A stretch of DNA of 64,000 nucleotides from Phycisphaeraceae bacterium (GTDB lineage: Bacteria; Planctomycetota; Phycisphaerae; Phycisphaerales; Phycisphaeraceae): NCBI GenBank assembly GCA_029260655.1, contig JAJDCU010000042.1, positions 1-64,000 on the forward strand, given 5' to 3'. The stretch's first letter is position 1. Every line of letters begins with the position of its first letter. Made by a program: the position numbers and the translations under genes. This document shows positions 1-64,000 of this stretch, in pieces. The notes under the pieces are model-generated. The model ran no database searches and was not told where the DNA came from. It worked only from the letters and a program-made list of their open reading frames with translations.

Positions 1-389
1 TTTGAGCGCGGCTTTTTGTGGGGGCAGCCCGCGAGTCCAGGTCCTTTTAATCTTTGGATGCTCAGGGGAGTCGGTTAACCGCCATCGTGAGGTTGTCGGC
101 AGACGCGATCAGGATTAATCACGCCTCCACTAGGGGACGGAGAGACGCGATCGTGCGCATAGACCCGTCGCGGTGTGCCTCCCCGTATGTCGCAACACCT
201 TATTCCTGCGGACGCTAAGAAAATCTGCATCACACCACTTTTTCATCTGGGAATCGCCCCTGAACGTGCGCACAAATATGACGCCAGCAGGGCCGGCGAT
301 ACAATGGCCGACAAAGATTGCCCGTGAACACTACAGGAAGACCCGGCTACTTAATTTGACTCCCAACCCCTTAGATTTCCCAGTAATGA
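1..389. other. left-edge stretch with no supported gene
   Basis: No convincing coding region was seen here. The only open frame of note, at 173-418 on the plus strand, has no recognisable domain and a composition unlike a protein. The stretch precedes the DMP19-like gene and presumably holds its promoter, but no clear -35/-10 pair stands out. Confidence 0.4.
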
Positions 390-1001
390 ATGCTGGCGAA
401 CACCGCATTGAAGGTTAGTCATTTGATACGATTGCCACTGTTTATCAGGTCATTATTTGGATTGGCCAAACCAACGCCTCTACGTTGTGAGCCCTACCCC
501 ACAGTTGAGACGGTCGATGGGTGGGACGACGCAAGTCTATGCTCGGTGGTTGGATTCAAGGCAGCTAGTCGGGCAAAATATGAAGGCTTCAAGTCTCTCA
601 ATAAGGCCGAGCGAATACTCAGCAGCATCGTTCTCTTTCAAGGCGACGTTAACAACGGTGGCTTTGGGATGTGGCTCGATGGTTTGCGCCCAGATGGCTT
701 ATCATCAATCGTGCCCGCCCTGGAAACCGTTGGCGCAAGTGAGATGGTTTCGTTAGTCAGAAGTACTCTTGCCGAATTCGGTGATCTGGAACGATTCACA
801 TCCCAAGATGAGTGGCAATTATATCTTGAGACCTTGCCAGACACGTTTCACAACGGATTGGAATTGTTGTCAAGTCGATATGTTGAAGCCGAGAACGAGA
901 TGCTGGAAGGTGCCTATCAGTATGCACGTCACCATTGGCAGCAGGTACGTACCGAATCATCTTGGGGATCGGGCGTCGAATTAGACAATCAAAGCGGCTG
1001 A
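390..1001 (+). CDS. DMP19/DUF4375-like protein
   Basis: About 203 residues. The central part has the features of the DMP19 (DUF4375) family: a helix with LNKAERILSSIVLFQGDVNNGG, then a GFGMWLDG stretch, and an acidic helical C-terminal half. The prototype in Neisseria is a DNA mimic that sequesters a regulator, but most relatives are uncharacterised and some sit beside toxin or immunity genes, so a specific role cannot be assigned. The first 30 residues are hydrophobic and basic and do not belong to the domain; the real start could lie further in. Base composition is visibly more AT-rich than the neighbouring genes, which hints at recent acquisition. No operon partner is present. Confidence 0.7.
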   Translation: MLANTALKVSHLIRLPLFIRSLFGLAKPTPLRCEPYPTVETVDGWDDASLCSVVGFKAASRAKYEGFKSLNKAERILSSIVLFQGDVNNGGFGMWLDGLRPDGLSSIVPALETVGASEMVSLVRSTLAEFGDLERFTSQDEWQLYLETLPDTFHNGLELLSSRYVEAENEMLEGAYQYARHHWQQVRTESSWGSGVELDNQSG

Positions 1002-1065
1002 ATCTATTTCGGCGTGCAGAGAGGGTTAGAGCTTGGGTGACGCTGGCGGTCGGTGGGTTGGAGAG

Positions 1066-2592
1066 TTATCCGCGATGTCGGCGCAGGGCGGTGAGTGATG
1101 CAAGCGAAAGCAGGGCGAGTGTTCCGGGCTCGGGGACGGTGTTGGTTGGCGGCGGGGGTGTGCCGGCGTTCCAGTTTCCGAGGATGACGTTGAGGTCTTC
1201 GATGCCGACGAAGTCGTCGCCGGTGAGTTCGCCTGAGAGGAAGTCGCCGGGTGTGACGGTCTGGTTCCAGTTGCTTAGGACGAGGTTGAGGTCTTCGATG
1301 CCGATGAACCCGTCGCCGGTGGGGTCGCCCATGAGCGGTGATCCGACCAGTGCGGTGAGGATGTCCTTGATCTGTGCGCGCCAGTTGCCCCAGGAGTGTC
1401 CCTCGCTGGCGGTGGTGCGTGCGGCGTTGTAGCCGTTGTTGTTGAGGACGTTGAAGAGGTTGGGGCCTCCGGAGCCGTCGCCGATGGTGCCGTGTGTGAT
1501 GAAGAAGTCGAGGTCGGCTTGCAGGCCGGCGGCGGCGAACTGGTTGTAGATGCTGGTGAAGTTAGACGGCGAGAGGGGGGCGATATTCTCGAAAGCATCA
1601 GAGCGTGTGAGGCCGAAGTAGGCCGAGTTTACGCCGCCGAGCGATGTGCCGAGGATGGTGCGTCCGGGCGCGGTGGGGTTGGTGCGGTAGGCGGCGTCGA
1701 CCTGGGCGGTGAGTTCGTCTGCGACGAAGTTGGCGTAGTTGATGTTGCCGGTGTACTCCGAGGCCCGTCGGTTCGTGCCGGTGTTGGGGTCGCGCGGGTC
1801 GATGAAGACGGCGATGGTTGGGCGTAGCTCGCGTGAGTTGATCAGGTTGTCGAGCGTGACGACGACGGAGCCGAGGTGGTCTGCCGAGAACTCGTGGCCG
1901 TCGGTGATGTAGACGACGGGGAGGTTGTTCAGGACGTTCTGATCGTAGCCGGCGGGCGTGTAGACACGGTAGTTGACGTCGTAGCCGAGGTTCGTGCTGG
2001 TGGTTCTGATGTTGGGCGTGAGCGTGCCCATCGTGACGCCCAGATGGCGGACGGTTTCCTGGGGGAAGATGTAGTCGGGCATGCGCAATTCGTTGTTAGG
2101 CCCGAACCCTCCCCACATCTGTAGCGGGTTCTTCGGGTCGAGGATCCACCCCCCGTTGTTGACGATCTTGTAGTCGATGCGAGCATCGGTGGGGAAGGAA
2201 AGCTCCTTGATCCAGACGTCGGTGGTGCCCAGGCGCGAGGCGGTCGCGGCGGCGGTCGATGGACTCCATCCGGTGTGGTCGCCGGGGAACGCGACGCTTG
2301 ATGCGGCGGGGTTTCGGTAGAGGAACGCCATCTGGCCGCCCTGTGCGTAGGGGACCTGGCCCGCGGCCTGGAGGTTTACGAAGAACGTATCCAACGCCGT
2401 GTCGCGCGCCGCCCCTGCGGGCATCACCGCGATGCCGTTGAGGTCGGTCCTGAAGTCGGCGTAGCTGGGGTAGACATCGCCGCGGACGAAGTTGGGGTCC
2501 GGCGGTGACTGGGCCAGTGCGGCGGTGGGTATCATCAGCAAAACCAGCGTGGACAGGGCGGAAAGACGGCGGCTTGGTTTCCCAAAGATCAT
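1066..2592 (-). CDS. secreted esterase with dockerin-like and PEP-CTERM parts
   Basis: Predicted secreted alpha/beta hydrolase of the enterochelin esterase (Esterase D/Fes) type, 508 residues. Order: signal peptide ending near ALAQ, an early-set/CBM48-like beta domain at about 85-165, the hydrolase domain at about 200-420, two calcium-loop repeats (GDPTGDGFIGIEDLNLVL and GELTGDDFVGIEDLNVIL), and a PEP-CTERM tail (VPEPGTLALL, hydrophobic stretch, RRHRG). The nucleophile is probably Ser317 in GTSLGG, with His399 in EGHSWGNW as the catalytic histidine. The start at 2592 was chosen because it gives a clean signal peptide and follows an AGGA eight bases upstream; an upstream frame extends to 2637. 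Substrate is unknown; carbohydrate ester or siderophore-like esters are possible. The tail suggests processing by the exosortase encoded at 38 kb. Confidence 0.82.
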   Translation of the reverse strand: MIFGKPSRRLSALSTLVLLMIPTAALAQSPPDPNFVRGDVYPSYADFRTDLNGIAVMPAGAARDTALDTFFVNLQAAGQVPYAQGGQMAFLYRNPAASSVAFPGDHTGWSPSTAAATASRLGTTDVWIKELSFPTDARIDYKIVNNGGWILDPKNPLQMWGGFGPNNELRMPDYIFPQETVRHLGVTMGTLTPNIRTTSTNLGYDVNYRVYTPAGYDQNVLNNLPVVYITDGHEFSADHLGSVVVTLDNLINSRELRPTIAVFIDPRDPNTGTNRRASEYTGNINYANFVADELTAQVDAAYRTNPTAPGRTILGTSLGGVNSAYFGLTRSDAFENIAPLSPSNFTSIYNQFAAAGLQADLDFFITHGTIGDGSGGPNLFNVLNNNGYNAARTTASEGHSWGNWRAQIKDILTALVGSPLMGDPTGDGFIGIEDLNLVLSNWNQTVTPGDFLSGELTGDDFVGIEDLNVILGNWNAGTPPPPTNTVPEPGTLALLSLASLTALRRHRG

Positions 2593-2776
2593 GTCAGGTA
2601 TCCTGATTTTGGGTAGCGGTACTGCTGCTATCATCATACGACGATGTCGCGAGATGTCACGGGCCGGGGCCGGATCTGGACTGTTTTTTCGCAGTTTAAT
2701 CTCGGTTAACAGGCGGTCCGGTCTGACGTATCAGAGGGTTAGCACACAGGATTCAGCCGCGAGAGGCGTTGCACGG

Positions 2777-3292
2777 ATGAACGATATAGCCATACGCCCT
2801 GAGACGCCCGACGATATCCCAGCGATCCGGCGGGTCAATGAGCTGGCGTTCGATCAGCCGGCAGAAGCGGGGCTGGTCGATGCGCTGCGGGATCACGGCG
2901 CGGTGACGCTCTCGCTGGTCGCGGAAGTGGGCGGGGAAGTCGTCGGCCACATCCTGTTCAGCCCGGGGCACGTGGTGGGTGACCACGGGGAAGCCGACGC
3001 GATCGCGCTGGCGCCGATGGCGGTTTTGCCTAAGCACCAGCGCACCGGTATCGGGTCGGCGATGGCGAATCATGGATTAGATCTGTTGCGTCATGCGGGT
3101 CACGGCCTGGTCATTGTCCTTGGCCATCCCGGCTACTACCCGCGCTTCGGTTTTGTGCCGGCGAGTCGGTACGGGATCCGTTGCCCGTTTGAGGCGCCGG
3201 ATGAGGCGTTTATGGTTATTGAACTGCGCGAAGATGCGGCCCCCGCATATGGGGGTGTCGTGCGGTATCGGCCGGAGTTTGAGGGGGTGTAG
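2777..3292 (+). CDS. GNAT family N-acetyltransferase (YhbS-like)
   Basis: A 171-residue single-domain GNAT acetyltransferase. It begins with the usual IRPETPDDIPAIRRVNELAF strand-helix and carries the acetyl-CoA loop as LPKHQRTGIGSAM (the Q/RxxGxG/A motif), followed by VLGHPGYYPRFGFVPAS, which is diagnostic of the YhbS/predicted N-acetyltransferase subgroup. The acceptor substrate is unknown. The ATG at 2777 is preferred over an open frame reaching back to 2492, because the upstream part overlaps the divergent esterase promoter and has no family similarity. It stands alone between a minus-strand esterase and a minus-strand reductase. Confidence 0.88.
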   Translation: MNDIAIRPETPDDIPAIRRVNELAFDQPAEAGLVDALRDHGAVTLSLVAEVGGEVVGHILFSPGHVVGDHGEADAIALAPMAVLPKHQRTGIGSAMANHGLDLLRHAGHGLVIVLGHPGYYPRFGFVPASRYGIRCPFEAPDEAFMVIELREDAAPAYGGVVRYRPEFEGV

Positions 3293-3401
3293 GGTTTGGC
3301 CTTGTCGGCCAACGCGCGGTTCTGTGAACCGCCGCTAAACCGCAAGCGTGAGGGTGGGGCGCGCTGATATTTGAACGTGTTAGGTGGGGTGCTATCCGTC
3401 G

Positions 3402-5039
3402 TTATGCCGGCAGCATCACCGCGTCTTGGGCTTCGGTCGGCTCGACGATCAGCTTCTGCAGATACTCCGGCTCGCTTCGGGTGGTCCAGCTCTGGAACGT
3501 TTCGTCCTCGTCGATGCGCTCGGCCTGGAAAGCCTCGATCAGGCTCTTGATCGACAGGTGGATCAGGTCGCCCTGGACTTTCTTGGCGATCAGCTCGTTG
3601 AACTTCGGATCGGTTCCCAGCCCCGCGCCGAGCAGGACCTTGTAGCCGTCGACCTTGATAGGCTTGCCGTCGGCGTCTTTCTTGTCCTTGAGGACGACGG
3701 GGATCCCGGTGAGCCCGATGTCGGCGATCTGGAACTGGGCGCAGGCGTTGGGGCAGCCGGTGAAGCTGATGAACAGGGGGAAGTCGACGTCGACGTTTTG
3801 TTCGAGCCAGTTGAGGACTCGGCCGGCTCGGGCCTTGGTCTCGACGACGGCGAGGTTGCAGAACTCGCTTCCGGTGCAAGAGATCAGGCTGGTGCGCAGG
3901 GAGTGTGCGACCGGGGGCAGGCCGCGGTCGGTCAGGTCTTTTTCGAGCGATGCGACGTTGGCCTGCGGGATATCCAGGAGGATGACGTTCTGCTTGCCGG
4001 TGGTTCGGATGCGTTTGTCGCCGGTGGCGTACTTCTCGGCAAGGTCGGCGAGGTCGGCCATGTTGCGCGCGGTCCATCGTCCGCGGCCGATCGGCACGCC
4101 GACGTAGTAGTTGCCGTCTTTCTGTTTGCCGATGCCCAGGTGGTCGCTGTGGACGGCGGGGGGGTGCAGCAGGTTGTCGTCGTGTTCGAGCTGGTAGCCC
4201 AGCGCTTCTTCGATCTGGTCACGCATCCACTGCCAGCCCTTGTCGGCGACGAGGAACTTCAGCCGTGCGCGGGTTCGTTTTTCGCGGTAGCCGTGATCGC
4301 GGAAGACGGCGGCGATGGCGTGGCAGACATCGACGACCTGCTCTGGCTTGACGAAAACGCGCAGAGGTTGGGCGTAGTGAGGTGTGGACGACAGCCCGCC
4401 GCCGACCAGCAGGCCGTAGCCGACTTCCCCGCTGGCGCTTTGTGTGCCGTAGAGCCCGACGTCGTTGATCTGGGGCTGGTGGCAGTGGCTTTTGCACCCG
4501 CCGATGGCGGTCTTGAACTTACGCGGCAAGTTCGAAAACTCTTTGCCGGCGTCGATGAAGTGGTGATCGATGTCGCGTGCGTGCTTTGAAGAATCGATGA
4601 TCTCGTCTTCGAGCACGCCTGCCAGCGGGCAGCCGATGATGTTGCGCGGCACATCCCCGCAGGCGAACTGGCTACTCATCCCGATGTCCCAGAGTTTCTG
4701 GAAGATGGGCTTGAGGTCTTTGGTGGTCAGCCAGTGGAGCTGGATGGTCTGCCGCGTGGTGATGTCGCCGAAGCCCCGGGCGTATTGGTCGGTTAACTCG
4801 GAGATCGCCTTGAGCTGCGCCGGTGTTAGCTGTCCGCCTGGGATGCGGATGCGGATCATGAAGTGGCCGGTGTTGGGCTTCTGGGTGTAGACCCCGTACC
4901 ACTTGAACCGTTGGGAGGCGTCTTCCTTTGGGATGGCGCTGTAGTCGCCTTTCTCGGAGTACGCCAGCAGGTCTTTGAGGACGTCGAAGCCGTCCTTGGC
5001 CTTCTTGAGTTCTTCGGCTTTGTTCACGCGGGTGGTCAT
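3402..5039 (-). CDS. nirA: ferredoxin-dependent nitrite/sulfite reductase (NirA-type)
   Basis: A 545-residue siroheme/[4Fe-4S] reductase with two half-domain repeats. The cofactor cysteines are visible as Cys388-x5-Cys394 (SCTGSEFC) and Cys429-x3-Cys433 (TGCPNAC). The N-terminal half has the family motif RGFGDITTRQTIQLHWL and GCPLAG. It would reduce nitrite to ammonium (or sulfite to sulfide) with electrons from ferredoxin in the cytoplasm. Length and motif spacing fit NirA-type nitrite reductase; sulfite reductase cannot be excluded from sequence alone. No nitrate reductase, transporter or siroheme gene lies beside it. The initiator ATG is followed by TTRVNKAEELKKAKDGF, a normal start for the family. 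Confidence 0.85.
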   Translation of the reverse strand: MTTRVNKAEELKKAKDGFDVLKDLLAYSEKGDYSAIPKEDASQRFKWYGVYTQKPNTGHFMIRIRIPGGQLTPAQLKAISELTDQYARGFGDITTRQTIQLHWLTTKDLKPIFQKLWDIGMSSQFACGDVPRNIIGCPLAGVLEDEIIDSSKHARDIDHHFIDAGKEFSNLPRKFKTAIGGCKSHCHQPQINDVGLYGTQSASGEVGYGLLVGGGLSSTPHYAQPLRVFVKPEQVVDVCHAIAAVFRDHGYREKRTRARLKFLVADKGWQWMRDQIEEALGYQLEHDDNLLHPPAVHSDHLGIGKQKDGNYYVGVPIGRGRWTARNMADLADLAEKYATGDKRIRTTGKQNVILLDIPQANVASLEKDLTDRGLPPVAHSLRTSLISCTGSEFCNLAVVETKARAGRVLNWLEQNVDVDFPLFISFTGCPNACAQFQIADIGLTGIPVVLKDKKDADGKPIKVDGYKVLLGAGLGTDPKFNELIAKKVQGDLIHLSIKSLIEAFQAERIDEDETFQSWTTRSEPEYLQKLIVEPTEAQDAVMLPA

Positions 5040-5396
5040 GGCGGGTGCAATCGTTTTTGTTGTCGGATCGTGCGGGTGGGGCGTTGCTTGAAGGTGCTGT
5101 GGCCTGTTCCGCTATCGCGGGGCTCAGCCGGGCAAGCGAGCGCAGCAGTATAGCGGTCCCAGATCTCTTTTGTGAACCGGGCGTGAGCCCGGCGCTACAG
5201 GATCAACTCAGCGGCCCGCCCCCGATCGACAACCTTATGAGACATCAATGCTTATATGCAAAAGGCCCGCCGTTCCCGGCCGGACGCCGGCTTAGGGTTG
5301 GGGTATACTCTCCCAAGTAACCGATCGATAATCAGTGATCCGAGCCGGTCTTGCCGGCTAATACGGTTTCTCGTCTCAGTGAGAAGGTGATTTGCA
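5040..5396. other. divergent intergenic region between reductase and ugd
   Basis: This 357-base spacer separates the minus-strand reductase from the plus-strand ugd and should hold both promoters. A TATACT at 5304-5309 could be the -10 box for ugd, though no good -35 stands out. A small hairpin, AGCCGG-TCTTG-CCGGCT at 5343-5359, lies in the predicted ugd leader. No gene was seen. Confidence 0.4.
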
Positions 5397-6776
5397 ATGC
5401 GTATCACGATGGTAGGAACGGGCTACGTCGGGCTGGTCACCGGGACCTGCCTGGCCAACACCGGCAACGACGTGACCTGTCTGGATGTGAACCAGGCCAA
5501 GATCGACAAGCTCAATAACGGGATCAGCCCGATCTACGAGCCGGGTCTGGACGAGATGATCCGCCGCAACGCCGCCGCGGGCCGGCTCACGTTTACCTGC
5601 GACGCGGCAAGCGCGTACCAGAGCGCCGAGGTCATCTTTATCTGTGTCGGCACGCCCAGCGACGAGCGGGGCCACGCCGACCTGAAGTACGTCCTCGCCG
5701 CCGCAGCCGACATCGGCAAGGCCATCGAAGCCACCCCCGGCGCGACAGGCGGGGGCCAGGCCGAGCGACGCGCCAAGATCGTCGTCGTCAAGTCCACCGT
5801 CCCGGTCGGCACGAACCCAAAGGTCCAAAGCGCAATCGCCGAGCACACCGCCAAGACCTTCTACATGGCGTCCAACCCGGAGTTCCTCAAAGAAGGCGCC
5901 GCCATCAACGACTTTAACAAGCCCGACCGCGTTGTCATCGGCGTCAACGACAAGGGCACCGGCGACCGGATGCGCGACCTCTACGAGCCCTTCGTCAGGC
6001 AGGGCAACCCCATCTTCATTATGGATATCTCATCCGCCGAGATGGTCAAGTACGCCTCCAACGCCATGCTCGCGACCAAGATCTCTTTCATCAACGAGAT
6101 CGCTAACCTCTGCGAGTCCTACGGCGCAGACATCGACGAGGTCCGCCGGGGCATGTGCTCGGACAGGCGCATCGGCAACCAGTTCCTCTATCCCGGCCTG
6201 GGCTACGGCGGGTCGTGCTTCCCCAAAGACGTGCTCGCCTGCATCTCCATGGGCGAACTCTGCGACACCCCCGCGACGCTCCTCGAGGCCGTCCACCTTG
6301 TCAACCAGCGCCAGCGCGACGCCTTCATGGCCAAGATCGACAAACACTTCGATGACAACGCCGGCCTCTCCGGCAAAAAAATCGCCGTCTGGGGCATCGC
6401 CTTCAAGCCCGGGACCGACGATGTCCGCGAGGCCCCGTCGATTACGCTCATACAGCACCTGCTGGATCGCGGCGCACAAATAATCGCCTACGACCCCGTC
6501 GCCGAAGAGACCTGCCGGCAGGTCCTCGCCGACACGATCAGCTACGCCAAGGACACCCAGTCCGCGCTCGCCGGCGCCGACGCCCTGGTCATCTGCACCG
6601 ACTGGGACGAGTTTAAGTTCCCCGATTTCGACCAGGCCAAGGCCGCGATGAAGTCCCCCGTTATCTTCGACGGCCGAAACCTCTACCGCCCCGAGATGAT
6701 GCGCGAGCACGGCTTCGTCTACCACTCCGTGGGCCGGCACCCGGTTGTGCCGGAGACGGTTCAGCAGAGCGGGTAG
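5397..6776 (+). CDS. ugd: UDP-glucose 6-dehydrogenase
   Basis: A 459-residue UDP-glucose/GDP-mannose dehydrogenase. It oxidises UDP-glucose to UDP-glucuronate with NAD+, supplying uronic acid for extracellular polysaccharide. The N-terminal Rossmann motif is GTGYVGLVTGTCLA, the loop FICVGTPSDERGHADL is typical, and the catalytic cysteine lies in LGYGGSCFPKDV at about residue 274. The C-terminal domain carries WGIAFKPGTDDVREAPS. Length is normal. The closest functional partners in the window are the exopolysaccharide genes from 36 kb onward, but ugd stands alone between a reductase and a Sel1-repeat gene. A GDP-mannose dehydrogenase reading is less likely because the sequence follows the Ugd pattern throughout. 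Confidence 0.93.
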   Translation: MRITMVGTGYVGLVTGTCLANTGNDVTCLDVNQAKIDKLNNGISPIYEPGLDEMIRRNAAAGRLTFTCDAASAYQSAEVIFICVGTPSDERGHADLKYVLAAAADIGKAIEATPGATGGGQAERRAKIVVVKSTVPVGTNPKVQSAIAEHTAKTFYMASNPEFLKEGAAINDFNKPDRVVIGVNDKGTGDRMRDLYEPFVRQGNPIFIMDISSAEMVKYASNAMLATKISFINEIANLCESYGADIDEVRRGMCSDRRIGNQFLYPGLGYGGSCFPKDVLACISMGELCDTPATLLEAVHLVNQRQRDAFMAKIDKHFDDNAGLSGKKIAVWGIAFKPGTDDVREAPSITLIQHLLDRGAQIIAYDPVAEETCRQVLADTISYAKDTQSALAGADALVICTDWDEFKFPDFDQAKAAMKSPVIFDGRNLYRPEMMREHGFVYHSVGRHPVVPETVQQSG

Positions 6777-7022
6777 GTTCTCCACATCGGGTTTTGTTTT
6801 CCTTCCGCACGGGTAGCAGGACCTTGTGCTGCGCCGTTGCCGGTTGAACCATGCGGAGACGGTGGCCTGCCCAGGTATTTAGACCTGCACGCACGGTCCT
6901 CGCAAGCCGGTCCCATAACCCATCAGACCCGGCGTCATCAGTTACCATAATTTGTGCTTGTCATACGGGCCGAGATCGTGGAAAATGATCGGGCTTTCCT
7001 TTGTGTACCCGGGAGCCCGTCG

Positions 7023-9902
7023 ATGCGGCACATCTCGTTTAAGCTGGCCGGTCTGGCGGCGCTGCTCGTTTGCCTGGCGGTAAGCTCGCCCGCCTTTAGC
7101 GACGAAGCGCCCCCGCACCTGCCTGCCGACCATACGACGCAAGAGCATGTCGAGGTTGCCGAGGGCGGGGACGCCGAGGCGCAGGTGACGCTGGGCTACG
7201 CCTACGCAACCGGTGACGGCGTGGAGCTGGATTACGTCGAGGCGATCAGGTTGTGGCGTCTCGCCGCCAAGCAGAAAAACAGCCAGGCGATGTACTACCT
7301 GGGCGTGGTTCACACCGGGGGCTACGGGGTGGCGGTTGACGACACCCAGGCCATCAAGTGGTTCCGCCGCTCGGCCAGATACAAGAACCCCGACGCGCAA
7401 AACTACATGGGCTTGGTGTACGCTTCGGGTTCTGGGGTCACCCGGGATAACGCCGAGGCCGTCCGATGGTACCGCCTGGCGGCCAAGCAGAAGAACGCCA
7501 ATGGGCAGCGCAACCTCGGCTATATGTATGCCGCGGGTCTTGGCGTGACCCAGGACCATCACGAGGCCGTCCGGCTGTTCCGTCTCTCGGCTAAGCAGAA
7601 GAACGCTCAGGCTCAGTATTATCTAGCGGGGATGTATGTGGCGGGTTGGGGTGTTGCGCAGGACGACGCGGAAGCGGTCAAGTGGTACCGCCAGGCGGCC
7701 GCCCAGCAACTCGCCGATGCGCAGTTCGCTCTGGGTCAGATGTATGAGCTCGGCCGGGGGGTTGCGCCGGACTTGGGCGCCGCGGCGGCCTGGTACCAAC
7801 TCGCCGCCGACCAGGGACACATCGACGGCCAGCGCACGCTTGGCATCATGTATGACGAAGGCATCGGCGTTGACGAGGATAACCTTGAGGCGCTGAAGCG
7901 GTACCGCCAGGCCGCGGCGCAGGGCGACGGGATGTCGATGCACCATATCGGTTTGATCTACGGGACCGGGGACGGCGTGCCGCTGGACGACGCCGAGGCC
8001 GTCAGGTGGTATCGCATGTCCGCCGAGACGGGCTACGCCCGGGCGCAAAGCGACTTGGGCTTCCGTTACGACACAGGCCGAGGTGTTAAAGCCGACCACG
8101 TCGAGGCGCTGAAGTGGTACCGTCTGGCCGCCGAGCAGGGCGATGCGATGGCTCAGCACAATGTGGGCGTCTATTACGACACCGGCGAGACCGTGCCACA
8201 GGACCTGAAAGAGGCCATCAAGTGGTACCGCCTGGCCGCCGAGCAGGGGTATGCGGGAGCACAGCACAACCTCGGGATCATGTACGACAACGGTAGTGGG
8301 GTGCTTATGAATAAGGCTGTGGCGGTGAAGTGGTACCGCCTGGCCGCCGAACAAGGCCTGATGGATTCGCAGTACAACCTCGGCAACATGTACCTCAAGG
8401 GCGAGGGGGTGTTGGCCAACGCGGCCGAGTCGGTGAAGTGGTACCGGCTTGCCGCCGAGCAGGGGGATATGGAATCGCAGTTCCATCTGGGCTACAGCTA
8501 CGACCACGGCGAAGGTGTGCAGGCGGATATCCGCGAGGCGCTCAAGTGGTACAAGCTGGCGGCCCGTCAGGGGCATCTTGATTCGCAGCTCAGTCTGGGG
8601 CGCATCTACCAGGAGGGCCTGGGTGTCCCCATCAATGTGGCCGAGGCCTCGCGGTGGTATCGGCTTGCGGCGGATCAGGGCGACACCCAGGCGCGGAATC
8701 AGCTGGGGCTCATCAGCGTGGCCGGCGAGGACCCGATGGAAGACCCCGAGACCGGGGTCGAAAGGATCATCGCCGACGCCAACAACGGGGACCCGATCGC
8801 GCAGAACAGCCTGGGCATGCTGTATTTTGACGGCCAGGGCATCGAGAAGGATTACGTGAAAGCCACGGAATGGTTCAAGCTCGCAGCGGCTCAAGGAAAC
8901 GCCACCGCACAGAATAATCTGGGCCTTTCCTATGTCCGTGGCGAAGGCGTCAAGAAGGACCTCGCCAAAGCGATCAAATGGTTTCAGTTCGCGGCCTTCC
9001 AGGGGTTTGTCGAGGGGCAGTTCAATCTCGGCACAGTCTATGAAGCGGGGAACGGGCAGACCATTGATCATGAAAAGGCGGCGCGCTGGTTCCGGCTGGC
9101 CGCGGATCAGGGCCACGCACAGGCGCAGTACAGGCTTGGCATGATGTACATGAAAGGCCGGGGCGTGAAGCGGGACCAGGCCCAGGCCGCCATATGGTTT
9201 CGTCAAGCGTCCGATCAAGGGCACGTTCAAGCGCAGACCGCGCTCGGCGCGTTATATGGCGCCGGCCGGGGCGTGACCGAGGACATCGCCGAGGCCGTGA
9301 AATGGCACCGCCAGGCGGCCGAGCAGGGGGCGGTCACGTCGCAGTTCGTCCTTGGACATTATTTCCGGCTTGGGCTTGGCGGCGAAAAGGACCAGGCCCA
9401 GGCGGCGCGGTGGTACCGCATGGCCGGGGAGGCGGGACACACGCAAGCACAATTCCAGCTCGGCCTGATGTACAACAAAGGATCGGGCGTGGAGCTGGAT
9501 CATTCACAAGCCGTCAAGTGGTTCCGTCTCGCCGCGGAACAGGACCACGCTCAGGCGCAGTTCTCGCTGGCGGTCTTACTGGATAAGGGCCGGGGGATCA
9601 CCAAGGACGAGTTCGAGGCTTTCGATTGGTACCGCCGCTCGGCTGAATCGGGTGAGCCCACCGCGCAGTTCAACCTGGCGGCCAAGTACCGTATCGGCTC
9701 AGGTGTGTCGCAGGACCCCGTGCTTGCCTATGCCTGGTATTCGATTGCCCGCAAGTCCCACGGCAAGCTTGGCCAGCAAGCCGAGCAGGCGATCCAGGGG
9801 CTCAAGCAAACCATGGCGGATATCCAGGTCCGCCGTGCGGAGATCATCTCAAAAGAGATAGCCTCACGCATACGGTTCGGACCGGATGATCAGCAGCGTT
9901 AA
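7023..9902 (+). CDS. secreted Sel1-repeat (SLR/TPR-like) protein
   Basis: About 959 residues: a signal peptide (MRHISFKLAGLAALLVCLAV..., cleavage near AFSDEA) and then roughly 24 Sel1-like repeats of 36 residues, each centred on A-V-K-W-Y-R-L-A-A-E-Q-G, running almost to the C-terminus. Sel1 repeats form alpha-solenoids that act as protein-binding scaffolds; partners are unknown. One repeat around residues 565-590 is degenerate (AGEDPMEDPETGVERI). The start at 7023 is preferred over an upstream GTG-type extension to 6954 because it begins a proper signal peptide. At DNA level the repeats are similar enough to allow recombination that changes copy number. The antisense open frames over this gene are a by-product of the periodic sequence. 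Confidence 0.88.
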   Translation: MRHISFKLAGLAALLVCLAVSSPAFSDEAPPHLPADHTTQEHVEVAEGGDAEAQVTLGYAYATGDGVELDYVEAIRLWRLAAKQKNSQAMYYLGVVHTGGYGVAVDDTQAIKWFRRSARYKNPDAQNYMGLVYASGSGVTRDNAEAVRWYRLAAKQKNANGQRNLGYMYAAGLGVTQDHHEAVRLFRLSAKQKNAQAQYYLAGMYVAGWGVAQDDAEAVKWYRQAAAQQLADAQFALGQMYELGRGVAPDLGAAAAWYQLAADQGHIDGQRTLGIMYDEGIGVDEDNLEALKRYRQAAAQGDGMSMHHIGLIYGTGDGVPLDDAEAVRWYRMSAETGYARAQSDLGFRYDTGRGVKADHVEALKWYRLAAEQGDAMAQHNVGVYYDTGETVPQDLKEAIKWYRLAAEQGYAGAQHNLGIMYDNGSGVLMNKAVAVKWYRLAAEQGLMDSQYNLGNMYLKGEGVLANAAESVKWYRLAAEQGDMESQFHLGYSYDHGEGVQADIREALKWYKLAARQGHLDSQLSLGRIYQEGLGVPINVAEASRWYRLAADQGDTQARNQLGLISVAGEDPMEDPETGVERIIADANNGDPIAQNSLGMLYFDGQGIEKDYVKATEWFKLAAAQGNATAQNNLGLSYVRGEGVKKDLAKAIKWFQFAAFQGFVEGQFNLGTVYEAGNGQTIDHEKAARWFRLAADQGHAQAQYRLGMMYMKGRGVKRDQAQAAIWFRQASDQGHVQAQTALGALYGAGRGVTEDIAEAVKWHRQAAEQGAVTSQFVLGHYFRLGLGGEKDQAQAARWYRMAGEAGHTQAQFQLGLMYNKGSGVELDHSQAVKWFRLAAEQDHAQAQFSLAVLLDKGRGITKDEFEAFDWYRRSAESGEPTAQFNLAAKYRIGSGVSQDPVLAYAWYSIARKSHGKLGQQAEQAIQGLKQTMADIQVRRAEIISKEIASRIRFGPDDQQR

Positions 9903-10014
9903 GCTACTGGCATCCACCGGTCGTGCATGGAGACGGGGCTGATGCGTGACGGGTCTAAAATCAATCCTGCGAAAACAATCCTCTCCCTGTATCGGTGGTA
10001 GAGTATCCGTCGAT

Positions 10015-10617
10015 ATGGGTGCAACCCTCCCCTTACACAACACGCGCCCCGGCGGTCAGGTCGAACTGATCGCTAACGAAGAGCATCTCCAGCGAGTCGT
10101 GATCGACGGCATGCTCAAGGCCGAGGTCAGCCTGGACATCATGACGGCGGACTTCAAGGCGATGTTGATACCGTCCCCCATGAGCCGCAGCAGGAGCGCG
10201 CCGTCGATCGTGCATCACCTGATCAAGTTGGCGCAGAAGGGTGTGGAGGTCCGGTTGATGCATTCGGGGGTGCCCAGCGGCCCGGCTCTGCGGGAATTGA
10301 AGAAGCTGATGCCCAAGTTAGGCGGCGGCATTTCCGGGGCCGGCAATCTGATTATCCGGCGGTGCCCGCGCCTGCACGCCAAGACGGTGATCGTTGATGC
10401 CTGCGCGATGTACCTGGGGTCTGCCAACCTCACCGGTGCGGGCCTTGGCGCGAAGTCGGCGGGCCGACGCAACTTCGAAATCGGGCTGTGGACGCATGGA
10501 TCATCTCTGATCGACGCGGTGCTTCAGCAGTTCAATACGCTCTGGGAAGGTGAGCGATGCCGGGACTGTCAACGCAAAGATATCTGCCCGGTTCCACTGG
10601 AAGAGCCGATTCTGTAA
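10015..10617 (+). CDS. phospholipase D-fold protein with one HKD motif
   Basis: About 200 residues with a PLD-like domain. The motif HAKTVIVD (HxKx4D) is followed by YLGSANLTGAGLG and FEIGLWT, the pattern of PLDc_2 nuclease/phosphatase relatives. Only one HKD motif is present, so an active enzyme would have to dimerise, as in Nuc. The C-terminus has CRDCQRKDIC, a CxxCx4C cluster that could bind zinc or a cluster; this is unusual for the family. No signal peptide is obvious, and the substrate (nucleic acid or phospholipid) is unknown. The ATG at 10015 is preferred; an in-frame GTG at 9946 would add 23 residues of unconvincing sequence. Confidence 0.75.
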   Translation: MGATLPLHNTRPGGQVELIANEEHLQRVVIDGMLKAEVSLDIMTADFKAMLIPSPMSRSRSAPSIVHHLIKLAQKGVEVRLMHSGVPSGPALRELKKLMPKLGGGISGAGNLIIRRCPRLHAKTVIVDACAMYLGSANLTGAGLGAKSAGRRNFEIGLWTHGSSLIDAVLQQFNTLWEGERCRDCQRKDICPVPLEEPIL

Positions 10618-10661
10618 TGACTTAGATAGGGTCGACCTCCCCCGGTGGGCAGCAGGTCTAT

Positions 10662-10690
10662 TTGACACTGAGTCTCAATTAGGATATTAT
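10662..10690 (+). promoter_or_regulatory. sigma70-type promoter with overlapping Fur-like box
   Basis: TTGACA at 10662-10667 and TATTAT at 10685-10690 are separated by 17 bases, an almost ideal promoter. The -35 box is embedded in a 17-base dyad, TTGACACTGAGTCTCAA (10662-10678), whose core matches the Fur 7-1-7 pattern TGATAAT-N-ATTATCA at 10 of 14 positions. It lies 35 bases upstream of the iron transporter operon, so iron-dependent repression by Fur is the natural inference. Confidence 0.7.
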
Positions 10691-10724
10691 CGCGTTTCCG
10701 AAATCGACCTATGAACAGGAGCGC

Positions 10725-11750
10725 ATGATGTCGACTATCTCCCTGCGGCGAGCGGTTCGTCTGGCGTCTGTAATCATCTTGGCGACGGCGGCGGTGTGTT
10801 GTGTCAGCCAGACCCGTGCTGACGAACTGGTGCTCTACTCCGGCCGAAGCAAGGCGCTGGTGGACCCGGTGGTGAAGATGTTCACCGAGGCGACCGGCAT
10901 CGAGGTCGCGATCAAGTACGGCAAGACGGCGCAGCTTGCCGTTGCGATACAAGAAGAAGGCGAGCACAGCCCGGCCGATGTCTTCTGGTCCCAGGACGCC
11001 GGGGCGCTCGGTGCGCTGGTGAGCGCCGGGATGTTGGCCGAGGTGGACGAGCAGACGCTTACGCTCATCCCGCAGGCCTACCGCGGGGACGACGGCCTGT
11101 GGGTTGCGACCTCCGGTCGGGCGCGGGTGCTGGCGTATTCATCTTTACGTGTGTCAGACGACGCCCTGCCGGCCAGCGTGTTCGACCTGACCGACCCGCA
11201 GTACAAAGGCAAGGTCGGGTGGGCGCCGACCAACGCCTCGTTCCAGTCGTTCGTCACGGCGATGCGTAAGACCCACGGCCAGGACGCGACGCGCGCCTGG
11301 CTTAATGGCATGATCGCCAATGATGCCCAGGTCTATCCAAAGAACACCGCGATCATCCAGGGCATCGCCGCCGGCGAGGTCGACTACGGTCTTCCCAACC
11401 ACTACTACCTCCTGCGTTTCAAGGCCCAGGACGAGGACTTCCCGGTCGAGCAGACGGCCTTTTCGGCGCAGGACATCGGGAACCTGGTCAACGTCGCAGG
11501 AGTCGGCATCCTCAAGACCAGCGCACGGCAGGAGGCGGCGCAGGCTTTCGTGGCGTATCTGCTCTCGCCCCAGGCCCAGCAGTTCTTTGTCAGTGAAACG
11601 TTCGAGTATCCCGTGGTCAACGAAGTGGCGCCCAGCGCCGGGCTCATCCCGTCGGACACCCTGCAAGGCGAAGCGCCGGCGGTCGACTTAGGCTCGCTGG
11701 AAGACCTGCGGGGAACCCTTGACCTGCTAACGGAGGTCGGTCTGCGATAA
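10725..11750 (+). CDS. iron(III) ABC transporter substrate-binding protein
   Basis: A 341-residue periplasmic binding protein of the FbpA/FutA (iron(III)) family. A signal peptide of about 34 residues ends near TRADEL, and the mature part starts with LVLYSGRSKALVDPVVKMF, typical of the family. The adjacent tyrosines in LPNHYYLLRF match the conserved Tyr-Tyr pair that coordinates ferric iron in FbpA. It would deliver Fe3+ to the permease encoded next. The ATG at 10725 (or the one directly after) follows AGGAG. The gene heads a three-gene operon and is preceded by a promoter overlapping a Fur-like site, which supports iron as substrate. Confidence 0.9.
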   Translation: MMSTISLRRAVRLASVIILATAAVCCVSQTRADELVLYSGRSKALVDPVVKMFTEATGIEVAIKYGKTAQLAVAIQEEGEHSPADVFWSQDAGALGALVSAGMLAEVDEQTLTLIPQAYRGDDGLWVATSGRARVLAYSSLRVSDDALPASVFDLTDPQYKGKVGWAPTNASFQSFVTAMRKTHGQDATRAWLNGMIANDAQVYPKNTAIIQGIAAGEVDYGLPNHYYLLRFKAQDEDFPVEQTAFSAQDIGNLVNVAGVGILKTSARQEAAQAFVAYLLSPQAQQFFVSETFEYPVVNEVAPSAGLIPSDTLQGEAPAVDLGSLEDLRGTLDLLTEVGLR

Positions 11751-11821
11751 CCGAGACGACAAGAAACAACCGCCGCCCGCCTTGGTACCTCGTAACGCCC
11801 GCGCTGCTGTGTGGGCTGGCT

Positions 11822-13321
11822 GTGTTGCTGCCGCTTGGGTACCTGGTCGTGCGTTCGCTGGGCGCGGATGCGGCGCAGGTGGCGCGGGTTGTTTTTCGCC
11901 GGCAGAGCCTCGAACAGTTGACCAACACGATGCTGCTGGGCGCCGCGGTGGTGGGGGTGACGACCTTGTTGGCGGTCCCAGCGGCGTGGCTGACCAGCCG
12001 GACCGACCTGCCGATGAAGCGCTTCTTTGCGCTGGCGATGGTGCTGCCGTTGGCGATCCCCGGTTACCTGATGGCGTACACGCTGCTGTCGCTTGGCGGG
12101 GACTATGGTGCGGTGTTCCACATGACCGGGGTGAGCGTCCCGAGGCTGCGCGGGTTTACCGGGTCGGTGGTGGCGCTGAGCGTTTACAACTTCCCGTACA
12201 TGCTCTTGAATCTGCGGGCCGGGCTCAGCGGGTATGACACGTCGCTGGAAGAAATCGCCCGTTCGCTTGGCCAGCGTCCGGCGCGGGTGTTCTTTTCCGT
12301 GGTGCTGCCGCAGCTTTGGCCTTCGATACTCGCCGGCGCGCTTTTGGTCAGCCTGCACGTCATCACCGACTTCGGGGTGGTCAGCCTGATGGGTTACGAG
12401 ACGTTCAGCTTCGCGCTGTACAACGCCTACGTCGGGGCGTACGGCACGTCGGGCGCGGCGCCGATCGCGCTGATGATGATGGCGCTTGCGGGGGTGTTCA
12501 TCGTCGCCGAGGTCTGGCTGCTCCGCCGTGTCATTTTGACCCGGGCCGGCGCGGGGGTCGCACGGGTGCGTCGACCACTAGGGCTAAGGCGTTGGAAGGT
12601 CCCGGCCGTGGGTTTCCTAACGGTCATCCTGGCCATCAGCGTGGTTACCCCGGCATGCACGATCATCTACTGGGCGCGTCAGGCGGACCTGGCTGAGAGC
12701 TGGCGGTCGCTCAGCGGCGCGGTGGTTGATTCGCTGTCGGTCAGCGCCCCGGCTGCGCTGGCGGCGACGCTGCTGGCGCTGCCGATCGCCTATATGGCAA
12801 GGCGCTATCCTTCCCGGCTCTCCGCCGGGCTCGAACGGCTAAGCTTCCTGGGCTACGCCACGCCCTCGCTGGCTTTTGCGCTGGGCCTGCTGGTCGTGAC
12901 GCTGCGGGTCGTGCCGGGGCTGTACCAGACGGCGTTCGTGCTGGTATACGCTTACAGCCTGCACTTTTTGGCCGAGGCCGTCGGCCCGATACGCGCCGGG
13001 CTCTTCCAGGCCAACCCCAGGCTCGAAGAGGCTTCGCGCGCGTTAGGCTACGGCCCGATTTCGACCTTCACGCGCGTGACGCTACCCTTGCTGCGGCCGG
13101 GGCTGATCGTCAGCCTGTCGCTGGTATTTCTCTCGGCGATGAAAGAGCTGCCGCTGACCATGCTCCTGGCGCCGCCGGGCTTCGAGACCTTGTCCATGAA
13201 TATCTGGCAATCCACCGAAGAAGCGTCCTACGCACAGGCCGCCCCGTACGCGCTTTGCGTGTTGGCGATCTCGTCGTTGTTCGTCGGTGTGCTGCTGTTT
13301 AACGAGCGGAGGATGTCGTGA
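11822..13321 (+). CDS. iron(III) ABC transporter permease (FbpB-like)
   Basis: A 499-residue or longer inner-membrane permease with two fused permease halves, each with a binding-protein-dependent transport (EAA-like) loop: EEIARSLGQRPARVFFSVVLPQL and EEASRALGYGPISTFTRVTLPLL. About twelve transmembrane segments are visible. The coordinates given begin at a GTG, but this cuts into the first membrane helix. The frame stays open upstream to a stop at 11720, and the sequence from 11747 (an ATA codon overlapping the stop of the preceding gene, with GGAGG ten bases upstream) encodes TETTRNNRRPPWYLVTPALL, a natural N-terminus. The true start is therefore probably further upstream and non-standard. 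The 3' end overlaps the ATPase gene by four bases. Confidence 0.88.
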   Translation: MLLPLGYLVVRSLGADAAQVARVVFRRQSLEQLTNTMLLGAAVVGVTTLLAVPAAWLTSRTDLPMKRFFALAMVLPLAIPGYLMAYTLLSLGGDYGAVFHMTGVSVPRLRGFTGSVVALSVYNFPYMLLNLRAGLSGYDTSLEEIARSLGQRPARVFFSVVLPQLWPSILAGALLVSLHVITDFGVVSLMGYETFSFALYNAYVGAYGTSGAAPIALMMMALAGVFIVAEVWLLRRVILTRAGAGVARVRRPLGLRRWKVPAVGFLTVILAISVVTPACTIIYWARQADLAESWRSLSGAVVDSLSVSAPAALAATLLALPIAYMARRYPSRLSAGLERLSFLGYATPSLAFALGLLVVTLRVVPGLYQTAFVLVYAYSLHFLAEAVGPIRAGLFQANPRLEEASRALGYGPISTFTRVTLPLLRPGLIVSLSLVFLSAMKELPLTMLLAPPGFETLSMNIWQSTEEASYAQAAPYALCVLAISSLFVGVLLFNERRMS

Positions 13322-14397
13322 AAGACCCGCTGCTTTGCGCGCACAACCTGACCAAGACGTTCCCGGGATGTGATTCGCCGGTGATCCGTGATGTCTCGTT
13401 TTGCGTCTACCCCGGGGAGGTGCTCACGCTCGTCGGGCCGTCCGGCTGCGGCAAGACGACCACCCTGCGCACGATCATGGGCTTCGAGCAGGCGGACGTA
13501 GGCGAGGTCAAGTACGGCGAGACGCTCCTGCAGGGCGGCGGCCGGTTTGTTCCGCCCGAGCAGCGCAAGATCGGTTTTGTCTTCCAGGACTACGCCTTGT
13601 TCCCGCACCTGTCTGTTTTGCGGAACGTGATGTTCGGGATCCAGGGCGTCCCCAAGGCCCGTAAGCGCGCGATAGCGACCGAGGTACTGTGGATGCTCGG
13701 ACTCGCCGGGTTGGAAGACCGCAGGCCCCACGACCTCTCCGGCGGTCAGCAGCAGCGCGTCGCGCTTGCGCGCGCGATCGCGCCGGGCGCGCGGGTCGTG
13801 CTGCTCGATGAACCGTTTAGCAGCCTCGACCCCGACACCCGCCACACGATCCGTGGCGAAGTCCGCATGCTCGCCGAGCGCGCGAAGATGGCCGTGGTGC
13901 TCGTCACCCACGACCAGGAGGAAGCCCTCTCGACCGCCGACCGGCTGGCGGTGATGCGCAACGGGATGATCGAGCAGCTTGGGCCGCCTGAGTTCGTCTA
14001 CAACCACCCGGCGAACAAGTTCGTCGCCCAGTTCCTCGGCCGGACCAACCTGATCGAATGCCGGGCCGATGGCAAAGTGGGCGACACGCCGCTTGGCAAG
14101 ATCGAATTGAACAGCGAAGCCGCCGGAGCGGTGACACTGTCTCTGAGGCCTGAACACATCGAGCTACATAAACCGATCGAAGGAAAGCCGACAGGCAAGG
14201 TGATCGCCCGTGAGTTTAAGGGCCACGACATGACCTACCACGTCCGGCTCGGTTCCGCCGAATACCTCGTTCAGACCGATGCCCACTGCCGGTTCGACGT
14301 CGGCGACCCCGCCACGCTTAAGCCCCGCACCCCCGCCGCCATCGTCGACGACTCGCGAGCCGAACCCACGAAAAATATTCGCCTGCCCCTGGCGTAG
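13318..14397 (+). CDS. iron(III) ABC transporter ATP-binding protein (FbpC-like)
   Basis: A 359-residue ATPase subunit that energises the permease encoded just upstream. Visible motifs are Walker A GPSGCGKT (40-47), the Q-loop at Gln90 (FVFQDYALFPHLS), the signature LSGGQQQR (140-147), Walker B VVLLDEP (160-166) and the switch histidine in LVTHDQEEA. The C-terminal third (from about 240) is a TOBE-type regulatory domain (LSLRPEHIELHKP). The start is GTG, overlapping the permease stop in GTGA, which indicates translational coupling. Order binding protein, permease, ATPase is the usual iron-transport operon. Confidence 0.9.
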   Translation: MKDPLLCAHNLTKTFPGCDSPVIRDVSFCVYPGEVLTLVGPSGCGKTTTLRTIMGFEQADVGEVKYGETLLQGGGRFVPPEQRKIGFVFQDYALFPHLSVLRNVMFGIQGVPKARKRAIATEVLWMLGLAGLEDRRPHDLSGGQQQRVALARAIAPGARVVLLDEPFSSLDPDTRHTIRGEVRMLAERAKMAVVLVTHDQEEALSTADRLAVMRNGMIEQLGPPEFVYNHPANKFVAQFLGRTNLIECRADGKVGDTPLGKIELNSEAAGAVTLSLRPEHIELHKPIEGKPTGKVIAREFKGHDMTYHVRLGSAEYLVQTDAHCRFDVGDPATLKPRTPAAIVDDSRAEPTKNIRLPLA

Positions 14398-14434
14398 TGT
14401 TTCTTCGGTGTTGATTCTTATGTGGCGATCCGAG

Positions 14435-14454
14435 CCGCCGTGCCCCCACGGCGG
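14435..14454. terminator. hairpin between convergent genes
   Basis: CCGCCGTG-CCCC-CACGGCGG forms a perfect 8-base-pair stem with a four-base loop. It sits between the end of the iron transporter operon and the convergent acetyltransferase gene. No T-tract follows, so it may be a terminator aided by Rho or only a structural element. Confidence 0.4.
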
Positions 14455-14511
14455 ACCGCGTCGGGGGCGACGTAGCTCTGATACGGATCACAGTTAATTC
14501 TCGCGCGTAGC

Positions 14512-15015
14512 TTACACCTTCAGCTTCCAGAACCGGTGCGGGATGCCGTCGTCGTGGTAGCCGTAGTCGGTGTAGAGCTTCTGCGCCGCCGGGTTGTCGT
14601 CTCGGACTTCCAGCGTCACCGCGCAGCAGCCAAGTGATTTAGCCTTCGCCGTCACCGCGTCCAACAGCAAACGCCCGACCCCTGACCTACGCGCGCCGGG
14701 CACAACCGCCAGGTCGTGGATGTTGATCAACGGCTTTGCAGCGAATGTCGAGAAGCCCAGGAAACAGTTGGCGATCCCCACCGCCTCACCCCCGCAAATC
14801 TCACCGCTATCTTCTGGGTCACCGCGGTACGCCAGGAACACAAACGCAGCCGGGTGCGCACGAAGCCCCGGCACCAGATTTTCTTTCACGTCCGCCGACA
14901 TCGGCTTGCCGCCGCCCATCGGGTCCTGCGCATAGGCGTCCAGCATCGCCACAAGATCCGACCGGTGGCGTGGGTCGTCGAGGTTGGCCTGGAGGATCGT
15001 GATCGCTTGGGTCAT
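14512..15015 (-). CDS. GNAT family N-acetyltransferase
   Basis: A 167-residue GNAT protein. The core strand IHDLAVVPGARRSGVGRLLLDAV contains the acetyl-CoA loop (R-R-S-G-V-G), and CCAVTLEVRDDNPAAQKLYTDYGY is the usual C-terminal segment. The substrate is unknown; small-molecule or protein amine acetylation are both possible. The ATG at 15015 is preferred over an upstream TTG at 15036. It faces the iron transporter operon and is divergent from the channel gene. Confidence 0.85.
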   Translation of the reverse strand: MTQAITILQANLDDPRHRSDLVAMLDAYAQDPMGGGKPMSADVKENLVPGLRAHPAAFVFLAYRGDPEDSGEICGGEAVGIANCFLGFSTFAAKPLINIHDLAVVPGARRSGVGRLLLDAVTAKAKSLGCCAVTLEVRDDNPAAQKLYTDYGYHDDGIPHRFWKLKV

Positions 15016-15199
15016 GCCGTCAGTATAGATACCCAACGTAAGCGGGGTGAATGAGACCCCAGCGGGCTCACGGCCAGGCTGCGGGGAGGTTCAGCAGTAG
15101 GAGTCGGTCGGGCACGCCCAAGACCGATAAGTCGACGGCGGCTCAACCGGGACCCGGTATCGCCCGACACCCTCTGTAGGAGACCGGTGCCGGCGTTCG

Positions 15200-16222
15200 G
15201 TGCCCCGGAGTGCGACCAAGATCAGATCGTCATTGAAAAATCTCTGGGTGAGCGTCGCGATCCTGGTGGGCCTGACGGTGGCCGGGACCGTGGGCCTGAT
15301 GGTCGTCGGCGATCGCGGGGTATTTGAGGCGGTCTACCTGACGGTCGTCATCCTCACGACGGTCGGGATGGACAGCCCGGCGTCGGATGCGGAGAAGGTG
15401 TGGGCGTTGCTGCTGATGGTGGTGGGGATCGGGACGGTGCTGTACGCGACGGGCCAACTGGTTTCGTTCGTGGTCGAAGGACATCTCAAGCAAATGATTG
15501 GGAGGCGCAAGGTGACCGAGCGCATACGCAAGCTGGAAAAGCACATCATCGTGGCGGGGTTTGGACGGATGGGCCAGGCGCTGTGCGCGACGCTGGCGTA
15601 CCGGGACAAGCCGTTCGTGTTGATCGAGTCAGGCTCGCAGCAGCTCCGTGACGCCGAGGAACTTGGGTATCTTTGCATCGAGGGCAACGCGATGCACGAG
15701 TCGACGCTGGTTGAGGCGGGGGTCGACCGGGCCGGGGGCATGGTGACCTGTCTTTCCCACGACGCGGACAACGTCCTGATCGTTCTGACCGCCCGGGGGG
15801 GCAGGCCCGACCTGCTTATCACAGCCCGCTGTGATGAGGCCGAGACCGAGTCCAAGCTGCGCCGCGCCGGCGCAGACAGGGTGATCAGCCCGGCTGTGAT
15901 CGGCGCCGCACGCGCATCGTATCAACTGCTCAACCCGCAGGCCGACGACGTGATGGAACTGGACGGGTATTGGCCTGACCTGGAACTGGCGCGCATCGTC
16001 CTGTCTCGGTTCCCCAAGCTGACGGCCAGGCCGCTGTCGCAGGTCTATGAACTCATCGGGCAGAACACGATTGTCGTCGCTATGATCAAAGGCGACGGCA
16101 CGCGCCTGCTGCACCCGCCCGCGGACACGACCGTCCACCCCTGCGACCAACTTGTGGTCATCGGCAACGTCGGCTGCACGAAGAGCATGGTCACGGCATT
16201 CTCGGGCGCCAAGGCCGCCTGA
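15200..16222 (+). CDS. two-helix potassium channel with RCK/TrkA domains
   Basis: About 340 residues. Two membrane helices (about residues 14-38 and 69-92) flank a pore loop, followed by an RCK/TrkA-N Rossmann domain starting IIVAGFGRMGQALC and a TrkA-C domain ending near residue 335. This is the layout of MthK-type ligand-gated K+ channels. The filter reads LTTVGMDSP instead of the usual TVGYGD, so selectivity may be altered or the ion different. The start is taken as GTG at 15200; the two basic residues after it fit a cytoplasmic N-terminus. It is not in an operon. Confidence 0.82.
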   Translation: MPRSATKIRSSLKNLWVSVAILVGLTVAGTVGLMVVGDRGVFEAVYLTVVILTTVGMDSPASDAEKVWALLLMVVGIGTVLYATGQLVSFVVEGHLKQMIGRRKVTERIRKLEKHIIVAGFGRMGQALCATLAYRDKPFVLIESGSQQLRDAEELGYLCIEGNAMHESTLVEAGVDRAGGMVTCLSHDADNVLIVLTARGGRPDLLITARCDEAETESKLRRAGADRVISPAVIGAARASYQLLNPQADDVMELDGYWPDLELARIVLSRFPKLTARPLSQVYELIGQNTIVVAMIKGDGTRLLHPPADTTVHPCDQLVVIGNVGCTKSMVTAFSGAKAA

Positions 16223-16343
16223 TCGCCCGAAGGTCTCTGGGCAAATCGAAACACGCCTCGCCCCTTGAGAGCGGCATCCATACGCCTTCGGTGCATCGGC
16301 GGGGTGTTGCTTATACTGTGCCACTAATCTGAAAGGCACAGCC

Positions 16344-17735
16344 ATGGACGCAGCGACCCACCCCATCGATATGCAGCACTGGACACCCAACGCCCACGCA
16401 GAGCCAAGCGTGCGCGTTGGTGTCATCCTGGAAGCCGACGGGCGCGCGTCGGTCGAGTTTGTCCTGCCCGACAAGCCGTACACCCTGACCGCAGACAACG
16501 GTAAGACGCAACCGGTCATGCCGGGGGCCGAGGTTTGTATACAGGTATCAGGCGATGGCCTGATCGCGTCCTGGTCCGGCGGAACGTTCGGCCCGTCTGA
16601 GCGATTGCGCATCGAGCCGGATGATCGTGTGCCCGCGGCGCCCGGGGCGGGGGTCCGGGTTTTAGACGTGGTTGCCGGTCGAGGGTTTCACTGGCAAAAG
16701 TGCGCCGACCAGACCTTGGCCGGGTCGCTTGAGTTTCACGCCGCGCCCGGCGGGGTCGTGATGGTCAACGAGCTGCCGCTGGAAGACTACCTGGCCGGCG
16801 TCATCACCGCCGAGATGAGCAGCGCCTGCCCGGTCGAGTTTCTCAAGGCCCAGTGCGTGGTGGCGCGCTCCTGGCTTCTGGCGATGGCCGAGCCCAAGCA
16901 CCAGGCCGAGCCGTTTGATCGTTGCAACGACGACTGCTGTCAGCGCTACCAGGGCACGGGCGATATGAGTCAGCCCGCCGTCGACGCGGTGGGCGGCTCG
17001 CGCGGCCTTGTATTGCTTGACCCGGCAGCCCAGGTTCTTGACGCTAATTATTCCAAGAGTTGCGGGGGCATCTCTGAGCTGCCCGAAGCTGTCTGGGGCG
17101 AGCCAAAGCCGGGCCTGCGTGAGGTCATCGACGCCCCGCCGGGCGATCCCGTAGGCCGGTTCATGCCCGTGACCGAGGACAACCTCGACGCCTTCCTCGA
17201 AGGCGACTGGTTGACTGAGACCAAAGCCTATTGCAGCACGCATGTCGTCCCGGTCGAGGCGATCGGCAAGTACCTGGGCCGGGTCGACGAGGTCGACGAC
17301 TACTTCCGCTGGTCAGTGGCGTACACACGCGAGAAGTTGGAAACGCTATTGCGAGACAAGCTGCCCGAGGCGGCCGGGCTTGAAGAGTTGCGTGATGTGC
17401 GTGTCACCAGGCGCGGGGTCAGCGGCCGGGCGATCGAGGTCGAGTTGACCTGGTTAGATCGATCGGGTCAGCCGGTGGCGCATCTGCTCGATAGCGAGTA
17501 CCGCATCCGTGAGGTACTTCACCGCGGGTTCCTCTACAGCAGCGCGTTCGCCGTCCGCCTCCAGCGAGGCAGCGCCGGCGAGATCGAATCGGTCACCCTC
17601 CGTGGCGCGGGCTGGGGACACGGCGCGGGCCTGTGCCAGATCGGCGCGCTGGGCATGGCCCTGTGCGGACACGACGCGGCAGAGATCTGCCTGCACTACT
17701 ACCCCGATGCCCATCTCGAGACCGCGTATCCCTGA
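16344..17735 (+). CDS. SpoIID/LytB domain protein
   Basis: A 463-residue protein with a SpoIID domain in the second third. Typical motifs are LPLEDYLAGVITAEMSSACPVEFLKAQ, then YSKSCGGISELPEAVWG, and the C-terminal GWGHGAGLCQIGALGMA followed by ILxHYYP-like ICLHYYPDA. In Bacillus SpoIID is a lytic transglycosylase that cleaves denuded glycan; relatives in non-sporulating bacteria such as LytB act on peptidoglycan during division or remodelling. No signal peptide is visible at the chosen ATG, so export is uncertain. A conserved acidic residue (Glu in ITAEM) matches the catalytic glutamate of SpoIID. Confidence 0.87.
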   Translation: MDAATHPIDMQHWTPNAHAEPSVRVGVILEADGRASVEFVLPDKPYTLTADNGKTQPVMPGAEVCIQVSGDGLIASWSGGTFGPSERLRIEPDDRVPAAPGAGVRVLDVVAGRGFHWQKCADQTLAGSLEFHAAPGGVVMVNELPLEDYLAGVITAEMSSACPVEFLKAQCVVARSWLLAMAEPKHQAEPFDRCNDDCCQRYQGTGDMSQPAVDAVGGSRGLVLLDPAAQVLDANYSKSCGGISELPEAVWGEPKPGLREVIDAPPGDPVGRFMPVTEDNLDAFLEGDWLTETKAYCSTHVVPVEAIGKYLGRVDEVDDYFRWSVAYTREKLETLLRDKLPEAAGLEELRDVRVTRRGVSGRAIEVELTWLDRSGQPVAHLLDSEYRIREVLHRGFLYSSAFAVRLQRGSAGEIESVTLRGAGWGHGAGLCQIGALGMALCGHDAAEICLHYYPDAHLETAYP

Positions 17736-17773
17736 CCCAGGTTTTCCTGCGGTGATCGATACGGGTTTTTGCT

Positions 17774-17845
17774 AGGGGATTCAACGTGCTTTGAGGATCC
17801 TTCACGGCGGCGGGACGAACACCATCTTCCACTATTGAATCCCCT
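17774..17845. repeat. 11-base inverted repeat between convergent genes
   Basis: AGGGGATTCAA (17774-17784) and its exact complement TTGAATCCCCT (17835-17845) are 50 bases apart. The pair lies between the convergent ends of the SpoIID-like and beta-CASP genes. It could be part of a termination structure or the remnant of a small element; nothing in the 50 bases between identifies it. Confidence 0.5.
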
Positions 17846-17873
17846 TCGCCCGCCAGATGGGGGGAAGCTCACG

Positions 17874-19274
17874 TCACACCAACGCTACCACGTCCTGATA
17901 CTCCGGCACGCTGACGTTCCAGCCGAGCTTAGACTTGATCACTTCTTGAAGCGCTTCTGCGCCGCGCTCTTCGCCGTGGGTTAGGAAGAGTTGTTTGGGC
18001 GGGGTCTTGCAGTCGCTGAGCCAGTGCAATAAGTCGTCGCGGTCGCCGTGGGCGCTTAGGCCGTAGAGCTTCTTAATATCTGCGTTGACGCGCCAGTTGG
18101 CGCCGTGGATGCGGACCTCGTTTTTGCCGTCGACGATGATCCGCCCGAGCGTGCCGACGGCCTGGTAGCCGACGAAGACGATGGTCGAGTCGGGGCGCGT
18201 GATGTTGCGTTTAAGGTGGTGTTTGATCCGCCCGCCGGTGCACATCCCGGACGACGCCATGATGACGTTGGTGCCTTTGAGGCTGTTGATAGCGATGGAG
18301 TCGGCGACGTCGCGGACGAGCTTGAGTCCGGGGAAGTCCAAAGCCTGGGCGTTGCCTTCGAGCTTGCAGCGCGAGTCCTCGTCGAGGTACTTGCACCAGC
18401 GGTGAAAGACCTTGGTGACGTTGACCGCCATCGGGCTATCCAGGTAGACGCCCATGTCGGGGATGCGGTCGGCGTCGCGCAGCTTGCCCATGTAATAGAC
18501 CAGTTCCTGGGCGCGTTCGACGGCGAAGGTGGGGATCACGATGTTCCCGCCGCGCTTGGCGGTGTCGTTGATGATTGTCGCGAGTTGATCTTCGATCGAC
18601 CCGGATTCTTTGTGAAGGCGGTCGCCGTAGGTCGATTCCATGACGATGTAATCGGCTCTGCTGAACAGGGTCGGGTCGTTTAATAGCGGCTTGTCCCACT
18701 GCCCGACGTCGCCGGACATGACCAGCGTGCGCGTCTGGCCGTTTTCCTTGACCGCGATCTCGATAAACGCCGAGCCGAGGATGTGCCCGGACTCGTGGAA
18801 GGTGACGGTGACCTGGTCGCTAAGCTGAAGCGGCTGGGCGTAGCCGATCGGTTCGAAGAGTTCGACGGCCCCGGTCGCGTCCTCGGGGGTGTACAGCGGG
18901 TCGTAGCCGTGCTTGCTCTTGCGCCCCTGCTTTTGGTGTCGTTTCTTCTTGTACTTGGCGTCTTCCTCCTGGATCCTTGCCGAGTCGAGCATGATGATCT
19001 CAGCGAGGTCGGCAGACGGGTTGACCGTGACGATCGGCGCGGAGAACCCGCGCTTGACCATTTTGGGGATCAGCCCGCAGTGGTCCAGGTGCGCGTGGGT
19101 CAGCAGCAGGCAGTCGACGGTCTTGAGGTCGACCGGCGGTGGCTCCCAATTGCGCCCGAGGAACTTGCGCTCCTGGAACATCCCGCAGTCGATCATGATC
19201 CGCAAGCCCCCGGCTTCGAGCAGGTAACGGGAGCCGGTGACCTGCCTGTTGGCGCCTAAGAAATGAAGTTTCAA
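17874..19274 (-). CDS. beta-CASP metallo-beta-lactamase-fold RNase-like protein
   Basis: A 466-residue enzyme of the MBL-fold beta-CASP group (YsH1/CPSF73-like, often labelled RNA specificity factor). The zinc motif LLLTHAHLDHCGLIPK (HxHxDH) lies at about residue 58, later metal ligands include the His in FHESGHILGSA and Asp in VMSGDVGQW, and the beta-CASP signatures IVIPTFAVERAQEL and ASSGMCTGGRIKHHL are present, with the final LFLTHGEERGA. It would be a zinc-dependent endo- or exoribonuclease acting on RNA in the cytoplasm. It is monocistronic, facing the SpoIID-like gene. Confidence 0.9.
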   Translation of the reverse strand: MKLHFLGANRQVTGSRYLLEAGGLRIMIDCGMFQERKFLGRNWEPPPVDLKTVDCLLLTHAHLDHCGLIPKMVKRGFSAPIVTVNPSADLAEIIMLDSARIQEEDAKYKKKRHQKQGRKSKHGYDPLYTPEDATGAVELFEPIGYAQPLQLSDQVTVTFHESGHILGSAFIEIAVKENGQTRTLVMSGDVGQWDKPLLNDPTLFSRADYIVMESTYGDRLHKESGSIEDQLATIINDTAKRGGNIVIPTFAVERAQELVYYMGKLRDADRIPDMGVYLDSPMAVNVTKVFHRWCKYLDEDSRCKLEGNAQALDFPGLKLVRDVADSIAINSLKGTNVIMASSGMCTGGRIKHHLKRNITRPDSTIVFVGYQAVGTLGRIIVDGKNEVRIHGANWRVNADIKKLYGLSAHGDRDDLLHWLSDCKTPPKQLFLTHGEERGAEALQEVIKSKLGWNVSVPEYQDVVALV

Positions 19275-19602
19275 GATAGGACCCTTGCTGAGGTGACGGA
19301 CGATTCAAAGCGGTCACAGCGAGACTGTGGAGTGTACTTGCCAATCCCCTGGCCGTCAGGCGGGACATGTCCATGCCCCGGACCCCGGTGAGCGGGGCGG
19401 CCCTTGACGCTGGAGGAATGCATGTTCATACCACGCCCTTCGATGGGTCACGAGTACAGGCAATAGCCCCCCCCCTGTCCGGGTGTGGTACAGGATCTAA
19501 GATCGTATTTAGCCTAAATACGAAACGAGTCTGGCTTTACTGCCTGAGGCCTGGGGAGTGAGATCGCCCAAGGTACAGTGCGGGGGTGCTTGACGGGCAG
19601 AA
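19275..19602. other. divergent spacer with 21-base palindrome
   Basis: This spacer separates the beta-CASP gene from the divergent marR-type gene. It contains a perfect dyad TCGTATTTA-GCC-TAAATACGA at 19503-19523, suited to be a protein-binding site or a small hairpin. No gene was seen; a short open frame at 19367-19561 has no supporting features. Confidence 0.45.
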
Positions 19603-19617
19603 AGTTGCATATACAAT
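19603..19617. promoter_or_regulatory. MarR-type operator candidate, copy 1
   Basis: AGTTGCATATACAAT, with the near-palindromic core TTGCATATACAA, ends six bases before the ATG of the MarR gene, where a bound protein would block its expression. The same 15 bases occur in inverted orientation at 20306-20320. Confidence 0.6.
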
Positions 19618-19623
19618 TGCCAG

Positions 19624-20187
19624 ATGCTACCAGTGCGGTCCCAAGCTGATGCGGCCCAGGAGATAGCCCGAGATTGCCTCGCGGCGCGGGTTCGCAGGCT
19701 CCATCGCGTGGTCAGCGGGGTTTACGACCGGGCGTTTCGGCCGATCGGGGTGACCGCCAGCCAGATGAACATCCTGGTCGCGCTGGCCGAGCAGGGGGGG
19801 GCGAAGCCGACGGCGATCTGTGGGCTTTTGCAGATGGATAAGTCGACGCTTTGCCGGAATGTTCAGGGCATGCAGCGGCGGGGCTGGGTGCGTGCGGCCC
19901 AGACAGCGGATGCACGAAGTCACCGCCTGGAGCTGACAGGCAAGGGCCTGGGGCTGATCGAGCAGGCTTTACCGATCTGGCGAGAGGCCCAGATGCAGGC
20001 GCGGGCGCTGTTGGGCAGCCCGGTGGCGGATCACCTGTTACTGGCAGAGATCCCCCCGGAATCCGTCCCGGCAGACGCCCCGGAAACACCCCCGGGAGAC
20101 ACCCAGGAAACCGCCACGGAAGTCTCCCTGGAAGTCACGCCGAGAGCCCTGCCGGATGCGGGGCAGGGGATTTTCTTCTGGGAATAA
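19624..20187 (+). CDS. MarR family transcriptional regulator
   Basis: A 187-residue regulator. Residues 20-130 form a winged helix domain: helix region RVRRLHRVVSGVYDRAFRPIGVTASQMNILVALAE, recognition helix KPTAICGLLQMDKSTLCRNVQGMQRRGWV and wing TADARSHRLELTGKGLGL. MarR proteins are dimers that bind palindromes and release on binding a small ligand. The last 50 residues are a proline/threonine-rich tail (PPESVPADAPETPPGDT...), not usual in the family. Palindromes of the form TTGNATATNCAA lie directly before the start and twice after the stop, which suggests autoregulation and control of the ketosynthase genes downstream. The ligand is unknown; a fatty-acyl or aromatic compound would be consistent with the targets. 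Confidence 0.88.
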   Translation: MLPVRSQADAAQEIARDCLAARVRRLHRVVSGVYDRAFRPIGVTASQMNILVALAEQGGAKPTAICGLLQMDKSTLCRNVQGMQRRGWVRAAQTADARSHRLELTGKGLGLIEQALPIWREAQMQARALLGSPVADHLLLAEIPPESVPADAPETPPGDTQETATEVSLEVTPRALPDAGQGIFFWE

Positions 20188-20201
20188 AGCCTGGGGATCT
20201 A

Positions 20202-20216
20202 AGTTGTATATGCAAT
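20202..20216. promoter_or_regulatory. MarR-type operator candidate, copy 2
   Basis: AGTTGTATATGCAAT shares the dyad core TTGNATATNCAA with copies 1 and 3; the two variable positions are swapped. It lies 15 bases after the marR stop codon, about 300 bases before the ketosynthase-like gene. Confidence 0.55.
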
Positions 20217-20305
20217 AAATGCCCCGGCTGATCGGCACACAATGAGCGGTCATTGAGCCCGGAATTAGCCTGAGCCATGTAAGCTTCTTCGATACAACGA
20301 ATTAT

Positions 20306-20320
20306 ATTGTATATGCAACT
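20306..20320. promoter_or_regulatory. MarR-type operator candidate, copy 3
   Basis: ATTGTATATGCAACT is the exact reverse complement of copy 1 (19603-19617). It lies in the 322-base spacer 20188-20509 in front of the ketosynthase-like gene. The surrounding sequence (ACGAATTATATTG) is AT-rich and probably contains the promoter. Nothing else was seen in that spacer. Confidence 0.6.
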
Positions 20321-20509
20321 AATGCGTATTTCTACTTAGGGCCCTGGATCGTTGATTTACCGACCAGGGAGATGTTTCGGGGCGGTGCCGGGCCGGGGCA
20401 GGCCGGTTTGACTGGGCGTTGTGCCTTCCCGGCTGGGGCGGGCGGATGTTTTTCCCGAGCGGTGATCAGCCGGTACAATCCCCGGCTCGATCAAGTGTGG
20501 AAACCGACT

Positions 20510-21850
20510 ATGACACGCAGTGTAGTGATCAGCGGCGTCGGCCCGGTCAGCGGGCTTGGCCTTGGGATGGACCCGACCTGGGAGGGCGTTTGCGCCGGCC
20601 GCTCGGCGGTCGGGCGTATCCAGGCGTTTGACCCCAGCGGGTTTGACTGCCAGTTAGGCGTGGAGGTTGAGCCTTACAAGATCGGCCAGTACGTCCCCAA
20701 GAGCCACCGCAAGGCGACGAAGGTGATGGCCAGGGACATCGAGCTGGCGGTGATCGCCGCGGACTTTGCGGCCCGTGACGCGGGGCTTAAGACCAAGGGG
20801 ACGGACCCGGACGCCGGCAAGAACGGGGACTTTAAGCCGACCTACGACCAGGCCCGGGTGGGTTGCCACATCGGCGCGGGGCTGATCGCCGCGGACCTTA
20901 CCGAGTTGACCGGGGCGCTGATCGAGGCCCGCAAGGATGACGGGGGCTTTGACATCCACAAGTGGGGCAACGAGGGGATGCAGCACCTCACGCCGCTTTG
21001 GCTCTTGAAGTATCTGCCGAACATGCTCGCCTGCCACGTCACGATCATCCACGACACACAGGGGCCGTCCAACACGATCACCTGCGGCGAGGCGTCTGCG
21101 ATCCTGTCGATCGGTGAGTCTTTGCGTGTGATTCAGCGGGGCAAGGCGGACCTTTGTTTCTGTGGCGGCGCGGAGACGAAGATGAACCCGATGGTGTACT
21201 ACCGTCAGCAGTTGACCGGCCGGCTGACCACGACAAGTAACGACGACCCGGCGGGCGCGGTCCGGCCGTTTGATCAAAGCGCGGCGGGCATGGTCGCCGG
21301 CGACGGCGGAGGGATCGTGACGCTCGAAGCGGCAGAAACCTACGAAGCGCGCGGCGGCGAAAACGCCTACGCCCAGGTCGTGGGGTTCGGCGCATCACAG
21401 AGCGTTAACCGTGAGGCGAAAAACAGTGAGCCGGACCCGCAAGGCCTGGCGGTGGTGTCGTCGGTGACCGCGGCGCTGCGTGAGGCTGGGATCGGTGCGG
21501 ATCAGATCGATCTGGTCGTCGGTTTTGGCTGTGGCGTCCCGAGCTGGGACCGGGCAGAGGCGGCGGGCTACAAGGTTGTGTTCGGCGATCGGCTTGCCGA
21601 GGTGCCGGTCGTGTCCCTGCGCTCACTGGTCGGCAACTGCGGCGCGGGCGGGGGCGGGCTGGACGTCGCCGTCGCGGCGAAAGCGTTGCGCGAGCAGAAG
21701 GTCCCTGCGGTGGCTAACCGTGACACGCCGATCGACGGCCTCGGTCCCAGCGCCCCGGCCAAGGACGCCGAGCTACGGTATGCGCTAGTTTTTAATATGG
21801 GCTTCGGCGGGCAGAGCACAGCGATGATTCTGAAAGCGATGGATCGTTGA
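20510..21850 (+). CDS. ketosynthase-fold protein lacking catalytic residues (CLF-like)
   Basis: A 446-residue thiolase-fold protein related to FabF-type beta-ketoacyl-ACP synthases. Folding motifs are kept (VVISGVGPVSGLG, FCGGAETKMNPM, AVRPFDQSAAGMVAGDGGG, MGFGGQSTAMIL), but all three catalytic positions appear changed. Aligned against the intact enzyme encoded next, the cysteine becomes Glu194 (ITCGEASA; a cysteine remains two residues earlier), the first histidine becomes Phe339 (GFGCGVPS) and the second becomes Asn376 (LVGNCGAG). This resembles the chain length factor (KS-beta) of type II polyketide and aryl polyene systems, which pairs with an active KS. The start at 20510 gives the usual MTRSVVISG; an upstream frame to 20372 has no support. 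Its product is unknown. Confidence 0.82.
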   Translation: MTRSVVISGVGPVSGLGLGMDPTWEGVCAGRSAVGRIQAFDPSGFDCQLGVEVEPYKIGQYVPKSHRKATKVMARDIELAVIAADFAARDAGLKTKGTDPDAGKNGDFKPTYDQARVGCHIGAGLIAADLTELTGALIEARKDDGGFDIHKWGNEGMQHLTPLWLLKYLPNMLACHVTIIHDTQGPSNTITCGEASAILSIGESLRVIQRGKADLCFCGGAETKMNPMVYYRQQLTGRLTTTSNDDPAGAVRPFDQSAAGMVAGDGGGIVTLEAAETYEARGGENAYAQVVGFGASQSVNREAKNSEPDPQGLAVVSSVTAALREAGIGADQIDLVVGFGCGVPSWDRAEAAGYKVVFGDRLAEVPVVSLRSLVGNCGAGGGGLDVAVAAKALREQKVPAVANRDTPIDGLGPSAPAKDAELRYALVFNMGFGGQSTAMILKAMDR

Positions 21851-21868
21851 AGGCGGTTTCAAGATCAA

Positions 21869-22063
21869 TCACGGAGAGCGCGAAGGCACAGAGACGCGGA
21901 GAAGACTTTATTTGAGATGGCACTGGGATGAACGCTGATGAACGGTGATAAAGAACTTGGATGAAGGGGAGATCAGACATGCGTTTTGATCTGCGTTCAT
22001 CCGTGTTCATCCCAGTTCCATCTGTTTTCTCCGTGCCTGCTCGCCTCCGTGTCTTCCGTGAAA
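21869..22063. repeat. large imperfect palindrome of a dispersed repeat type
   Basis: The inner arms 21918-21943 and 21995-22020 pair at 23 of 26 positions (GGGATGAACGCTGATGAAC against its partner). Outer arms around 21869-21906 and 22024-22063 (CACGGAGAG..., ...CTCCGTGCCTG) also pair loosely. It occupies almost the whole spacer between the two ketosynthase-type genes. Similar vocabulary (GCGAAGGC, CGCGGAGAAGA) recurs at 55.3 kb. It could fold in the mRNA and alter the ratio of the two proteins. Confidence 0.65.
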
Positions 22064-22091
22064 GTTTCCTGATTTGTAAAGGGTTTGGTCA

Positions 22092-23381
22092 ATGACAACT
22101 CCTCGCATCGTCATCACGGGCATGGGCTTGGTTACGCCGTTGGGCCATGATGTCGAAACGGTCTGGGCCGGGCTGCTTAGCTGCGCCTCGGGGATCGGAC
22201 GGATCGACCATTTTGATGCCTCGACGTTCCCGACGACGTTCGCGGCGCAGGTGAAGGATTACGACTACCGCGAGTTCGTGAAGTTCCCGGAGCTTCACGA
22301 GGGGGTCGGGCTGAACACGAGTTTTGCGCTGGGCGCCGCGGCTCAGGCCTGGCGTATGGCGGGGCTTGATACGTTTGACGGGCTTGACCGCGCACGGCTT
22401 GGGATCTACCTGGGGTCGGGCGAAGGGTCTTTGGACTTTGAGAACTATGTCGCGTCGAACCTGGCCGGCTGGGACGCGGACAAGCGCGGGATCGACGGCG
22501 CGAAGTGGGCGGCGACGGCGACGAAGATGATGACCGCGGTGCGCGAGATCGAGCAGGAGCCGAACATGCCGTTGACTCATTTAGCGATGGAGTTTGATGC
22601 GCAGGGGCCCGCGTACAACTGCCTGACGGCCTGCGCCGCGTCGACCCAGGCGATCGGCGAGGCGACCGAGATACTTAGGCGCGGCGACGCCGACGTGATG
22701 ATCACCGGGGGGGCGCACACGATGATCCACCCCCTGGGTGTGACCGGGTTCAACCGGCTGACCGCGCTAAGTAACCGCAACGACGACCCACAGGGCGCGG
22801 CCCGGCCTTTCAGCGTCGACCGCGACGGGTTCGTCATGGGCGAGGGTTCGGGGATGCTCATTATCGAGACACTCGAACACGCGCAGGCGCGGGGCGCGAC
22901 CGTGCTTGCCGAGATCGCCGGCTACGGCTCGACCGCCGATGCCTACCGGATCACCGATATCCACCCGGAGGGCCGGGGCGCCGCCAAGAGCATGAACCTG
23001 GCGCTCGAAGATGCGGGGCTTGGGCTGGAGACAATCGACTACATCTCCGCGCACGGCACGGGGACCAAGGAGAACGATTCGATCGAGACCAAGGCGGTCA
23101 AGGTCGTCTTCGGCGACCGCGCCAAGTCGATCCCGATGAGCTCGATTAAGAGCATGCTCGGCCATCTGATCGCGGCGGCGGGCGCGGTCGAGGCGATCGC
23201 CTGTGTGCTGGCGATCCGTGACCAGAAACTCCCCCCGACACACAACCTCAACAGCCCCGACCCCGAGTGCGATCTGGACTACGTCGCCAACGCTGCCAGG
23301 GACGCCAAGGTCGACGTCTGCCTGTCCAACAGCTTCGGCTTTGGTGGGCAGAACGACACGCTGATCATCCGCAGGGCGTAA
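22092..23381 (+). CDS. beta-ketoacyl-ACP synthase II (FabF-type)
   Basis: A 429-residue condensing enzyme with the full catalytic triad: Cys181 in CLTACAAS, His321 in SAHGTGTKEND, and His358 in MLGHLIAAAGA. Other family motifs are RIVITGMGLVTPLG, DRDGFVMGEGSG and SNSFGFGGQND. It would catalyse decarboxylative condensation of malonyl-ACP with an acyl-ACP. The immediately preceding gene encodes a catalytically dead relative, so the two probably form an alpha/beta heterodimer rather than serving primary fatty acid synthesis. No acyl carrier protein, reductase or dehydratase gene is nearby. A 241-base palindromic spacer separates the pair. Confidence 0.92.
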   Translation: MTTPRIVITGMGLVTPLGHDVETVWAGLLSCASGIGRIDHFDASTFPTTFAAQVKDYDYREFVKFPELHEGVGLNTSFALGAAAQAWRMAGLDTFDGLDRARLGIYLGSGEGSLDFENYVASNLAGWDADKRGIDGAKWAATATKMMTAVREIEQEPNMPLTHLAMEFDAQGPAYNCLTACAASTQAIGEATEILRRGDADVMITGGAHTMIHPLGVTGFNRLTALSNRNDDPQGAARPFSVDRDGFVMGEGSGMLIIETLEHAQARGATVLAEIAGYGSTADAYRITDIHPEGRGAAKSMNLALEDAGLGLETIDYISAHGTGTKENDSIETKAVKVVFGDRAKSIPMSSIKSMLGHLIAAAGAVEAIACVLAIRDQKLPPTHNLNSPDPECDLDYVANAARDAKVDVCLSNSFGFGGQNDTLIIRRA

Positions 23382-23666
23382 CCGATTGCGCCCCCTGCGC
23401 AGCGGCGTCCATCTTTGAATCGTTTCGGCTGCCGATGCTTATCCACCGAGGCCACACGGCGGACCCGGTGTAACCGTCATAACCCTTCCAGACGGACTTT
23501 TTAACTGACCATTCGAGATGGCCGTGCTTGCTCTGCGCCCTGGCGGTGGCATGTTTCATGTGTGTTTAACCCCCGGCGCATTGGCCGGATGTCATTGGAT
23601 TTTCAGAACCGATCGACCCGCTTCGCTTTGCTCATTGTGTGTGCGCGGTGGGTTCTGGAGATTGAC

Positions 23667-23678
23667 TTACATATACAA
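23667..23678. promoter_or_regulatory. weaker MarR-type operator candidate, copy 4
   Basis: TTACATATACAA matches the core TTGCATATACAA of copy 1 at 11 of 12 positions. It lies directly before the AAAGGAG ribosome-binding site of the PEP-CTERM gene at 23691. The rest of the 309-base spacer 23382-23690 shows no gene or other clear signal. A chance match is possible. Confidence 0.35.
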
Positions 23679-23690
23679 AGGAGCCTGCCG

Positions 23691-24350
23691 ATGTTTAGCC
23701 CTGTGACACGATCCCGGATGCTGCAACTGACCGCCTCGATGTGTTTGATGCTGACCATCGCCGCTCCGGTGTCCGCACTGACCGCCTCATCGATCGCGTT
23801 GGACATGACCAACTTCACCGGCGACAGCATGCTTGGCAGGGCCACGCTTGAGCAGGTCGGCAATGACGTGAAGGTTACGCTCACGACCGTGCAGGAAGGC
23901 GGCTTCGTCAACACCGGCGACTGGGGCGGGTTCTGGTTCAACATCGCCGACGATTCACTGCTCGCGGGCTTGAACGTGTCGGGCGCAGACGTCACGGACT
24001 TCGACTTCTCCGGCAGCGTCGGGTGGGTCGGTTCGGCGAACAACAACCTCAACGGCGGGGGCTCACCCGGGCTGATGGATGCCGGCATCGCGTTCGGCGA
24101 CCCCGGGGCACAAGGCGGGCTGCTGGATATGACGATGTTTACGCTCTCGCACGCAAACGGCCTTAGCCTGTCGCTCTTCGAAGGGCAGACCATGGCAGGC
24201 CGGATCCAGACCGTCGGCCCGGCGCCCTTTGGCGGCGAAGGGTCCAGCAAGATCGTCACCGGCGATAACCCCATCCCCGAGCCCGCATCCGCAACGCTGG
24301 CGCTGTTGGGCCTCTCGTCACTGACTTTCATGCGCCGACGGACCTGCTGA
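23691..24350 (+). CDS. PEP-CTERM sorted secreted protein
   Basis: About 219 residues: a signal peptide (ending near VSALTA), a beta-rich body with VKVTLTTVQEGGFVNTGDWGGFWFNI, and a PEP-CTERM tail (IPEPASATLALLGL, then FMRRRTC). No known enzymatic motif was recognised. The tail marks it for export and processing by the exosortase encoded at 38 kb. The start at 23691 follows AAAGGAG and opens the signal peptide; a longer frame to 23562 lacks such features. It follows the ketosynthase genes and is preceded by a weaker copy of the MarR-type palindrome, so it may belong to the same regulon. Confidence 0.78.
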   Translation: MFSPVTRSRMLQLTASMCLMLTIAAPVSALTASSIALDMTNFTGDSMLGRATLEQVGNDVKVTLTTVQEGGFVNTGDWGGFWFNIADDSLLAGLNVSGADVTDFDFSGSVGWVGSANNNLNGGGSPGLMDAGIAFGDPGAQGGLLDMTMFTLSHANGLSLSLFEGQTMAGRIQTVGPAPFGGEGSSKIVTGDNPIPEPASATLALLGLSSLTFMRRRTC

Positions 24351-24396
24351 CCCCGGTATCCCCCGGCACCCCCGGCCAGATAAACAACCATAGATC

Positions 24397-24431
24397 AACC
24401 GGCTCCGCTAAACACGGGGCCGGTTGTTTTT
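24397..24431 (+). terminator. intrinsic terminator
   Basis: AACCGGCTCCG and CGGGGCCGGTT pair over 11 bases (one G-U) with a seven-base loop, followed by GTTTTTAT. It lies 47 bases after the PEP-CTERM stop codon and ends the plus-strand unit that starts with the MarR gene. Confidence 0.85.
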
Positions 24432-24526
24432 ATGTGTGGGCTCCGCGGGCTGCTCTCCGATCGATGTTATGATGGCTGCGCATCGGCCTGGTCGTCGGGC
24501 TGTACACCACATCGGGGATCTACAAG

Positions 24527-25843
24527 ATGGACATCAAGCGATACATGGCGGTGCTGATTTGCCTCGTGTCGGTCGGCTGTTCTTCGCCGACGGTTTATCA
24601 ACTTGCCGTGTCGCCCGAAGGTGACGCGATGCGGCGGGAACTGATGGTCGTCAACGGCGGGGTGGAGGAGATGCTTCGCACGATCTACGACGAGGCCGTC
24701 ACCGAAGATGGGCAGCTTCGATACAGCGGCAACTTCGACACGGTGCCCGCGGACATCGGTGGGTCGGGGACGTGGCTGCGTGTGGCGAGTCCGGTGGGGA
24801 GCGTCTACGCCTACGCCGAACGGTTCCGTGGCGATGACGACCTGGTCGGGCAGATCGAAGCGAGACTGTTGGCGACGGACCGTTTCACAGACTTCCTGGT
24901 TGCGTGGTTCGGGTCGGAGTTGAGCGACGACCCGCACTGGCCGGTGTTACGCGAGTTTATGGATACGCGGCTTCGGCACGACATGAAGAACCTGAGCCTG
25001 TATGTTCTGGAACTGGAGCGTCAGGGCGTGGAAGGGGAAACGTGGGGGGCCGTCTACTTCGCACGGGTGGGGCAGTATCTTGTTGATCGAGGATACCTCG
25101 ACGATGCCGATGTGCTATCGCTGATGCGGTTGATCGCCTTGGGCGGTCCGAATTGGGCCGATCCGCCGTCCCCGGGATTGTTGCAGCGGATCACGGCTCG
25201 GCGGATGGGGCTGGAAGACGGCGCGGACCTTCCTGTTTCGCTGGGTTTCCTGCGTCAGGACAACATCGAAGACTCCTGGCGGGCGTTCGTGGATTTGCCG
25301 GTCTGTGCCGAGTTGGTCAGCGAGTGGGAGTTGCAGGCGTCGAATGATACGCTCGAAGACCGGGACACCCAGGGTGCGGTGACACTGTTGGTGTTCGAGG
25401 CGGCGGGCATGGAGTTCGAGTTGTTCAGTTCGCCGGACGAAGTTGAATTGGCGCTGACGTGCGAGGTCGAGCCGCTGTTGACCAATGGTGAATGGGACGA
25501 GAAAGCACGGCTGGTGACGTGGAACGGCGAGGTCCGCGAGCGCTTCGGTTTACCTTTGTTCTTCTACGCTTGCTGGGCCGAGCCCGACGCCGACTATCAG
25601 CAAGCGCACTTCGGCGAATCGGTCATTCAGGGCAAGCGATTGGTGGAGATGGTGGCCTGGTACACAGGCCTGTCGGGGAAATCGCGCGAGCGATGGGACG
25701 GGTTCATCGGATCGCTTGACCCGACGCAGCCGATCCGGGCGCAGGTCGAGGCATCGCGTGCCTTCGATCGGCAGGAGGAGGCGGACCCGCTGGGCCGGGG
25801 ATACAACCTTCTGCTTAGCGCGTTGCCCGGAGAATCAGACTGA
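24527..25843 (+). CDS. predicted lipoprotein of unknown function
   Basis: A 438-residue protein with a short lipoprotein signal: positively charged MDIKRYM, hydrophobic stretch, and a lipobox LVSVGC with Cys19. The mature part is acidic and helical, with no recognised domain; motifs such as LRYSGNFDTVPADIGGSG and WDGFIGSLDPTQPIRA did not suggest a family. It would sit in the outer or inner membrane facing the periplasm. It stands alone between a terminator and the convergent pilus cluster. Confidence 0.75.
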   Translation: MDIKRYMAVLICLVSVGCSSPTVYQLAVSPEGDAMRRELMVVNGGVEEMLRTIYDEAVTEDGQLRYSGNFDTVPADIGGSGTWLRVASPVGSVYAYAERFRGDDDLVGQIEARLLATDRFTDFLVAWFGSELSDDPHWPVLREFMDTRLRHDMKNLSLYVLELERQGVEGETWGAVYFARVGQYLVDRGYLDDADVLSLMRLIALGGPNWADPPSPGLLQRITARRMGLEDGADLPVSLGFLRQDNIEDSWRAFVDLPVCAELVSEWELQASNDTLEDRDTQGAVTLLVFEAAGMEFELFSSPDEVELALTCEVEPLLTNGEWDEKARLVTWNGEVRERFGLPLFFYACWAEPDADYQQAHFGESVIQGKRLVEMVAWYTGLSGKSRERWDGFIGSLDPTQPIRAQVEASRAFDRQEEADPLGRGYNLLLSALPGESD

Positions 25844-25967
25844 TACACATCTGGATTAATCCTCGTGCATCCATCCACGGCGTAATGCTCACGTTTTTAG
25901 AACGTGGGCTTCGATGCACGAGAGTTGGATGGGAAGCGTGTCGGACGGGGGGCGGACTTTGCGGCGA

Positions 25968-26606
25968 TCACTCGAGCTTGCGGGGCATGGTCGAGGCGAT
26001 GGCGCGGATGGGCGGGAGGTTAGCGCCCTCAAGCGCCAGCGAGGCGTCGTCGTCCGTGACAACGGTCATGTCGATCGAGCCGCGCTCGAGCACGAGCACG
26101 CCGTCGTTGTCGAACCGCCTGTGGGCGTAGAACTTGGCCTGGGTGACCCCGCCCATGATCGGCTGCTGGGTTTCGGTCACCTCGAACAGCAGGTCCCCAT
26201 CATCGTCGATCCAAAGCCAGAGCTCCTGCGTTGCGGCGCGGTGCTCGACGCGGATGTGCTGGCCCGCCGGGTCGAACAGCTCCAGGTAGTAGCTTTCGAT
26301 CGTGTCGCCATCGGCCAGCAGCAGGACCGGTGGGTTGTCGGTCGGGTCGTCCAGCAGCGGCCCGTGGGCTGTGCTGGTCCGTATCAGGGTCAGCATCCGG
26401 TTGATGACCATGCGTGTGGCGGACTGTGTGCTGGCGGTCGAGGCGGCGGCGGCGTAGGCCTTGAAGCTGGCGTCGATGGCGACCATCGTGGCGGTCAGCA
26501 GCATCGACGTGATCGCCAGCGAAACCAGCAACTCGACCAGGGACAGGCCGCGACATGTGTGATGTGCGATGTGCGATGTTCGATGTGTATGTTTATGTCT
26601 GTTCAT
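25968..26606 (-). CDS. prepilin-like protein (PilW/GspJ type)
   Basis: A 212-residue protein with a type IV prepilin leader: GLSLVELLVSLAITSMLLTAT is cleaved after Gly20, leaving an N-terminal Ser instead of the common Phe, with Glu at +5. The rest is a beta-rich globular domain similar in length to minor pseudopilins GspJ/PilW. It would be part of a pilus-tip or pseudopilus complex. It is the last gene of a five-gene minus-strand cluster with PilT and PilC/GspF. The 20-residue leader is rich in His and Thr because it is encoded by a simple-sequence repeat (ACATCGCACATC type), and no ribosome-binding site is evident. Confidence 0.78.
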   Translation of the reverse strand: MNRHKHTHRTSHIAHHTCRGLSLVELLVSLAITSMLLTATMVAIDASFKAYAAAASTASTQSATRMVINRMLTLIRTSTAHGPLLDDPTDNPPVLLLADGDTIESYYLELFDPAGQHIRVEHRAATQELWLWIDDDGDLLFEVTETQQPIMGGVTQAKFYAHRRFDNDGVLVLERGSIDMTVVTDDDASLALEGANLPPIRAIASTMPRKLE

Positions 26607-26652
26607 ATCGTAGTCTGGATGTCATGCGTTTTTAGATTGCACATCGAACATC
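26575..26652. repeat. inverted and tandem repeat spanning the pilin start
   Basis: GATGTTCGATGTG (26575-26587) and its exact complement CACATCGAACATC (26640-26652) enclose 52 bases that contain the start codon of the PilW-like gene. Next to the left arm, tandem TGTGCGATG units run over about 26558-26587. The hairpin would form in the mRNA around the translation start. Confidence 0.65.
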
Positions 26653-26656
26653 TCTA

Positions 26657-28900
26657 TCACTGTCCGCCCTCGCGGTAGGTCGCCAGCGACGGTGCGATCT
26701 CGATGTTGCCGAGGATCCCGTCGGGCAGGGGGATGGTCGGGTCGTACATGACCTGGATGACGCCCACGCCTGTGGTCGGGAGCTCCGATTCGAGGTCGCC
26801 GGACGACGACGAGAAGTACCCCAGCGTGGTGTTGAACTGCGGGCTGGTGTCGCCGATGACCGGCCCGGTGTTGCTCACCGGCTCGAACGTCGTCAGCAGG
26901 CTGCCGATGATCTTGACCTGGCCACGCATATCCAGCACGCCGGTGACGATCGTCCCGGACAGCTCGACGGTTTCACCGGCGTCCTCCGGCGCGATGAACG
27001 TGCCCATCTCGACCGAGAAGTGCGGCGCCAGCAGCGTGCTACGTCTGAACAGATCCTTCTCCGACGCGCTTAGGTGCGTGGATTCATCGATCAGGAACCG
27101 TGTGGTCCCGGTGAACGAGAGCTTGTTGCGGACGTGGGTGAACTCGTTGGGCGACTGGGTCACGACAGAACCCTCGAACGTGCAGTTGTCAAACCGCAGG
27201 TTGTTCGAGACGGTCTTGGTGTCAGTGATCTCGACGCCGTTGACCATCGCCGTCCGCCCGGGGTGCTTCTGTGTCCCGTCGGCCTCGATCATGCCGGCGT
27301 AGTTGAAGTTCGGGTCGATGTTGTCCACGGCGGTGTCGACGTAGGTCACCCCGATGAACGTGCAGTTGATGAACAGCGCGTTGGTCCCCGCGGGGATGGT
27401 GATGTTGTCGAACTGCATGTCCTGATAGATCGGTCGGTCGTAGTACTCGTAGGGGTGAGCTGCGCCGAACGGGACGGCCTCGGCGGGCGAGGTGGTGCCG
27501 GACGACCCGCCCTGACTCGCGGCCTGGGTCACTAAATCGCCGCTGGCCATCGCTGCGAAGGACGCGACATCGAAGTCCGACGGGTTGAACTGGTGGACCG
27601 CATCGTTGTCGGCGTCGAAGGTCATCGGGTCATTGCCGAAGTCGGCAACGATCGGGCCCTGGAAGTAGTCCTGGTAGGCCCCGGTCGCGCCACCCGGGCC
27701 GTCGGGGTCGGCCGCGCCGTCTTCCCAGCTCAGCTTGCTGGCGGTGATGTAGACCTCGCCACGGAGCTTGGTGTAGCGGTCGTACTCGTTGATGAGCCCG
27801 TCGCCGTAGCCCTGTCGGCTAGGATCTCCGAACGTGTCGATCAGGCTCATCAACTGCTGTCGGCTAAAGTCCGCGGAACCCGGGTCCAATTCCGCGAGGC
27901 TGACCTGGAGGTCGGCGTTGGCGTCAAACGCCGCCATGAAGAAGTCGTAGTCATCGATGTACCCGTCCTGGTCGTAGTCGAAAGAGCTGGGGTTGGCGAT
28001 CTGGTCGATCTCGGCTGAACTGGCGAGGTTGATCCGGTTATCGCCGTTGGCATCGTTGCTGATCAGCGTGTTCCTGAACAGGTCCAGGTCTGCGTCGAGG
28101 TTGGCGTCGAGCCCGCGGAAGTCGCTCTCCATCTGGATCGGATGGCCGTTGGCCAGGTTGGTCTCCAGGAAGCTGGACCCGACCGGGCCGTCAATCATGA
28201 CGTTTCGGCCGATCATGATCCGGCTCTTGGAAAGCAGCGCGTAGCGGATCTTCTTGTCGATCTTAAAGTCCATTGAGACCGAGCGGTAGATCCGCGACCC
28301 GATGGGCCCGTCGCTGGCGGTGACGGTGATGCGCACCCACCGTGCGTCCAGGGGCGAGAGGTTGCTGGCCGGGGGGTTCTGGTCGCTGAACGGCGGCTGC
28401 TGGTAAAACGCCGCGTCGTAGTTTTCATTGGCCAATGGGTGGGGCTCGAAGGTTGCGCTGAAGCTGGGTTGGCCCGGGCCGACCGGGATCTCCGGGACGA
28501 CCAGCACGCCGCCCGCCACGTACGGGGCGTTGCCCTGCTGGTACTGGAAGTCCCCGGCCAACAGGTTCAGCAGTTGCGTGCGTGCGTCGTTCCACAGGGT
28601 ATTGGCCAGGGCCGCGTTGATGACGCCCTCGCGGGTTGTGATCCCGTTGGTCCCGGCGGTGGCGTCGCCCTGGGTCACCTGGTTCAGCCGGTAGATCATG
28701 AACTTCATCCCGGTCTCGGACGCCGCGAGCGAGCGGTTGATCTTCATGGAGGATTCGGCGGTGGTGAGGTTGCCCTGGGACACGATCGCCATCGCCGCCG
28801 CCAGGGACGAGAAGATCACCAGGAACATCATCGCCAGCACCGCCGCCGCCCCGCGGTCGCGGCAGGTCCGGTGTGCTGAATGTGTCTTACCCGTCATCAT
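26657..28900 (-). CDS. PilX-like pilus protein with EF-hand-like loops
   Basis: About 747 residues. The N-terminus (CRDRGAAAVLAMMFLVIFSSLAAAMAIVSQ) matches the PilX N-terminal helix: a charged segment, a hydrophobic helix, then SMKINRSLAASETGMKFMIYRLN. The middle holds aspartate-rich loops resembling EF-hands: DANGDNRINLAS, DYDQDGYIDDYD and DANADLQVSLAE, the latter two with good 12-residue calcium loop patterns. The C-terminal half looks beta-helical (FINCTFIGVTYVD, LRFDNCTFEGSVVTQ). It probably acts as a minor pilin or adhesin with the neighbouring pilus genes. The start at 28900 (one of two adjacent ATGs) is preferred over an upstream GTG. Confidence 0.75.
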   Translation of the reverse strand: MMTGKTHSAHRTCRDRGAAAVLAMMFLVIFSSLAAAMAIVSQGNLTTAESSMKINRSLAASETGMKFMIYRLNQVTQGDATAGTNGITTREGVINAALANTLWNDARTQLLNLLAGDFQYQQGNAPYVAGGVLVVPEIPVGPGQPSFSATFEPHPLANENYDAAFYQQPPFSDQNPPASNLSPLDARWVRITVTASDGPIGSRIYRSVSMDFKIDKKIRYALLSKSRIMIGRNVMIDGPVGSSFLETNLANGHPIQMESDFRGLDANLDADLDLFRNTLISNDANGDNRINLASSAEIDQIANPSSFDYDQDGYIDDYDFFMAAFDANADLQVSLAELDPGSADFSRQQLMSLIDTFGDPSRQGYGDGLINEYDRYTKLRGEVYITASKLSWEDGAADPDGPGGATGAYQDYFQGPIVADFGNDPMTFDADNDAVHQFNPSDFDVASFAAMASGDLVTQAASQGGSSGTTSPAEAVPFGAAHPYEYYDRPIYQDMQFDNITIPAGTNALFINCTFIGVTYVDTAVDNIDPNFNYAGMIEADGTQKHPGRTAMVNGVEITDTKTVSNNLRFDNCTFEGSVVTQSPNEFTHVRNKLSFTGTTRFLIDESTHLSASEKDLFRRSTLLAPHFSVEMGTFIAPEDAGETVELSGTIVTGVLDMRGQVKIIGSLLTTFEPVSNTGPVIGDTSPQFNTTLGYFSSSSGDLESELPTTGVGVIQVMYDPTIPLPDGILGNIEIAPSLATYREGGQ

Positions 28901-28977
28901 CAATGCTCCCGGCCTCACTTCTCGTGTCTTAGTCTTTTTGGTAACGGCTAATCACTAACGACTGATAGCCACCGTTC

Positions 28978-29565
28978 CTACTGCCCAGCCACCCAGGTCA
29001 GTTGCGTGACCGTCCGCGGCTGGGGGTCGTTGGCGTCCTGATAGAGCACGTTGACGGTGATCCGCACGACCGGGGTGGTCCCCAGCGGCTGGACGAACGT
29101 CGCGGCGATGTTGTCTTCCAACACGCTCTCGACGGTGACCTGCTGGGTCCAGTTGGTCATGTCGGTGATCGGCCGACGCAGCGCGTCGATCGGTGGGTTG
29201 AAGGTCAGCCCGGGGAAGTTCCCCCCGGCATCGGGGACACCGGCGAAGTCGTCCAGGTCGTCGTAGTCGCCGACGACGACCTCGTCGGGCTCGGGGCCCA
29301 GGACCGTCTGGTTCGTGATCGGGTCGGCCAGCGGCATGGGCAGGGTCAGCTCGCGGATCTCGTTGGCCAGCAGCATCGCCGTGCCCGTCCGCTGGGCCCA
29401 GTCATTTTTCTGGTGGTACGCCTGCTGTGCCGCGACAATCGCCAGCACACCGGTGCCGACGATGACGGTCGTCAGCGCCGCCTCGATCAGGGTGAAGCCA
29501 CGGGCGCGGGCGTGCGCCGGGTGTCGGGTATCGGGTCTGGGGTTTTGGTTCATGTCGCACGCCAT
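28978..29565 (-). CDS. prepilin-like protein (PilV type)
   Basis: About 195 residues with a prepilin leader of the classical form: ARARGFTLIEAALTTVIVGTGVLAIVAAQQAY, cleaved before Phe, with Glu at +5. The C-terminal region is beta-rich (VVRITVNVLYQDANDPQPRTVTQLTWV). This matches PilV/GspI-type minor pilins. The ATG at 29565 follows GGTGG ten bases upstream; a second in-frame ATG is four codons later. The larger frame to 29688 reaches into the spacer after pilC. It lies between the PilC/GspF gene and the PilX-like gene in the same direction. Confidence 0.82.
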   Translation of the reverse strand: MACDMNQNPRPDTRHPAHARARGFTLIEAALTTVIVGTGVLAIVAAQQAYHQKNDWAQRTGTAMLLANEIRELTLPMPLADPITNQTVLGPEPDEVVVGDYDDLDDFAGVPDAGGNFPGLTFNPPIDALRRPITDMTNWTQQVTVESVLEDNIAATFVQPLGTTPVVRITVNVLYQDANDPQPRTVTQLTWVAGQ

Positions 29566-29684
29566 TGATAGATTGCCACCCTCAAACCTACGATCTGATA
29601 AGCCCGGTCCAAAACATCTGGATGCTTGCAATCTCACAACACCCGCCCCATGGCCCCTATAACCGCTACAACCCGAACCCCGAC

Positions 29685-30911
29685 TCACTTCACCAGCGTC
29701 GAGAGCTTGAAGATCGGCAGGATGATCGCCATCGCGATGAACCCGACGACCGAGCCCATCAGGATGATCATGATCGGCTCGATCATGCTGGTGACGGTCT
29801 TGATGACCTCGCGCAGCTGCTTGGCGTAGAACCCGGAGACCTCGTCGAGGACCTCGCCGAGCTTGCCCGATTCCTCGCCGGCGGAGATCATCTGGATCAC
29901 GGCCTTGGGCAGCAGGTTGCTCTTGTTCAAGGGCATGGCGATCTTCTTACCCTGCTTGACGGAGGTGTAGACGTTGCGCCACAGCCGGCGGAACAGGCGG
30001 TTGCCGCTGATGTCCCCGGTGATCGCCAGCGTGTCGAGCATCGGCACGCCGGCGTTAACCAGCTCGCCCATGGTGTGCAGGCTCCGGCTGATGTACAGCG
30101 CCCGGAACATCTTCTTGAAGATCGGGAACCGCAGCTTGGTCGCGTCGAACCACCAGCCGCCGGGCTCGGTCCGGGTGAAGACGAATACCCCCACGCCCGC
30201 CATCAGCATTGCCAGCACCACGGCCCACCACCAGTTGACCATGAACCCCGAGAGGTTCATCAGGAAGATGGTCGGCCAGGGCATGGCCGACTCCTTGCCC
30301 GCGAACACCGCGGCGAATCGAGGCAGCACGAACGTCAGCAGGAAGATCGTCACCGCCACCGCCAGCCCGCCGATCACCGCCGGGTAGATCATCGCACCGA
30401 TGACCATCGCCCGGGTCTCGATCTGCTGCGCGAGGTACGTCGCGATACGTTCGAGCATCTGGCTGAAGCTGCCTGACATCTCAGACGCGCGGGTCATGTT
30501 CACGTACAGCGGGCCGAACTGCTTGGGGTGTTTCTGAAGCGCCTCGGAGAACTGTTTGCCCGACTCCACATCCTGCTTGATCTCCATGAGGATCTGCTGG
30601 AATTTCTGGTTCTCGGTCTGCTCGGCGATCCCCTCGATCGCCGCGCGGAGCGTGATCCCCGCGCGGACCATCACCGCGAGCTGGGTGGTAAAGTTCAGGA
30701 CGTCCCGGGTCGACGGGCCCGAGCTGTAGTTCATCGCCTTGAGCCGCTCGCCAAGGGATTTGGCGGAGCCGGAACTGATCGGGGTCAGTTGCAGGACGGT
30801 GTTGCCCTGCGAGCGGAGCTGCTGGGCCGCGGCCAGGGCGCTGTCGGCGTTGAGTATCCCCACGGACGTCTGCCCGCCGCTGGTTTTCATCTGGTAGCGG
30901 TATGTCGGCAT
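29685..30911 (-). CDS. pilC: type II secretion/type IV pilus inner-membrane protein (GspF/PilC)
   Basis: A 408-residue polytopic platform protein with two GspF domains (about 70-195 and 270-395). Motifs: LNFTTQLAVMVRAGITLRAAIEGIAEQ, PLYVNMTRASEMSGSFSQMLERIATYL, and in the second repeat SRSLHTMGELVNAGVPMLDTLAI and MISAGEESGKLGEVLDEVSGFYAKQL. Three membrane helices are visible (about 170-190, 220-245, 375-400). It anchors the assembly ATPase. It is second in the cluster after pilT; the assembly ATPase PilB/GspE is not in the window. Confidence 0.92.
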   Translation of the reverse strand: MPTYRYQMKTSGGQTSVGILNADSALAAAQQLRSQGNTVLQLTPISSGSAKSLGERLKAMNYSSGPSTRDVLNFTTQLAVMVRAGITLRAAIEGIAEQTENQKFQQILMEIKQDVESGKQFSEALQKHPKQFGPLYVNMTRASEMSGSFSQMLERIATYLAQQIETRAMVIGAMIYPAVIGGLAVAVTIFLLTFVLPRFAAVFAGKESAMPWPTIFLMNLSGFMVNWWWAVVLAMLMAGVGVFVFTRTEPGGWWFDATKLRFPIFKKMFRALYISRSLHTMGELVNAGVPMLDTLAITGDISGNRLFRRLWRNVYTSVKQGKKIAMPLNKSNLLPKAVIQMISAGEESGKLGEVLDEVSGFYAKQLREVIKTVTSMIEPIMIILMGSVVGFIAMAIILPIFKLSTLVK

Positions 30912-30929
30912 GGTTTATTGAGCCCTTAG

Positions 30930-31030
30930 CATTCAGCCATTAGCCATTAGCTACCAGCTGCTAGCTTCCCTGGTTACTGATCCACCCCTGTTTCCTCTCT
31001 GGCTAATAGCTCATGGCTAATAGCTAGCAG
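30930..31030. repeat. simple-sequence palindrome between pilC and pilT
   Basis: CAGCCATTAGCCATTAGC with CTACCAGCTGCTAGC on the left (30933-30965) pairs loosely with GGCTAATAGCTCATGGCTAATAGCTAGCAG on the right (31001-31030). The unit TTAGCCA recurs several times. It fills the spacer between the two pilus genes. Confidence 0.6.
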
Positions 31031-31039
31031 TACTCGTAG

Positions 31040-32095
31040 CTATGCGACGAGCGCCCGTTCGAGTTTCTCGGGGTACGCCGCCTGCGCGATCGCGTCTTCC
31101 CTGCTGATCATCCCGTTGAAGAAGAGCTCGGCGATCGAGTTGTCCAGGCTGTTCATCCCAAGCGCCCGGTTGGTCTCGATCACGTTGGGGATCTCGAACG
31201 CCCGGTTCTCGCGGATCAGGTTCCGAACCGCGGGGGTACACAGCATGATCTCCACGCCGGGCACCATCCCCTTCTTGTCGATCCGTTTGAACAGGGTCTG
31301 GGACACCACGGCCTGGAGCGTGTTAGCCAGCATGGACCGGATCTGGTTCTGCTGGTCCGCGGGGTACATGTCGATGATCCGCTCGATGGTCTGCGAGGCG
31401 TTGACGGTGTGCAGGGTCGAGAGCACCAGGTGCCCGGTCTCCGCCGCCGTGATCGCCGCCGCGGTCGTCTCCAGGTCACGCATCTCGCCGACCAGGATGA
31501 TGTCCGGGTCCTGACGCAGCACGTGGCGTAAGCCCGACGCGAAGCTGGGTGTGTCCGCCCCGAGCTCGCGCTGCTCGATCGCGCACTTGTCGCTGATCAA
31601 CGCGTATTCGATCGGGTCCTCCAGCGTGATGATGTGCTTGTGGTAGCGCTTGTTCATCGCGTCGATCATCGCCGCCAGCGTCGTCGACTTGCCCGAGCCC
31701 GTGTCGCCCGTGACCAGGACCAGCCCGCGGGGCAGGTACGTCAGCCGGCTGATGACCTCCGGCAGGGTCAGACTTTTCAATAACGGGATGTCTGTCTTGA
31801 TCGCACGCATCGCGATCCCGACCATCCCGCGCTGAAGGTGGGCGTTGACACGGTACCGGCCCACGCCGGGGATTTCGTACGAGAAGTCCGCGTCCTTGAT
31901 CTTCTCAAAGACCTTCATCTGTTCTTCCCCGGCCATCTGCTTGAGCATCCGCATCGCGCCCTCGGCGGTCAGCACGGGGTAGTCAAGCGGGGTCATCACC
32001 GTGTGTTGACGGACCATCGGCGCGTGGCCGGCGATCAGGTGGATGTCCGAGCAGTCCATGTCCGCCGCAGTTTTCAGGATCGTGTCCAGTTCCAT
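31040..32095 (-). CDS. pilT: type IV pilus retraction ATPase (PilT)
   Basis: A 351-residue secretion ATPase. Walker A is GDTGSGKST (130-138), the Asp box is IITLEDPIEY, Walker B is DIILVGEMRD, and the His box is HLVLSTLHTVNA. The N-terminal PAS-like domain begins MELDTILKTAADMDCSDIHL, as usual for PilT. It retracts type IV pili for twitching motility, surface sensing or DNA uptake. The ATG at 32095 has GAGGA in front; the open frame continues to 32284 without family similarity. It is the first gene of the cluster with pilC and three pilin-like proteins, so the complex may be a pilus rather than a secretion system. Confidence 0.92.
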   Translation of the reverse strand: MELDTILKTAADMDCSDIHLIAGHAPMVRQHTVMTPLDYPVLTAEGAMRMLKQMAGEEQMKVFEKIKDADFSYEIPGVGRYRVNAHLQRGMVGIAMRAIKTDIPLLKSLTLPEVISRLTYLPRGLVLVTGDTGSGKSTTLAAMIDAMNKRYHKHIITLEDPIEYALISDKCAIEQRELGADTPSFASGLRHVLRQDPDIILVGEMRDLETTAAAITAAETGHLVLSTLHTVNASQTIERIIDMYPADQQNQIRSMLANTLQAVVSQTLFKRIDKKGMVPGVEIMLCTPAVRNLIRENRAFEIPNVIETNRALGMNSLDNSIAELFFNGMISREDAIAQAAYPEKLERALVA

Positions 32096-32381
32096 CGGTT
32101 CCTCACGGATAGCGCCCCCTGCTCCATACCGGACGGGCGGACCGTCGCCGGCCCTCCCAAGCCGTCCGGCCGGACGATGGGTGTCGAAATACCTATCGTC
32201 GCTAACCCGCTCTTGGATGAGCCCATGCACCGGTGTGATCGGGCCTGGGGATTCACCGATTCGCCCAGGTCGCATAACCGGCACAGGTGTACCCGCGCGC
32301 TACGCGATGGGCCGAAAACCCGGGTCGTCCATGATGCGATCGGCTGGCCCACCGAATGGCCGTAGCACGTGTGAGACTTGT

Positions 32382-33470
32382 TTATGGCCTGTGGCAGTGT
32401 CTGAGTTGCCGACGCGTGAGTGCGGCACCGGTCAGCATCAGCCACCCCAGGATCGCAGCCGGCTCGGGAACGGCGTGGTTGACGAACTGCACGTTCCATT
32501 CGACCGCGCTGTTGGACCCCTGGCCGTCAAACGCGTCCTTGAACGACTGCGTCACGCCGTCTCCCAGGACGGGTGTGGGGCCGAACAACGCTGTGAGATC
32601 GTAGTCCGAGGCGGTCAGCCCGTCCGCGGCGTTACCCACGAACCGGAAGTTCATCCCCCAGACGAATGTCTTGAGCACGACGACCTTGTAGGGGCCGTCG
32701 AGCAGGCCGGTCTGGAGGGCGTTTGGGTTCTGCCCGATGCTGGGCATGTCCTTGACTCCTACCAGCGCGGTCTCGAACTGGAGCGTGCCGTCCTGACCGC
32801 CCAGCAGTCCGGCTAGGCCGTCGATACCGTTGGCGCTACCGAAGCTGAGCCTGGGCCCGTCGAAGAACTGAGCGGAGAACTCTTTGCCGTTGAGCCCGGT
32901 CAACGGGTCGCCGTCGCGGTCCCATGTTGCGGTCGGCGGCGGGGCGCCGGCGTTCAATGCGGGGTTGAGGTTGTCCGCCGGCTCGAGGATCGAGTACCAG
33001 GGCGTGTCGTCGTTGACCACGGTTTTGGTCCCGTCGCGTTCGGTGTACCCGCCCTGCGGCGGATCGGAAAACGTGCCGACCAGATCGCCGCCGTTCATAT
33101 CACGTTTAATCTGCTGCTGGCTGCCGCTCTTGAAGTTGAACGTGGCGGCCTGCATGTAGGTCAGCCCGTGGGGGAACCAGTCGATCAGCTTCTGCTTCGC
33201 CGCAGCCGGGATCGCATTACCGCCGGCGTCCAGTTCGGTGAAGCCGCCCACGATGTTCCCCGCCGCCTGGCCGTTACTTAGAAAGATGTCGTGCTCGGTG
33301 ATGTCTAAACGTCCGACGACCATGTCGAAGACGAAAACTTCTTCGGATACCGCGGCCGCCACCGTGGGCGTGACGTTGAGCCCAATCATTAATAACGCCG
33401 CGGCGCAGCGAACCCAGGGCAACAAGTGTCTGGCCGTTGTGTCATGACCCCGCCGTGGTCTTGCATCCAT
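32382..33470 (-). CDS. PEP-CTERM sorted secreted protein
   Basis: A 362-residue predicted extracellular protein: a signal peptide with an unusually long basic N-region (hydrophobic core WVRCAAALLMIGLNV, cleavage near VAAAVSEE), a body of unknown family, and a PEP-CTERM tail (VPEPAAILGWLMLTGAAL followed by basic residues). Aspartate-rich stretches such as WDRDGDPLTGLNGKEF suggest calcium binding, but no domain was recognised. GGAGGAGC precedes the ATG. It is upstream of pilT on the same strand, 286 bases away, and is probably transcribed separately. Confidence 0.78.
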   Translation of the reverse strand: MDARPRRGHDTTARHLLPWVRCAAALLMIGLNVTPTVAAAVSEEVFVFDMVVGRLDITEHDIFLSNGQAAGNIVGGFTELDAGGNAIPAAAKQKLIDWFPHGLTYMQAATFNFKSGSQQQIKRDMNGGDLVGTFSDPPQGGYTERDGTKTVVNDDTPWYSILEPADNLNPALNAGAPPPTATWDRDGDPLTGLNGKEFSAQFFDGPRLSFGSANGIDGLAGLLGGQDGTLQFETALVGVKDMPSIGQNPNALQTGLLDGPYKVVVLKTFVWGMNFRFVGNAADGLTASDYDLTALFGPTPVLGDGVTQSFKDAFDGQGSNSAVEWNVQFVNHAVPEPAAILGWLMLTGAALTRRQLRHCHRP

Positions 33471-33636
33471 TGGGCTCCTCCTCCTCTAAGGCATGAGCCA
33501 GAAGCAGCGCAAAAGACAAATATGCCCGCAGATATGGACAAGTATCTGGCTGACCGCCCAAGGGCAGGATACCGCGCCGATCTCACACTTCCAGCTTTTT
33601 TTGAATGATTCGCAGGTTAGACGCACGCCCGCAGGA

Positions 33637-34119
33637 CTACGCGGCTTCGTCGGCGCTGTCAGTTGATGTGGTCGGCTCGATCAAGTCGGCTATGTCGATC
33701 GGCTGGTAGAACCGGATTCCCAAATCGTAAGCGGGGGGGTCGGTTTCATTGATCGGTTGGCACCAGGCCACGACCCCGCCGGCAGGGAGGTTTTTGCCGG
33801 TATCCGATTCGATGATGACGGCGCAGATCGTTTCGGGTTTGATCAGCCCGCCGTGGATGATTCGGATACCCCCGGCGGAGATATCGGTGGAGCGGACCAG
33901 GTAAATCCCCGGCGCCGAGTCACCGCGATCGACCCGAAGCAGGCAGCGTTTGATAGCAGGGTATCGCGGTTGATCCGGGTCCCGCTGATCCTGACGCGGC
34001 TTTTTGTTTTTACGCTGTGACTTGGCGCTATTCAGCGCGGCCCGCCATTCATCCTCGCTGAGGGTCTGATTCAGCGTGTTGAGCGCACCGGTCGGGGAAG
34101 GCTTGTTTGGCTTAGTCAT
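33637..34119 (-). CDS. PilZ-domain protein with degenerate RxxxR
   Basis: A 160-residue protein with a PilZ fold from about residue 50: PRYPAIKRCLLRV, then STDISAGGIRIIHGG (the D/NxSxxG motif) and YDLGIRFYQPID. The first c-di-GMP motif RxxxR is not intact: before the Arg of PRYP the -4 position is Asp rather than Arg. It may bind c-di-GMP weakly or not at all. Its start ATG overlaps the stop of the upstream PilZ gene by four bases, so the two are translationally coupled and may act together. The proximity to pilus and exopolysaccharide genes fits c-di-GMP control of surface behaviour. Confidence 0.8.
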   Translation of the reverse strand: MTKPNKPSPTGALNTLNQTLSEDEWRAALNSAKSQRKNKKPRQDQRDPDQPRYPAIKRCLLRVDRGDSAPGIYLVRSTDISAGGIRIIHGGLIKPETICAVIIESDTGKNLPAGGVVAWCQPINETDPPAYDLGIRFYQPIDIADLIEPTTSTDSADEAA

Positions 34120-34604
34120 CCGGTGGGCTCGTCAGGAGGGGCATCATCGGTTGTCTCGACGACGAAGCGTTCGGGGTCGATCGGTTTGTCGAACTGGACG
34201 CCGACCGCGCTGAGGTCGTCATCAAGTGCTCGGCACCAGACGATCCGCGCTGCGCAGACCAGGCCGTGACCTTCGGCGTCTTGCAGCGCGACGGTGCATC
34301 GGCTCTTGGGCTGGAACGGAGCGGCGCTTAAGAATCCGAGACCCGAGGTGGAGATATTTCGTAGCCGGACCTGGTAGGTCCCCCGGTCGGGGCAAGGATG
34401 GCCAAGACGGATCATGCACCGGGCATGGTGAGGGGCGGGGAGCCTGGGGCTTTGACGCTGGTTGTCGCCCTGGGGGGTGCTGTCCAGCACCTGCCGCTCG
34501 ACACGCTCGAGGATCGACATCCACTGCTGCTGGCTGAGCCACAGCCGCGCGGTGTCGTCGTGCCGATCGTCGGCGGGGTCGGGATTGAAAGCGAGATGGG
34601 CCAC
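34116..34604 (-). CDS. PilZ-domain protein (c-di-GMP binding)
   Basis: A 162-residue protein with a PilZ domain carrying both motifs: RQSPR (RxxxR) at about residues 49-53 and RNISTSGLGF (NxSxxG) further on, followed by the strand LSAVGVQFDKPID. It is predicted to bind cyclic di-GMP. An N-terminal helix of about 45 residues (LWLSQQQWMSILERVERQV) precedes the domain and resembles the corresponding helix in the next gene (LSEDEWRAALNSA). It is the first gene of a two-gene unit with overlapping stop and start codons. Confidence 0.85.
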   Translation of the reverse strand: MAHLAFNPDPADDRHDDTARLWLSQQQWMSILERVERQVLDSTPQGDNQRQSPRLPAPHHARCMIRLGHPCPDRGTYQVRLRNISTSGLGFLSAAPFQPKSRCTVALQDAEGHGLVCAARIVWCRALDDDLSAVGVQFDKPIDPERFVVETTDDAPPDEPTG

Positions 34605-34753
34605 GTTCGGCTCGCGTGCGCCGCAGTCTCAGGCTGCGCCGCCGGGTGACGGGGTGGATCTGTCTATGTATCCGTAGATCGGGCATCACCGCAGTGAGCT
34701 TAAGGCCTGCGTGTGGACCAGAGGTGCCAAACGCGTTGGCTTATCGGCGGAGA

Positions 34754-35800
34754 CTACCCGATGTTTTCGGGCTTGAGTTGTCGGCTCATGAGTTGGCTGA
34801 TGCCTTCGAGGGGGTCCAGGCCCTCGAACAGGACCCTGTGGACGGTCTGTGTGATCGGCATCTCGACGCGGTACTTTTGCGAGAGGGCGACGACGGCCTT
34901 GGTGGTGGGCACACCCTCGACCACGCCGGGCATCTCGTCGAGGACCTCCTGGAGCTTTCGGCCGCGTCCGAGCTGCTCGCCGCAGGTCCGGTTTCGGCCT
35001 GTGGGGCTAAAGCAGGTGGTCGCCAGGTCCCCGACGCCGGCGACGCCGAAGAAGGTTTCCTGGACCGCGCCCATGGCGGTCCCCAGGCGGGTGATCTCCG
35101 CGAGTCCTCGGGAGAGCAGGGCACTTTTGGCGTTGTTGCCCGCTTGGAGCCCGTCGAGGATGCCGGCGGCCAGCGCGATGACGTTCTTGGTGGCCCCGGC
35201 CAGTTCCGTGCCTAGCAGGTCGCGGTTGGTGTAGACCCGGAACCAGTGGGTGGTGAAGGCCTGTTGCAGCAGGTGGGCGAAGTCTTCGTCGTCGCTGGCG
35301 GCGCAGACGGTGGCGGGCAGGCAGCGCGCCAGCTCATCGGCGACACTTGGCCCGGAGATCGCCGCCAACGGGCGTGCCGGTTTGTCCGGGTCGTCGGCGG
35401 ACCCGGTCCCGGCGGACTGCAGCACGTCCGCGATGATCTGTGTCGGCCTGAGCATCGTGGCTGTCTCGATCCCCTTGGCGACCGAGGCGATCGGCACCTG
35501 GGCGGGCACGTGCGGTGCTAGCCGCTGCCAGACCGGGCGGATGTACTGGGTGGGCGCTGCCGAGACGATGAAGCTCGCCCCGGCAAACGCCCGGTGGTCA
35601 TCGCTGGTGATCTGGATGCGATCCGGCAGCCGATGGCCCGGCAGGTACCGGCGGTTTTCACGGGTCTGGATCAACTCCGCCACCTGATCGGGGAAATTGC
35701 CCCAAATCGTCACACCCAGGCCCTGGCTCTCCAGCAGCAGGGCCAGGACCGTGGCCATCGATCCGTCACCGATGATGCTGACTTGGGTTTGGCTGGGCAT
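34754..35800 (-). CDS. gpsA: glycerol-3-phosphate dehydrogenase [NAD(P)+]
   Basis: A 348-residue cytoplasmic enzyme that makes sn-glycerol 3-phosphate from dihydroxyacetone phosphate for phospholipid synthesis. The nucleotide-binding motif is IIGDGSMATVLALLL (usually GxGAWGTALA, here GDGSMATVLA), the loop FIVSAAPTQYIRPV is typical, and the catalytic lysine lies in ELAGATKNVIALAAGILDGL. GVGDLATTCFSPTGRNRTCG and EGVPTTKAV are family signatures. Length fits. It is divergent from the exopolysaccharide locus. Confidence 0.93.
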   Translation of the reverse strand: MPSQTQVSIIGDGSMATVLALLLESQGLGVTIWGNFPDQVAELIQTRENRRYLPGHRLPDRIQITSDDHRAFAGASFIVSAAPTQYIRPVWQRLAPHVPAQVPIASVAKGIETATMLRPTQIIADVLQSAGTGSADDPDKPARPLAAISGPSVADELARCLPATVCAASDDEDFAHLLQQAFTTHWFRVYTNRDLLGTELAGATKNVIALAAGILDGLQAGNNAKSALLSRGLAEITRLGTAMGAVQETFFGVAGVGDLATTCFSPTGRNRTCGEQLGRGRKLQEVLDEMPGVVEGVPTTKAVVALSQKYRVEMPITQTVHRVLFEGLDPLEGISQLMSRQLKPENIG

Positions 35801-36180
35801 GGGCGAACCGTGGGGTGTTACCGGACAGGGCCATTGTGTCGCAAGGCTTCCCGGGGAGCAAACCGGTGGGCCAGCACGTGGGCTAAACGGGTTGTGACGA
35901 TTGATTTAACGGTTCCTGGGCCTGGGGGGTCAGGTCCGCCTTGCGTTAGACCGATGCTGGGTGAAGACTTGCCCGGCGAACCCCGCCTGGGGTGAGTCTG
36001 CCTCGCCCGGGCGGCGGCCCCGGGGCTCGGAACCGCTTGGGTGACCCAGGCAGCCGGCGGGTGCGTTGTGCTATGTTTTGCTTTAAGATAGGGGACTTGT
36101 TGAGGACACGTCCAGGAATCCATGGGTGGCCTAACCGGTGTCTACCAACCACCCTTTTGACCATGAGCCAGGAGCGAGCG
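35801..36180. other. divergent spacer before the exopolysaccharide locus
   Basis: This 380-base region separates gpsA from the Wza-like gene and must contain both promoters. I looked for a c-di-GMP (GEMM) riboswitch here and did not see one. A possible -10 is TATGTT near 36070, but no confident -35 was found. No gene was seen. AGGAG at 36170-36174 serves the GTG start at 36181. Confidence 0.4.
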
Positions 36181-37641
36181 GTGACGCAGAAGAACAACCG
36201 GAAGAAGTTGGGTCTGATCGGCATGCTGGCGTTGGCGGCAGTGTTGTTGGCGGTGCCGGTCGGATGTGAGACGGACTCGTGGCTGGACCCGTCGGTGGTC
36301 GGGCGGTGGGAGCACACGCCGATCACCATGCCGATCCTCGATCGCATCGACGTGATCGAAGACAAGGGCGCCCTCACCGTCACGGTCAGCGAGGTCACCC
36401 CCGAGGACCTGATGCCGGACTATCGTGAATACACGATCGGCCCCAGCGACGTGATCGCGGTGATCATTTTCGAGCTGGTCGACCCCGGCCAGGAAGCGAT
36501 CTACACGCGTCAGGTCGACGCGACTGGCCTGGTCCGCCTGCCTTTCGTTGGGGCGATCAAGGTTTCGGGCAAGACCCCTTCGCAGTTGGAAACGCACATC
36601 ATCGAGCTGCTTGAACGCCGTGATGTGATCCACAACGCGACCGTCAGCGTGGTTCTTCAGAACACGACCCAAAACACCTTCACCGTCAACGCCTCGCCTT
36701 TGACAGGCGGGACGGCCGGCGGCGTGTACCCGATCCCCCGGCCGGACTTTAGGCTGCTTGACGCCCTGGCTATGGCGCGCGGCGTGCCCGACCGGACAAA
36801 GCGTCTGCTGGTCATCCGTCAGTCGCCTTTGTCATCCGATGTCGCGGGGGTCGTCCCCGAGGGTGTCGGCAAGGAAGGTGACGAGCCGGTTAAGGCCGCT
36901 CCCCCGGCGCCGCAGGACCCGACCCAACTGATCGAAGAACTGCTGCAGGGCGTCGACGGCGGGTCCACCGACACGGGCCCCGCGCCCGGGACGCAAGACC
37001 CCGCCCAGCAGGCCCCGGCGGGGATCGAAGCCGGACTCGACAGCGCACATCCGCAGGCCCAGTGGGTCAATGTCGGCGGCGAATGGGTCCGCGTTGAGGC
37101 CGACCAGGCACAGCAACAGGCCCAGTCGACTCAGGAAAACCAGGCCAGGCTCAGCGCCATGGTGACCCAGCGCGTCATCGAGGTGCCTTATGAACGTCTC
37201 ACCGAAGGCGACATGCGGTACAACATCGTCATCCGCCCCGGCGACATCATTAAGGTGCCCGGCCAGGCCGGTGGCTTCGTCTATCTCGGCGGTGCGGTCA
37301 ACCGCCCGGGCGCGTACAACGTCCCCGGTGAGAAGGACCTGACACTCAAGCAACTGATCGTCTCCGGCGGCAACCTCTCGGCGATCGCCATCCCCGAGCG
37401 GGTCGACCTGATCCGCCGGATCGGTGCCGATCAGGAAGCGACCGTGCGGATCAACCTCCGCGCGATCTTCGACGGCACCGAGCCGGACCTGTTCCTCAAG
37501 GCCAACGATGTGATCAACGTCGGGACGAACATGGCGGCGACCCCGCTGGCGATCTTCCGCAACGGGCTGCGGGCGACGTACGGATTCGGGTTCGTCCTGG
37601 ACCGCAACTTCAACCTCGATGTTTTCGGAGCCGGACAATAA
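36181..37641 (+). CDS. polysaccharide export protein (Wza/SLBB type)
   Basis: A 486-residue outer-membrane polysaccharide export protein. After a signal sequence ending in AVPVGCET (lipoprotein-like, though the residue at -3 is Pro), a Poly_export domain runs from about 85 (YTIGPSDVIAVIIFE, TGLVRLPFVGAIKVSGKT), followed by SLBB domains (NTFTVNASPLTGGTAGGVYPIPRPDF and FVYLGGAVNRPGAYNVPG). A Pro/Gln-rich insert of about 115 residues (about 220-335: KAAPPAPQDPTQ ... QQQAQSTQENQA) separates the two SLBB segments and is not common. GTG at 36181 with AGGAG six bases upstream was preferred over ATG at 36163, which lacks a ribosome-binding site. First gene of the exopolysaccharide locus. Confidence 0.85.
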   Translation: MTQKNNRKKLGLIGMLALAAVLLAVPVGCETDSWLDPSVVGRWEHTPITMPILDRIDVIEDKGALTVTVSEVTPEDLMPDYREYTIGPSDVIAVIIFELVDPGQEAIYTRQVDATGLVRLPFVGAIKVSGKTPSQLETHIIELLERRDVIHNATVSVVLQNTTQNTFTVNASPLTGGTAGGVYPIPRPDFRLLDALAMARGVPDRTKRLLVIRQSPLSSDVAGVVPEGVGKEGDEPVKAAPPAPQDPTQLIEELLQGVDGGSTDTGPAPGTQDPAQQAPAGIEAGLDSAHPQAQWVNVGGEWVRVEADQAQQQAQSTQENQARLSAMVTQRVIEVPYERLTEGDMRYNIVIRPGDIIKVPGQAGGFVYLGGAVNRPGAYNVPGEKDLTLKQLIVSGGNLSAIAIPERVDLIRRIGADQEATVRINLRAIFDGTEPDLFLKANDVINVGTNMAATPLAIFRNGLRATYGFGFVLDRNFNLDVFGAGQ

Positions 37642-38012
37642 TCACACCGGGTGGTCCGACGCCTGGGGTCAAAATATCGGTTCGGCGGATTGGTGGGACG
37701 ATCACGGGGCCTGGACGTATCTGCGGCCTGGGTCATGGGTAAGCTGAGCCTTTTGATTTACACAAGGATGTGTCGGCCGATCAGGCCGGCCGGCCCCGCC
37801 TACAGTGCCTAGGGCGGACGACCGGCGTCAGGGAGCGCTATCGCTGCCGGGATCCGGTGTGATGGGGCCAATCCGGCGAACAGGTGCCCTGCGGCAGGCG
37901 TATAGCACCAAGGCGGATAGGCCGACCGGGTGCGGGGAGAATGGTTTTTCCAGCGTGCCCGACGGTACGGCGGGCGAGAACGAGTGATTTGATTAGAGGT
38001 GGCCCCAAGGGC
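37642..38012. other. spacer between wza-like gene and exosortase
   Basis: This 371-base spacer contains no supported gene. Several GC-rich short dyads are present (GGCCGGCCGGCC near 37785), but no terminator with a T-tract. Whether the exosortase gene has its own promoter cannot be told. AGAGGTGG near 37995 is the probable ribosome-binding site for the exosortase. Confidence 0.4.
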
Positions 38013-40064
38013 ATGACCAGCACCCCGGTAACGAACCTGACAACCGCAAGCGAGGCGAGGCCGTTGATCACCCCAAGGGGTTGGGTCTGGATCGGCCTGC
38101 TGTCGCTGCTGTTCGTCGCCCTGCACCGCAATTTCCTCTACCGCTCGCTGCTGATCGCGTTGGACGACAACAACTGGTCGCACGCGATGCTCATCCCGTT
38201 TATCAGCCTCTACTACCTGTACCAGAACCGGGCCAGACTGATGGACATCCGCAGCCGTGTCTGCTGGTGGGGGCTGCCGCTGGTCTTTGCCGGGATGGCG
38301 TCCTACGCGTTCTGGATCTTCCCCGGCCGCAACGACATGTTCCAGGGCTACAGCATGATCCTCGGTCTGTTTGGGCTGGTGCTGTTCCTGGTTGGGCCGA
38401 GGATGATGGCCGTGGCCTGGTTCCCGATCCTGTACCTGGGGTTTGGTGTGAAGGTCGCCCAGAAGCTTTGGGAGATCATCGCGCTGAAGCTCCAGACCAT
38501 CGCGGCGGCCAGCTCGACCATCATGCTGAACATCATCGGGCTGGTGATCGATATCGAGGCGAGCGTCCGTGGCAACACGATCGATCTGATCCATCGGGGT
38601 GTTCCGGTCAACCCACCGCTGAACGTTGCCGAGGCCTGCTCTGGGCTTCGGATGCTGATGGCGTTCCTGGCGCTGGGGGTGGCGATGGCGTTCCTGGCGC
38701 CCAGGCGATGGTGGCAGCGGGGGGTGATGGTCTTGATGACCTTGCCGATCGCCGTCGCCGTAAATGTTGGCCGGGTGACCACGCTGGGTGTGCTGCACAT
38801 CTACGCCCCCGAGTACGCTAAGGGCGAGTTCCACATCTTCATCGGGATGCTGATGCTGATCCCGGCCGCGGGCATGTTCCTGCTGCTGGGTTGGGTGCTT
38901 GACAAGATAATCATCGAAGACGAGGCCCCGCGTGGCGGGGGGGACACCCACCCGCGCCAGCCGTTGGCGCCGTTCGAGCCGACCGAGAACGACCCGTCGC
39001 TGCTGGTCAAAGGCGCGTTGATGGGAGCGGCTTTGACCGCCATGGTGTCCGCCTGCTACCTCCTGGTCATCATGCTGATCCGCCCCGACTTCTCGGTGCT
39101 TTGGATCGGGGGCACCGAAAGCCGCAACTTCGTGATCGCCGCCGTGGCCCTGGTCGCCTTGGTGCTGATCCTGGTCGTCGCCTTAGCGTGCCTGATCCCC
39201 AGGCACCGCCGGCTTCTGCCCGGCAGCCACCGGGCATTCGTCCTGGCGATCTGCTGCGGGCTGTTTACCACCGCGCTGGTCGCCCAGGAGGTGGTCCTGA
39301 GTGTCAACGGGGTCGTGGTCTTCAAAGAGGAACTGCCCGTACGCAAGACCCTTGAGCTGATCGAGCACCCCACAGGCACCTGGCGGTTCGTCCGTCAGGA
39401 CCCGCCTTTGGCCAAGGACATCATCGATGAACTGGGCACGGAGATGTATCTGAACCGCACGTACGAGGACACGGCTTGGACCGGCGGCCTCCGCGGGCGG
39501 ATCGCCGAGGTACATATCGCCTACTACACCGGCACGCCCGATACCGTGCCGCACGTCCCCCAGCAGTGCTTCAAGGCCGGCGGGCTCGTGCAGGTCGACG
39601 GCGGGGGTACCGTTCTAAACCTCCAGGGCGATAGCTACCGGCAGGATCCCAAGGTCCCCGGCGGTTACCTGCACCCCATGGAAGACCCGCGGTTCGGTCC
39701 GGACGTACGCATCCCGGGCCTGGAGATCCCCGCCACCTACTTCACCTTCGCCAATCCCGCCAACCGTCAAGAGGTGGTTAACGTCGCGTATTTCTTCGTC
39801 GCCAACGGCAAGTTCCTGCCCCGCCCAAGGGACGTGCGGCTCAAGGGCTTCGACCTCCGCGACAAGTACAGCTACTACTGCAAGATCCAGGTCACCGTCG
39901 GGGTCGAGGACAAGGAAGTCGCCAACGAGCGCATCGCGTCGCTTTTGTCGGAGTTGATGCCACAGATCATGTTATGTCTGCCTGATTGGGTCGATGTCAC
40001 CGAGGGCCGATGGCCCGCAGAGGTAACCGCCGGGGCGATAAGCCCGACGGGTGCCGGAGAGTAA
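38013..40064 (+). CDS. xrt: exosortase fused to an EpsI-type domain
   Basis: A 683-residue membrane protein. The first 290 residues form an exosortase (XrtA-like fold, about eight membrane helices) with the catalytic triad Cys209 (AEACSGLRML), Arg254 (NVGRVTTLGV) and His274 (GEFHIFIGM). Further helices follow to about 465, then a soluble domain (from about 480: FKEELPVRKTLELIEHPTGTW, WTGGLRGRIAEVHIAYYTGTPDTVPHVPQQCF) resembling the EpsI domain that in many bacteria is a separate protein. It would cleave PEP-CTERM tails at the membrane and transfer the proteins to the envelope. At least ten matching substrates are encoded in this window. ATG at 38013 was chosen from the start of the hydrophobic domain and the ribosome-binding site. 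Confidence 0.9.
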   Translation: MTSTPVTNLTTASEARPLITPRGWVWIGLLSLLFVALHRNFLYRSLLIALDDNNWSHAMLIPFISLYYLYQNRARLMDIRSRVCWWGLPLVFAGMASYAFWIFPGRNDMFQGYSMILGLFGLVLFLVGPRMMAVAWFPILYLGFGVKVAQKLWEIIALKLQTIAAASSTIMLNIIGLVIDIEASVRGNTIDLIHRGVPVNPPLNVAEACSGLRMLMAFLALGVAMAFLAPRRWWQRGVMVLMTLPIAVAVNVGRVTTLGVLHIYAPEYAKGEFHIFIGMLMLIPAAGMFLLLGWVLDKIIIEDEAPRGGGDTHPRQPLAPFEPTENDPSLLVKGALMGAALTAMVSACYLLVIMLIRPDFSVLWIGGTESRNFVIAAVALVALVLILVVALACLIPRHRRLLPGSHRAFVLAICCGLFTTALVAQEVVLSVNGVVVFKEELPVRKTLELIEHPTGTWRFVRQDPPLAKDIIDELGTEMYLNRTYEDTAWTGGLRGRIAEVHIAYYTGTPDTVPHVPQQCFKAGGLVQVDGGGTVLNLQGDSYRQDPKVPGGYLHPMEDPRFGPDVRIPGLEIPATYFTFANPANRQEVVNVAYFFVANGKFLPRPRDVRLKGFDLRDKYSYYCKIQVTVGVEDKEVANERIASLLSELMPQIMLCLPDWVDVTEGRWPAEVTAGAISPTGAGE

Positions 40065-40071
40065 GAAGCCA

Positions 40072-43000
40072 ATGGCCGGTCGAGTAAACACCAAGTTCGT
40101 CTTCATCCTCAGTTCGGTCCTGATCGTCCTGGTGCTGGGTTTCACCGCTTTGATGATCCGCAGCAGCCGAGACGCCCAGTCGCTGGTCGCCCGCGCCGAA
40201 CAGTACCAGGCCGAAGGCGAGATGGAACTTGCGGTCGAGACGTTCAAGCGCGCTGTCGGGCGCAGCAAGAGCGACACCCGGATCATCCAGAAGTACATCG
40301 ACGCCCTCAAGCAGATGCCGGCGGACGACCAGGTCGAGGCACGCAACACCCTCATGCTGGTCCGCAACTACACACGCAACCTCTGCCAGATCGACCCCGA
40401 CTCGCAGGCGTTCTTTCAGGCGTACATCGATTTGATCGAGCATTACATCGACCGCCTGGGCCAAGGCGGCACCGCGGGGCTGTCCCAGGCCATCTACGAG
40501 TTGTGCCAGACCCGGCTGGAGAACAACCCCCAGGACGAGACTGCCAGGCGTTACCGGGGGGCACACGGCTATCCACGGCTGACCGTGGATACACCGTCCG
40601 AGGAAGTTCAGCAGATCGGCGACGACCTGCAGTGGGCCCACGAACAGTTCCCCGAAGATGTGAAAGTGACGTACACCCTGGCGCGTTGGAAGCTCTTGGA
40701 GGCCGGCCGACAAGCCCGCCCCGGTGGGAACCCCGCCTTGGTTGATGGCTTGCGCGATCAAGCCAAGGCCCTGACCCAGGCGGCTCAACAAGCCGACCCG
40801 ACCAACCCCATGCGCAAGCTCGAACACTTCCAAATCATCTCCACCACCGACTTCGACCCCGAGGCCGAGGACCGGTATGCCATGATCAAGCCGAACCTCG
40901 ATGAACTGGAGAGCATGCTGCTGGCAGACCCCCAGCCCGAGACGGCGGTCCTCATCGTGGCGCAGTACCTCCGCAGTGTGTATTTTGCGCAGCTGATCGA
41001 TGAAGACCTGGACCCCATCGCCAAGGCTTCGGTGAAGAATAACCAGGGTACCCGCCGGGGGATTGAGTTGCTGACCGCCGCCGTCGAGGCCCACCCCGAC
41101 GCCATGACCATCCACCGGGTACTGGGCATGGAACTCAAGCGGGTCGGTGAATTCGAACTGGCGCGCGACCACATCGAGCAGGTACGCAAACTCAGCACAC
41201 GGGGCGAGTATGTCCAGGCCCTGCGCAACTACAATCTGCGTTTGAGCGCCTCGATCGAGGGGGCGGACCTGACCATGATCCTCGCCACCAAGCAAGTCGA
41301 GGATCCGGATCGCGAACGGATGTTCACCCAGGCCGGGGAGATCCTCGATGAGGTCAGCGTGGCGGGGCTGGGCGATACGCCGCGGGTGTTGATGCTCAAG
41401 GGCAAGCTCGCGCTGATCCAGAACAGGGTCCGCGAGGGACTGGTGAGCATCGACAAGGCCGCTGAACTGTACCCCGCGTTCAGCCAGGACAAAGCCGAAG
41501 CGCTATTGCTGTCTGCTCAGGCGCGCTCACAGCAGGGCGACTGGGGCGCTGCGGCCGAGCGATACGAGCAGTTGCTGGCGGTCAACCCCCAACTCATCTC
41601 GATCCGTATCTCGTTGGCGAGCATCTACCTGCGCGGCCAGCAGATGGAAAAGGCTCACGAGCACCTGGACTATGTGTTGACCGAGGATCCACACAACGAA
41701 CAGGGCCTGATCATCCAAGCCGCGCTGCTGGCCCAAGAGGACGACCTCGACCAGGCGATCAAAATCTATCAGCAGCTTGACCTGTCCGGCCGCCCGGATC
41801 TGGGGTTGGGCCTGGCCAAGCTACTGATCCTGAGCGATCGCAAGACCCCGGCCTTGCAGTTGCTGCGGGGGTATTTCGATGACGATCCGACCAACATCCA
41901 GGTGCTGTCGATGATGCTGGATCTGGCCGACACCGACGAGCGTAAGCGAAGCCTCATCCAGGCTTCCCGCGACGGCGGGGCGGACCCCGAGGTGCTGGAC
42001 CTGCTGACACAGCAGCTCGATCCCAGCCGGGTCATTGACCAGGCCCAGGCGATTCAGGACGTGCTCAATCGAGAGGAGGACCCGTTTCTCCGGGCGATCG
42101 GCGGGGCGAGGCTCTACACCCGGGCGGGGGAAGCGGAGAAAGCCCGCGAGTACCTGGCCGAGGCCGCCAAGCTCAAGCCCGACCACAAGGCCGTGGTCGA
42201 TTTGCAGTTCGACTTCGCCATGAAGGACAAGGACCTGGAACTGGCACAGAAGTTAGCCGACCGCGCCGCGGAGCTGAACCTCGACGAGGCGTCGGGTCGG
42301 TTCTACCTGGCGCAGATTTATGCGGTCAGGGAGGATTACACCCAGGCGATCAGCACCCTGCGCGAGGGGCTTGAGCAGATCCCGATCAACTCCTCGGGCT
42401 GGTCACTGTTGGGCGATATGCTCACCGCGGACAACAACTTTACCGAAGCGGTCAACGCCTACGAGACGGCGTTGGAGCAAAGGCCCAACGACCTGCGTGC
42501 GATGCGCGGCCTGGCGGCGCTGCGGGACCGCCAAGGCCGGCATGAAGAGGCCCTGCGGATGCTCAAGTCCGGGTACGACCAGTACCCCTCCAATTTCCGG
42601 CTGCGGGACCTGTATCTGGCGTACGAGGGGCGGTACGGCGACAAGCAGGCCGCCTTGAAGATGCGCAGGGCGGGTGCTCAGAAGGAGCCGGACAACACCG
42701 ACAACCTCCGTGCGCTGGCGCTATTGCTGGCGGAGTTGGAGCAGCCCGACGAAGCCCTGCAAACCATCCAGAAACTGATCGAAACCCAAGGCGCCTCGCC
42801 GGTCAACACCATCACCCTGGCACGGGTACATCAGATCGCCGGTGACGCGCAGCGGGGCGAGCAGGTCATCCGCCAATATATTCAGGACCAGGGGTCCCAG
42901 GCCACCCTCATCGACCACATCATGCTGGCGCGATACCTCCTCCAGATCGGCGATTTCCCCAATGCCCTCGCCGCCTACGAGCAGGCCGCCGAGCTCCAAA

Positions 43001-44619
43001 GCGAGCAGCGCGAGGTGACCCGTGAGCTGGCGAATCTGTATTTCAGCCGCGGCGCCTTCGACCGTGCCGAACCTTTGTACGACGAGCTGCACGCCCAATT
43101 CCCCGACGATGACAGGCTCGGGCTGAGGCTGGCCGATTCCCTGGTCAGGACCGGACAGTTCCAGGAGGCTTCGCAGGTCTTGTCCAGTCTCAAGAAACCT
43201 TCGGCGACCGCCGATGCCCTGCGGGCGCTGATCGCACAGGAAGGCGGGGATTTTGAAGAGGCGATGAGGCTGGTCAGTAACGCGATCGAAGCCGAGCCCG
43301 GCAAGGCGGTGCTCTACTTCGAGCGTGCCGTGATCTTGACCCGGGCCGGGGACAATAAAACCGATGCGATCCAGGACCTTAACACCTCGTTGAGTCTTGA
43401 CCCCGGCCACCTTTTGTCCCGGCGGTTGTTGATCGGTTTGCTCCTGGAGGAGGGCCAGCGCCGCGAGGCGGCGCGCGAGTTGAACACGGCGGTCATCCGG
43501 CACCCCGACTTCGCCGAGGGCCGGCTCAAGCTGATCCAGATGCGCGTCCAGGACGCCGACCTCTCCGCCGCGCGGGCCTTGGCTCAGGACGGGGTAGACC
43601 TCGCTCCCAAGGACCCGACCTGGCACAGCGTCCTCGCCGGGCTGGCGATCCAGACAGAGGATTTCCAGGACGCGATCAAGTCCTACCAGACCGTCATGGA
43701 GTTGGCGCCGACGCCGGCGAACCTGATGTCGCTGGCGTCATTCCAGCTCAAGCACGGCCGGGCCGGTGACGCCCTGACGCTGCTGCGCGACCACGCCGAG
43801 ATGGTCAACCAGCTCCCCCGTCTTCAGACCGTGATGGGCCGGGCGCTGCTGGCGACGGGGCAGTCCGAGCAGGGACACCAGGTCTTCGCCCGATCGATCG
43901 AGCGCTGTACGAGCCTGACCCAGTTGCTCGCGGTCGCCAGTCTTATCCGTGAGGACTACAGCCTTGAGCAGACCGTTTCGCTGTTTGAAGGCCTGGCCCA
44001 GCCGCCCTCCAGTGCTTGGGTGGGCTTGGTCTTGGCGCAGCTGCACCTTGAGGCCGACCTATCCGACGAGGCGGTTAGCCGTCTCTCGTCGGTGGACGCG
44101 ATGATCTCACCGCAGGACCCCCAGGCCCGTCAGGTGTTCGACCAGATCATGTCGTTGTCACTGCACCAGGCCGGCAGGCACGAGGAAGCGCTGGTGGTCT
44201 ACCAACGGATCCTCCTGGCCCAGCCGGACAACACCTCGATCCTGAATAACATGGCGTACATGCTGGCCGAGGACCTGGGTCGGCCCGATGAGGCCCTGCC
44301 GCTGGCCGAACGCGCCGTGGAGATCGAGCCGCAGAATGCACAGATCCTCGACACGCTGGGGTGGGTACAGTTCAAGGTTGGCCAGAGCGAGAAGGCCCAG
44401 GCCACGTTGAAAAACAGCATCGCCCTTGAGCCGCTGTCGGCCAACCATATGCACATGGCCGAGGTCCTGATCAGCCAAGGTTATAAGACGGAGGCGGGGC
44501 GTTATCTGAAGACGGCCATCGATCTCGCCGAGCAAAACAATGAGACGGACATGCTCAAGCGGGCAAGAGAACTGCTTGAGAGCATCGATCAACTGACGGA
44601 GGCTTCGGTAAGTCCATGA
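40072..44619 (+). CDS. giant TPR protein of the PEP-CTERM/EPS locus (PrsT-like)
   Basis: A 1515-residue protein with one N-terminal membrane helix (KFVFILSSVLIVLVLGFTALMI) and then TPR repeats over nearly the full length, e.g. YLAQIYAVREDYTQAISTLREGL, WSLLGDMLTADNNFTEAVNAYETAL and NNMAYMLAEDLGRPDEALPLAERAVEI. In other PEP-CTERM loci a large TPR lipoprotein or membrane protein (PrsT) accompanies the exosortase; this is the likely equivalent, with roughly three dozen repeats. It may scaffold assembly of the polysaccharide machinery. The ATG at 40072 lies just after the exosortase stop; a GTG at 40051 would overlap it. The 3' end overlaps the next gene by four bases. Confidence 0.85.
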   Translation: MAGRVNTKFVFILSSVLIVLVLGFTALMIRSSRDAQSLVARAEQYQAEGEMELAVETFKRAVGRSKSDTRIIQKYIDALKQMPADDQVEARNTLMLVRNYTRNLCQIDPDSQAFFQAYIDLIEHYIDRLGQGGTAGLSQAIYELCQTRLENNPQDETARRYRGAHGYPRLTVDTPSEEVQQIGDDLQWAHEQFPEDVKVTYTLARWKLLEAGRQARPGGNPALVDGLRDQAKALTQAAQQADPTNPMRKLEHFQIISTTDFDPEAEDRYAMIKPNLDELESMLLADPQPETAVLIVAQYLRSVYFAQLIDEDLDPIAKASVKNNQGTRRGIELLTAAVEAHPDAMTIHRVLGMELKRVGEFELARDHIEQVRKLSTRGEYVQALRNYNLRLSASIEGADLTMILATKQVEDPDRERMFTQAGEILDEVSVAGLGDTPRVLMLKGKLALIQNRVREGLVSIDKAAELYPAFSQDKAEALLLSAQARSQQGDWGAAAERYEQLLAVNPQLISIRISLASIYLRGQQMEKAHEHLDYVLTEDPHNEQGLIIQAALLAQEDDLDQAIKIYQQLDLSGRPDLGLGLAKLLILSDRKTPALQLLRGYFDDDPTNIQVLSMMLDLADTDERKRSLIQASRDGGADPEVLDLLTQQLDPSRVIDQAQAIQDVLNREEDPFLRAIGGARLYTRAGEAEKAREYLAEAAKLKPDHKAVVDLQFDFAMKDKDLELAQKLADRAAELNLDEASGRFYLAQIYAVREDYTQAISTLREGLEQIPINSSGWSLLGDMLTADNNFTEAVNAYETALEQRPNDLRAMRGLAALRDRQGRHEEALRMLKSGYDQYPSNFRLRDLYLAYEGRYGDKQAALKMRRAGAQKEPDNTDNLRALALLLAELEQPDEALQTIQKLIETQGASPVNTITLARVHQIAGDAQRGEQVIRQYIQDQGSQATLIDHIMLARYLLQIGDFPNALAAYEQAAELQSEQREVTRELANLYFSRGAFDRAEPLYDELHAQFPDDDRLGLRLADSLVRTGQFQEASQVLSSLKKPSATADALRALIAQEGGDFEEAMRLVSNAIEAEPGKAVLYFERAVILTRAGDNKTDAIQDLNTSLSLDPGHLLSRRLLIGLLLEEGQRREAARELNTAVIRHPDFAEGRLKLIQMRVQDADLSAARALAQDGVDLAPKDPTWHSVLAGLAIQTEDFQDAIKSYQTVMELAPTPANLMSLASFQLKHGRAGDALTLLRDHAEMVNQLPRLQTVMGRALLATGQSEQGHQVFARSIERCTSLTQLLAVASLIREDYSLEQTVSLFEGLAQPPSSAWVGLVLAQLHLEADLSDEAVSRLSSVDAMISPQDPQARQVFDQIMSLSLHQAGRHEEALVVYQRILLAQPDNTSILNNMAYMLAEDLGRPDEALPLAERAVEIEPQNAQILDTLGWVQFKVGQSEKAQATLKNSIALEPLSANHMHMAEVLISQGYKTEAGRYLKTAIDLAEQNNETDMLKRARELLESIDQLTEASVSP

Positions 44620-46877
44620 GTGCCAACCCCCTAATGCCTGCGTCCGCCGGTGGACAAGTCCCGGGAGCGCCCCCCATCCCGATCGGCCGGTTTAAGCCGA
44701 TCGATCCTTTGCGCGTGTTGCGTCAGCACGTCATGTTGTTATCGGTCGTTGCCGTTGTGGGCGTGATCACCGGGGTGGGTGTTTTCTTTGTGCTCAGCCG
44801 GACGGTCCCCAAATGGGCGTCTTCCGCGCAGCTGCGCCTGTCCGAGGGCGTCGCCGACCCCGAGAAGATGCGCACCGGCGATATCTTCACCGGCTCGCCG
44901 GCGTCGATGGAGGCGTACATCAAGAGTGAGGTCTACAAGATCCAGTCCGAGGTCGTGCTCCAGGAGGCGATCGGCAAGCCCCAGGTCCGTAACAGCGACT
45001 GGTACGCCGACTATCAAAAAGATGACGGCGCGTACGACTTCAACAAGGCCCGGGAGGATCTGGTTGACGACCACCTCAACGTCAGCATGATCCGCGGCAC
45101 ACAATTGATCAACGTCTCGGTCCACACCCCTTACAAAGAAGATTGCCAGAAAATCGTCGGCGCGATCGTGTCCGTGTACCTGCAACGCGCCAGGGGTGAG
45201 ACGACCAACCTGGTTGTCGGCCGGCGCTCCTCGCTACTCACCGAACGGAACCGGTTCGAGAACGACGTGACCCGTCTCACCAAGCAACTGGAAGACTACA
45301 CCCGTGACAACAACATGACGAACCTGGACAGTCGGCTTGAGGAAGCTGCCCTGGTCAGGCAATTAAAGATCAATGACCGGGAGGAGATGAACAAAGAGCT
45401 TTCGTCTCTCGATAAAGCCTATCAAGCCGCCCTTGCAAAACGCGACGCCGGGGGCCCTCCCGGTGCGGGGGATATCGCGGCCGCCTCGGAAGACCAGGCG
45501 ATCATGATCCGTGATGAACGGCTGATGTCGATGCGCGAGCAGCGCGAGGTTGCGCTGTACACCTTCGGCGAGAATCACCGGATGGTCCTGAACATCGACC
45601 GCAACATCGCCGCCACCGAGGCCGAGCGTGAGCGCGAGATCGAGCGGCTGCTGCGCGAGCGAGAAGAGGGCAACCTCACCGGCTACAAGCAGGCCGTCGA
45701 GAGCATTACCGAAGTGATCTCCGAACTCGACGGTGAGATCCTCGAGTTACGAGAGGAGCTGATCGACCTGAACCTTCACCAGACCAAGTACGCCGACTAC
45801 AAGAGCCAACTCGATCGTGCCCTGGAAGGCCGTCAGCGGATCGAAGAAGCACTCTCCGAGGTCCGCATGATCGAGAAACTTGAAGACGCGGTCCCTGTGA
45901 GGCTGCAGTCGTCCGCTTCCTTGCCGGAACTGGTGTTCCCCAAGATCGAGCTCGTCGTCCCCGGTGTCACGATGCTGATGCTGGCGCTGGCGACCCTGGC
46001 GGTCTTCCTGCGTGAGCTGATGGACCAGAGCATCAGGAGCCCGGCGGACATCAAGTTGCTCAAGGAGGCTGAGTTGTTGGGCACGCTGCCCGATGCCGAC
46101 GAAGACCCCTCCGGGCCCAGCTCGGTCGAGCGGGTGGTCGAGAAGTACCCCACGGGGTTGCTGGCCGAGTCTTACCGACAGGTCCGCACCGCGCTGTTGG
46201 GCAAGATGGATCGGCGCGGCTACAAGACGCTGCTGATCGGCTCGGCCCAGCCAGGGTCCGGTGTGTCTTCGGTCACGCACAACCTGGCGACGAGCTTGGC
46301 GTACAACGGCCGGAAGGTCGTGATCGTCGACGCCAACTTCCGCAGGCCCACCCAGCACCTGTTCGTCGATGCCGACAACGACCGCGGCCTGGTCGACTTA
46401 CTTTTGTATGACGCGGCCCTGGATGACATGTTGTTGACGGTCCAGGACCCGGACATCTCGGTCCTGCCGACCGGCCGGGCCGGCGACGCGCCCCCGGAGA
46501 TCCTTGAGGGTTCTGGGTTCCGTACACTCATGGCCGACCTTGAGACACGGTTCGACATCGTCCTGATCGACGCCCCCCCGGCCCTGCTCAGCTCCGAATG
46601 CCAACTCCTGGCCAAGCACGTCGACGCCATGGCCGTGATCGTCCGCGCCTCCAGCGACAAGCGGGGCATGGTCGATCGTATGTTCGGGCAGTTCGCTGGC
46701 CAACGCGCCGACCTGCTGGGCGTGATCCTCAACGGCGTGCAGTCCAGCGCCGGCGGGTATTTCCGCAAGAGCTTCAAGGACTTCTACCGTTACCGGGAGA
46801 ACGGCAACGCCGCCAACGGCCGTTCTCGCCGCGGCGTGCTCGCCGAGGCCGAATCCGATACGTTGGACGTCGAGTAA
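44616..46877 (+). CDS. Wzz/BY-kinase-like protein with degenerate P-loop
   Basis: A 753-residue polysaccharide chain-length determinant fused to a tyrosine kinase-like domain. Two membrane helices (about 38-60 and 447-465) enclose a coiled-coil periplasmic part (215-430), and the cytoplasmic domain starts near 515 (LLAESYRQVRTALL). The Walker A loop reads AQPGSGVSSV, with Val550 in place of the essential lysine; Walker A' is kept as VVIVDANFRRP and Walker B as FDIVLIDAPPALL. The C-terminal tyrosine cluster is reduced (GYFRKSFKDFYRYREN). It may have lost kinase activity and act only in chain-length control. It overlaps the TPR gene start-to-stop. Confidence 0.87.
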   Translation: MSANPLMPASAGGQVPGAPPIPIGRFKPIDPLRVLRQHVMLLSVVAVVGVITGVGVFFVLSRTVPKWASSAQLRLSEGVADPEKMRTGDIFTGSPASMEAYIKSEVYKIQSEVVLQEAIGKPQVRNSDWYADYQKDDGAYDFNKAREDLVDDHLNVSMIRGTQLINVSVHTPYKEDCQKIVGAIVSVYLQRARGETTNLVVGRRSSLLTERNRFENDVTRLTKQLEDYTRDNNMTNLDSRLEEAALVRQLKINDREEMNKELSSLDKAYQAALAKRDAGGPPGAGDIAAASEDQAIMIRDERLMSMREQREVALYTFGENHRMVLNIDRNIAATEAEREREIERLLREREEGNLTGYKQAVESITEVISELDGEILELREELIDLNLHQTKYADYKSQLDRALEGRQRIEEALSEVRMIEKLEDAVPVRLQSSASLPELVFPKIELVVPGVTMLMLALATLAVFLRELMDQSIRSPADIKLLKEAELLGTLPDADEDPSGPSSVERVVEKYPTGLLAESYRQVRTALLGKMDRRGYKTLLIGSAQPGSGVSSVTHNLATSLAYNGRKVVIVDANFRRPTQHLFVDADNDRGLVDLLLYDAALDDMLLTVQDPDISVLPTGRAGDAPPEILEGSGFRTLMADLETRFDIVLIDAPPALLSSECQLLAKHVDAMAVIVRASSDKRGMVDRMFGQFAGQRADLLGVILNGVQSSAGGYFRKSFKDFYRYRENGNAANGRSRRGVLAEAESDTLDVE

Positions 46878-46922
46878 TTATTCCGCCGCGGTCAGACGGC
46901 GACAACACCCCAGGGAAACAGC

Positions 46923-47924
46923 GTGACGGGCAAGGCGATTATCACCGGCGGGGCGGGTTTTATCGGCTCGCACCTGGCCGCTGGGCTCAAGGCAGACGGT
47001 GTCAGCCTGGTCCTCGTCGACGATCTGTCCACGGGCAGCCGGGACAACATCAACGGCCTCTTGGACGATCGCTGCCTGTTTGTTCATGACAAGGCCGATC
47101 ACGCCTTGGCGGACCCCGCCCTGATGCGGGGGGTCGGCCAGGTTTACCACCTCGCCGCGTCCGTCGGCGTCCAGCGGGTCATCGATGACCCGCCCGCGAT
47201 GGTCCGCAACAACATCGACCAGACCGAGGCCGTCCTCGCCGCCGCACGCCGCGCCGGCGCGTCGGTCCTGATCGCCTCCTCCAGCGAGGTCTACGGCAAG
47301 TGCCCGGTCCTGCCCCTGCGCGAGGATATGGAGCTGGTCTACGGCCCGACGACCGCGTCCCGCTGGGCCTACGGCCTGACCAAGGCGCTGGACGAGCACC
47401 TGGCGATTGACATGCACCGCAGGCATGGCCTGCGCGTTGTCGTCACCCGGCTGTTTAATACCATCGGGCCCAGGCAGGTCGGGCACTACGGGATGGTCGT
47501 CCCCCGTTTCGTCGCCAAGGCGGTCGATAATGAAGTGATCGATGTCTACGGCGACGGCACACAGACGCGAGCCTTTTGCGATGTCAGGGACGTGACCCGT
47601 GCGATGGCCGAGTTGATCGCCAACCCCGACTGCTTTGGCCGGGTCTTTAACCTCGGTTCCGACCGGCGCGTCACTATCAACGAACTGGCGGACCGGGTGA
47701 TCAAGCTGGCCGGCTCCACCGCGGGCAAACGGCTGATCCCCTACGAGCAGGCGTTCGGCCCGGACTTCGAAGACCCCACGCACCGATTGCCCGACACCGC
47801 TCGCATTACCCAGGCCATCGGCTTCAAGCCCGAGATCGACCTGGACCAGACGCTTGCCGAACTGATCACGCTTCGGCGAGACCATCTCGCGGCCGCGGCG
47901 GCTCCGGCGGGGGGGGCGAACTGA
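46923..47924 (+). CDS. NAD-dependent sugar-nucleotide epimerase/dehydratase
   Basis: A 333-residue extended SDR enzyme. The NAD motif is GGAGFIGSHLAAGL, the catalytic site shows SSSEVYG with Tyr-x3-Lys in WAYGLTKALDE, and the substrate-binding loop is TRLFNTIGPRQVGHYGMVVPRF. It most resembles UDP-glucose 4-epimerase or UDP-glucuronate decarboxylase-like enzymes; the exact substrate is not certain. It would supply activated sugars for the exopolysaccharide. The start is GTG at 46923, and the stop overlaps the next ATG (TGATG). Confidence 0.85.
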   Translation: MTGKAIITGGAGFIGSHLAAGLKADGVSLVLVDDLSTGSRDNINGLLDDRCLFVHDKADHALADPALMRGVGQVYHLAASVGVQRVIDDPPAMVRNNIDQTEAVLAAARRAGASVLIASSSEVYGKCPVLPLREDMELVYGPTTASRWAYGLTKALDEHLAIDMHRRHGLRVVVTRLFNTIGPRQVGHYGMVVPRFVAKAVDNEVIDVYGDGTQTRAFCDVRDVTRAMAELIANPDCFGRVFNLGSDRRVTINELADRVIKLAGSTAGKRLIPYEQAFGPDFEDPTHRLPDTARITQAIGFKPEIDLDQTLAELITLRRDHLAAAAAPAGGAN

Positions 47925-49252
47925 TGGTCTCGCTGATCGCCCAGACGACCGATACTGCCGCTTTGGGGGCAGGCGCCTCGCAGGCCAGCGACGCCGCTGT
48001 TGCAGCCGCAGAACTGAGCCCCGGGCTGATGCAGACCCTCGCGCCGTACATGGGCGTGTTTTTCATCGCCTTCTTCGCCAGCATCATCGCGACCCCGCTG
48101 ATGCGGATGCTGGCGGTGCGCAACGGCATCGTGGACCTGCCCGACCTCAAACGCAAGAACCACATCGAACCGGTCGCCTACCTCGGCGGGGTTGCGATCT
48201 TTTTGGCCTGGCTGGCCGCCATCGCGTCGTCCTACTACGTGGTGATCCCCCAGCAGGCGTCGCTGTTGCCGCATATCCGAAACCCGCTGGTGAGTATTTT
48301 TCTCGGCGCCGCCGCGATCACCCTCACCGGGTTCTTCGACGACGTCTACGGGATCAGTCCCCGGGTCAAGATCGGTGGTCAGTTCTTCGCCGCAGCCGCG
48401 CTGGCGAACTACAACGTCGGCACCGAGCTGATCGATCACCTGTTCCTGCTAGTCGGGGTCGAGCCGATGCAGGGGGTCAGCTACATCCTGGGGACCGCCC
48501 TGATCGCGGTGATGGTCATCGGCGGCTGCAACGCGATGAACCTGCTGGACGGGCTGGACGGGCTGGCGTCGGGGGTCACCGTGATCGCCGGCGTCGGGTT
48601 CCTCTTGATCGCCGCCCATGTCGCGATGGAAACCGGGATCGATCCCGCCGTCGCGTTCAAGGACCCGATCCGGCTGGTGGTCTGCATGGCGTTGATCGGC
48701 GCGGTATTGGGCTTCCTCCCCTACAACTTCAACCCGGCGAGCATCTTCATGGGCGACGCCGGGTCCCTGCTGCTGGGTTACCTCTGTGTCGCCTCGATCC
48801 TGCTCTACGCCGACACCGGGGGCCTGAGCCTGAGGCTGGTCACCGCCGGGCTGATCGTCTTCGCCGTCCCCATCACCGACACGTCCCTGGCGATCTTCCG
48901 CCGGAAGATGCAGGGCAAGCCGATCCTCAGCCCCGACAGCCAGCACATCCACCACCTGCTGCGAAGGTCGGGCCTGAGTGTCAAACAGTCGGTCGTGACG
49001 ATCTACACCGCCGCCATCGTGTTCGCGGTCCTGGGGTACACGATGGTCGCCTTGGATCTGCGATGGCGCTACGTGCTGGCGGTATTCTTCGTGATCTACG
49101 GGTTCATCGTGGTCACGGCCTACAAGTACGGCCGGCAGTACGCCATCCTCCACCCCGCGGATGGCGATCAGGCCGACGAAATCGTCCTCCCCGAGGCGAT
49201 CAATGGGGAAGACGAGTCCGACGCGGCTGACGGTTCCCCCACGATGCCCTAG
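47924..49252 (+). CDS. polyprenyl-phosphate N-acetylhexosamine-1-phosphate transferase (WecA-like)
   Basis: A 442-residue multi-pass membrane enzyme of glycosyltransferase family 4 (MraY/WecA). Motifs: GFFDDVYGISPRVK (DDxxx), NAMNLLDGLDGLASGV, IFMGDAGSLLLGYL and HIHHLLRRSGLS. About ten membrane helices are visible. It starts polysaccharide assembly by moving a sugar-1-phosphate from a UDP-sugar to undecaprenyl phosphate. It is the last gene of the exopolysaccharide/exosortase unit. The C-terminal tail is acidic and disordered (DGDQADEIVLPEAINGEDESDAADG). Confidence 0.9.
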   Translation: MVSLIAQTTDTAALGAGASQASDAAVAAAELSPGLMQTLAPYMGVFFIAFFASIIATPLMRMLAVRNGIVDLPDLKRKNHIEPVAYLGGVAIFLAWLAAIASSYYVVIPQQASLLPHIRNPLVSIFLGAAAITLTGFFDDVYGISPRVKIGGQFFAAAALANYNVGTELIDHLFLLVGVEPMQGVSYILGTALIAVMVIGGCNAMNLLDGLDGLASGVTVIAGVGFLLIAAHVAMETGIDPAVAFKDPIRLVVCMALIGAVLGFLPYNFNPASIFMGDAGSLLLGYLCVASILLYADTGGLSLRLVTAGLIVFAVPITDTSLAIFRRKMQGKPILSPDSQHIHHLLRRSGLSVKQSVVTIYTAAIVFAVLGYTMVALDLRWRYVLAVFFVIYGFIVVTAYKYGRQYAILHPADGDQADEIVLPEAINGEDESDAADGSPTMP

Positions 49253-49280
49253 ACCGGTCCTCGGCCTCTTAGACCAGCCG

Positions 49281-49300
49281 CCCCTGACCCGTCACAGGGG
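49281..49300. terminator. possible weak terminator after WecA-like gene
   Basis: CCCCTG and CAGGGG pair across an eight-base loop, followed by an A-rich but not T-rich stretch. It lies between the convergent WecA-like and small secreted protein genes and may end transcription from either side. Confidence 0.3.
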
Positions 49301-49339
49301 GCAAGCGAAAATAGTTTCTATAAGCCTCACGGCCATCGC

Positions 49340-49891
49340 TCACGGGTCGATCAGCATCACCCCGTCCACGATCGTGCCGGTGATGTCGTAGCGGTAGCCG
49401 TCTTCGGCCTGCATCGCCGCCAGACGCCACCGGCCCTGCGCATCGTCTGAGAGAGTGATCCGGGCGATCCGCGTCAGGCCGATCTCGGTTGAGCTGTTGC
49501 TCTTCCAGGATACGTCCAGACGCTGGTTGTCAAACTGAAAGGCGATTCCTCCGGCGTCCCCGCCGCCGCCCAGAACGCCGATGCCCCACGTACCCCCGCC
49601 CGTGAGGTAGGTGTCGAACGCCAGGCTCGGGAATGCCATCACAGCGAAGTAGTTGGGTTCGCCGATACTGCCGAAGGCATCCTGGTAGATCGATCCGGCA
49701 TCCAACTCGAGCGCCACCGCCGCCGAGACCCAGTCGTTGACGGTGTTGACACTCAGGTCCTGCGTGATGAAGCCGGTTAGCTGCGAGGTGTTGTCGATAT
49801 TTTGAAGGCTCGCCTCGATCTGCGCCGACGCGACGGTCGCCGAGGTCAGGCCAAGCAGAGAGGCGGCGACTAACGTGAGGGCGTAACGCAT
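49340..49891 (-). CDS. small secreted protein of unknown function
   Basis: A 183-residue protein with a typical signal peptide (MRYALTLVAASLLGLTSATVASAQ). The body is beta-rich (FDNQRLDVSWKSNSSTEIGLTRIARITLSDD) with no recognised family. It has no PEP-CTERM tail and ends in ITGTIVDGVMLIDP. CAGGAG precedes the ATG. Next to it, on the same strand, lies a PEP-CTERM FG-GAP-like protein, 31 bases apart, so the two could be co-transcribed. Confidence 0.72.
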   Translation of the reverse strand: MRYALTLVAASLLGLTSATVASAQIEASLQNIDNTSQLTGFITQDLSVNTVNDWVSAAVALELDAGSIYQDAFGSIGEPNYFAVMAFPSLAFDTYLTGGGTWGIGVLGGGGDAGGIAFQFDNQRLDVSWKSNSSTEIGLTRIARITLSDDAQGRWRLAAMQAEDGYRYDITGTIVDGVMLIDP

Positions 49892-49922
49892 GATGATCTC
49901 CTGTAGTGTGTGTTGATTCGGA

Positions 49923-51170
49923 TCAATCGTCTAGCGGGTGATCGCTGATCGCCGGGCGTCTTCGTCGCGGAAACATCAGTGCCAGCCCGGCGGCGAAGCA
50001 GGCAAGGGTCGAGGGCTCGGGGATCGTGAACAGGTACGCGGCGCCGGTGGTCGTGGGCTCGCCCGGGGCACCGACGATTAGTGTCTGGCCGTCCAGGCCG
50101 ATCGACCACCCGAACTGATCGTCTTCCGAGGCGTCGGACGATCGGAACGATTCGAGCAGGTTGCCTGTATCGGGATCGAACATATGCACGATCCCCGAGG
50201 CGAGGATCTCATCCGAGAACCAGGTGCTGACCAGCATGGCATCGTTACTCAAGGCCACCGACTTGCCGAAAAATTGCCCGGAGCCAAGTTGTGGCCAGGG
50301 GATGGTGGTGAAAGTGGTATTGAGTGGATCGGTGATGTCATACAAGCGTACACCGTTTTCACCGGGGAGGATGTTGGCTGTCCCAAGCAACAGCCGATCG
50401 GCGCTGATTGCCAGGGAACTCCCGGCCGAGGCAAGCCCCGGTCCAGGGAAGTCTGCGACCGCAGAACCTGTCAGGGCGTCGAAGAGAGACACAGCACGGT
50501 CATTGTTTCCACTGGCGAAAACAGCCGCATAGTTCCCGTCTATCGCTACCGAGGATCCGAAAGAACCCAATATCTGGGGTGTGGCGGAAACAAGCTTTGC
50601 GATCTGATTTCCCGTTGTAAGATCAAGTAGATATGCGGTCCCAGCGTTTTCTATTCCTGATACATCAGTCGAGGGAGCGCCAACGATTGCTCTGTTCCCC
50701 ATGATTGCGATATCTGTGCCAAACGTGGTACTCGCGTCCACGTCCTCTGGCGTCCACTTCGCAACCTGATTGCCGTTGGTCAGATCGAATACCCATATGG
50801 CGGCGGTGCCGCTGGTGTCCCGGGCCCCACCGATGTAGGCGAGACCGTTGGAGATTGCTAACGCACCGCCGCCGAAACGGTCGCCGACGAAAACGTCATT
50901 GGGTGCGAATTTGAATAATTGGGTGCCAGTCGAGGCGTCGAACACATAGGCTGCCCCTCCTGCATCGCTCTTGGGGGAGCCCACAAGCGCCATGCCGCCA
51001 CCGATCGTAACGTTATTTCCAAAGAAAGAACCTACCTGTGGATCTTCGGGCACGAGCCTAAATGTTTCCGTGACAACAGCCCAAGTATGACTGTGAGCAG
51101 AAAGTATGACCACGACACAATACAGGCAAAGGCGGCATCCGGTTGACATCGTGAGATTCATGGGGCGCAT
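49923..51170 (-). CDS. FG-GAP/beta-propeller-like PEP-CTERM protein
   Basis: A 415-residue secreted protein with a repeat in which a GxxFGxxVxI segment is followed by AxVGAP-type strands: PQVGSFFGNNVTIGGGMALVGSP, DVFVGDRFGGGALAISNGLAYIG, STTFGTDIAIMGNRAIVGAP, LGSFGSSVAIDGNYAAVFA, DDQFGWSIGLDGQTLIVGAP. This suggests an integrin-like beta-propeller of about seven blades. The tail is a PEP-CTERM signal (IPEPSTLACFAAGLALMFPRRRR) with an extra eleven residues after the basic cluster. The start at 51170 has AGGAG eight bases upstream. It lies next to the dockerin-bearing glycosidase-like gene. Confidence 0.82.
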   Translation of the reverse strand: MRPMNLTMSTGCRLCLYCVVVILSAHSHTWAVVTETFRLVPEDPQVGSFFGNNVTIGGGMALVGSPKSDAGGAAYVFDASTGTQLFKFAPNDVFVGDRFGGGALAISNGLAYIGGARDTSGTAAIWVFDLTNGNQVAKWTPEDVDASTTFGTDIAIMGNRAIVGAPSTDVSGIENAGTAYLLDLTTGNQIAKLVSATPQILGSFGSSVAIDGNYAAVFASGNNDRAVSLFDALTGSAVADFPGPGLASAGSSLAISADRLLLGTANILPGENGVRLYDITDPLNTTFTTIPWPQLGSGQFFGKSVALSNDAMLVSTWFSDEILASGIVHMFDPDTGNLLESFRSSDASEDDQFGWSIGLDGQTLIVGAPGEPTTTGAAYLFTIPEPSTLACFAAGLALMFPRRRRPAISDHPLDD

Positions 51171-51241
51171 AGATCCGTCTCCTGGACGTTCGAGCGGACA
51201 ACTGTTTTCAATAATAGGGTATGACGTACATTCGTCGGGCA

Positions 51242-53053
51242 TCATTCATGATTCGGAAAATCCAATACAGCCCTTAGTTTGTGTGCATCTGCGATCGGTT
51301 GGTCCTGGTGGTTTAAGTGGCCCCAGCCGCCGTCCAGATCGACCTGTTTGTTGATGTAGTTGAATGCAACGTACAACGAGCCCCCGGCATCCTTGAAAGC
51401 CTGCATATTTTTGAAGTAGGCCTCGTACATCTCGGGCAATGCCTGTGCGTCTATGATGGCTTGTGAGTAAGGCTTGAGATTATTGTTCTGATCTTTCGGC
51501 GTCATGTGCTGGCCAGCCTCATAGGCCAAATAGTCGATGATCCGTCCCATCTCTACGGATAACTGCTGCGCTAGGGCACCATGCTCAATGTAACGGGCTT
51601 CAGACTTCTTTATTGTTCCAACGGGGTTAGTGTCACTCATGGCGTAATTGATCAACGCTACTCCGTCGCTAGTCGAACCAGTGTAGCCTTTGTCACTGAA
51701 ATACGCGGATGTGGATATCGCATCAAACTGCCTGTCAAAGCTAAGTACTTTCAATCTGTCGGTCATTTTCCCTGCCACCCATGCATTGTCACTGTCCTTT
51801 ATACTAGCTAATACACGGATGATCCGGTCCTCGTTACCGGTGAAAACCTGGTGCCATAATGAATAGTCATCCGCCGTATTATTGGCCCACATATCAAAGA
51901 ATTCCGGTGCGCCCAACTCCACATCGTTATTCGGTCCGGGGATAGCACCTTTCCGAATCCAATCATAAACGGGGAACCTTGAGTTCCACACTTCGTTCGA
52001 CCACTCGACATAGATTTTGGCGTTGGCGTGTAATGGGGGGATTCCATTGGCTGGGTCGCCGTCGCGCACCATCGTGGCGAAGCTGGTGATGTAAGCCGCA
52101 TCGGCTTTGTGCGGCATGCAGAACCAGGGGTCGGCCCGCAGCTCGTTGCAGAGCTCGATCATGTGTCCCAAGGCCACGCCTTTGCCGGTGGCTTGACTAA
52201 AATACGTCTTGGTCGCCCGGGTGTTCCACGCGACTTCGTCCTGAGTATTCGTTCTTTGCCAGTCCATGAACCGGATCGCCTTGAATGGGCGGAGCCGCTT
52301 GATGTAGAGCGGGTGGAATGCAGACGGTGAGTTCTCGTCAAACCCCGGCATCCAGAACCGGATGTTGCGGATGTGGTCATTCGGATCGATGCCGGCCAGG
52401 TGGATGAAGATGCCTTGACTGCCCGGTGTCACGGACACGATGTAAGTCTTCGGCTTGACAGGATCGGGTGTGACGGAATTCACATCGCCGGTGAAAGTCA
52501 CATTGGCGACGCCTTCGTAGGTAAAAACATAATCCCCTCCGGGGTACGCGCCGCCGACGTTGTTAAAGACGTGGGTGATGATTTCGGTCGCACCGGCGGG
52601 AACCTGCAATGGCCACCCATCGGCGTCCATACTCACGACCTTGTTTTGCGCGGGATCGAACGACGTAAGCCAAGGCCTACACATCTTCATCACGTCCACA
52701 AACACCCATTCCCGCCCCCAGTAGGCCACCTGGTGCAGGTTCATCCCCTTAAACGGCTGGAGTGTCTGGGTGCCGGCGTTCCAGTTGGGCAGGACGACGT
52801 TGAGGTCTTCGATCCCGACGTACCCGTCGCCGGAGGGGTCACCTTGCAGCAGGTCGCCGGGGGGTGTGACGGTTTGATTCCAGTTGCCAAGGACAATGTT
52901 GATGTCCTCAATCCCGACGAAGCCGTCATCGTTGAGGTCGCCGGGGATCAGCGGGAACTGGGCGAGTACGTTCGGGGCCAGGAACAGCCAGCCGATGCAC
53001 AGGCAAACCCACAGAGGTCTCAGCTTAGCGGGGGGGGGGGGCACACCATACAT
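51242..53053 (-). CDS. dockerin-bearing secreted glycoside hydrolase-like protein
   Basis: About 603 residues: signal peptide (ending near NVLAQFP), two dockerin-like calcium loops (GDLNDDGFVGIEDINIVL and GDPSGDGYVGIEDLNVVL), and a large C-terminal region with AKIYVEWSNEVWNSRFPVYDW, the pattern of a strand ending in Asn-Glu that carries the acid/base in clan GH-A glycosidases. It is likely an extracellular polysaccharide-acting enzyme or relative. Unlike the esterase at 1 kb, it has no PEP-CTERM tail; it ends in AVLDFPNHE. The start at 53053 follows GGAGG. Codons 5-8 are a run of twelve C on the coding strand (PPPP), a potential phase-variable or error-prone tract. The second half of the gene is more AT-rich than its neighbours. 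Confidence 0.78.
   Translation of the reverse strand: MYGVPPPPAKLRPLWVCLCIGWLFLAPNVLAQFPLIPGDLNDDGFVGIEDINIVLGNWNQTVTPPGDLLQGDPSGDGYVGIEDLNVVLPNWNAGTQTLQPFKGMNLHQVAYWGREWVFVDVMKMCRPWLTSFDPAQNKVVSMDADGWPLQVPAGATEIITHVFNNVGGAYPGGDYVFTYEGVANVTFTGDVNSVTPDPVKPKTYIVSVTPGSQGIFIHLAGIDPNDHIRNIRFWMPGFDENSPSAFHPLYIKRLRPFKAIRFMDWQRTNTQDEVAWNTRATKTYFSQATGKGVALGHMIELCNELRADPWFCMPHKADAAYITSFATMVRDGDPANGIPPLHANAKIYVEWSNEVWNSRFPVYDWIRKGAIPGPNNDVELGAPEFFDMWANNTADDYSLWHQVFTGNEDRIIRVLASIKDSDNAWVAGKMTDRLKVLSFDRQFDAISTSAYFSDKGYTGSTSDGVALINYAMSDTNPVGTIKKSEARYIEHGALAQQLSVEMGRIIDYLAYEAGQHMTPKDQNNNLKPYSQAIIDAQALPEMYEAYFKNMQAFKDAGGSLYVAFNYINKQVDLDGGWGHLNHQDQPIADAHKLRAVLDFPNHE
53030..53041. repeat. 12-base homopolymer inside a coding region
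   Basis: Twelve consecutive G on the plus strand (C on the coding strand) lie within codons 5-8 of the dockerin-bearing protein. A one-base slip would shift the frame just after the start and switch the protein off. Confidence 0.85.
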
Positions 53054-53232
53054 CCTCAAACCTCCTGATTCGGTTGTCTCATACCCGGCGTCCATGGGGC
53101 TGGAAAGGCCTAACCACGGCTTATCGATGCGGCGGGAGATAGGGTCCCGGTGGGCCGCTTGATTTCAAGAATATAACATCCCCAGCGCAAGGTCAAGGAT
53201 TTCTTGCTCATTATATATGGCCCGTGCCCGGC

Positions 53233-53260
53233 TTGCAGCCCCTCTCAGCCCTGATACAAT
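53233..53260 (+). promoter_or_regulatory. candidate rpsB-tsf promoter
   Basis: TTGCAG at 53233-53238 and TACAAT at 53255-53260 are 16 bases apart, a plausible sigma70 promoter. It would give a leader of about 210 bases before rpsB. This leader (53265-53475) contains GC-rich repeats and could hold an autoregulatory S2-binding structure. The spacer 53054-53475 has no other gene. Confidence 0.5.
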
Positions 53261-53475
53261 GCTCGGCCGCGGGTATTTCCTGCGGCGGCGGCGGTTTATG
53301 CCCTGCCGGGGCGTGAGCCCGATGCGTTTTAGTAGCCCAGTTGCCGGCAGGGATGCCGGTTTCGTTGTTCTCCGGCGGCGGCTCGTATGGCCTCGCCGGG
53401 CGTTTGTTCACAAGGCCCTTTTTTACGTCGTAGCGCGGCGGGCTCGTTTGGTAAGCCCGTCCAAGGAGTTTGAGT

Positions 53476-54360
53476 ATGGCATCGCTGGTTAAAGACCTGG
53501 TCGAAGCGGGGATCCACTTCGGCCACCGTTCGACCAATTGGAACCCGAAGATGGCCCCGTACATCTTCGGCAAACGCAACAAGATCCACATCATCGACGT
53601 CAAGGAGACGATCAAGGGCCTGCTTCTGGCTCGCAGGTTCGTCACCAAGACCGTTGCCAGCGGCAAGGACGTGCTGTTCGTCGGGACCAAGCGCCAGGCC
53701 CGTGGCATCATCGAAAAATATGTCGCGGAGGCGGGCATGCACTACGTCACCGAGCGCTGGCTCGGCGGCACGCTGACCAACTTCCGCACCATCCGCGAAC
53801 GGCTTAAGCGGCTCGAAGAGCTCGAGCAGATCGAGGAATCCGGCGCGATCGACAACTACTCCAAGAAGATGGAGTCCCAGCTCCGCCGGGAGAAGAACAA
53901 GATCCTCCGCAACCTCCAGGGCATCCGCCGGATGAGCAAGCTCCCCGGGTGCATGGTCGTGATCGACGTCAACAACGAACTCAACGCCGTCAAGGAAGCC
54001 CGCAAGCTGGGGATCACCACGGTCTGTCTGATCGACTCCGACTCGGACCCCGACTACGCCGACATCCCGATCCCCGGCAACGACGACGCGATGCGGGCGA
54101 TCGAGGTCGTCGTGTCCAGCCTCTGCGCCGCGATCCAGGAAGGCAAGCACAGCCGCACAGCACTGAACGAAGGCAAGGACAGCCCCGCCGCCGCCGAGCC
54201 GCAGCGCAAGCGCAGCAGCCGGTCGCAGTTCCGTGCCGATGAGCCGGCGCCCGAAGCGCAGGCAGCCGACGAGACATCGGCCCCCCAGCCCGCCGCCGCC
54301 ACCACAGCCCAGCCCGCAGAGCCCGCCGCCGAGAAGCAGCCCGACCCTGCCGCACGCTAA
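53476..54360 (+). CDS. rpsB: 30S ribosomal protein S2
   Basis: A 294-residue ribosomal protein. The core follows the family pattern: LVEAGIHFGHRSTNWNPKMAPYIFGKRNKIHIIDVKET, RWLGGTLTNFRTIRERLKRL and IPIPGNDDAMRAIEVVVSSL. It binds the small subunit body. After about residue 230 comes an Ala/Pro/Glu/Gln-rich extension of about 60 residues (AAEPQRKRSSRSQFRADEPAPEAQ...), longer than in E. coli (241 residues). The ATG at 53476 with AAGGAG upstream was chosen over TTG at 53470. It forms an operon with tsf, 51 bases downstream. Confidence 0.96.
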   Translation: MASLVKDLVEAGIHFGHRSTNWNPKMAPYIFGKRNKIHIIDVKETIKGLLLARRFVTKTVASGKDVLFVGTKRQARGIIEKYVAEAGMHYVTERWLGGTLTNFRTIRERLKRLEELEQIEESGAIDNYSKKMESQLRREKNKILRNLQGIRRMSKLPGCMVVIDVNNELNAVKEARKLGITTVCLIDSDSDPDYADIPIPGNDDAMRAIEVVVSSLCAAIQEGKHSRTALNEGKDSPAAAEPQRKRSSRSQFRADEPAPEAQAADETSAPQPAAATTAQPAEPAAEKQPDPAAR

Positions 54361-54411
54361 CCGTTAACACCACCCAGACGTTTCACCAGCAAGATATCGG
54401 AGACACCCACC

Positions 54412-55212
54412 ATGGCGATTTCCGCCAAGGACGTGATGGCCCTTCGCAAAGCGACCGGCCTCGGGATGATGGAGAGTAAAGCCGCCCTCGTAGAGGCCGG
54501 CGGTGATATCCAGGCCGCTACGGACCTGCTGCGCACCAAGGGCCTTGCCAAGATGGACGGCCGCGCCGACCGCGAGTCCGCCGAGGGCAAGGTCGCTGTC
54601 GCCATTGCACCCGACGGCAGCAAGGGCGCGATCGTCGAGATCAACACCGAGACCGACTTCACCGCGACCAACGAGGCCTTCGTCAGCATGACCCAGGCCA
54701 TCGCCGACCTGGCGCTTGAGCAGGGCCCCGGCGACGCCGAGAAGACCGACGCGATGCAGGCCCTGATCGACGAGGTCCGCCTGACCACCAAGGAAAACGT
54801 CCAGTTCAAGTCCGGCAAGGTTTTTGGCGGAAATGTCGGGTCCTACATCCACTTCACCGGCCAGATCGCTGTGCTGATCGAGGTCGACGGCGACGCCGAA
54901 AGCGACCTGCTTAAGGACCTGTGCATGCACATCTCCGCCGCCAGCCCCGCGCTCCCGCTTGGCGTCAACGAAGACGATATCCCCGCCGACATCATCGCCA
55001 AGGAGCGCGAGATCGCCAAGGCCCAGGCCATCGAGTCCGGCAAGCCCGAAGAGATCGCCGAAAAAATGGTCGAAGGCAAGATCCGCAAGTACCTCGACGA
55101 GGTCGTCCTCACAAGGCAACCGTTCGTCAAGGACGACAAGAAGCAGATCAAGGACCTCTTACCCAAAGGCACGACGATCAAACAGTTCGTGCGCTACCAG
55201 GTCGGCGGATAA
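54412..55212 (+). CDS. tsf: elongation factor Ts
   Basis: A 266-residue guanine nucleotide exchange factor for EF-Tu. The N-terminal UBA-like domain contains KDVMALRKATGLGMMESKAALVEAGGD, and the exchange core starts ETDFTATNEAFVSM, with TDF as the contact motif. The second half has PLGVNEDDIPADIIAKEREIAKAQA and the C-terminal LLPKGTTIKQFVRYQVG. Length is slightly short compared with E. coli (283). It is co-transcribed with rpsB and followed by an intrinsic terminator. Confidence 0.95.
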   Translation: MAISAKDVMALRKATGLGMMESKAALVEAGGDIQAATDLLRTKGLAKMDGRADRESAEGKVAVAIAPDGSKGAIVEINTETDFTATNEAFVSMTQAIADLALEQGPGDAEKTDAMQALIDEVRLTTKENVQFKSGKVFGGNVGSYIHFTGQIAVLIEVDGDAESDLLKDLCMHISAASPALPLGVNEDDIPADIIAKEREIAKAQAIESGKPEEIAEKMVEGKIRKYLDEVVLTRQPFVKDDKKQIKDLLPKGTTIKQFVRYQVGG

Positions 55213-55248
55213 GATTCACACCGTACGACATTCACTGTTAACCCCCGT

Positions 55249-55276
55249 AGCCCCGAGTGGAAACTCGGGGCTTATT
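55249..55276 (+). terminator. intrinsic terminator of rpsB-tsf
   Basis: AGCCCCGAGT-GGAA-ACTCGGGGCT is a perfect 10-base-pair stem with a four-base loop, followed by TATT. It lies 36 bases after the tsf stop codon. Confidence 0.8.
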
Positions 55277-55289
55277 ACGATACTTCATT

Positions 55290-55395
55290 CACCGCGAAGT
55301 CGCGAAGGCGAACCGCCAACCCGCCAAGCACGCGGAGAAGATCAAGAGGTTATCCGCAGATTACACAGATGACGCAGATGACGCAGATGCAAGAT
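55290..55395. repeat. dispersed repeat fragment, same vocabulary as 21.9 kb
   Basis: The stretch holds CGCGAAGTCGCGAAGGCGAA, CGCGGAGAAGATC and tandem CAGATGACG units (around 55358-55390). Words such as GCGAAGGC and CGCGGAGAAGA are shared with the palindrome at 21869-22063. It lies between the tsf terminator and the end of the PEP-CTERM gene. Confidence 0.5.
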
Positions 55396-56810
55396 CAATT
55401 CACGCGCCTACGAAGGACATACAGTGCCCCCATCCCGATCAGGCCAAGCGTGCCCGGTTCGGGGACGAGGATTAAATTCACATTTGCGCCCTCATTAAAT
55501 CGATAATTGCCCGGTTCAAAGATTGTATTAAGCGTGGAATGAAACGGCGTACCATCTGCAAGGATACCTTCAAGAAGTACGTTACGATCCAAGATCGTCA
55601 GTATTTCATTAGGCGTCATACCGGGTGTCAACTCGACGCCGTCAAGAGTAAACGATAAACCAAAAATATTAGTTGTACTGTTTAGAGCACCAAAGTAATT
55701 ATCGTGTTCCCCGCCGCTGATATTGCCGATACTATTGTCACCCACACCAAAAAAACTGGTTTGGCCGTCCTTGAGGTTCGCTGTGCTGCCCGGGTACATC
55801 GTGAACGAACTCGAGATTGTTCCACCTGTAAAATTCAGCGTAGCTCCCCTGTGTATTCCCGGGATATCATCGCCCAAATGACCGCCTATGCTGCCTCCGC
55901 TGATGTTTACAATGCTTGCGTTAAATGCATCGAAGCCGTCTCCAATCATTCCGTCAGTAATTGTCAGGGTAGTATCCGCGATGTCGAGGTAGTCGCCGAA
56001 AACACCACCGTTGAGATGGATCTCAGCTCCGACAGCAGTAAAGTCTGCGCCAATGGATGCACCCGCTCCAAGATTAAGTGTTTGTCCCGCCCTAAGTCCC
56101 TGCTGGTCTAACTCGGATGGATCGTTAATCACATGCCTGATAATCGCTGGTGGTGTTGCTGCAACGAGCGTGCTGCCGACGAGTTCGTCCAAATTGCATT
56201 CGCTGCACCAATCCTGATTGTCAAGAATAAACACGGTTCCGTCAGCGAACGTGCCAGTCAGCACCGATTCGCTCGGCAGCGTGAACGGGATGCTGTCACC
56301 ATTCGATGCCAGGCCCGAAAGCGGCGTGCTGTTTAGTCTGAAATCGCCCCCGTGGATGGTCACTTGGCTGCCAGCACGGGCTTCCAGGCTGCGATTGATA
56401 TCCCCACCGGATATGTTGACGGTGCTGCCACTATTGGCTCGAAGTTGGAGGACCGTTCCGCCGGAGAATCTGCTGTTGCTTCCAGAATTTGCAGTGAATT
56501 GAAATATTTGGCCACCATCCATGTTGATGTTGCTTCCCGAATTAGCAAACATTTCGAACACACCCCCACCGGTGATGTTGACCTCGACGTTAGTACTAGA
56601 CCCATCAGAAAATCCGGCCACGAGCATCCCAGTACCGCCTCCGCCGAACAGGTTCAGTTGTGTGTCAGACCCGATTGGTACCGGCACGACATCCGGCGGG
56701 GAGTTGATAATAGTAGTGAACGGCTGGGCCGTGGCGGTGGTGGACAGTGCAGAAGCGCACAGACATATCGCGAACCCGAAAAATAAACTCATCCCTCGAA
56801 ATGTCATCAT
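55395..56810 (-). CDS. beta-helical PEP-CTERM protein
   Basis: A 471-residue secreted protein. A signal peptide (ending near ATAQPF) is followed by short repeats built around N-I-S/T-G-G: VNITGGGVFEMFANSGSNINMDGGQIFQFTANSGS, TVNISGGDINRSLEARAGS. These suggest a right-handed beta-helix. The tail is VPEPGTLGLIGMGAL followed by LRRRVN. Codons and base composition are distinctly more AT-rich than the ribosomal and hisF genes around it, perhaps reflecting relaxed constraint or acquisition. Function unknown; surface display is likely given the exosortase signal. Confidence 0.8.
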   Translation of the reverse strand: MMTFRGMSLFFGFAICLCASALSTTATAQPFTTIINSPPDVVPVPIGSDTQLNLFGGGGTGMLVAGFSDGSSTNVEVNITGGGVFEMFANSGSNINMDGGQIFQFTANSGSNSRFSGGTVLQLRANSGSTVNISGGDINRSLEARAGSQVTIHGGDFRLNSTPLSGLASNGDSIPFTLPSESVLTGTFADGTVFILDNQDWCSECNLDELVGSTLVAATPPAIIRHVINDPSELDQQGLRAGQTLNLGAGASIGADFTAVGAEIHLNGGVFGDYLDIADTTLTITDGMIGDGFDAFNASIVNISGGSIGGHLGDDIPGIHRGATLNFTGGTISSSFTMYPGSTANLKDGQTSFFGVGDNSIGNISGGEHDNYFGALNSTTNIFGLSFTLDGVELTPGMTPNEILTILDRNVLLEGILADGTPFHSTLNTIFEPGNYRFNEGANVNLILVPEPGTLGLIGMGALYVLRRRVN

Positions 56811-57081
56811 GTAGGACCCGGCTTGATTACGCGGCCTGGAATGGACCGCTGGAAGAGAAACAACGAGACCCGCTCTTTCTCTGCTCCGGGGCCCGGGTGG
56901 ACGTTAATGAATATAGCCGAAGGGAGGGTGGGGGGCAAGCAAAAAATGACTATTGAAGAAGAATTAACGTGTGGGGCGGGTTGCCCAGGTTAACAGGCGG
57001 GGTGGTTGTTAGGGATCACCCCGGCCAAGGCCCTTTGGGCCATGACCGGGCTTGGGTTGTGAGGTGAGGCGGGGGGTGGGG

Positions 57082-57999
57082 TTATTCGGAGCGTATGTAG
57101 TCGGGATTCGGCTTTGCGAATACGGCGAGGCTGGTGCCGTTGGCGCGTAGCACGCCGGGGTTGCCGGCTTTGTCTTTGCTGCTGGGGAAGTTCAGGACGC
57201 GGGGGTCGGGGTCGGCGATGGCCATGGTGGTGGAGCCGCCGCCGTCGAGGTTTAACGCTTGGACTGCGCCGAGTTCGATCATGAGTTGGGCGAGTTCATC
57301 AAGGGGGCTGCCTTCGGAGAAGCCGGGCTGTCGGCCGTCGACGGTGACGAGCAGGAGCGTGTTGCGGTCGGTGATGCCGATGGCGGTGCGCGGGTGTGCG
57401 GTGGTGGAGAACTTGGAGTCGCTGACGGTGGATTTGCCGTCGGTGACGATCTGGTTGCTGCCGGAGACGGCGTTGTAGAGTTCGACTTGGTCCGGGGGCG
57501 GGTCTGTGATCATGAACCCGTCGTCGGGGCCGCGGATGATGTGGGGCGTGTTGTCGCGGCTGATGTTGATAGCGGGCCGGCTTCTTTCAAGCGGGGAGAT
57601 CCGGTCGCCGCGCGAGACGACCAGCCCGACGTTGTCGGTGTCGAGTATGCCCTTGTCGGTGAGCGGGTCTTTCTTGAAGGTGAAGAACGAGGCGTTGATA
57701 GCGAGCTGTGCGTTCTGGTCTTTGAGGAATTGGAGGGTGGTCTGTCGTGTGGTTTCGAAGTTCGGGTCACCGGGTTCGTCACCGTTGGGGTCGCCGTTGC
57801 CTGGGGTGATCAGGAACGTGATGCTCTCGGCGGTCAGGTCGATCTCTGCGACGCGGATGACCAGGGGGCGTGGTTGGTCGAAGGTGATCTCGTGGATGCG
57901 GATGCCGAGGAAGGGCTCGGTGACGCGGTCCTTAGCTTGAAGCGTGGGTGCGAGCAGGGGAAGGATGAACAGGGCGAGCAGGAGTTTGGGGGGGCGCAT
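57082..57999 (-). CDS. secreted phosphodiester glycosidase family protein (NAGPA-like)
   Basis: A 305-residue exported protein of the phosphodiester glycosidase (NAGPA/DUF2233) family. After a signal peptide (ending near LQAKDR) comes QLAINASFFTFKKDPL, the family's NGGFF-like motif, and later RTAIGITDRNTLLLVTVDGRQPGFSEG and ALNLDGGGSTTMAI, which is the signature. In relatives such enzymes remove GlcNAc from phosphodiesters or act on cell-wall glycans; the substrate here is unknown. Start ATG at 57999. It is a single gene. Confidence 0.88.
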   Translation of the reverse strand: MRPPKLLLALFILPLLAPTLQAKDRVTEPFLGIRIHEITFDQPRPLVIRVAEIDLTAESITFLITPGNGDPNGDEPGDPNFETTRQTTLQFLKDQNAQLAINASFFTFKKDPLTDKGILDTDNVGLVVSRGDRISPLERSRPAINISRDNTPHIIRGPDDGFMITDPPPDQVELYNAVSGSNQIVTDGKSTVSDSKFSTTAHPRTAIGITDRNTLLLVTVDGRQPGFSEGSPLDELAQLMIELGAVQALNLDGGGSTTMAIADPDPRVLNFPSSKDKAGNPGVLRANGTSLAVFAKPNPDYIRSE

Positions 58000-58240
58000 G
58001 GCGGGTTCTCTGGTGATTCAGGTGCATCGATCGGATGCCGCGTGGTTGGTTCCGTTCATCTTTTGGGCACTGTTTTAGGGTGTTGAGTAATCTGGATTCG
58101 TGATCGGTTCGATCCTGTCGTGACTGCGAGATCGCAAGCGGCTAGTTAGCGGGGCGGTGGGGATGCCATCATCAACGGCTCATGTTGTTGAACGTGTGGC
58201 CCCGCTCGGTGCATACCACTGCTCGGGTTACTCATTCAAA

Positions 58241-58972
58241 TTATCGGTGTAGGGCCAGCCAAGGTTCAAGAATACATTTACGCCATTCGAACATTACCGA
58301 ATTCTCTTCCCCTCCAAACTTGGAGAGCTCTATGTATTCAGTCGTCTCGATCGCGTCGACGTGTGAATCGGCGTAACCGGTGTTGATCTTCGCGCTGGGA
58401 AGGAAGTCATTGTTCTCCCAGTTGGACCAGGCTGAGTCATATATGAAGACCGCAACGGAACTGCTCCTGATCCCTGAGGATTTCTGGACCGGGGTCTTTC
58501 TTGGCCTGGCTGGTTCGAGCGGGGGCAGCTGGATGCCCGGACGGTAGTACGCAGCCTGCCAGTTGTAGCGGTAGTGGGTGTGACGGGCGTCCAGCAGGTC
58601 GGGAAAGCCAATCGGGGCACCCACGGATTCGCGCAACGGGCAGCGGAAAGCTTGGGAGAATTTACCCGGGCTTGCCTCGCCCCCGAGGTAAGGGGTCAAC
58701 TGGTGATGCAGATACGGGATCGGGTCAGACACCACACTTTGTGCGGTCCTCAGTTCCACGTCGTAGCTCACCACGACGGGCAGGTCGTCCTCGTGATCGT
58801 TGCCGTGCATCGCAATGGCCGTCAGCACTTGGCGTGTGTTGGATTTACAGACCGCCGTTAGGGTGCTGCGTCGGGCTGCTCCTAAGGCGGGCAACAGGAT
58901 GCCGATCAGCAGCGCGATAATTGAGATAACGACCAGCAGTTCGATTAACGTGAATGCGCGTTTAGCTGTCAT
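58241..58972 (-). CDS. prepilin-type protein with H-X9-DG-like C-terminus
   Basis: A 243-residue protein with a prepilin leader: RAFTLIELLVVISIIALLIGILLPALGAARR, cleaved before Phe. Such proteins are abundant in planctomycetes (DUF1559-like pseudopilins) and end with a conserved INTGYADSHVDAIET-type motif, seen here as KINTGYADSHVDAIE. It would be assembled by a type II secretion/pilus-like system; whether it uses the pilC at 30 kb is unknown. It is divergent from hisF. Confidence 0.85.
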   Translation of the reverse strand: MTAKRAFTLIELLVVISIIALLIGILLPALGAARRSTLTAVCKSNTRQVLTAIAMHGNDHEDDLPVVVSYDVELRTAQSVVSDPIPYLHHQLTPYLGGEASPGKFSQAFRCPLRESVGAPIGFPDLLDARHTHYRYNWQAAYYRPGIQLPPLEPARPRKTPVQKSSGIRSSSVAVFIYDSAWSNWENNDFLPSAKINTGYADSHVDAIETTEYIELSKFGGEENSVMFEWRKCILEPWLALHR

Positions 58973-59180
58973 GACGTCCCCATGTGTAAAGGGAGCACTG
59001 CCGATTACGGACCAATTATATCATACATTTGTCACTATACGAGCTTTGGTTTACTGCTTGGCAGACGAGGAGGATTGTGTGATTGCCCATGTTTGTGGGT
59101 CTGACGACATGTTTTGGCCCGCAAGGCCTGGTGGCACTTAGGGGGTAGGCGGGGCTTCGGGGTGCTATACTCACGGGTCT

Positions 59181-60023
59181 ATGCTGATGAAACGGATCAT
59201 CCCGTGTCTGGACGTCCATGAAGGGCGTGTCGTGAAGGGCGTTAACTTTTTGAACCTGCGTGATGCGGGCGACCCGGTGGAGGTTGCGCGGGTTTACGAC
59301 GAGGCCGGCGCAGACGAGTTGGTCTTTCTGGATATCACCGCCAGCCACGAGGGGCGGGATATCACGCTGGACATGGTGCGCCGGGTCGCGGAGCAGTGCT
59401 TCATGCCGTTCACGGTGGGGGGGGGTATCCGTACGATCGACGATGTGACGAAGCTGATCCAGGCCGGCGCGGAGAAGGTGAGTATCAACACCGCGGCGGT
59501 GATCGATCCGGATATTGTGGCGCAGACGGCACGGCGTTTTGGGCGCTGCGCGACGGTGGTGAACATCGACCCCAAGCGCGTTCCCCGGGAAGCGTTCGAG
59601 TCTCGCCGCAGATCGTTACCCGGTGCCGGGCCAGCCAGAGACCAAGGACCAGAGACCCGTGGCGAATATATTTTCGAGGTACACACCCACGGCGGGCGCA
59701 AGCCGACAGGGCTCGATGCGCTCGAGTACGCCAGGCGCGTGGTCGAGCTGGGCGCCGGCGAGATCATCTTGACGAGCATGGACGCCGACGGAACGAAGGA
59801 CGGTTACGACATCGAGATCACCCGCGCGGTCGCCGAGGCTGTGGACGTGCCGGTGGTCGCGTCCGGCGGTTGTGGCAGTCCCGAGCACATGCGCCAAGTC
59901 TTCGAGCAGACCCGCGCAGATGCGGCGCTGGCGGCGAGCATCTTCCACTACGGCGAGTACTCGATCGCGCAGACCAAGCAAGTCTTGATCGCCGCCGGCC
60001 TGCCAATCCGCCCGGCGGCGTGA
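59181..60023 (+). CDS. hisF: imidazole glycerol phosphate synthase subunit HisF
   Basis: A 280-residue cyclase subunit for histidine biosynthesis that, with HisH, makes IGP and AICAR from PRFAR. The two catalytic aspartates are visible: Asp11 (RIIPCLDV) and Asp130 (VVNIDPKRV). Other motifs are [13 protein letters not shown] and [14 protein letters not shown]. Relative to typical HisF (about 255) it has an insertion of about 27 residues at 135-161 ([20 protein letters not shown]...), in the loop after the Asp130 strand, near the active site. No other his gene is adjacent; the gene stands alone. Confidence 0.93.
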
Positions 60024-60099
60024 AAGCCACCGGTGTTACCTTTGTGACCTTGTACCGAGCCCCGGCGCCCCTCCCAATGGCCCGCGGCGACGAGACGGT

Positions 60100-60210
60100 G
60101 CTTCCTCTGTCCGAGTCGCTTTTTTCGACGTCCTGTCGATCAGGAAGGACGACGTCGAGTTGTTCAAGGCCAAGATCAACAAGCAAATGGCATCCGGCAA
60201 GGCGCACTAA
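60100..60210 (+). pseudogene. possible coding remnant without start codon
   Basis: In one frame ending in TAA at 60208-60210 the sequence reads RVAFFDVLSIRKDDVELF followed by KAKINKQMASGKAH, which looks like a real protein C-terminus (charged helix). The frame has no start codon nearby and continues into the hisF 3' end in a different frame. It may be the tail of a decayed gene. I could not identify the family. Confidence 0.25.
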
Positions 60211-60213
60211 TAC

Positions 60214-60240
60214 ACCGACCGCGCCCCCTGCGCGGTCGGT
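60214..60240. terminator. GC-rich hairpin between convergent genes
   Basis: ACCGACCGCG-CCCCCTG-CGCGGTCGGT forms a perfect 10-base-pair stem. It lies between hisF and the convergent PEP-CTERM gene and probably ends transcription in both directions, although no T-tract follows on either strand. Confidence 0.55.
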
Positions 60241-60274
60241 GAAGTGAAGTTATCCGATGCACCAGATAGACGGT

Positions 60275-61039
60275 TCAACGGGTCCGACGCAGCATCATCA
60301 CGCCGCCCAGCGCCAAGAGCGCCAAGCTCGTCGGCTCGGGTGTGATCACAAACGCCATGTCCAGCGATTCGCCGGAGAGCGGGTCGATCAGTTCCTGCCA
60401 GCCGCTGTAGACGTAGGTGGCGTCGTCGTTCCAGTGATCCAGGGTCGTCTTCCAGCCGATCATTGTGCTGGCGTTCTCCACGCCGATGTGGATCCCGAGC
60501 CAGTAGACCGTGTCTTTCTGCTGGATGAACGGGTTGTCGATCTGCGGGATGTTGATCTGGAAGAACTCCTGATGGTCCGGGCGATTCCATTGCGGCGGAT
60601 TGAAGCTCGGTGCGAGCCAGCCCTGGTCACCAATCCCGCCGGGTGCCAGGATGAACTGGCCGGGCAAGAAACGCTGGGACCATAGTGTGTTGGGATCGCT
60701 GTACATCACCGAGTCGGGGTGGCTGTACGTGATCAGCGGGTCGGGGTCGGCACCGGCGGGGACATCACCGTGCAGGCTGACGTCGATCCAACTGATCTGG
60801 CCAACCAGGTCCTGCATCCACGACGCCCAGAAGTGGATGTCTTCGATCGGGCCGGTTTCGGAGCAGAGGAAGTCGTCGTACACGGTGTCGGTCGTGACGT
60901 CGACGTCCCAGCCGTTGGGGTCCGGCAGTTGCGGGAAGTGCATCTTGTGCCCATCGCTGGGGACCCAGTCGGCGTGGGCGGGCGCCGCTGCGAACACGAC
61001 GCCGAGTGTCAATACGAAGGTCAGTAAATGTTTTGCCAT
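60275..61039 (-). CDS. PEP-CTERM protein, tandem family copy 1
   Basis: A 254-residue secreted protein: signal peptide (ending APAHADW), then the family block DGHKMHFPQLPDPNGWDV, a segment ETGPIEDIHFWASWMQD, the block FFQINIPQIDNPFIQQKDT followed by VYWLGIHI, GWKTTLDHWNDDATYVYSGW, and a tail MAFVITPEPTSLALLALGG with basic end. Three further members of the same family follow at 61342, 62938 and 63821. Function unknown; the repeated WD/HFW aromatic motifs suggest a beta-sandwich. Sorting by the exosortase is inferred. Confidence 0.82.
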   Translation of the reverse strand: MAKHLLTFVLTLGVVFAAAPAHADWVPSDGHKMHFPQLPDPNGWDVDVTTDTVYDDFLCSETGPIEDIHFWASWMQDLVGQISWIDVSLHGDVPAGADPDPLITYSHPDSVMYSDPNTLWSQRFLPGQFILAPGGIGDQGWLAPSFNPPQWNRPDHQEFFQINIPQIDNPFIQQKDTVYWLGIHIGVENASTMIGWKTTLDHWNDDATYVYSGWQELIDPLSGESLDMAFVITPEPTSLALLALGGVMMLRRTR

Positions 61040-61341
61040 AGTCCATCCTCCTCCTGAAGTGCGTTACGAAACATCGGGTTGTGCGTGCCCCAAGTGCTGA
61101 TCGAAACGCGCGGGACACATACAGCCCGACATTTCCCATTTGGCTCCGCTCGGCTCCACCGCCGGGCTAGTTAGCCTCAGTATAAAGACTTTGACATCTT
61201 AATACACGCAAAATCTTCTTCCTCCCGGTAAAAACGGAGTTAAATGGTTGATTCAAGGCGAACCAAGGCGTCTTGTAGCCCCCGTCGCTGCTTTTGGGGG
61301 ATACACAGGCCGATATCGCGGGCCCCGGGGTGTCCTCCTTT
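61040..61341. other. spacer between family copies 1 and 2
   Basis: No gene was seen in these 302 bases. On the minus strand a TATACT (61179-61184) could be the -10 box for copy 1, about 140 bases upstream of its start. GGAGGAGGATG directly before copy 1 is its ribosome-binding site. The AT-rich part at 61180-61260 contrasts with the GC-rich flanks. Confidence 0.4.
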
Positions 61342-62094
61342 CTATCGGCGGCGCAGACACACCAGGCCGCCCAGCGTCATCAGCGCAAGGGTTGCCGGTT
61401 CGGGGGTGATCACGAACGCGAGGTCGAACGGCTCGCTTGAGAACGGGTCGCCCAGTGGCATCCACATATTGCCCGAGTAGGGGGAGCTGAAAACCGCGGA
61501 GTCGTTGAAGTGATCGAGGGACGTCTTCCAGCCCGGCATCCCCGCGTCCATCTCGACCGTCAGAGACAGCCAGTAGATCGTGTCCTCCTGCTGTATGAAC
61601 GGGTTTACAATATCCGTGATATTGATCTGGAAAAAATCGAAGTGGTCGGGATTGGCGAACACGCCGTTGTCGGGATTGATAAAGCCCTGCTCCCCGCTTC
61701 CGTAGTAGCGGAACGCGAATTCGCTGGCGGTGAAGTCCTGCTGCCAGAGCGGTTCCAACGGTCGGCTGTACGAGGCGCCTGCGGGCTGGTCCGACCAGAT
61801 GCCGACCGTGACGGGGCCGATGAAACTCGGGTCGCCTATCCAGTCGTCGCCCTGAAACGACAGCCAGAAGTGGATGTCGTCGATCGAACCGGTTGCGGTA
61901 CACAGGAAGTCGTCGGCCAGCGTCAGTCTCCCCCCGCCGATCTCACCCCACGAGACATCCCAGCCGTTTGGGTCGGGCAACTGAGGGAAGTGCATCTTAT
62001 GCCCGTCGCCTGGGTCCCAGTCGGCACCGGCGATGGACGGTGTGAGAAGAACCATGATCAGTGTGGCGATCATCGTGTTGCAAAGTGCCTTCAT
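61342..62094 (-). CDS. PEP-CTERM protein, tandem family copy 2
   Basis: A 250-residue paralogue of copy 1. Shared blocks in order: ADWDPGDGHKMHFPQLPDP, DDFLCTATGSIDDIHFWLSF, FFQINITDIVNPFIQQEDT then IYWLSLTV, GWKTSLDHFNDSAVF, and LAFVITPEPATLALMTLGG with LRRR at the end. The signal peptide ends near SIAGADW. It lies on the same strand as the other copies. Differences are concentrated in the middle third, where the loops vary in length. Confidence 0.82.
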   Translation of the reverse strand: MKALCNTMIATLIMVLLTPSIAGADWDPGDGHKMHFPQLPDPNGWDVSWGEIGGGRLTLADDFLCTATGSIDDIHFWLSFQGDDWIGDPSFIGPVTVGIWSDQPAGASYSRPLEPLWQQDFTASEFAFRYYGSGEQGFINPDNGVFANPDHFDFFQINITDIVNPFIQQEDTIYWLSLTVEMDAGMPGWKTSLDHFNDSAVFSSPYSGNMWMPLGDPFSSEPFDLAFVITPEPATLALMTLGGLVCLRRR

Positions 62095-62260
62095 GGCGTT
62101 GTCCCCTTTCGTTGTGCGTGAAAGTCTGTCCTTGGGTGGGGGAGACTCCGGCCGACGCTGTGCCGGTCGGTGTCTCGCTTACACCCGCGCGGCTACCGCT
62201 TACACAGCGCCGCCACACCGCCCGCTCGCTATGAGGCGGGCCTCGCTCATTCCCGCGGGG

Positions 62261-62902
62261 TTATCTCCTGCGACGGATCAATACGGCCAAACCGCTCACG
62301 GCAAGCAGGCTCAAGGTCACTGGCTCCGGGACCAGGAACAGGTGCGTACTGGCGTCGGAGGCTATCCAGCTGTTCCCGCCGTCGACAGAAAGCTCAGTGA
62401 ATACGTCGAAGAAACTGTCGATGTGGTACAGGCCACCACCGAGATCGTTGATGTCTGTCAAGCCCGTCGTAGCACGGTTGGGGTCCTGTCGGATCATGAT
62501 CGGCCCCAAAGGCGTATTCCCCGAGAGGCTCATGGAGATGATCTCCGTGGCGAACGTGCCCGTCGTGCTCAGGGCCCTGTTCGAGGTTCGAACGGTTACC
62601 GGCCCGGTCAGACTCATAAGCCCGAGTCCCATGCCAACCTCCACGGCCGTGAATTGGGAATCGAAGGTCTCCAGCTCGTCGTTGCCAACGGTTTGCAGGA
62701 CGGCCGTTCCGGCAAACGGACGGTGAATGGGATCGTCCAAGACGATCCCGGCGGCGGCGTATGCGTGGAACTCGTCCGGCGAAATGTAGACGCCGTCCGG
62801 CGGCAGATCCGCACTGGGTGAATCCAGGCCCTGTGCCAGGCCAACGTTGCTCATCGTGAAAAGGGTTGCGATGGTCATCAATGTAATCAGGTACGTTTTC
62901 AT
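62261..62902 (-). CDS. PEP-CTERM protein of a different family within the array
   Basis: A 213-residue secreted protein that interrupts the family array. Signal peptide ending near VGLAQG; a body with FHAYAAAGIVLDDPIHRPFAG, TTGTFATEIISMSLSGNTPLGPIMIRQDPNRAT and LYHIDSFFDVFTELSVDGGNSW; tail LVPEPVTLSLLAVSGLAVLIRRRR. The phrase ISMSLSG and SFFDVFTELSxDGG recur in other planctomycete PEP-CTERM proteins. It ends 166 bases before copy 2 and starts 35 bases after the stop of copy 3, so it is probably co-transcribed with copy 3. Confidence 0.82.
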   Translation of the reverse strand: MKTYLITLMTIATLFTMSNVGLAQGLDSPSADLPPDGVYISPDEFHAYAAAGIVLDDPIHRPFAGTAVLQTVGNDELETFDSQFTAVEVGMGLGLMSLTGPVTVRTSNRALSTTGTFATEIISMSLSGNTPLGPIMIRQDPNRATTGLTDINDLGGGLYHIDSFFDVFTELSVDGGNSWIASDASTHLFLVPEPVTLSLLAVSGLAVLIRRRR

Positions 62903-62937
62903 GATTCATTTCCTTTCATCGTTATTGCCCGAACGGG

Positions 62938-63723
62938 CTACCTCCTGCGGCGGATCAAAAAAGCTAAACCACTTGTGATCACCAGGCCCAACGTCCCCGG
63001 CTCGGGGGTGATCACGAACGCGAAGTCGAGGTTCTCTTGTGTGAACGGATCAAACAGCGGGGTCCACTGCGGCACGGCCAAGTTGGCATTCATGAACACG
63101 GCCGCGTCGTTGAAGTGGTCCTGCGACGTCTTCCAACCCACCGGCGCCTGGATCCCGGTGAACCAGTCGGCATAGAGCGCAAGCCAGTAGATCGTGCCTT
63201 CCTCCTGGACGAACGGGTCGAGGATGTCGGTGATGTTCACCTGCTGGTAAAGCTGGTGGTCGAACGGGGCGAAGTCCAGCAGCCCACCGTTGGGCCGATA
63301 GAACCCCTGATCGCCCGTGCCGGCTGCGCGGACGGTGAATTCGCTGGCCAGGAAATTGCGTTCCCACAGCAGTAGCCCCGGCTGACTGAACGGCGCGCCG
63401 CCGACACTGGCCGGCACGTCGCTATAGATCTCAACCTTGATCGCGTCGATCCGGCCGGGGATCGGTTCGGTCGAGGGGAAGTTGTCCTGTTGCCAGGACG
63501 TCCAGAAGTGGATGTCGTTGACCGGCCCGCTTAGAGAGCACTGCCAGTCGTCCGCGAGTTGATTTTGAACCGTGAACATCTCCACGTCCCAGCCGAAGGG
63601 GTCCGGCAGTTGCGGGAAGTGCATCTTGTGCCCGTCGACGGGGTCCCAGTCGGCTGCGGCAATGGCTGGCGTCAACATGACAACTGTCAGTGCGGCTGCG
63701 AAAGCGAAAGCGTAAGATTTCAT
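62938..63723 (-). CDS. PEP-CTERM protein, tandem family copy 3
   Basis: A 261-residue paralogue. It carries ADWDPVDGHKMHFPQLPDP, LSGPVNDIHFWTSWQQD, VNITDILDPFVQEEGTIYWL, GWKTSQDHFNDAAVF and FAFVITPEPGTLGLVITSG with LIRRRR. The start at 63723 follows AAAGGA and opens the signal peptide MKSYAFAFAAALTVVML; a frame to 63747 adds eight unlikely residues. It is followed closely (35 bases) by the unrelated PEP-CTERM gene, suggesting a shared transcript. Confidence 0.83.
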   Translation of the reverse strand: MKSYAFAFAAALTVVMLTPAIAAADWDPVDGHKMHFPQLPDPFGWDVEMFTVQNQLADDWQCSLSGPVNDIHFWTSWQQDNFPSTEPIPGRIDAIKVEIYSDVPASVGGAPFSQPGLLLWERNFLASEFTVRAAGTGDQGFYRPNGGLLDFAPFDHQLYQQVNITDILDPFVQEEGTIYWLALYADWFTGIQAPVGWKTSQDHFNDAAVFMNANLAVPQWTPLFDPFTQENLDFAFVITPEPGTLGLVITSGLAFLIRRRR

Positions 63724-63820
63724 TGTTGTGTTCCTTTGGTAAAGCATGTGTTCGGCTACGCGTGGTCAAGCGTGCCCCGGCCGACGTACAGCCGGCCGGG
63801 GCCTCATCCGACACACGCTG

Positions 63821-64000
63821 TTACCTGCGGCGCAGCCATGCCAGGGTTCCCAGCGCCATCAGCGCCAGGGATGCCGGCTCGGGGGTGATTACGAACGCCA
63901 GATCCAGCGACACACCGGTGAACGGATCTTCCAGCGGCATCCACTGGGGCAGCCCCAGCGGGTTCGTGAATACCGCGTCGTCCCTGAACTGCTCGATCGA
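63821..64000 (-). CDS. PEP-CTERM protein, tandem family copy 4 (C-terminal part)
   Basis: Only the last 59 codons are in the window; the 5' part lies beyond the right edge. The translated end contains EQFRDDAVFTNPLGLPQW, then MPLEDPFTGVSLDLAFVITP, EPASLALMALGTLAWLRRR and a stop at 63821-63823. This matches the C-terminal block of copies 1-3 (DHFNDAAVF, DPFTxExLDxAFVITPEP). It shows that the array continues past position 64000. Confidence 0.85.
   Translation of the reverse strand, partial: SIEQFRDDAVFTNPLGLPQWMPLEDPFTGVSLDLAFVITPEPASLALMALGTLAWLRRR

Follow-up and report, generated by a model that had tools for sequence, protein, structure and literature searches.

The open reading frame at 44616-46877 of the window (the whole stretch of DNA analyzed, 64,000 nucleotides) raises the question of what a Wzc-type protein can do when the catalytic residues of its kinase domain are missing. 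In the accepted model, Wzc-type co-polymerases assemble and disassemble via cycles of tyrosine phosphorylation. An earlier note on this DNA pointed to a valine at the place of the P-loop lysine and proposed a pseudokinase that acts by shape alone. The reading we favor, with a probability of about 0.7, is that of a fused BY pseudokinase that holds a PCP octamer together without phosphorylation, as part of an exosortase-linked module. An order-wide loss of the lysine, a class-wide loss of a Walker A' aspartate and the retention of ring residues support and strengthen the earlier proposal.

A Wzc-type co-polymerase with a degenerate kinase domain

44616-46877 (+): fused PCP-2a (Wzc-type) with a degenerate BY-kinase domain, from domain searches, the structural model and structural alignment
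44730-44804 (+): first transmembrane helix (TM1), residues 39-63, a helix in the model, placed as in Wzc
45945-46022 (+): second transmembrane helix (TM2), residues 444-469, a helix in the model, aligned to Wzc

The reading frame is real and encodes a 753-aa product in which an N-terminal cytoplasmic stretch, TM1, a periplasmic coiled coil, TM2, a BY-like domain and a short tail follow one another. Two transmembrane helices thus enclose a large helical periplasmic domain and are followed, on one polypeptide, by a cytoplasmic BY-type domain. The NCBIfam model TIGR01007 (eps_fam, "polysaccharide biosynthesis tyrosine autokinase") matches residues 518-714 over its cut-off (1.1e-33), as does AAA_31 in Pfam, where the N-terminal Wzz match is weak. 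Sequence matches in the PDB comprise CapB, Wzc, BceF, VpsO and Etk, with CapB and Wzc at 1e-22 to 3e-27. The kinase-like domain is homologous to BY-kinases, and we conclude from these matches that the protein is a Wzc-type PCP-2a with a broken P-loop in its kinase domain.

An AlphaFold2 model built from 43 orthologues (mean pLDDT 84.8, pTM 0.55) falls under a pLDDT of 50 only at residues 1-19 and 734-753. In this model the BY-kinase fold is predicted to be retained: the domain aligns to CapAB K55M (2ved) with Z 34.8 and 2.0 Å over 252 residues, and to 3la6, the Wzc domain, with Z 33.7. Full Wzc K540M is also among the best structural matches and aligns over residues 28-730; the whole-chain fit is loose (rmsd 7-21 Å), as expected for a flexible multi-domain protein. 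A counterpart to the D28-K701 ion pair of Wzc, involving the N- and C-terminal helices, was considered and rejected, as the offset from 28 to 17 leaves the conserved D30 off Wzc D28.

The Walker A lysine is absent throughout the order

46245-46271 (+): degenerate Walker A loop AQPGSGVSS, with Val550 (GTG) at 46263-46265, from the sequence and orthologue comparison

The P-loop reads SAQPGSGVSSV, with Val550 standing at the Walker A lysine, so that the GK(S/T) of active BY-kinases is replaced by G-V-S. The GTG codon lies two substitutions from a Lys codon. The loss of the lysine is shared by related planctomycetes, in which the earlier note had proposed to look for the substitution. Among 56 distinct proteins of the same order, position 550 is Thr in 21, Val in 12, Ala in 12, Ser in 6, Cys in 4 and Gly in 1; among 60 further proteins of the order, from other genomes, it is Ala in 24, Thr in 23, Val in 6, Ser in 4, Gly in 2 and Ile in 1. 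A small residue or Ile is thus found every time, and Lys or Arg in none of the 116, from which we conclude that absence of the lysine is maintained across the order and does not stem from an error. Orthologues with GKT, which the earlier note would have taken as the mark of a sequencing error, do exist along with GRT in other orders, but the loss is fixed in this one.

The protein itself is widely retained, being present in 56 of 61 relatives searched and matched at full length in 187 of 201 genomes of an own-order sample, with an identity of only about 66% within the genus, a divergence at which synonymous sites would be saturated. One same-genus relative is a Planctomycetota MAG. A related-locus search of the genome contigs returned one locus only. 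Other parts of the pocket have changed along with the lysine in this order: the acidic P-loop residue (548) and Thr542 are lost, and the PPNPSE loop (621-627) is degraded. When columns that turned basic in the Lys-less order were sought as a replacement for the lysine, the surroundings of the P-loop held none. Position 545, where ParA-type loops might have their signature lysine, is Lys in just 2 of the 56 proteins.

Walker A' is also degenerate, while Walker B and ring-interface residues are kept

46167-46187 (+): E-x2-R-x2-R ring-interface motif (E518, R521, R524), kept, from orthologue conservation
46317-46349 (+): degenerate Walker A' VVIVDANFRRP, with Asn574 in place of the second Asp and Arg576 kept, from orthologue comparison
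46557-46580 (+): Walker B IVLIDAPP, Asp652 kept, in 56/56 and 60/60 own-order proteins

The earlier note had both remaining Walker motifs intact, which is right for the Walker B aspartate (LIDAPP, in agreement with hhhDx2P) but not for Walker A'. There, the DxDxR of active kinases reads D-A-N (VDANFRRP), a second lesion. All ingroup proteins read from the class (56 + 54 + 7, plus 60; about 177), also those that keep GKT, have the equivalent of Asn574, while the same position is Asp in 48 relatives, namely class paralogues and PCPs of other planctomycetes that were grouped as canonical by having DxD. In BY-kinases, phosphate and Mg are contacted by the Walker A Lys/Thr, both Walker A' aspartates and the Walker B aspartate; the second Walker A' aspartate touches the hydroxyl of the acceptor tyrosine and is probably the acid catalyst (PMC5260027).

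Several other positions are strongly conserved. Asn574, Gly549, Asp652, Glu518, Arg521, Tyr715 and Tyr726 are all invariant in the 116 own-order proteins; Ser/Thr at 551 is invariant in the order, and D572 invariant or nearly so. Within the ring-interface motif, E518 and R521 are found in 56/56 and R524 in 46/56, and the Walker A' arginine, R576, in 55/56. The EX2RX2R motif has a role in the octamer interface (PMC3795738), and together with the Walker A' arginine it stabilizes the kinase octamer (PMC3795738, PMC5260027). In one other family of the class (f9: L125, L128, L130, L143, L154), where the lysine was probably lost independently, Tyr takes the place of the octamer-stabilizing Arg576 (DANFYRP).

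The tyrosine-rich tail is reduced

46749-46811 (+): C-terminal GGYFRKSFKDFYRYR segment in place of the Tyr cluster, with a helix at 714-732 in the model, from conservation, Tyr counts and the model

The protein has 3 tyrosines after residue 706 instead of the Tyr-rich cluster of an active kinase. A reduced cluster had been noted from this one sequence, and it extends to the order, where the median is 3 (2-5), compared with 4 in the rest of the class and 7 in 47 canonical relatives. The tyrosines that are kept, Tyr715 and Tyr726, form a GY...Y motif that is invariant in the order, and a GGYF..Y tail is almost always shared by class orthologues outside it. The tails of canonical BY-kinases are unstructured. 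C-terminal helices, as predicted here, are also present in EcpK and HfsB (PMC12004946). Overall, three of the four sequence features of active BY-kinases fail, and the absence of the catalytic residues and the Tyr tail is conserved among orthologues, as in a pseudokinase.

Catalytic residues were lost in stages

Of 150 class genomes sampled, 147 contain orthologues or relatives. Class orthologues outside the order share the Walker A' Asn and vary at position 550, which is Lys in 38, Arg in 16 and lost in 7; the canonical relatives have Lys there in 47 of 48 cases and usually a Tyr-rich tail. With the motif columns removed from the alignment, trees (FastTree, 167 rows; IQ-TREE with a mixture model, 68 rows) place the own-order proteins in one clade with a support of 100. 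The fewest D-to-N changes are 1 (IQ-TREE) or 2 (FastTree), the extra one being a distant paralogue, and the fewest losses of the basic residue are 4 (in the order itself, in f9, in one f11 member and in one f13 member), or 3 if f9 is the sister group of the order, on which the trees are not decisive. The canonical outgroups suggest that these changes are losses and not gains. On this basis, the trees indicate that the catalytic aspartate was lost first, in the class ancestor, and that loss of the lysine followed, more than once, as would be expected of a domain that had already ceased to act as a kinase.

Several lineages combine GRT with DxN (L115 and L134 in f10; L086, L122 and L144 in f15; L150 and L157 in f24; L116 and L118 in f19), which we regard as an intermediate state. 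The distant paralogue, L173 (G067:C45), is the second PCP of an f13 genome and belongs to the canonical clade; it keeps GKS (SAESGEGKSLF) and reads VDANLRNP at Walker A', probably by an independent change. Outside the class, none of the phylum genomes sampled (149 and 392) scored higher than 350 bits in a search for members of the DxN family.

The gene belongs to a conserved exosortase-linked module

35992-37641 (+): OPX/Wza-like outer-membrane polysaccharide export protein, Poly_export and SLBB (PF02563, 3e-15), conserved neighbor
37884-40064 (+): exosortase, EpsH family, 726 aa (PF09721, 3e-48), conserved neighbor
40051-44619 (+): large PrsT-like TPR protein, 1522 aa (TIGR02917, 6e-91, just under cut-off), conserved neighbor
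46923-47924 (+): NAD-dependent sugar epimerase/dehydratase (PF01370, 1.5e-47), adjoining the PCP in most of the order
47924-49252 (+): WecA/MraY-type initiating sugar-phosphate transferase (PF00953, 1.4e-33), adjoining the PCP in most of the order

The TPR gene overlaps the PCP start by 4 bases, and the conserved Poly_export gene, the OPX/Wza-type partner expected near a PCP-2a, lies three genes upstream. The order OPX-exosortase-TPR-PCP recurs with near-constant spacing in about 60 loci, throughout the order and in most of the class. Some lineages (f17, f19) have no TPR gene between exosortase and PCP. The exosortase gene lies directly 5' of the PCP in L116, L118, L129, L138 and L148, with no TPR gene between. 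Nearly all canonical paralogues lack an adjoining exosortase, the exceptions being L174 and L187. Both of these keep GKT and DxD intact and sit on long branches, L174 having a Tyr-rich tail; they may be canonical relatives of the exosortase-linked PCP. Our search of the literature for exosortase together with tyrosine kinase and planctomycetes found nothing.

To call the locus otherwise complete, as had been done, overstates its content: the genes scanned in the window include no Wzx or Wzy, and the Wzy_C matches of the genome all lie outside the window, including one at 84.8 kb of the same contig. Elsewhere the genome encodes two LMW tyrosine phosphatases, neither on the PCP contig, and two further BY-kinase-like proteins with GKT, of which L002 (G000:C59) has a Tyr-rich tail and L003 (G000:C71) does not. 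A second exosortase (L304, G000:C44:6777-7598) is unlinked to the 753-aa PCP.

Within the window, an FG-GAP repeat protein with a PEP-CTERM-like C-terminus is encoded just downstream of the module at 49923-51245 (-), and is possibly a substrate. Genes for type II secretion/type IV pilus E and F proteins and a PilZ domain gene lie upstream of the module (28978-34119, -). Three DUF7901 proteins are encoded close together at 60275-61039, 61342-62094 and 62938-63747 (-), apparently through local duplication.

Comparison with known systems

BY pseudokinases as such are already known, and the closest parallels are EcpK and HfsB, judged by their descriptions. EcpK of Myxococcus xanthus has a BY-kinase fold without catalytic residues, works with a PCP-2, carries a C-terminal helix where active kinases have the Tyr tail and has a proposed scaffold role, but it is a stand-alone protein with EpsV as partner, retains no Walker motif and has a C-terminal region without Tyr (PMC12004946). 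The 753-aa PCP differs in that its domain is fused to the PCP and located in an exosortase operon, and in that its losses are selective (the lysine and the Walker A' aspartate), with G549, D652, R576 and two tyrosines kept. In HfsB/HfsA of Caulobacter crescentus, as summarized in PMC12004946, a catalytically dead BY domain is likewise needed by a PCP-2; HfsB is again stand-alone and belongs to another lineage and to the holdfast pathway. SMc01795, Mlr8439 and VV1_2305 (Cuthbertson et al., cited in PMC12004946) resemble the present protein, by description, in carrying PCP and pseudokinase on one polypeptide. They are proteobacterial, and PMC12004946 gives no stepwise history for them.

Wzc of E. 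coli shares the whole-length architecture, the kinase-domain fold and the Walker B aspartate, but has GK(S/T), DxD, a long Tyr tail and phosphorylation cycling; it is the laboratory mutant Wzc K540M that resembles the natural state described here. CapB1 of Staphylococcus aureus is a BY-kinase homologue that is inactive in vitro and was likened to a pseudokinase by its authors, but it keeps the catalytic lysine and binds ADP-Mg (PMC3795738). The XrtA-associated tyrosine autokinases of PEP-CTERM loci (TIGR03018) also tie an exosortase to a BY-kinase-type PCP system, but the 753-aa PCP scores far below the cut-off of that model (100.3 versus 230.65 bits). New here are the planctomycete lineage, the fusion combined with selective residue losses, the stepwise history of these losses and the setting in an exosortase operon.

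A ring without phosphorylation and its alternatives

Laboratory mutants indicate what loss of the lysine may bring about. Wzc K540M is unphosphorylated and forms a homogeneous octamer that was solved both apo and with ADP (PMC8285477), and together with Wza it yields a stable channel that contains ADP-Mg (PMC12881504). CapA1B2(K55M), likewise octameric, crystallized with ADP-Mg though no nucleotide had been added (PMC3795738), and in simulations of Wzc the lysine stabilizes an open state that is a poor binder of Mg-ATP (PMC8517177). By analogy, loss of the lysine is expected to stop phosphorylation and to favor the assembled ring. Since these K-to-M mutants bind ADP(-Mg), loss of the lysine need not stop nucleotide binding, and the earlier expectation of badly impaired ATP binding is not warranted (PMC3795738, PMC8285477, PMC12881504).

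On the reading we favor, the protein is a Wzc-like PCP-2a that acts as inner-membrane co-polymerase in an exopolysaccharide module linked to an exosortase. Its BY domain would no longer be able to phosphorylate tyrosine, the Walker A' aspartate having gone in the class ancestor and the P-loop lysine subsequently in the order, but would keep its fold, the residues that build the kinase octamer and a short tail in which two tyrosines are invariant. Most likely it would act as a constitutive scaffold of the ring and hold eight protomers and the OPX/Wza partner assembled, in the state of E. coli Wzc with a mutated lysine, so that the natural protein would approximate a fixed version of that mutant. 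Two considerations speak against a permanent scaffold. CPS production in E. coli is thought to need octamer-monomer cycling (PMC8285477, PMC11986026); a permanent ring must therefore work differently here, with another timer or terminator of polymerization, or the ring must cycle by another trigger. In addition, the two invariant tyrosines and the two LMW phosphatases leave phosphorylation of the tail by another kinase as a possibility.

The strongest alternative, which we consider possible but unlikely, is a nucleotide switch, in which ATP or ADP-Mg would still be bound despite the missing lysine, and the ring would assemble and disassemble through this binding or through slow hydrolysis rather than through tyrosine phosphorylation. 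The invariance or near-invariance of the phosphate- and Mg-site residues G549, S/T551, D572 and D652 is consistent with such a switch, as are the ADP-Mg bound by CapB K55M and Wzc K540M and the GKT or GRT kept alongside the Walker A' Asn in many orthologues of other orders. On the other hand, this order has also lost Thr542, the acidic residue of the P-loop and the PPNPSE loop, which looks like relaxation of the pocket, and the clade-specific columns hold no compensating conserved Lys or Arg.

It is improbable that the protein is instead a substrate, its Tyr715 and Tyr726 being phosphorylated in trans by an active BY-kinase encoded elsewhere (e.g. the GKT paralogue on contig C59), with control of the ring as the outcome. 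Although both tyrosines are invariant in the order and the genome has the Tyr-rich-tailed paralogue L002 and two phosphatases, the tail is predicted to be helical, phosphorylation of canonical tails comes from a neighbor in the same ring, and the GKT paralogue is distant (28% identity) and unlinked. An active but unorthodox kinase, in which another basic residue replaces the lysine and Asn574 is tolerated, would fit the intact fold and Walker B aspartate but is highly improbable given two lost catalytic positions, the lack of a new conserved basic residue in the order and a Lys545 present in only 2/56. Despite the rarity of Val at this place of the P-loop, a sequencing error or decaying pseudogene can be set aside, with 116/116 proteins without Lys, 187/201 full matches, other columns strongly conserved and a codon two bases from Lys.

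Implications

The fused pseudokinase we favor would turn exceptions already suggested by two systems, EcpK and HfsB, into a rule for an order and, by the Walker A' Asn, for a class, and it places this exception in a fused protein with a fixed operon. For annotators, the over-cut-off NCBIfam label "tyrosine autokinase" is probably functionally wrong for this group of PCPs. As orthologues carry K, R or neither with the same Asn throughout, the residue requirements for nucleotide binding, ring formation and export may be separable in this family. We tentatively propose, as a conjecture, that the class might run exosortase-linked export on a phosphorylation-free Wzc-type ring, in which the aspartate was lost first with the lysine kept (a nucleotide-dependent ring) and the lysine was then dropped independently in several lineages, giving permanent rings. 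If so, the class would constitute a natural series from active kinase through nucleotide switch to inert scaffold.
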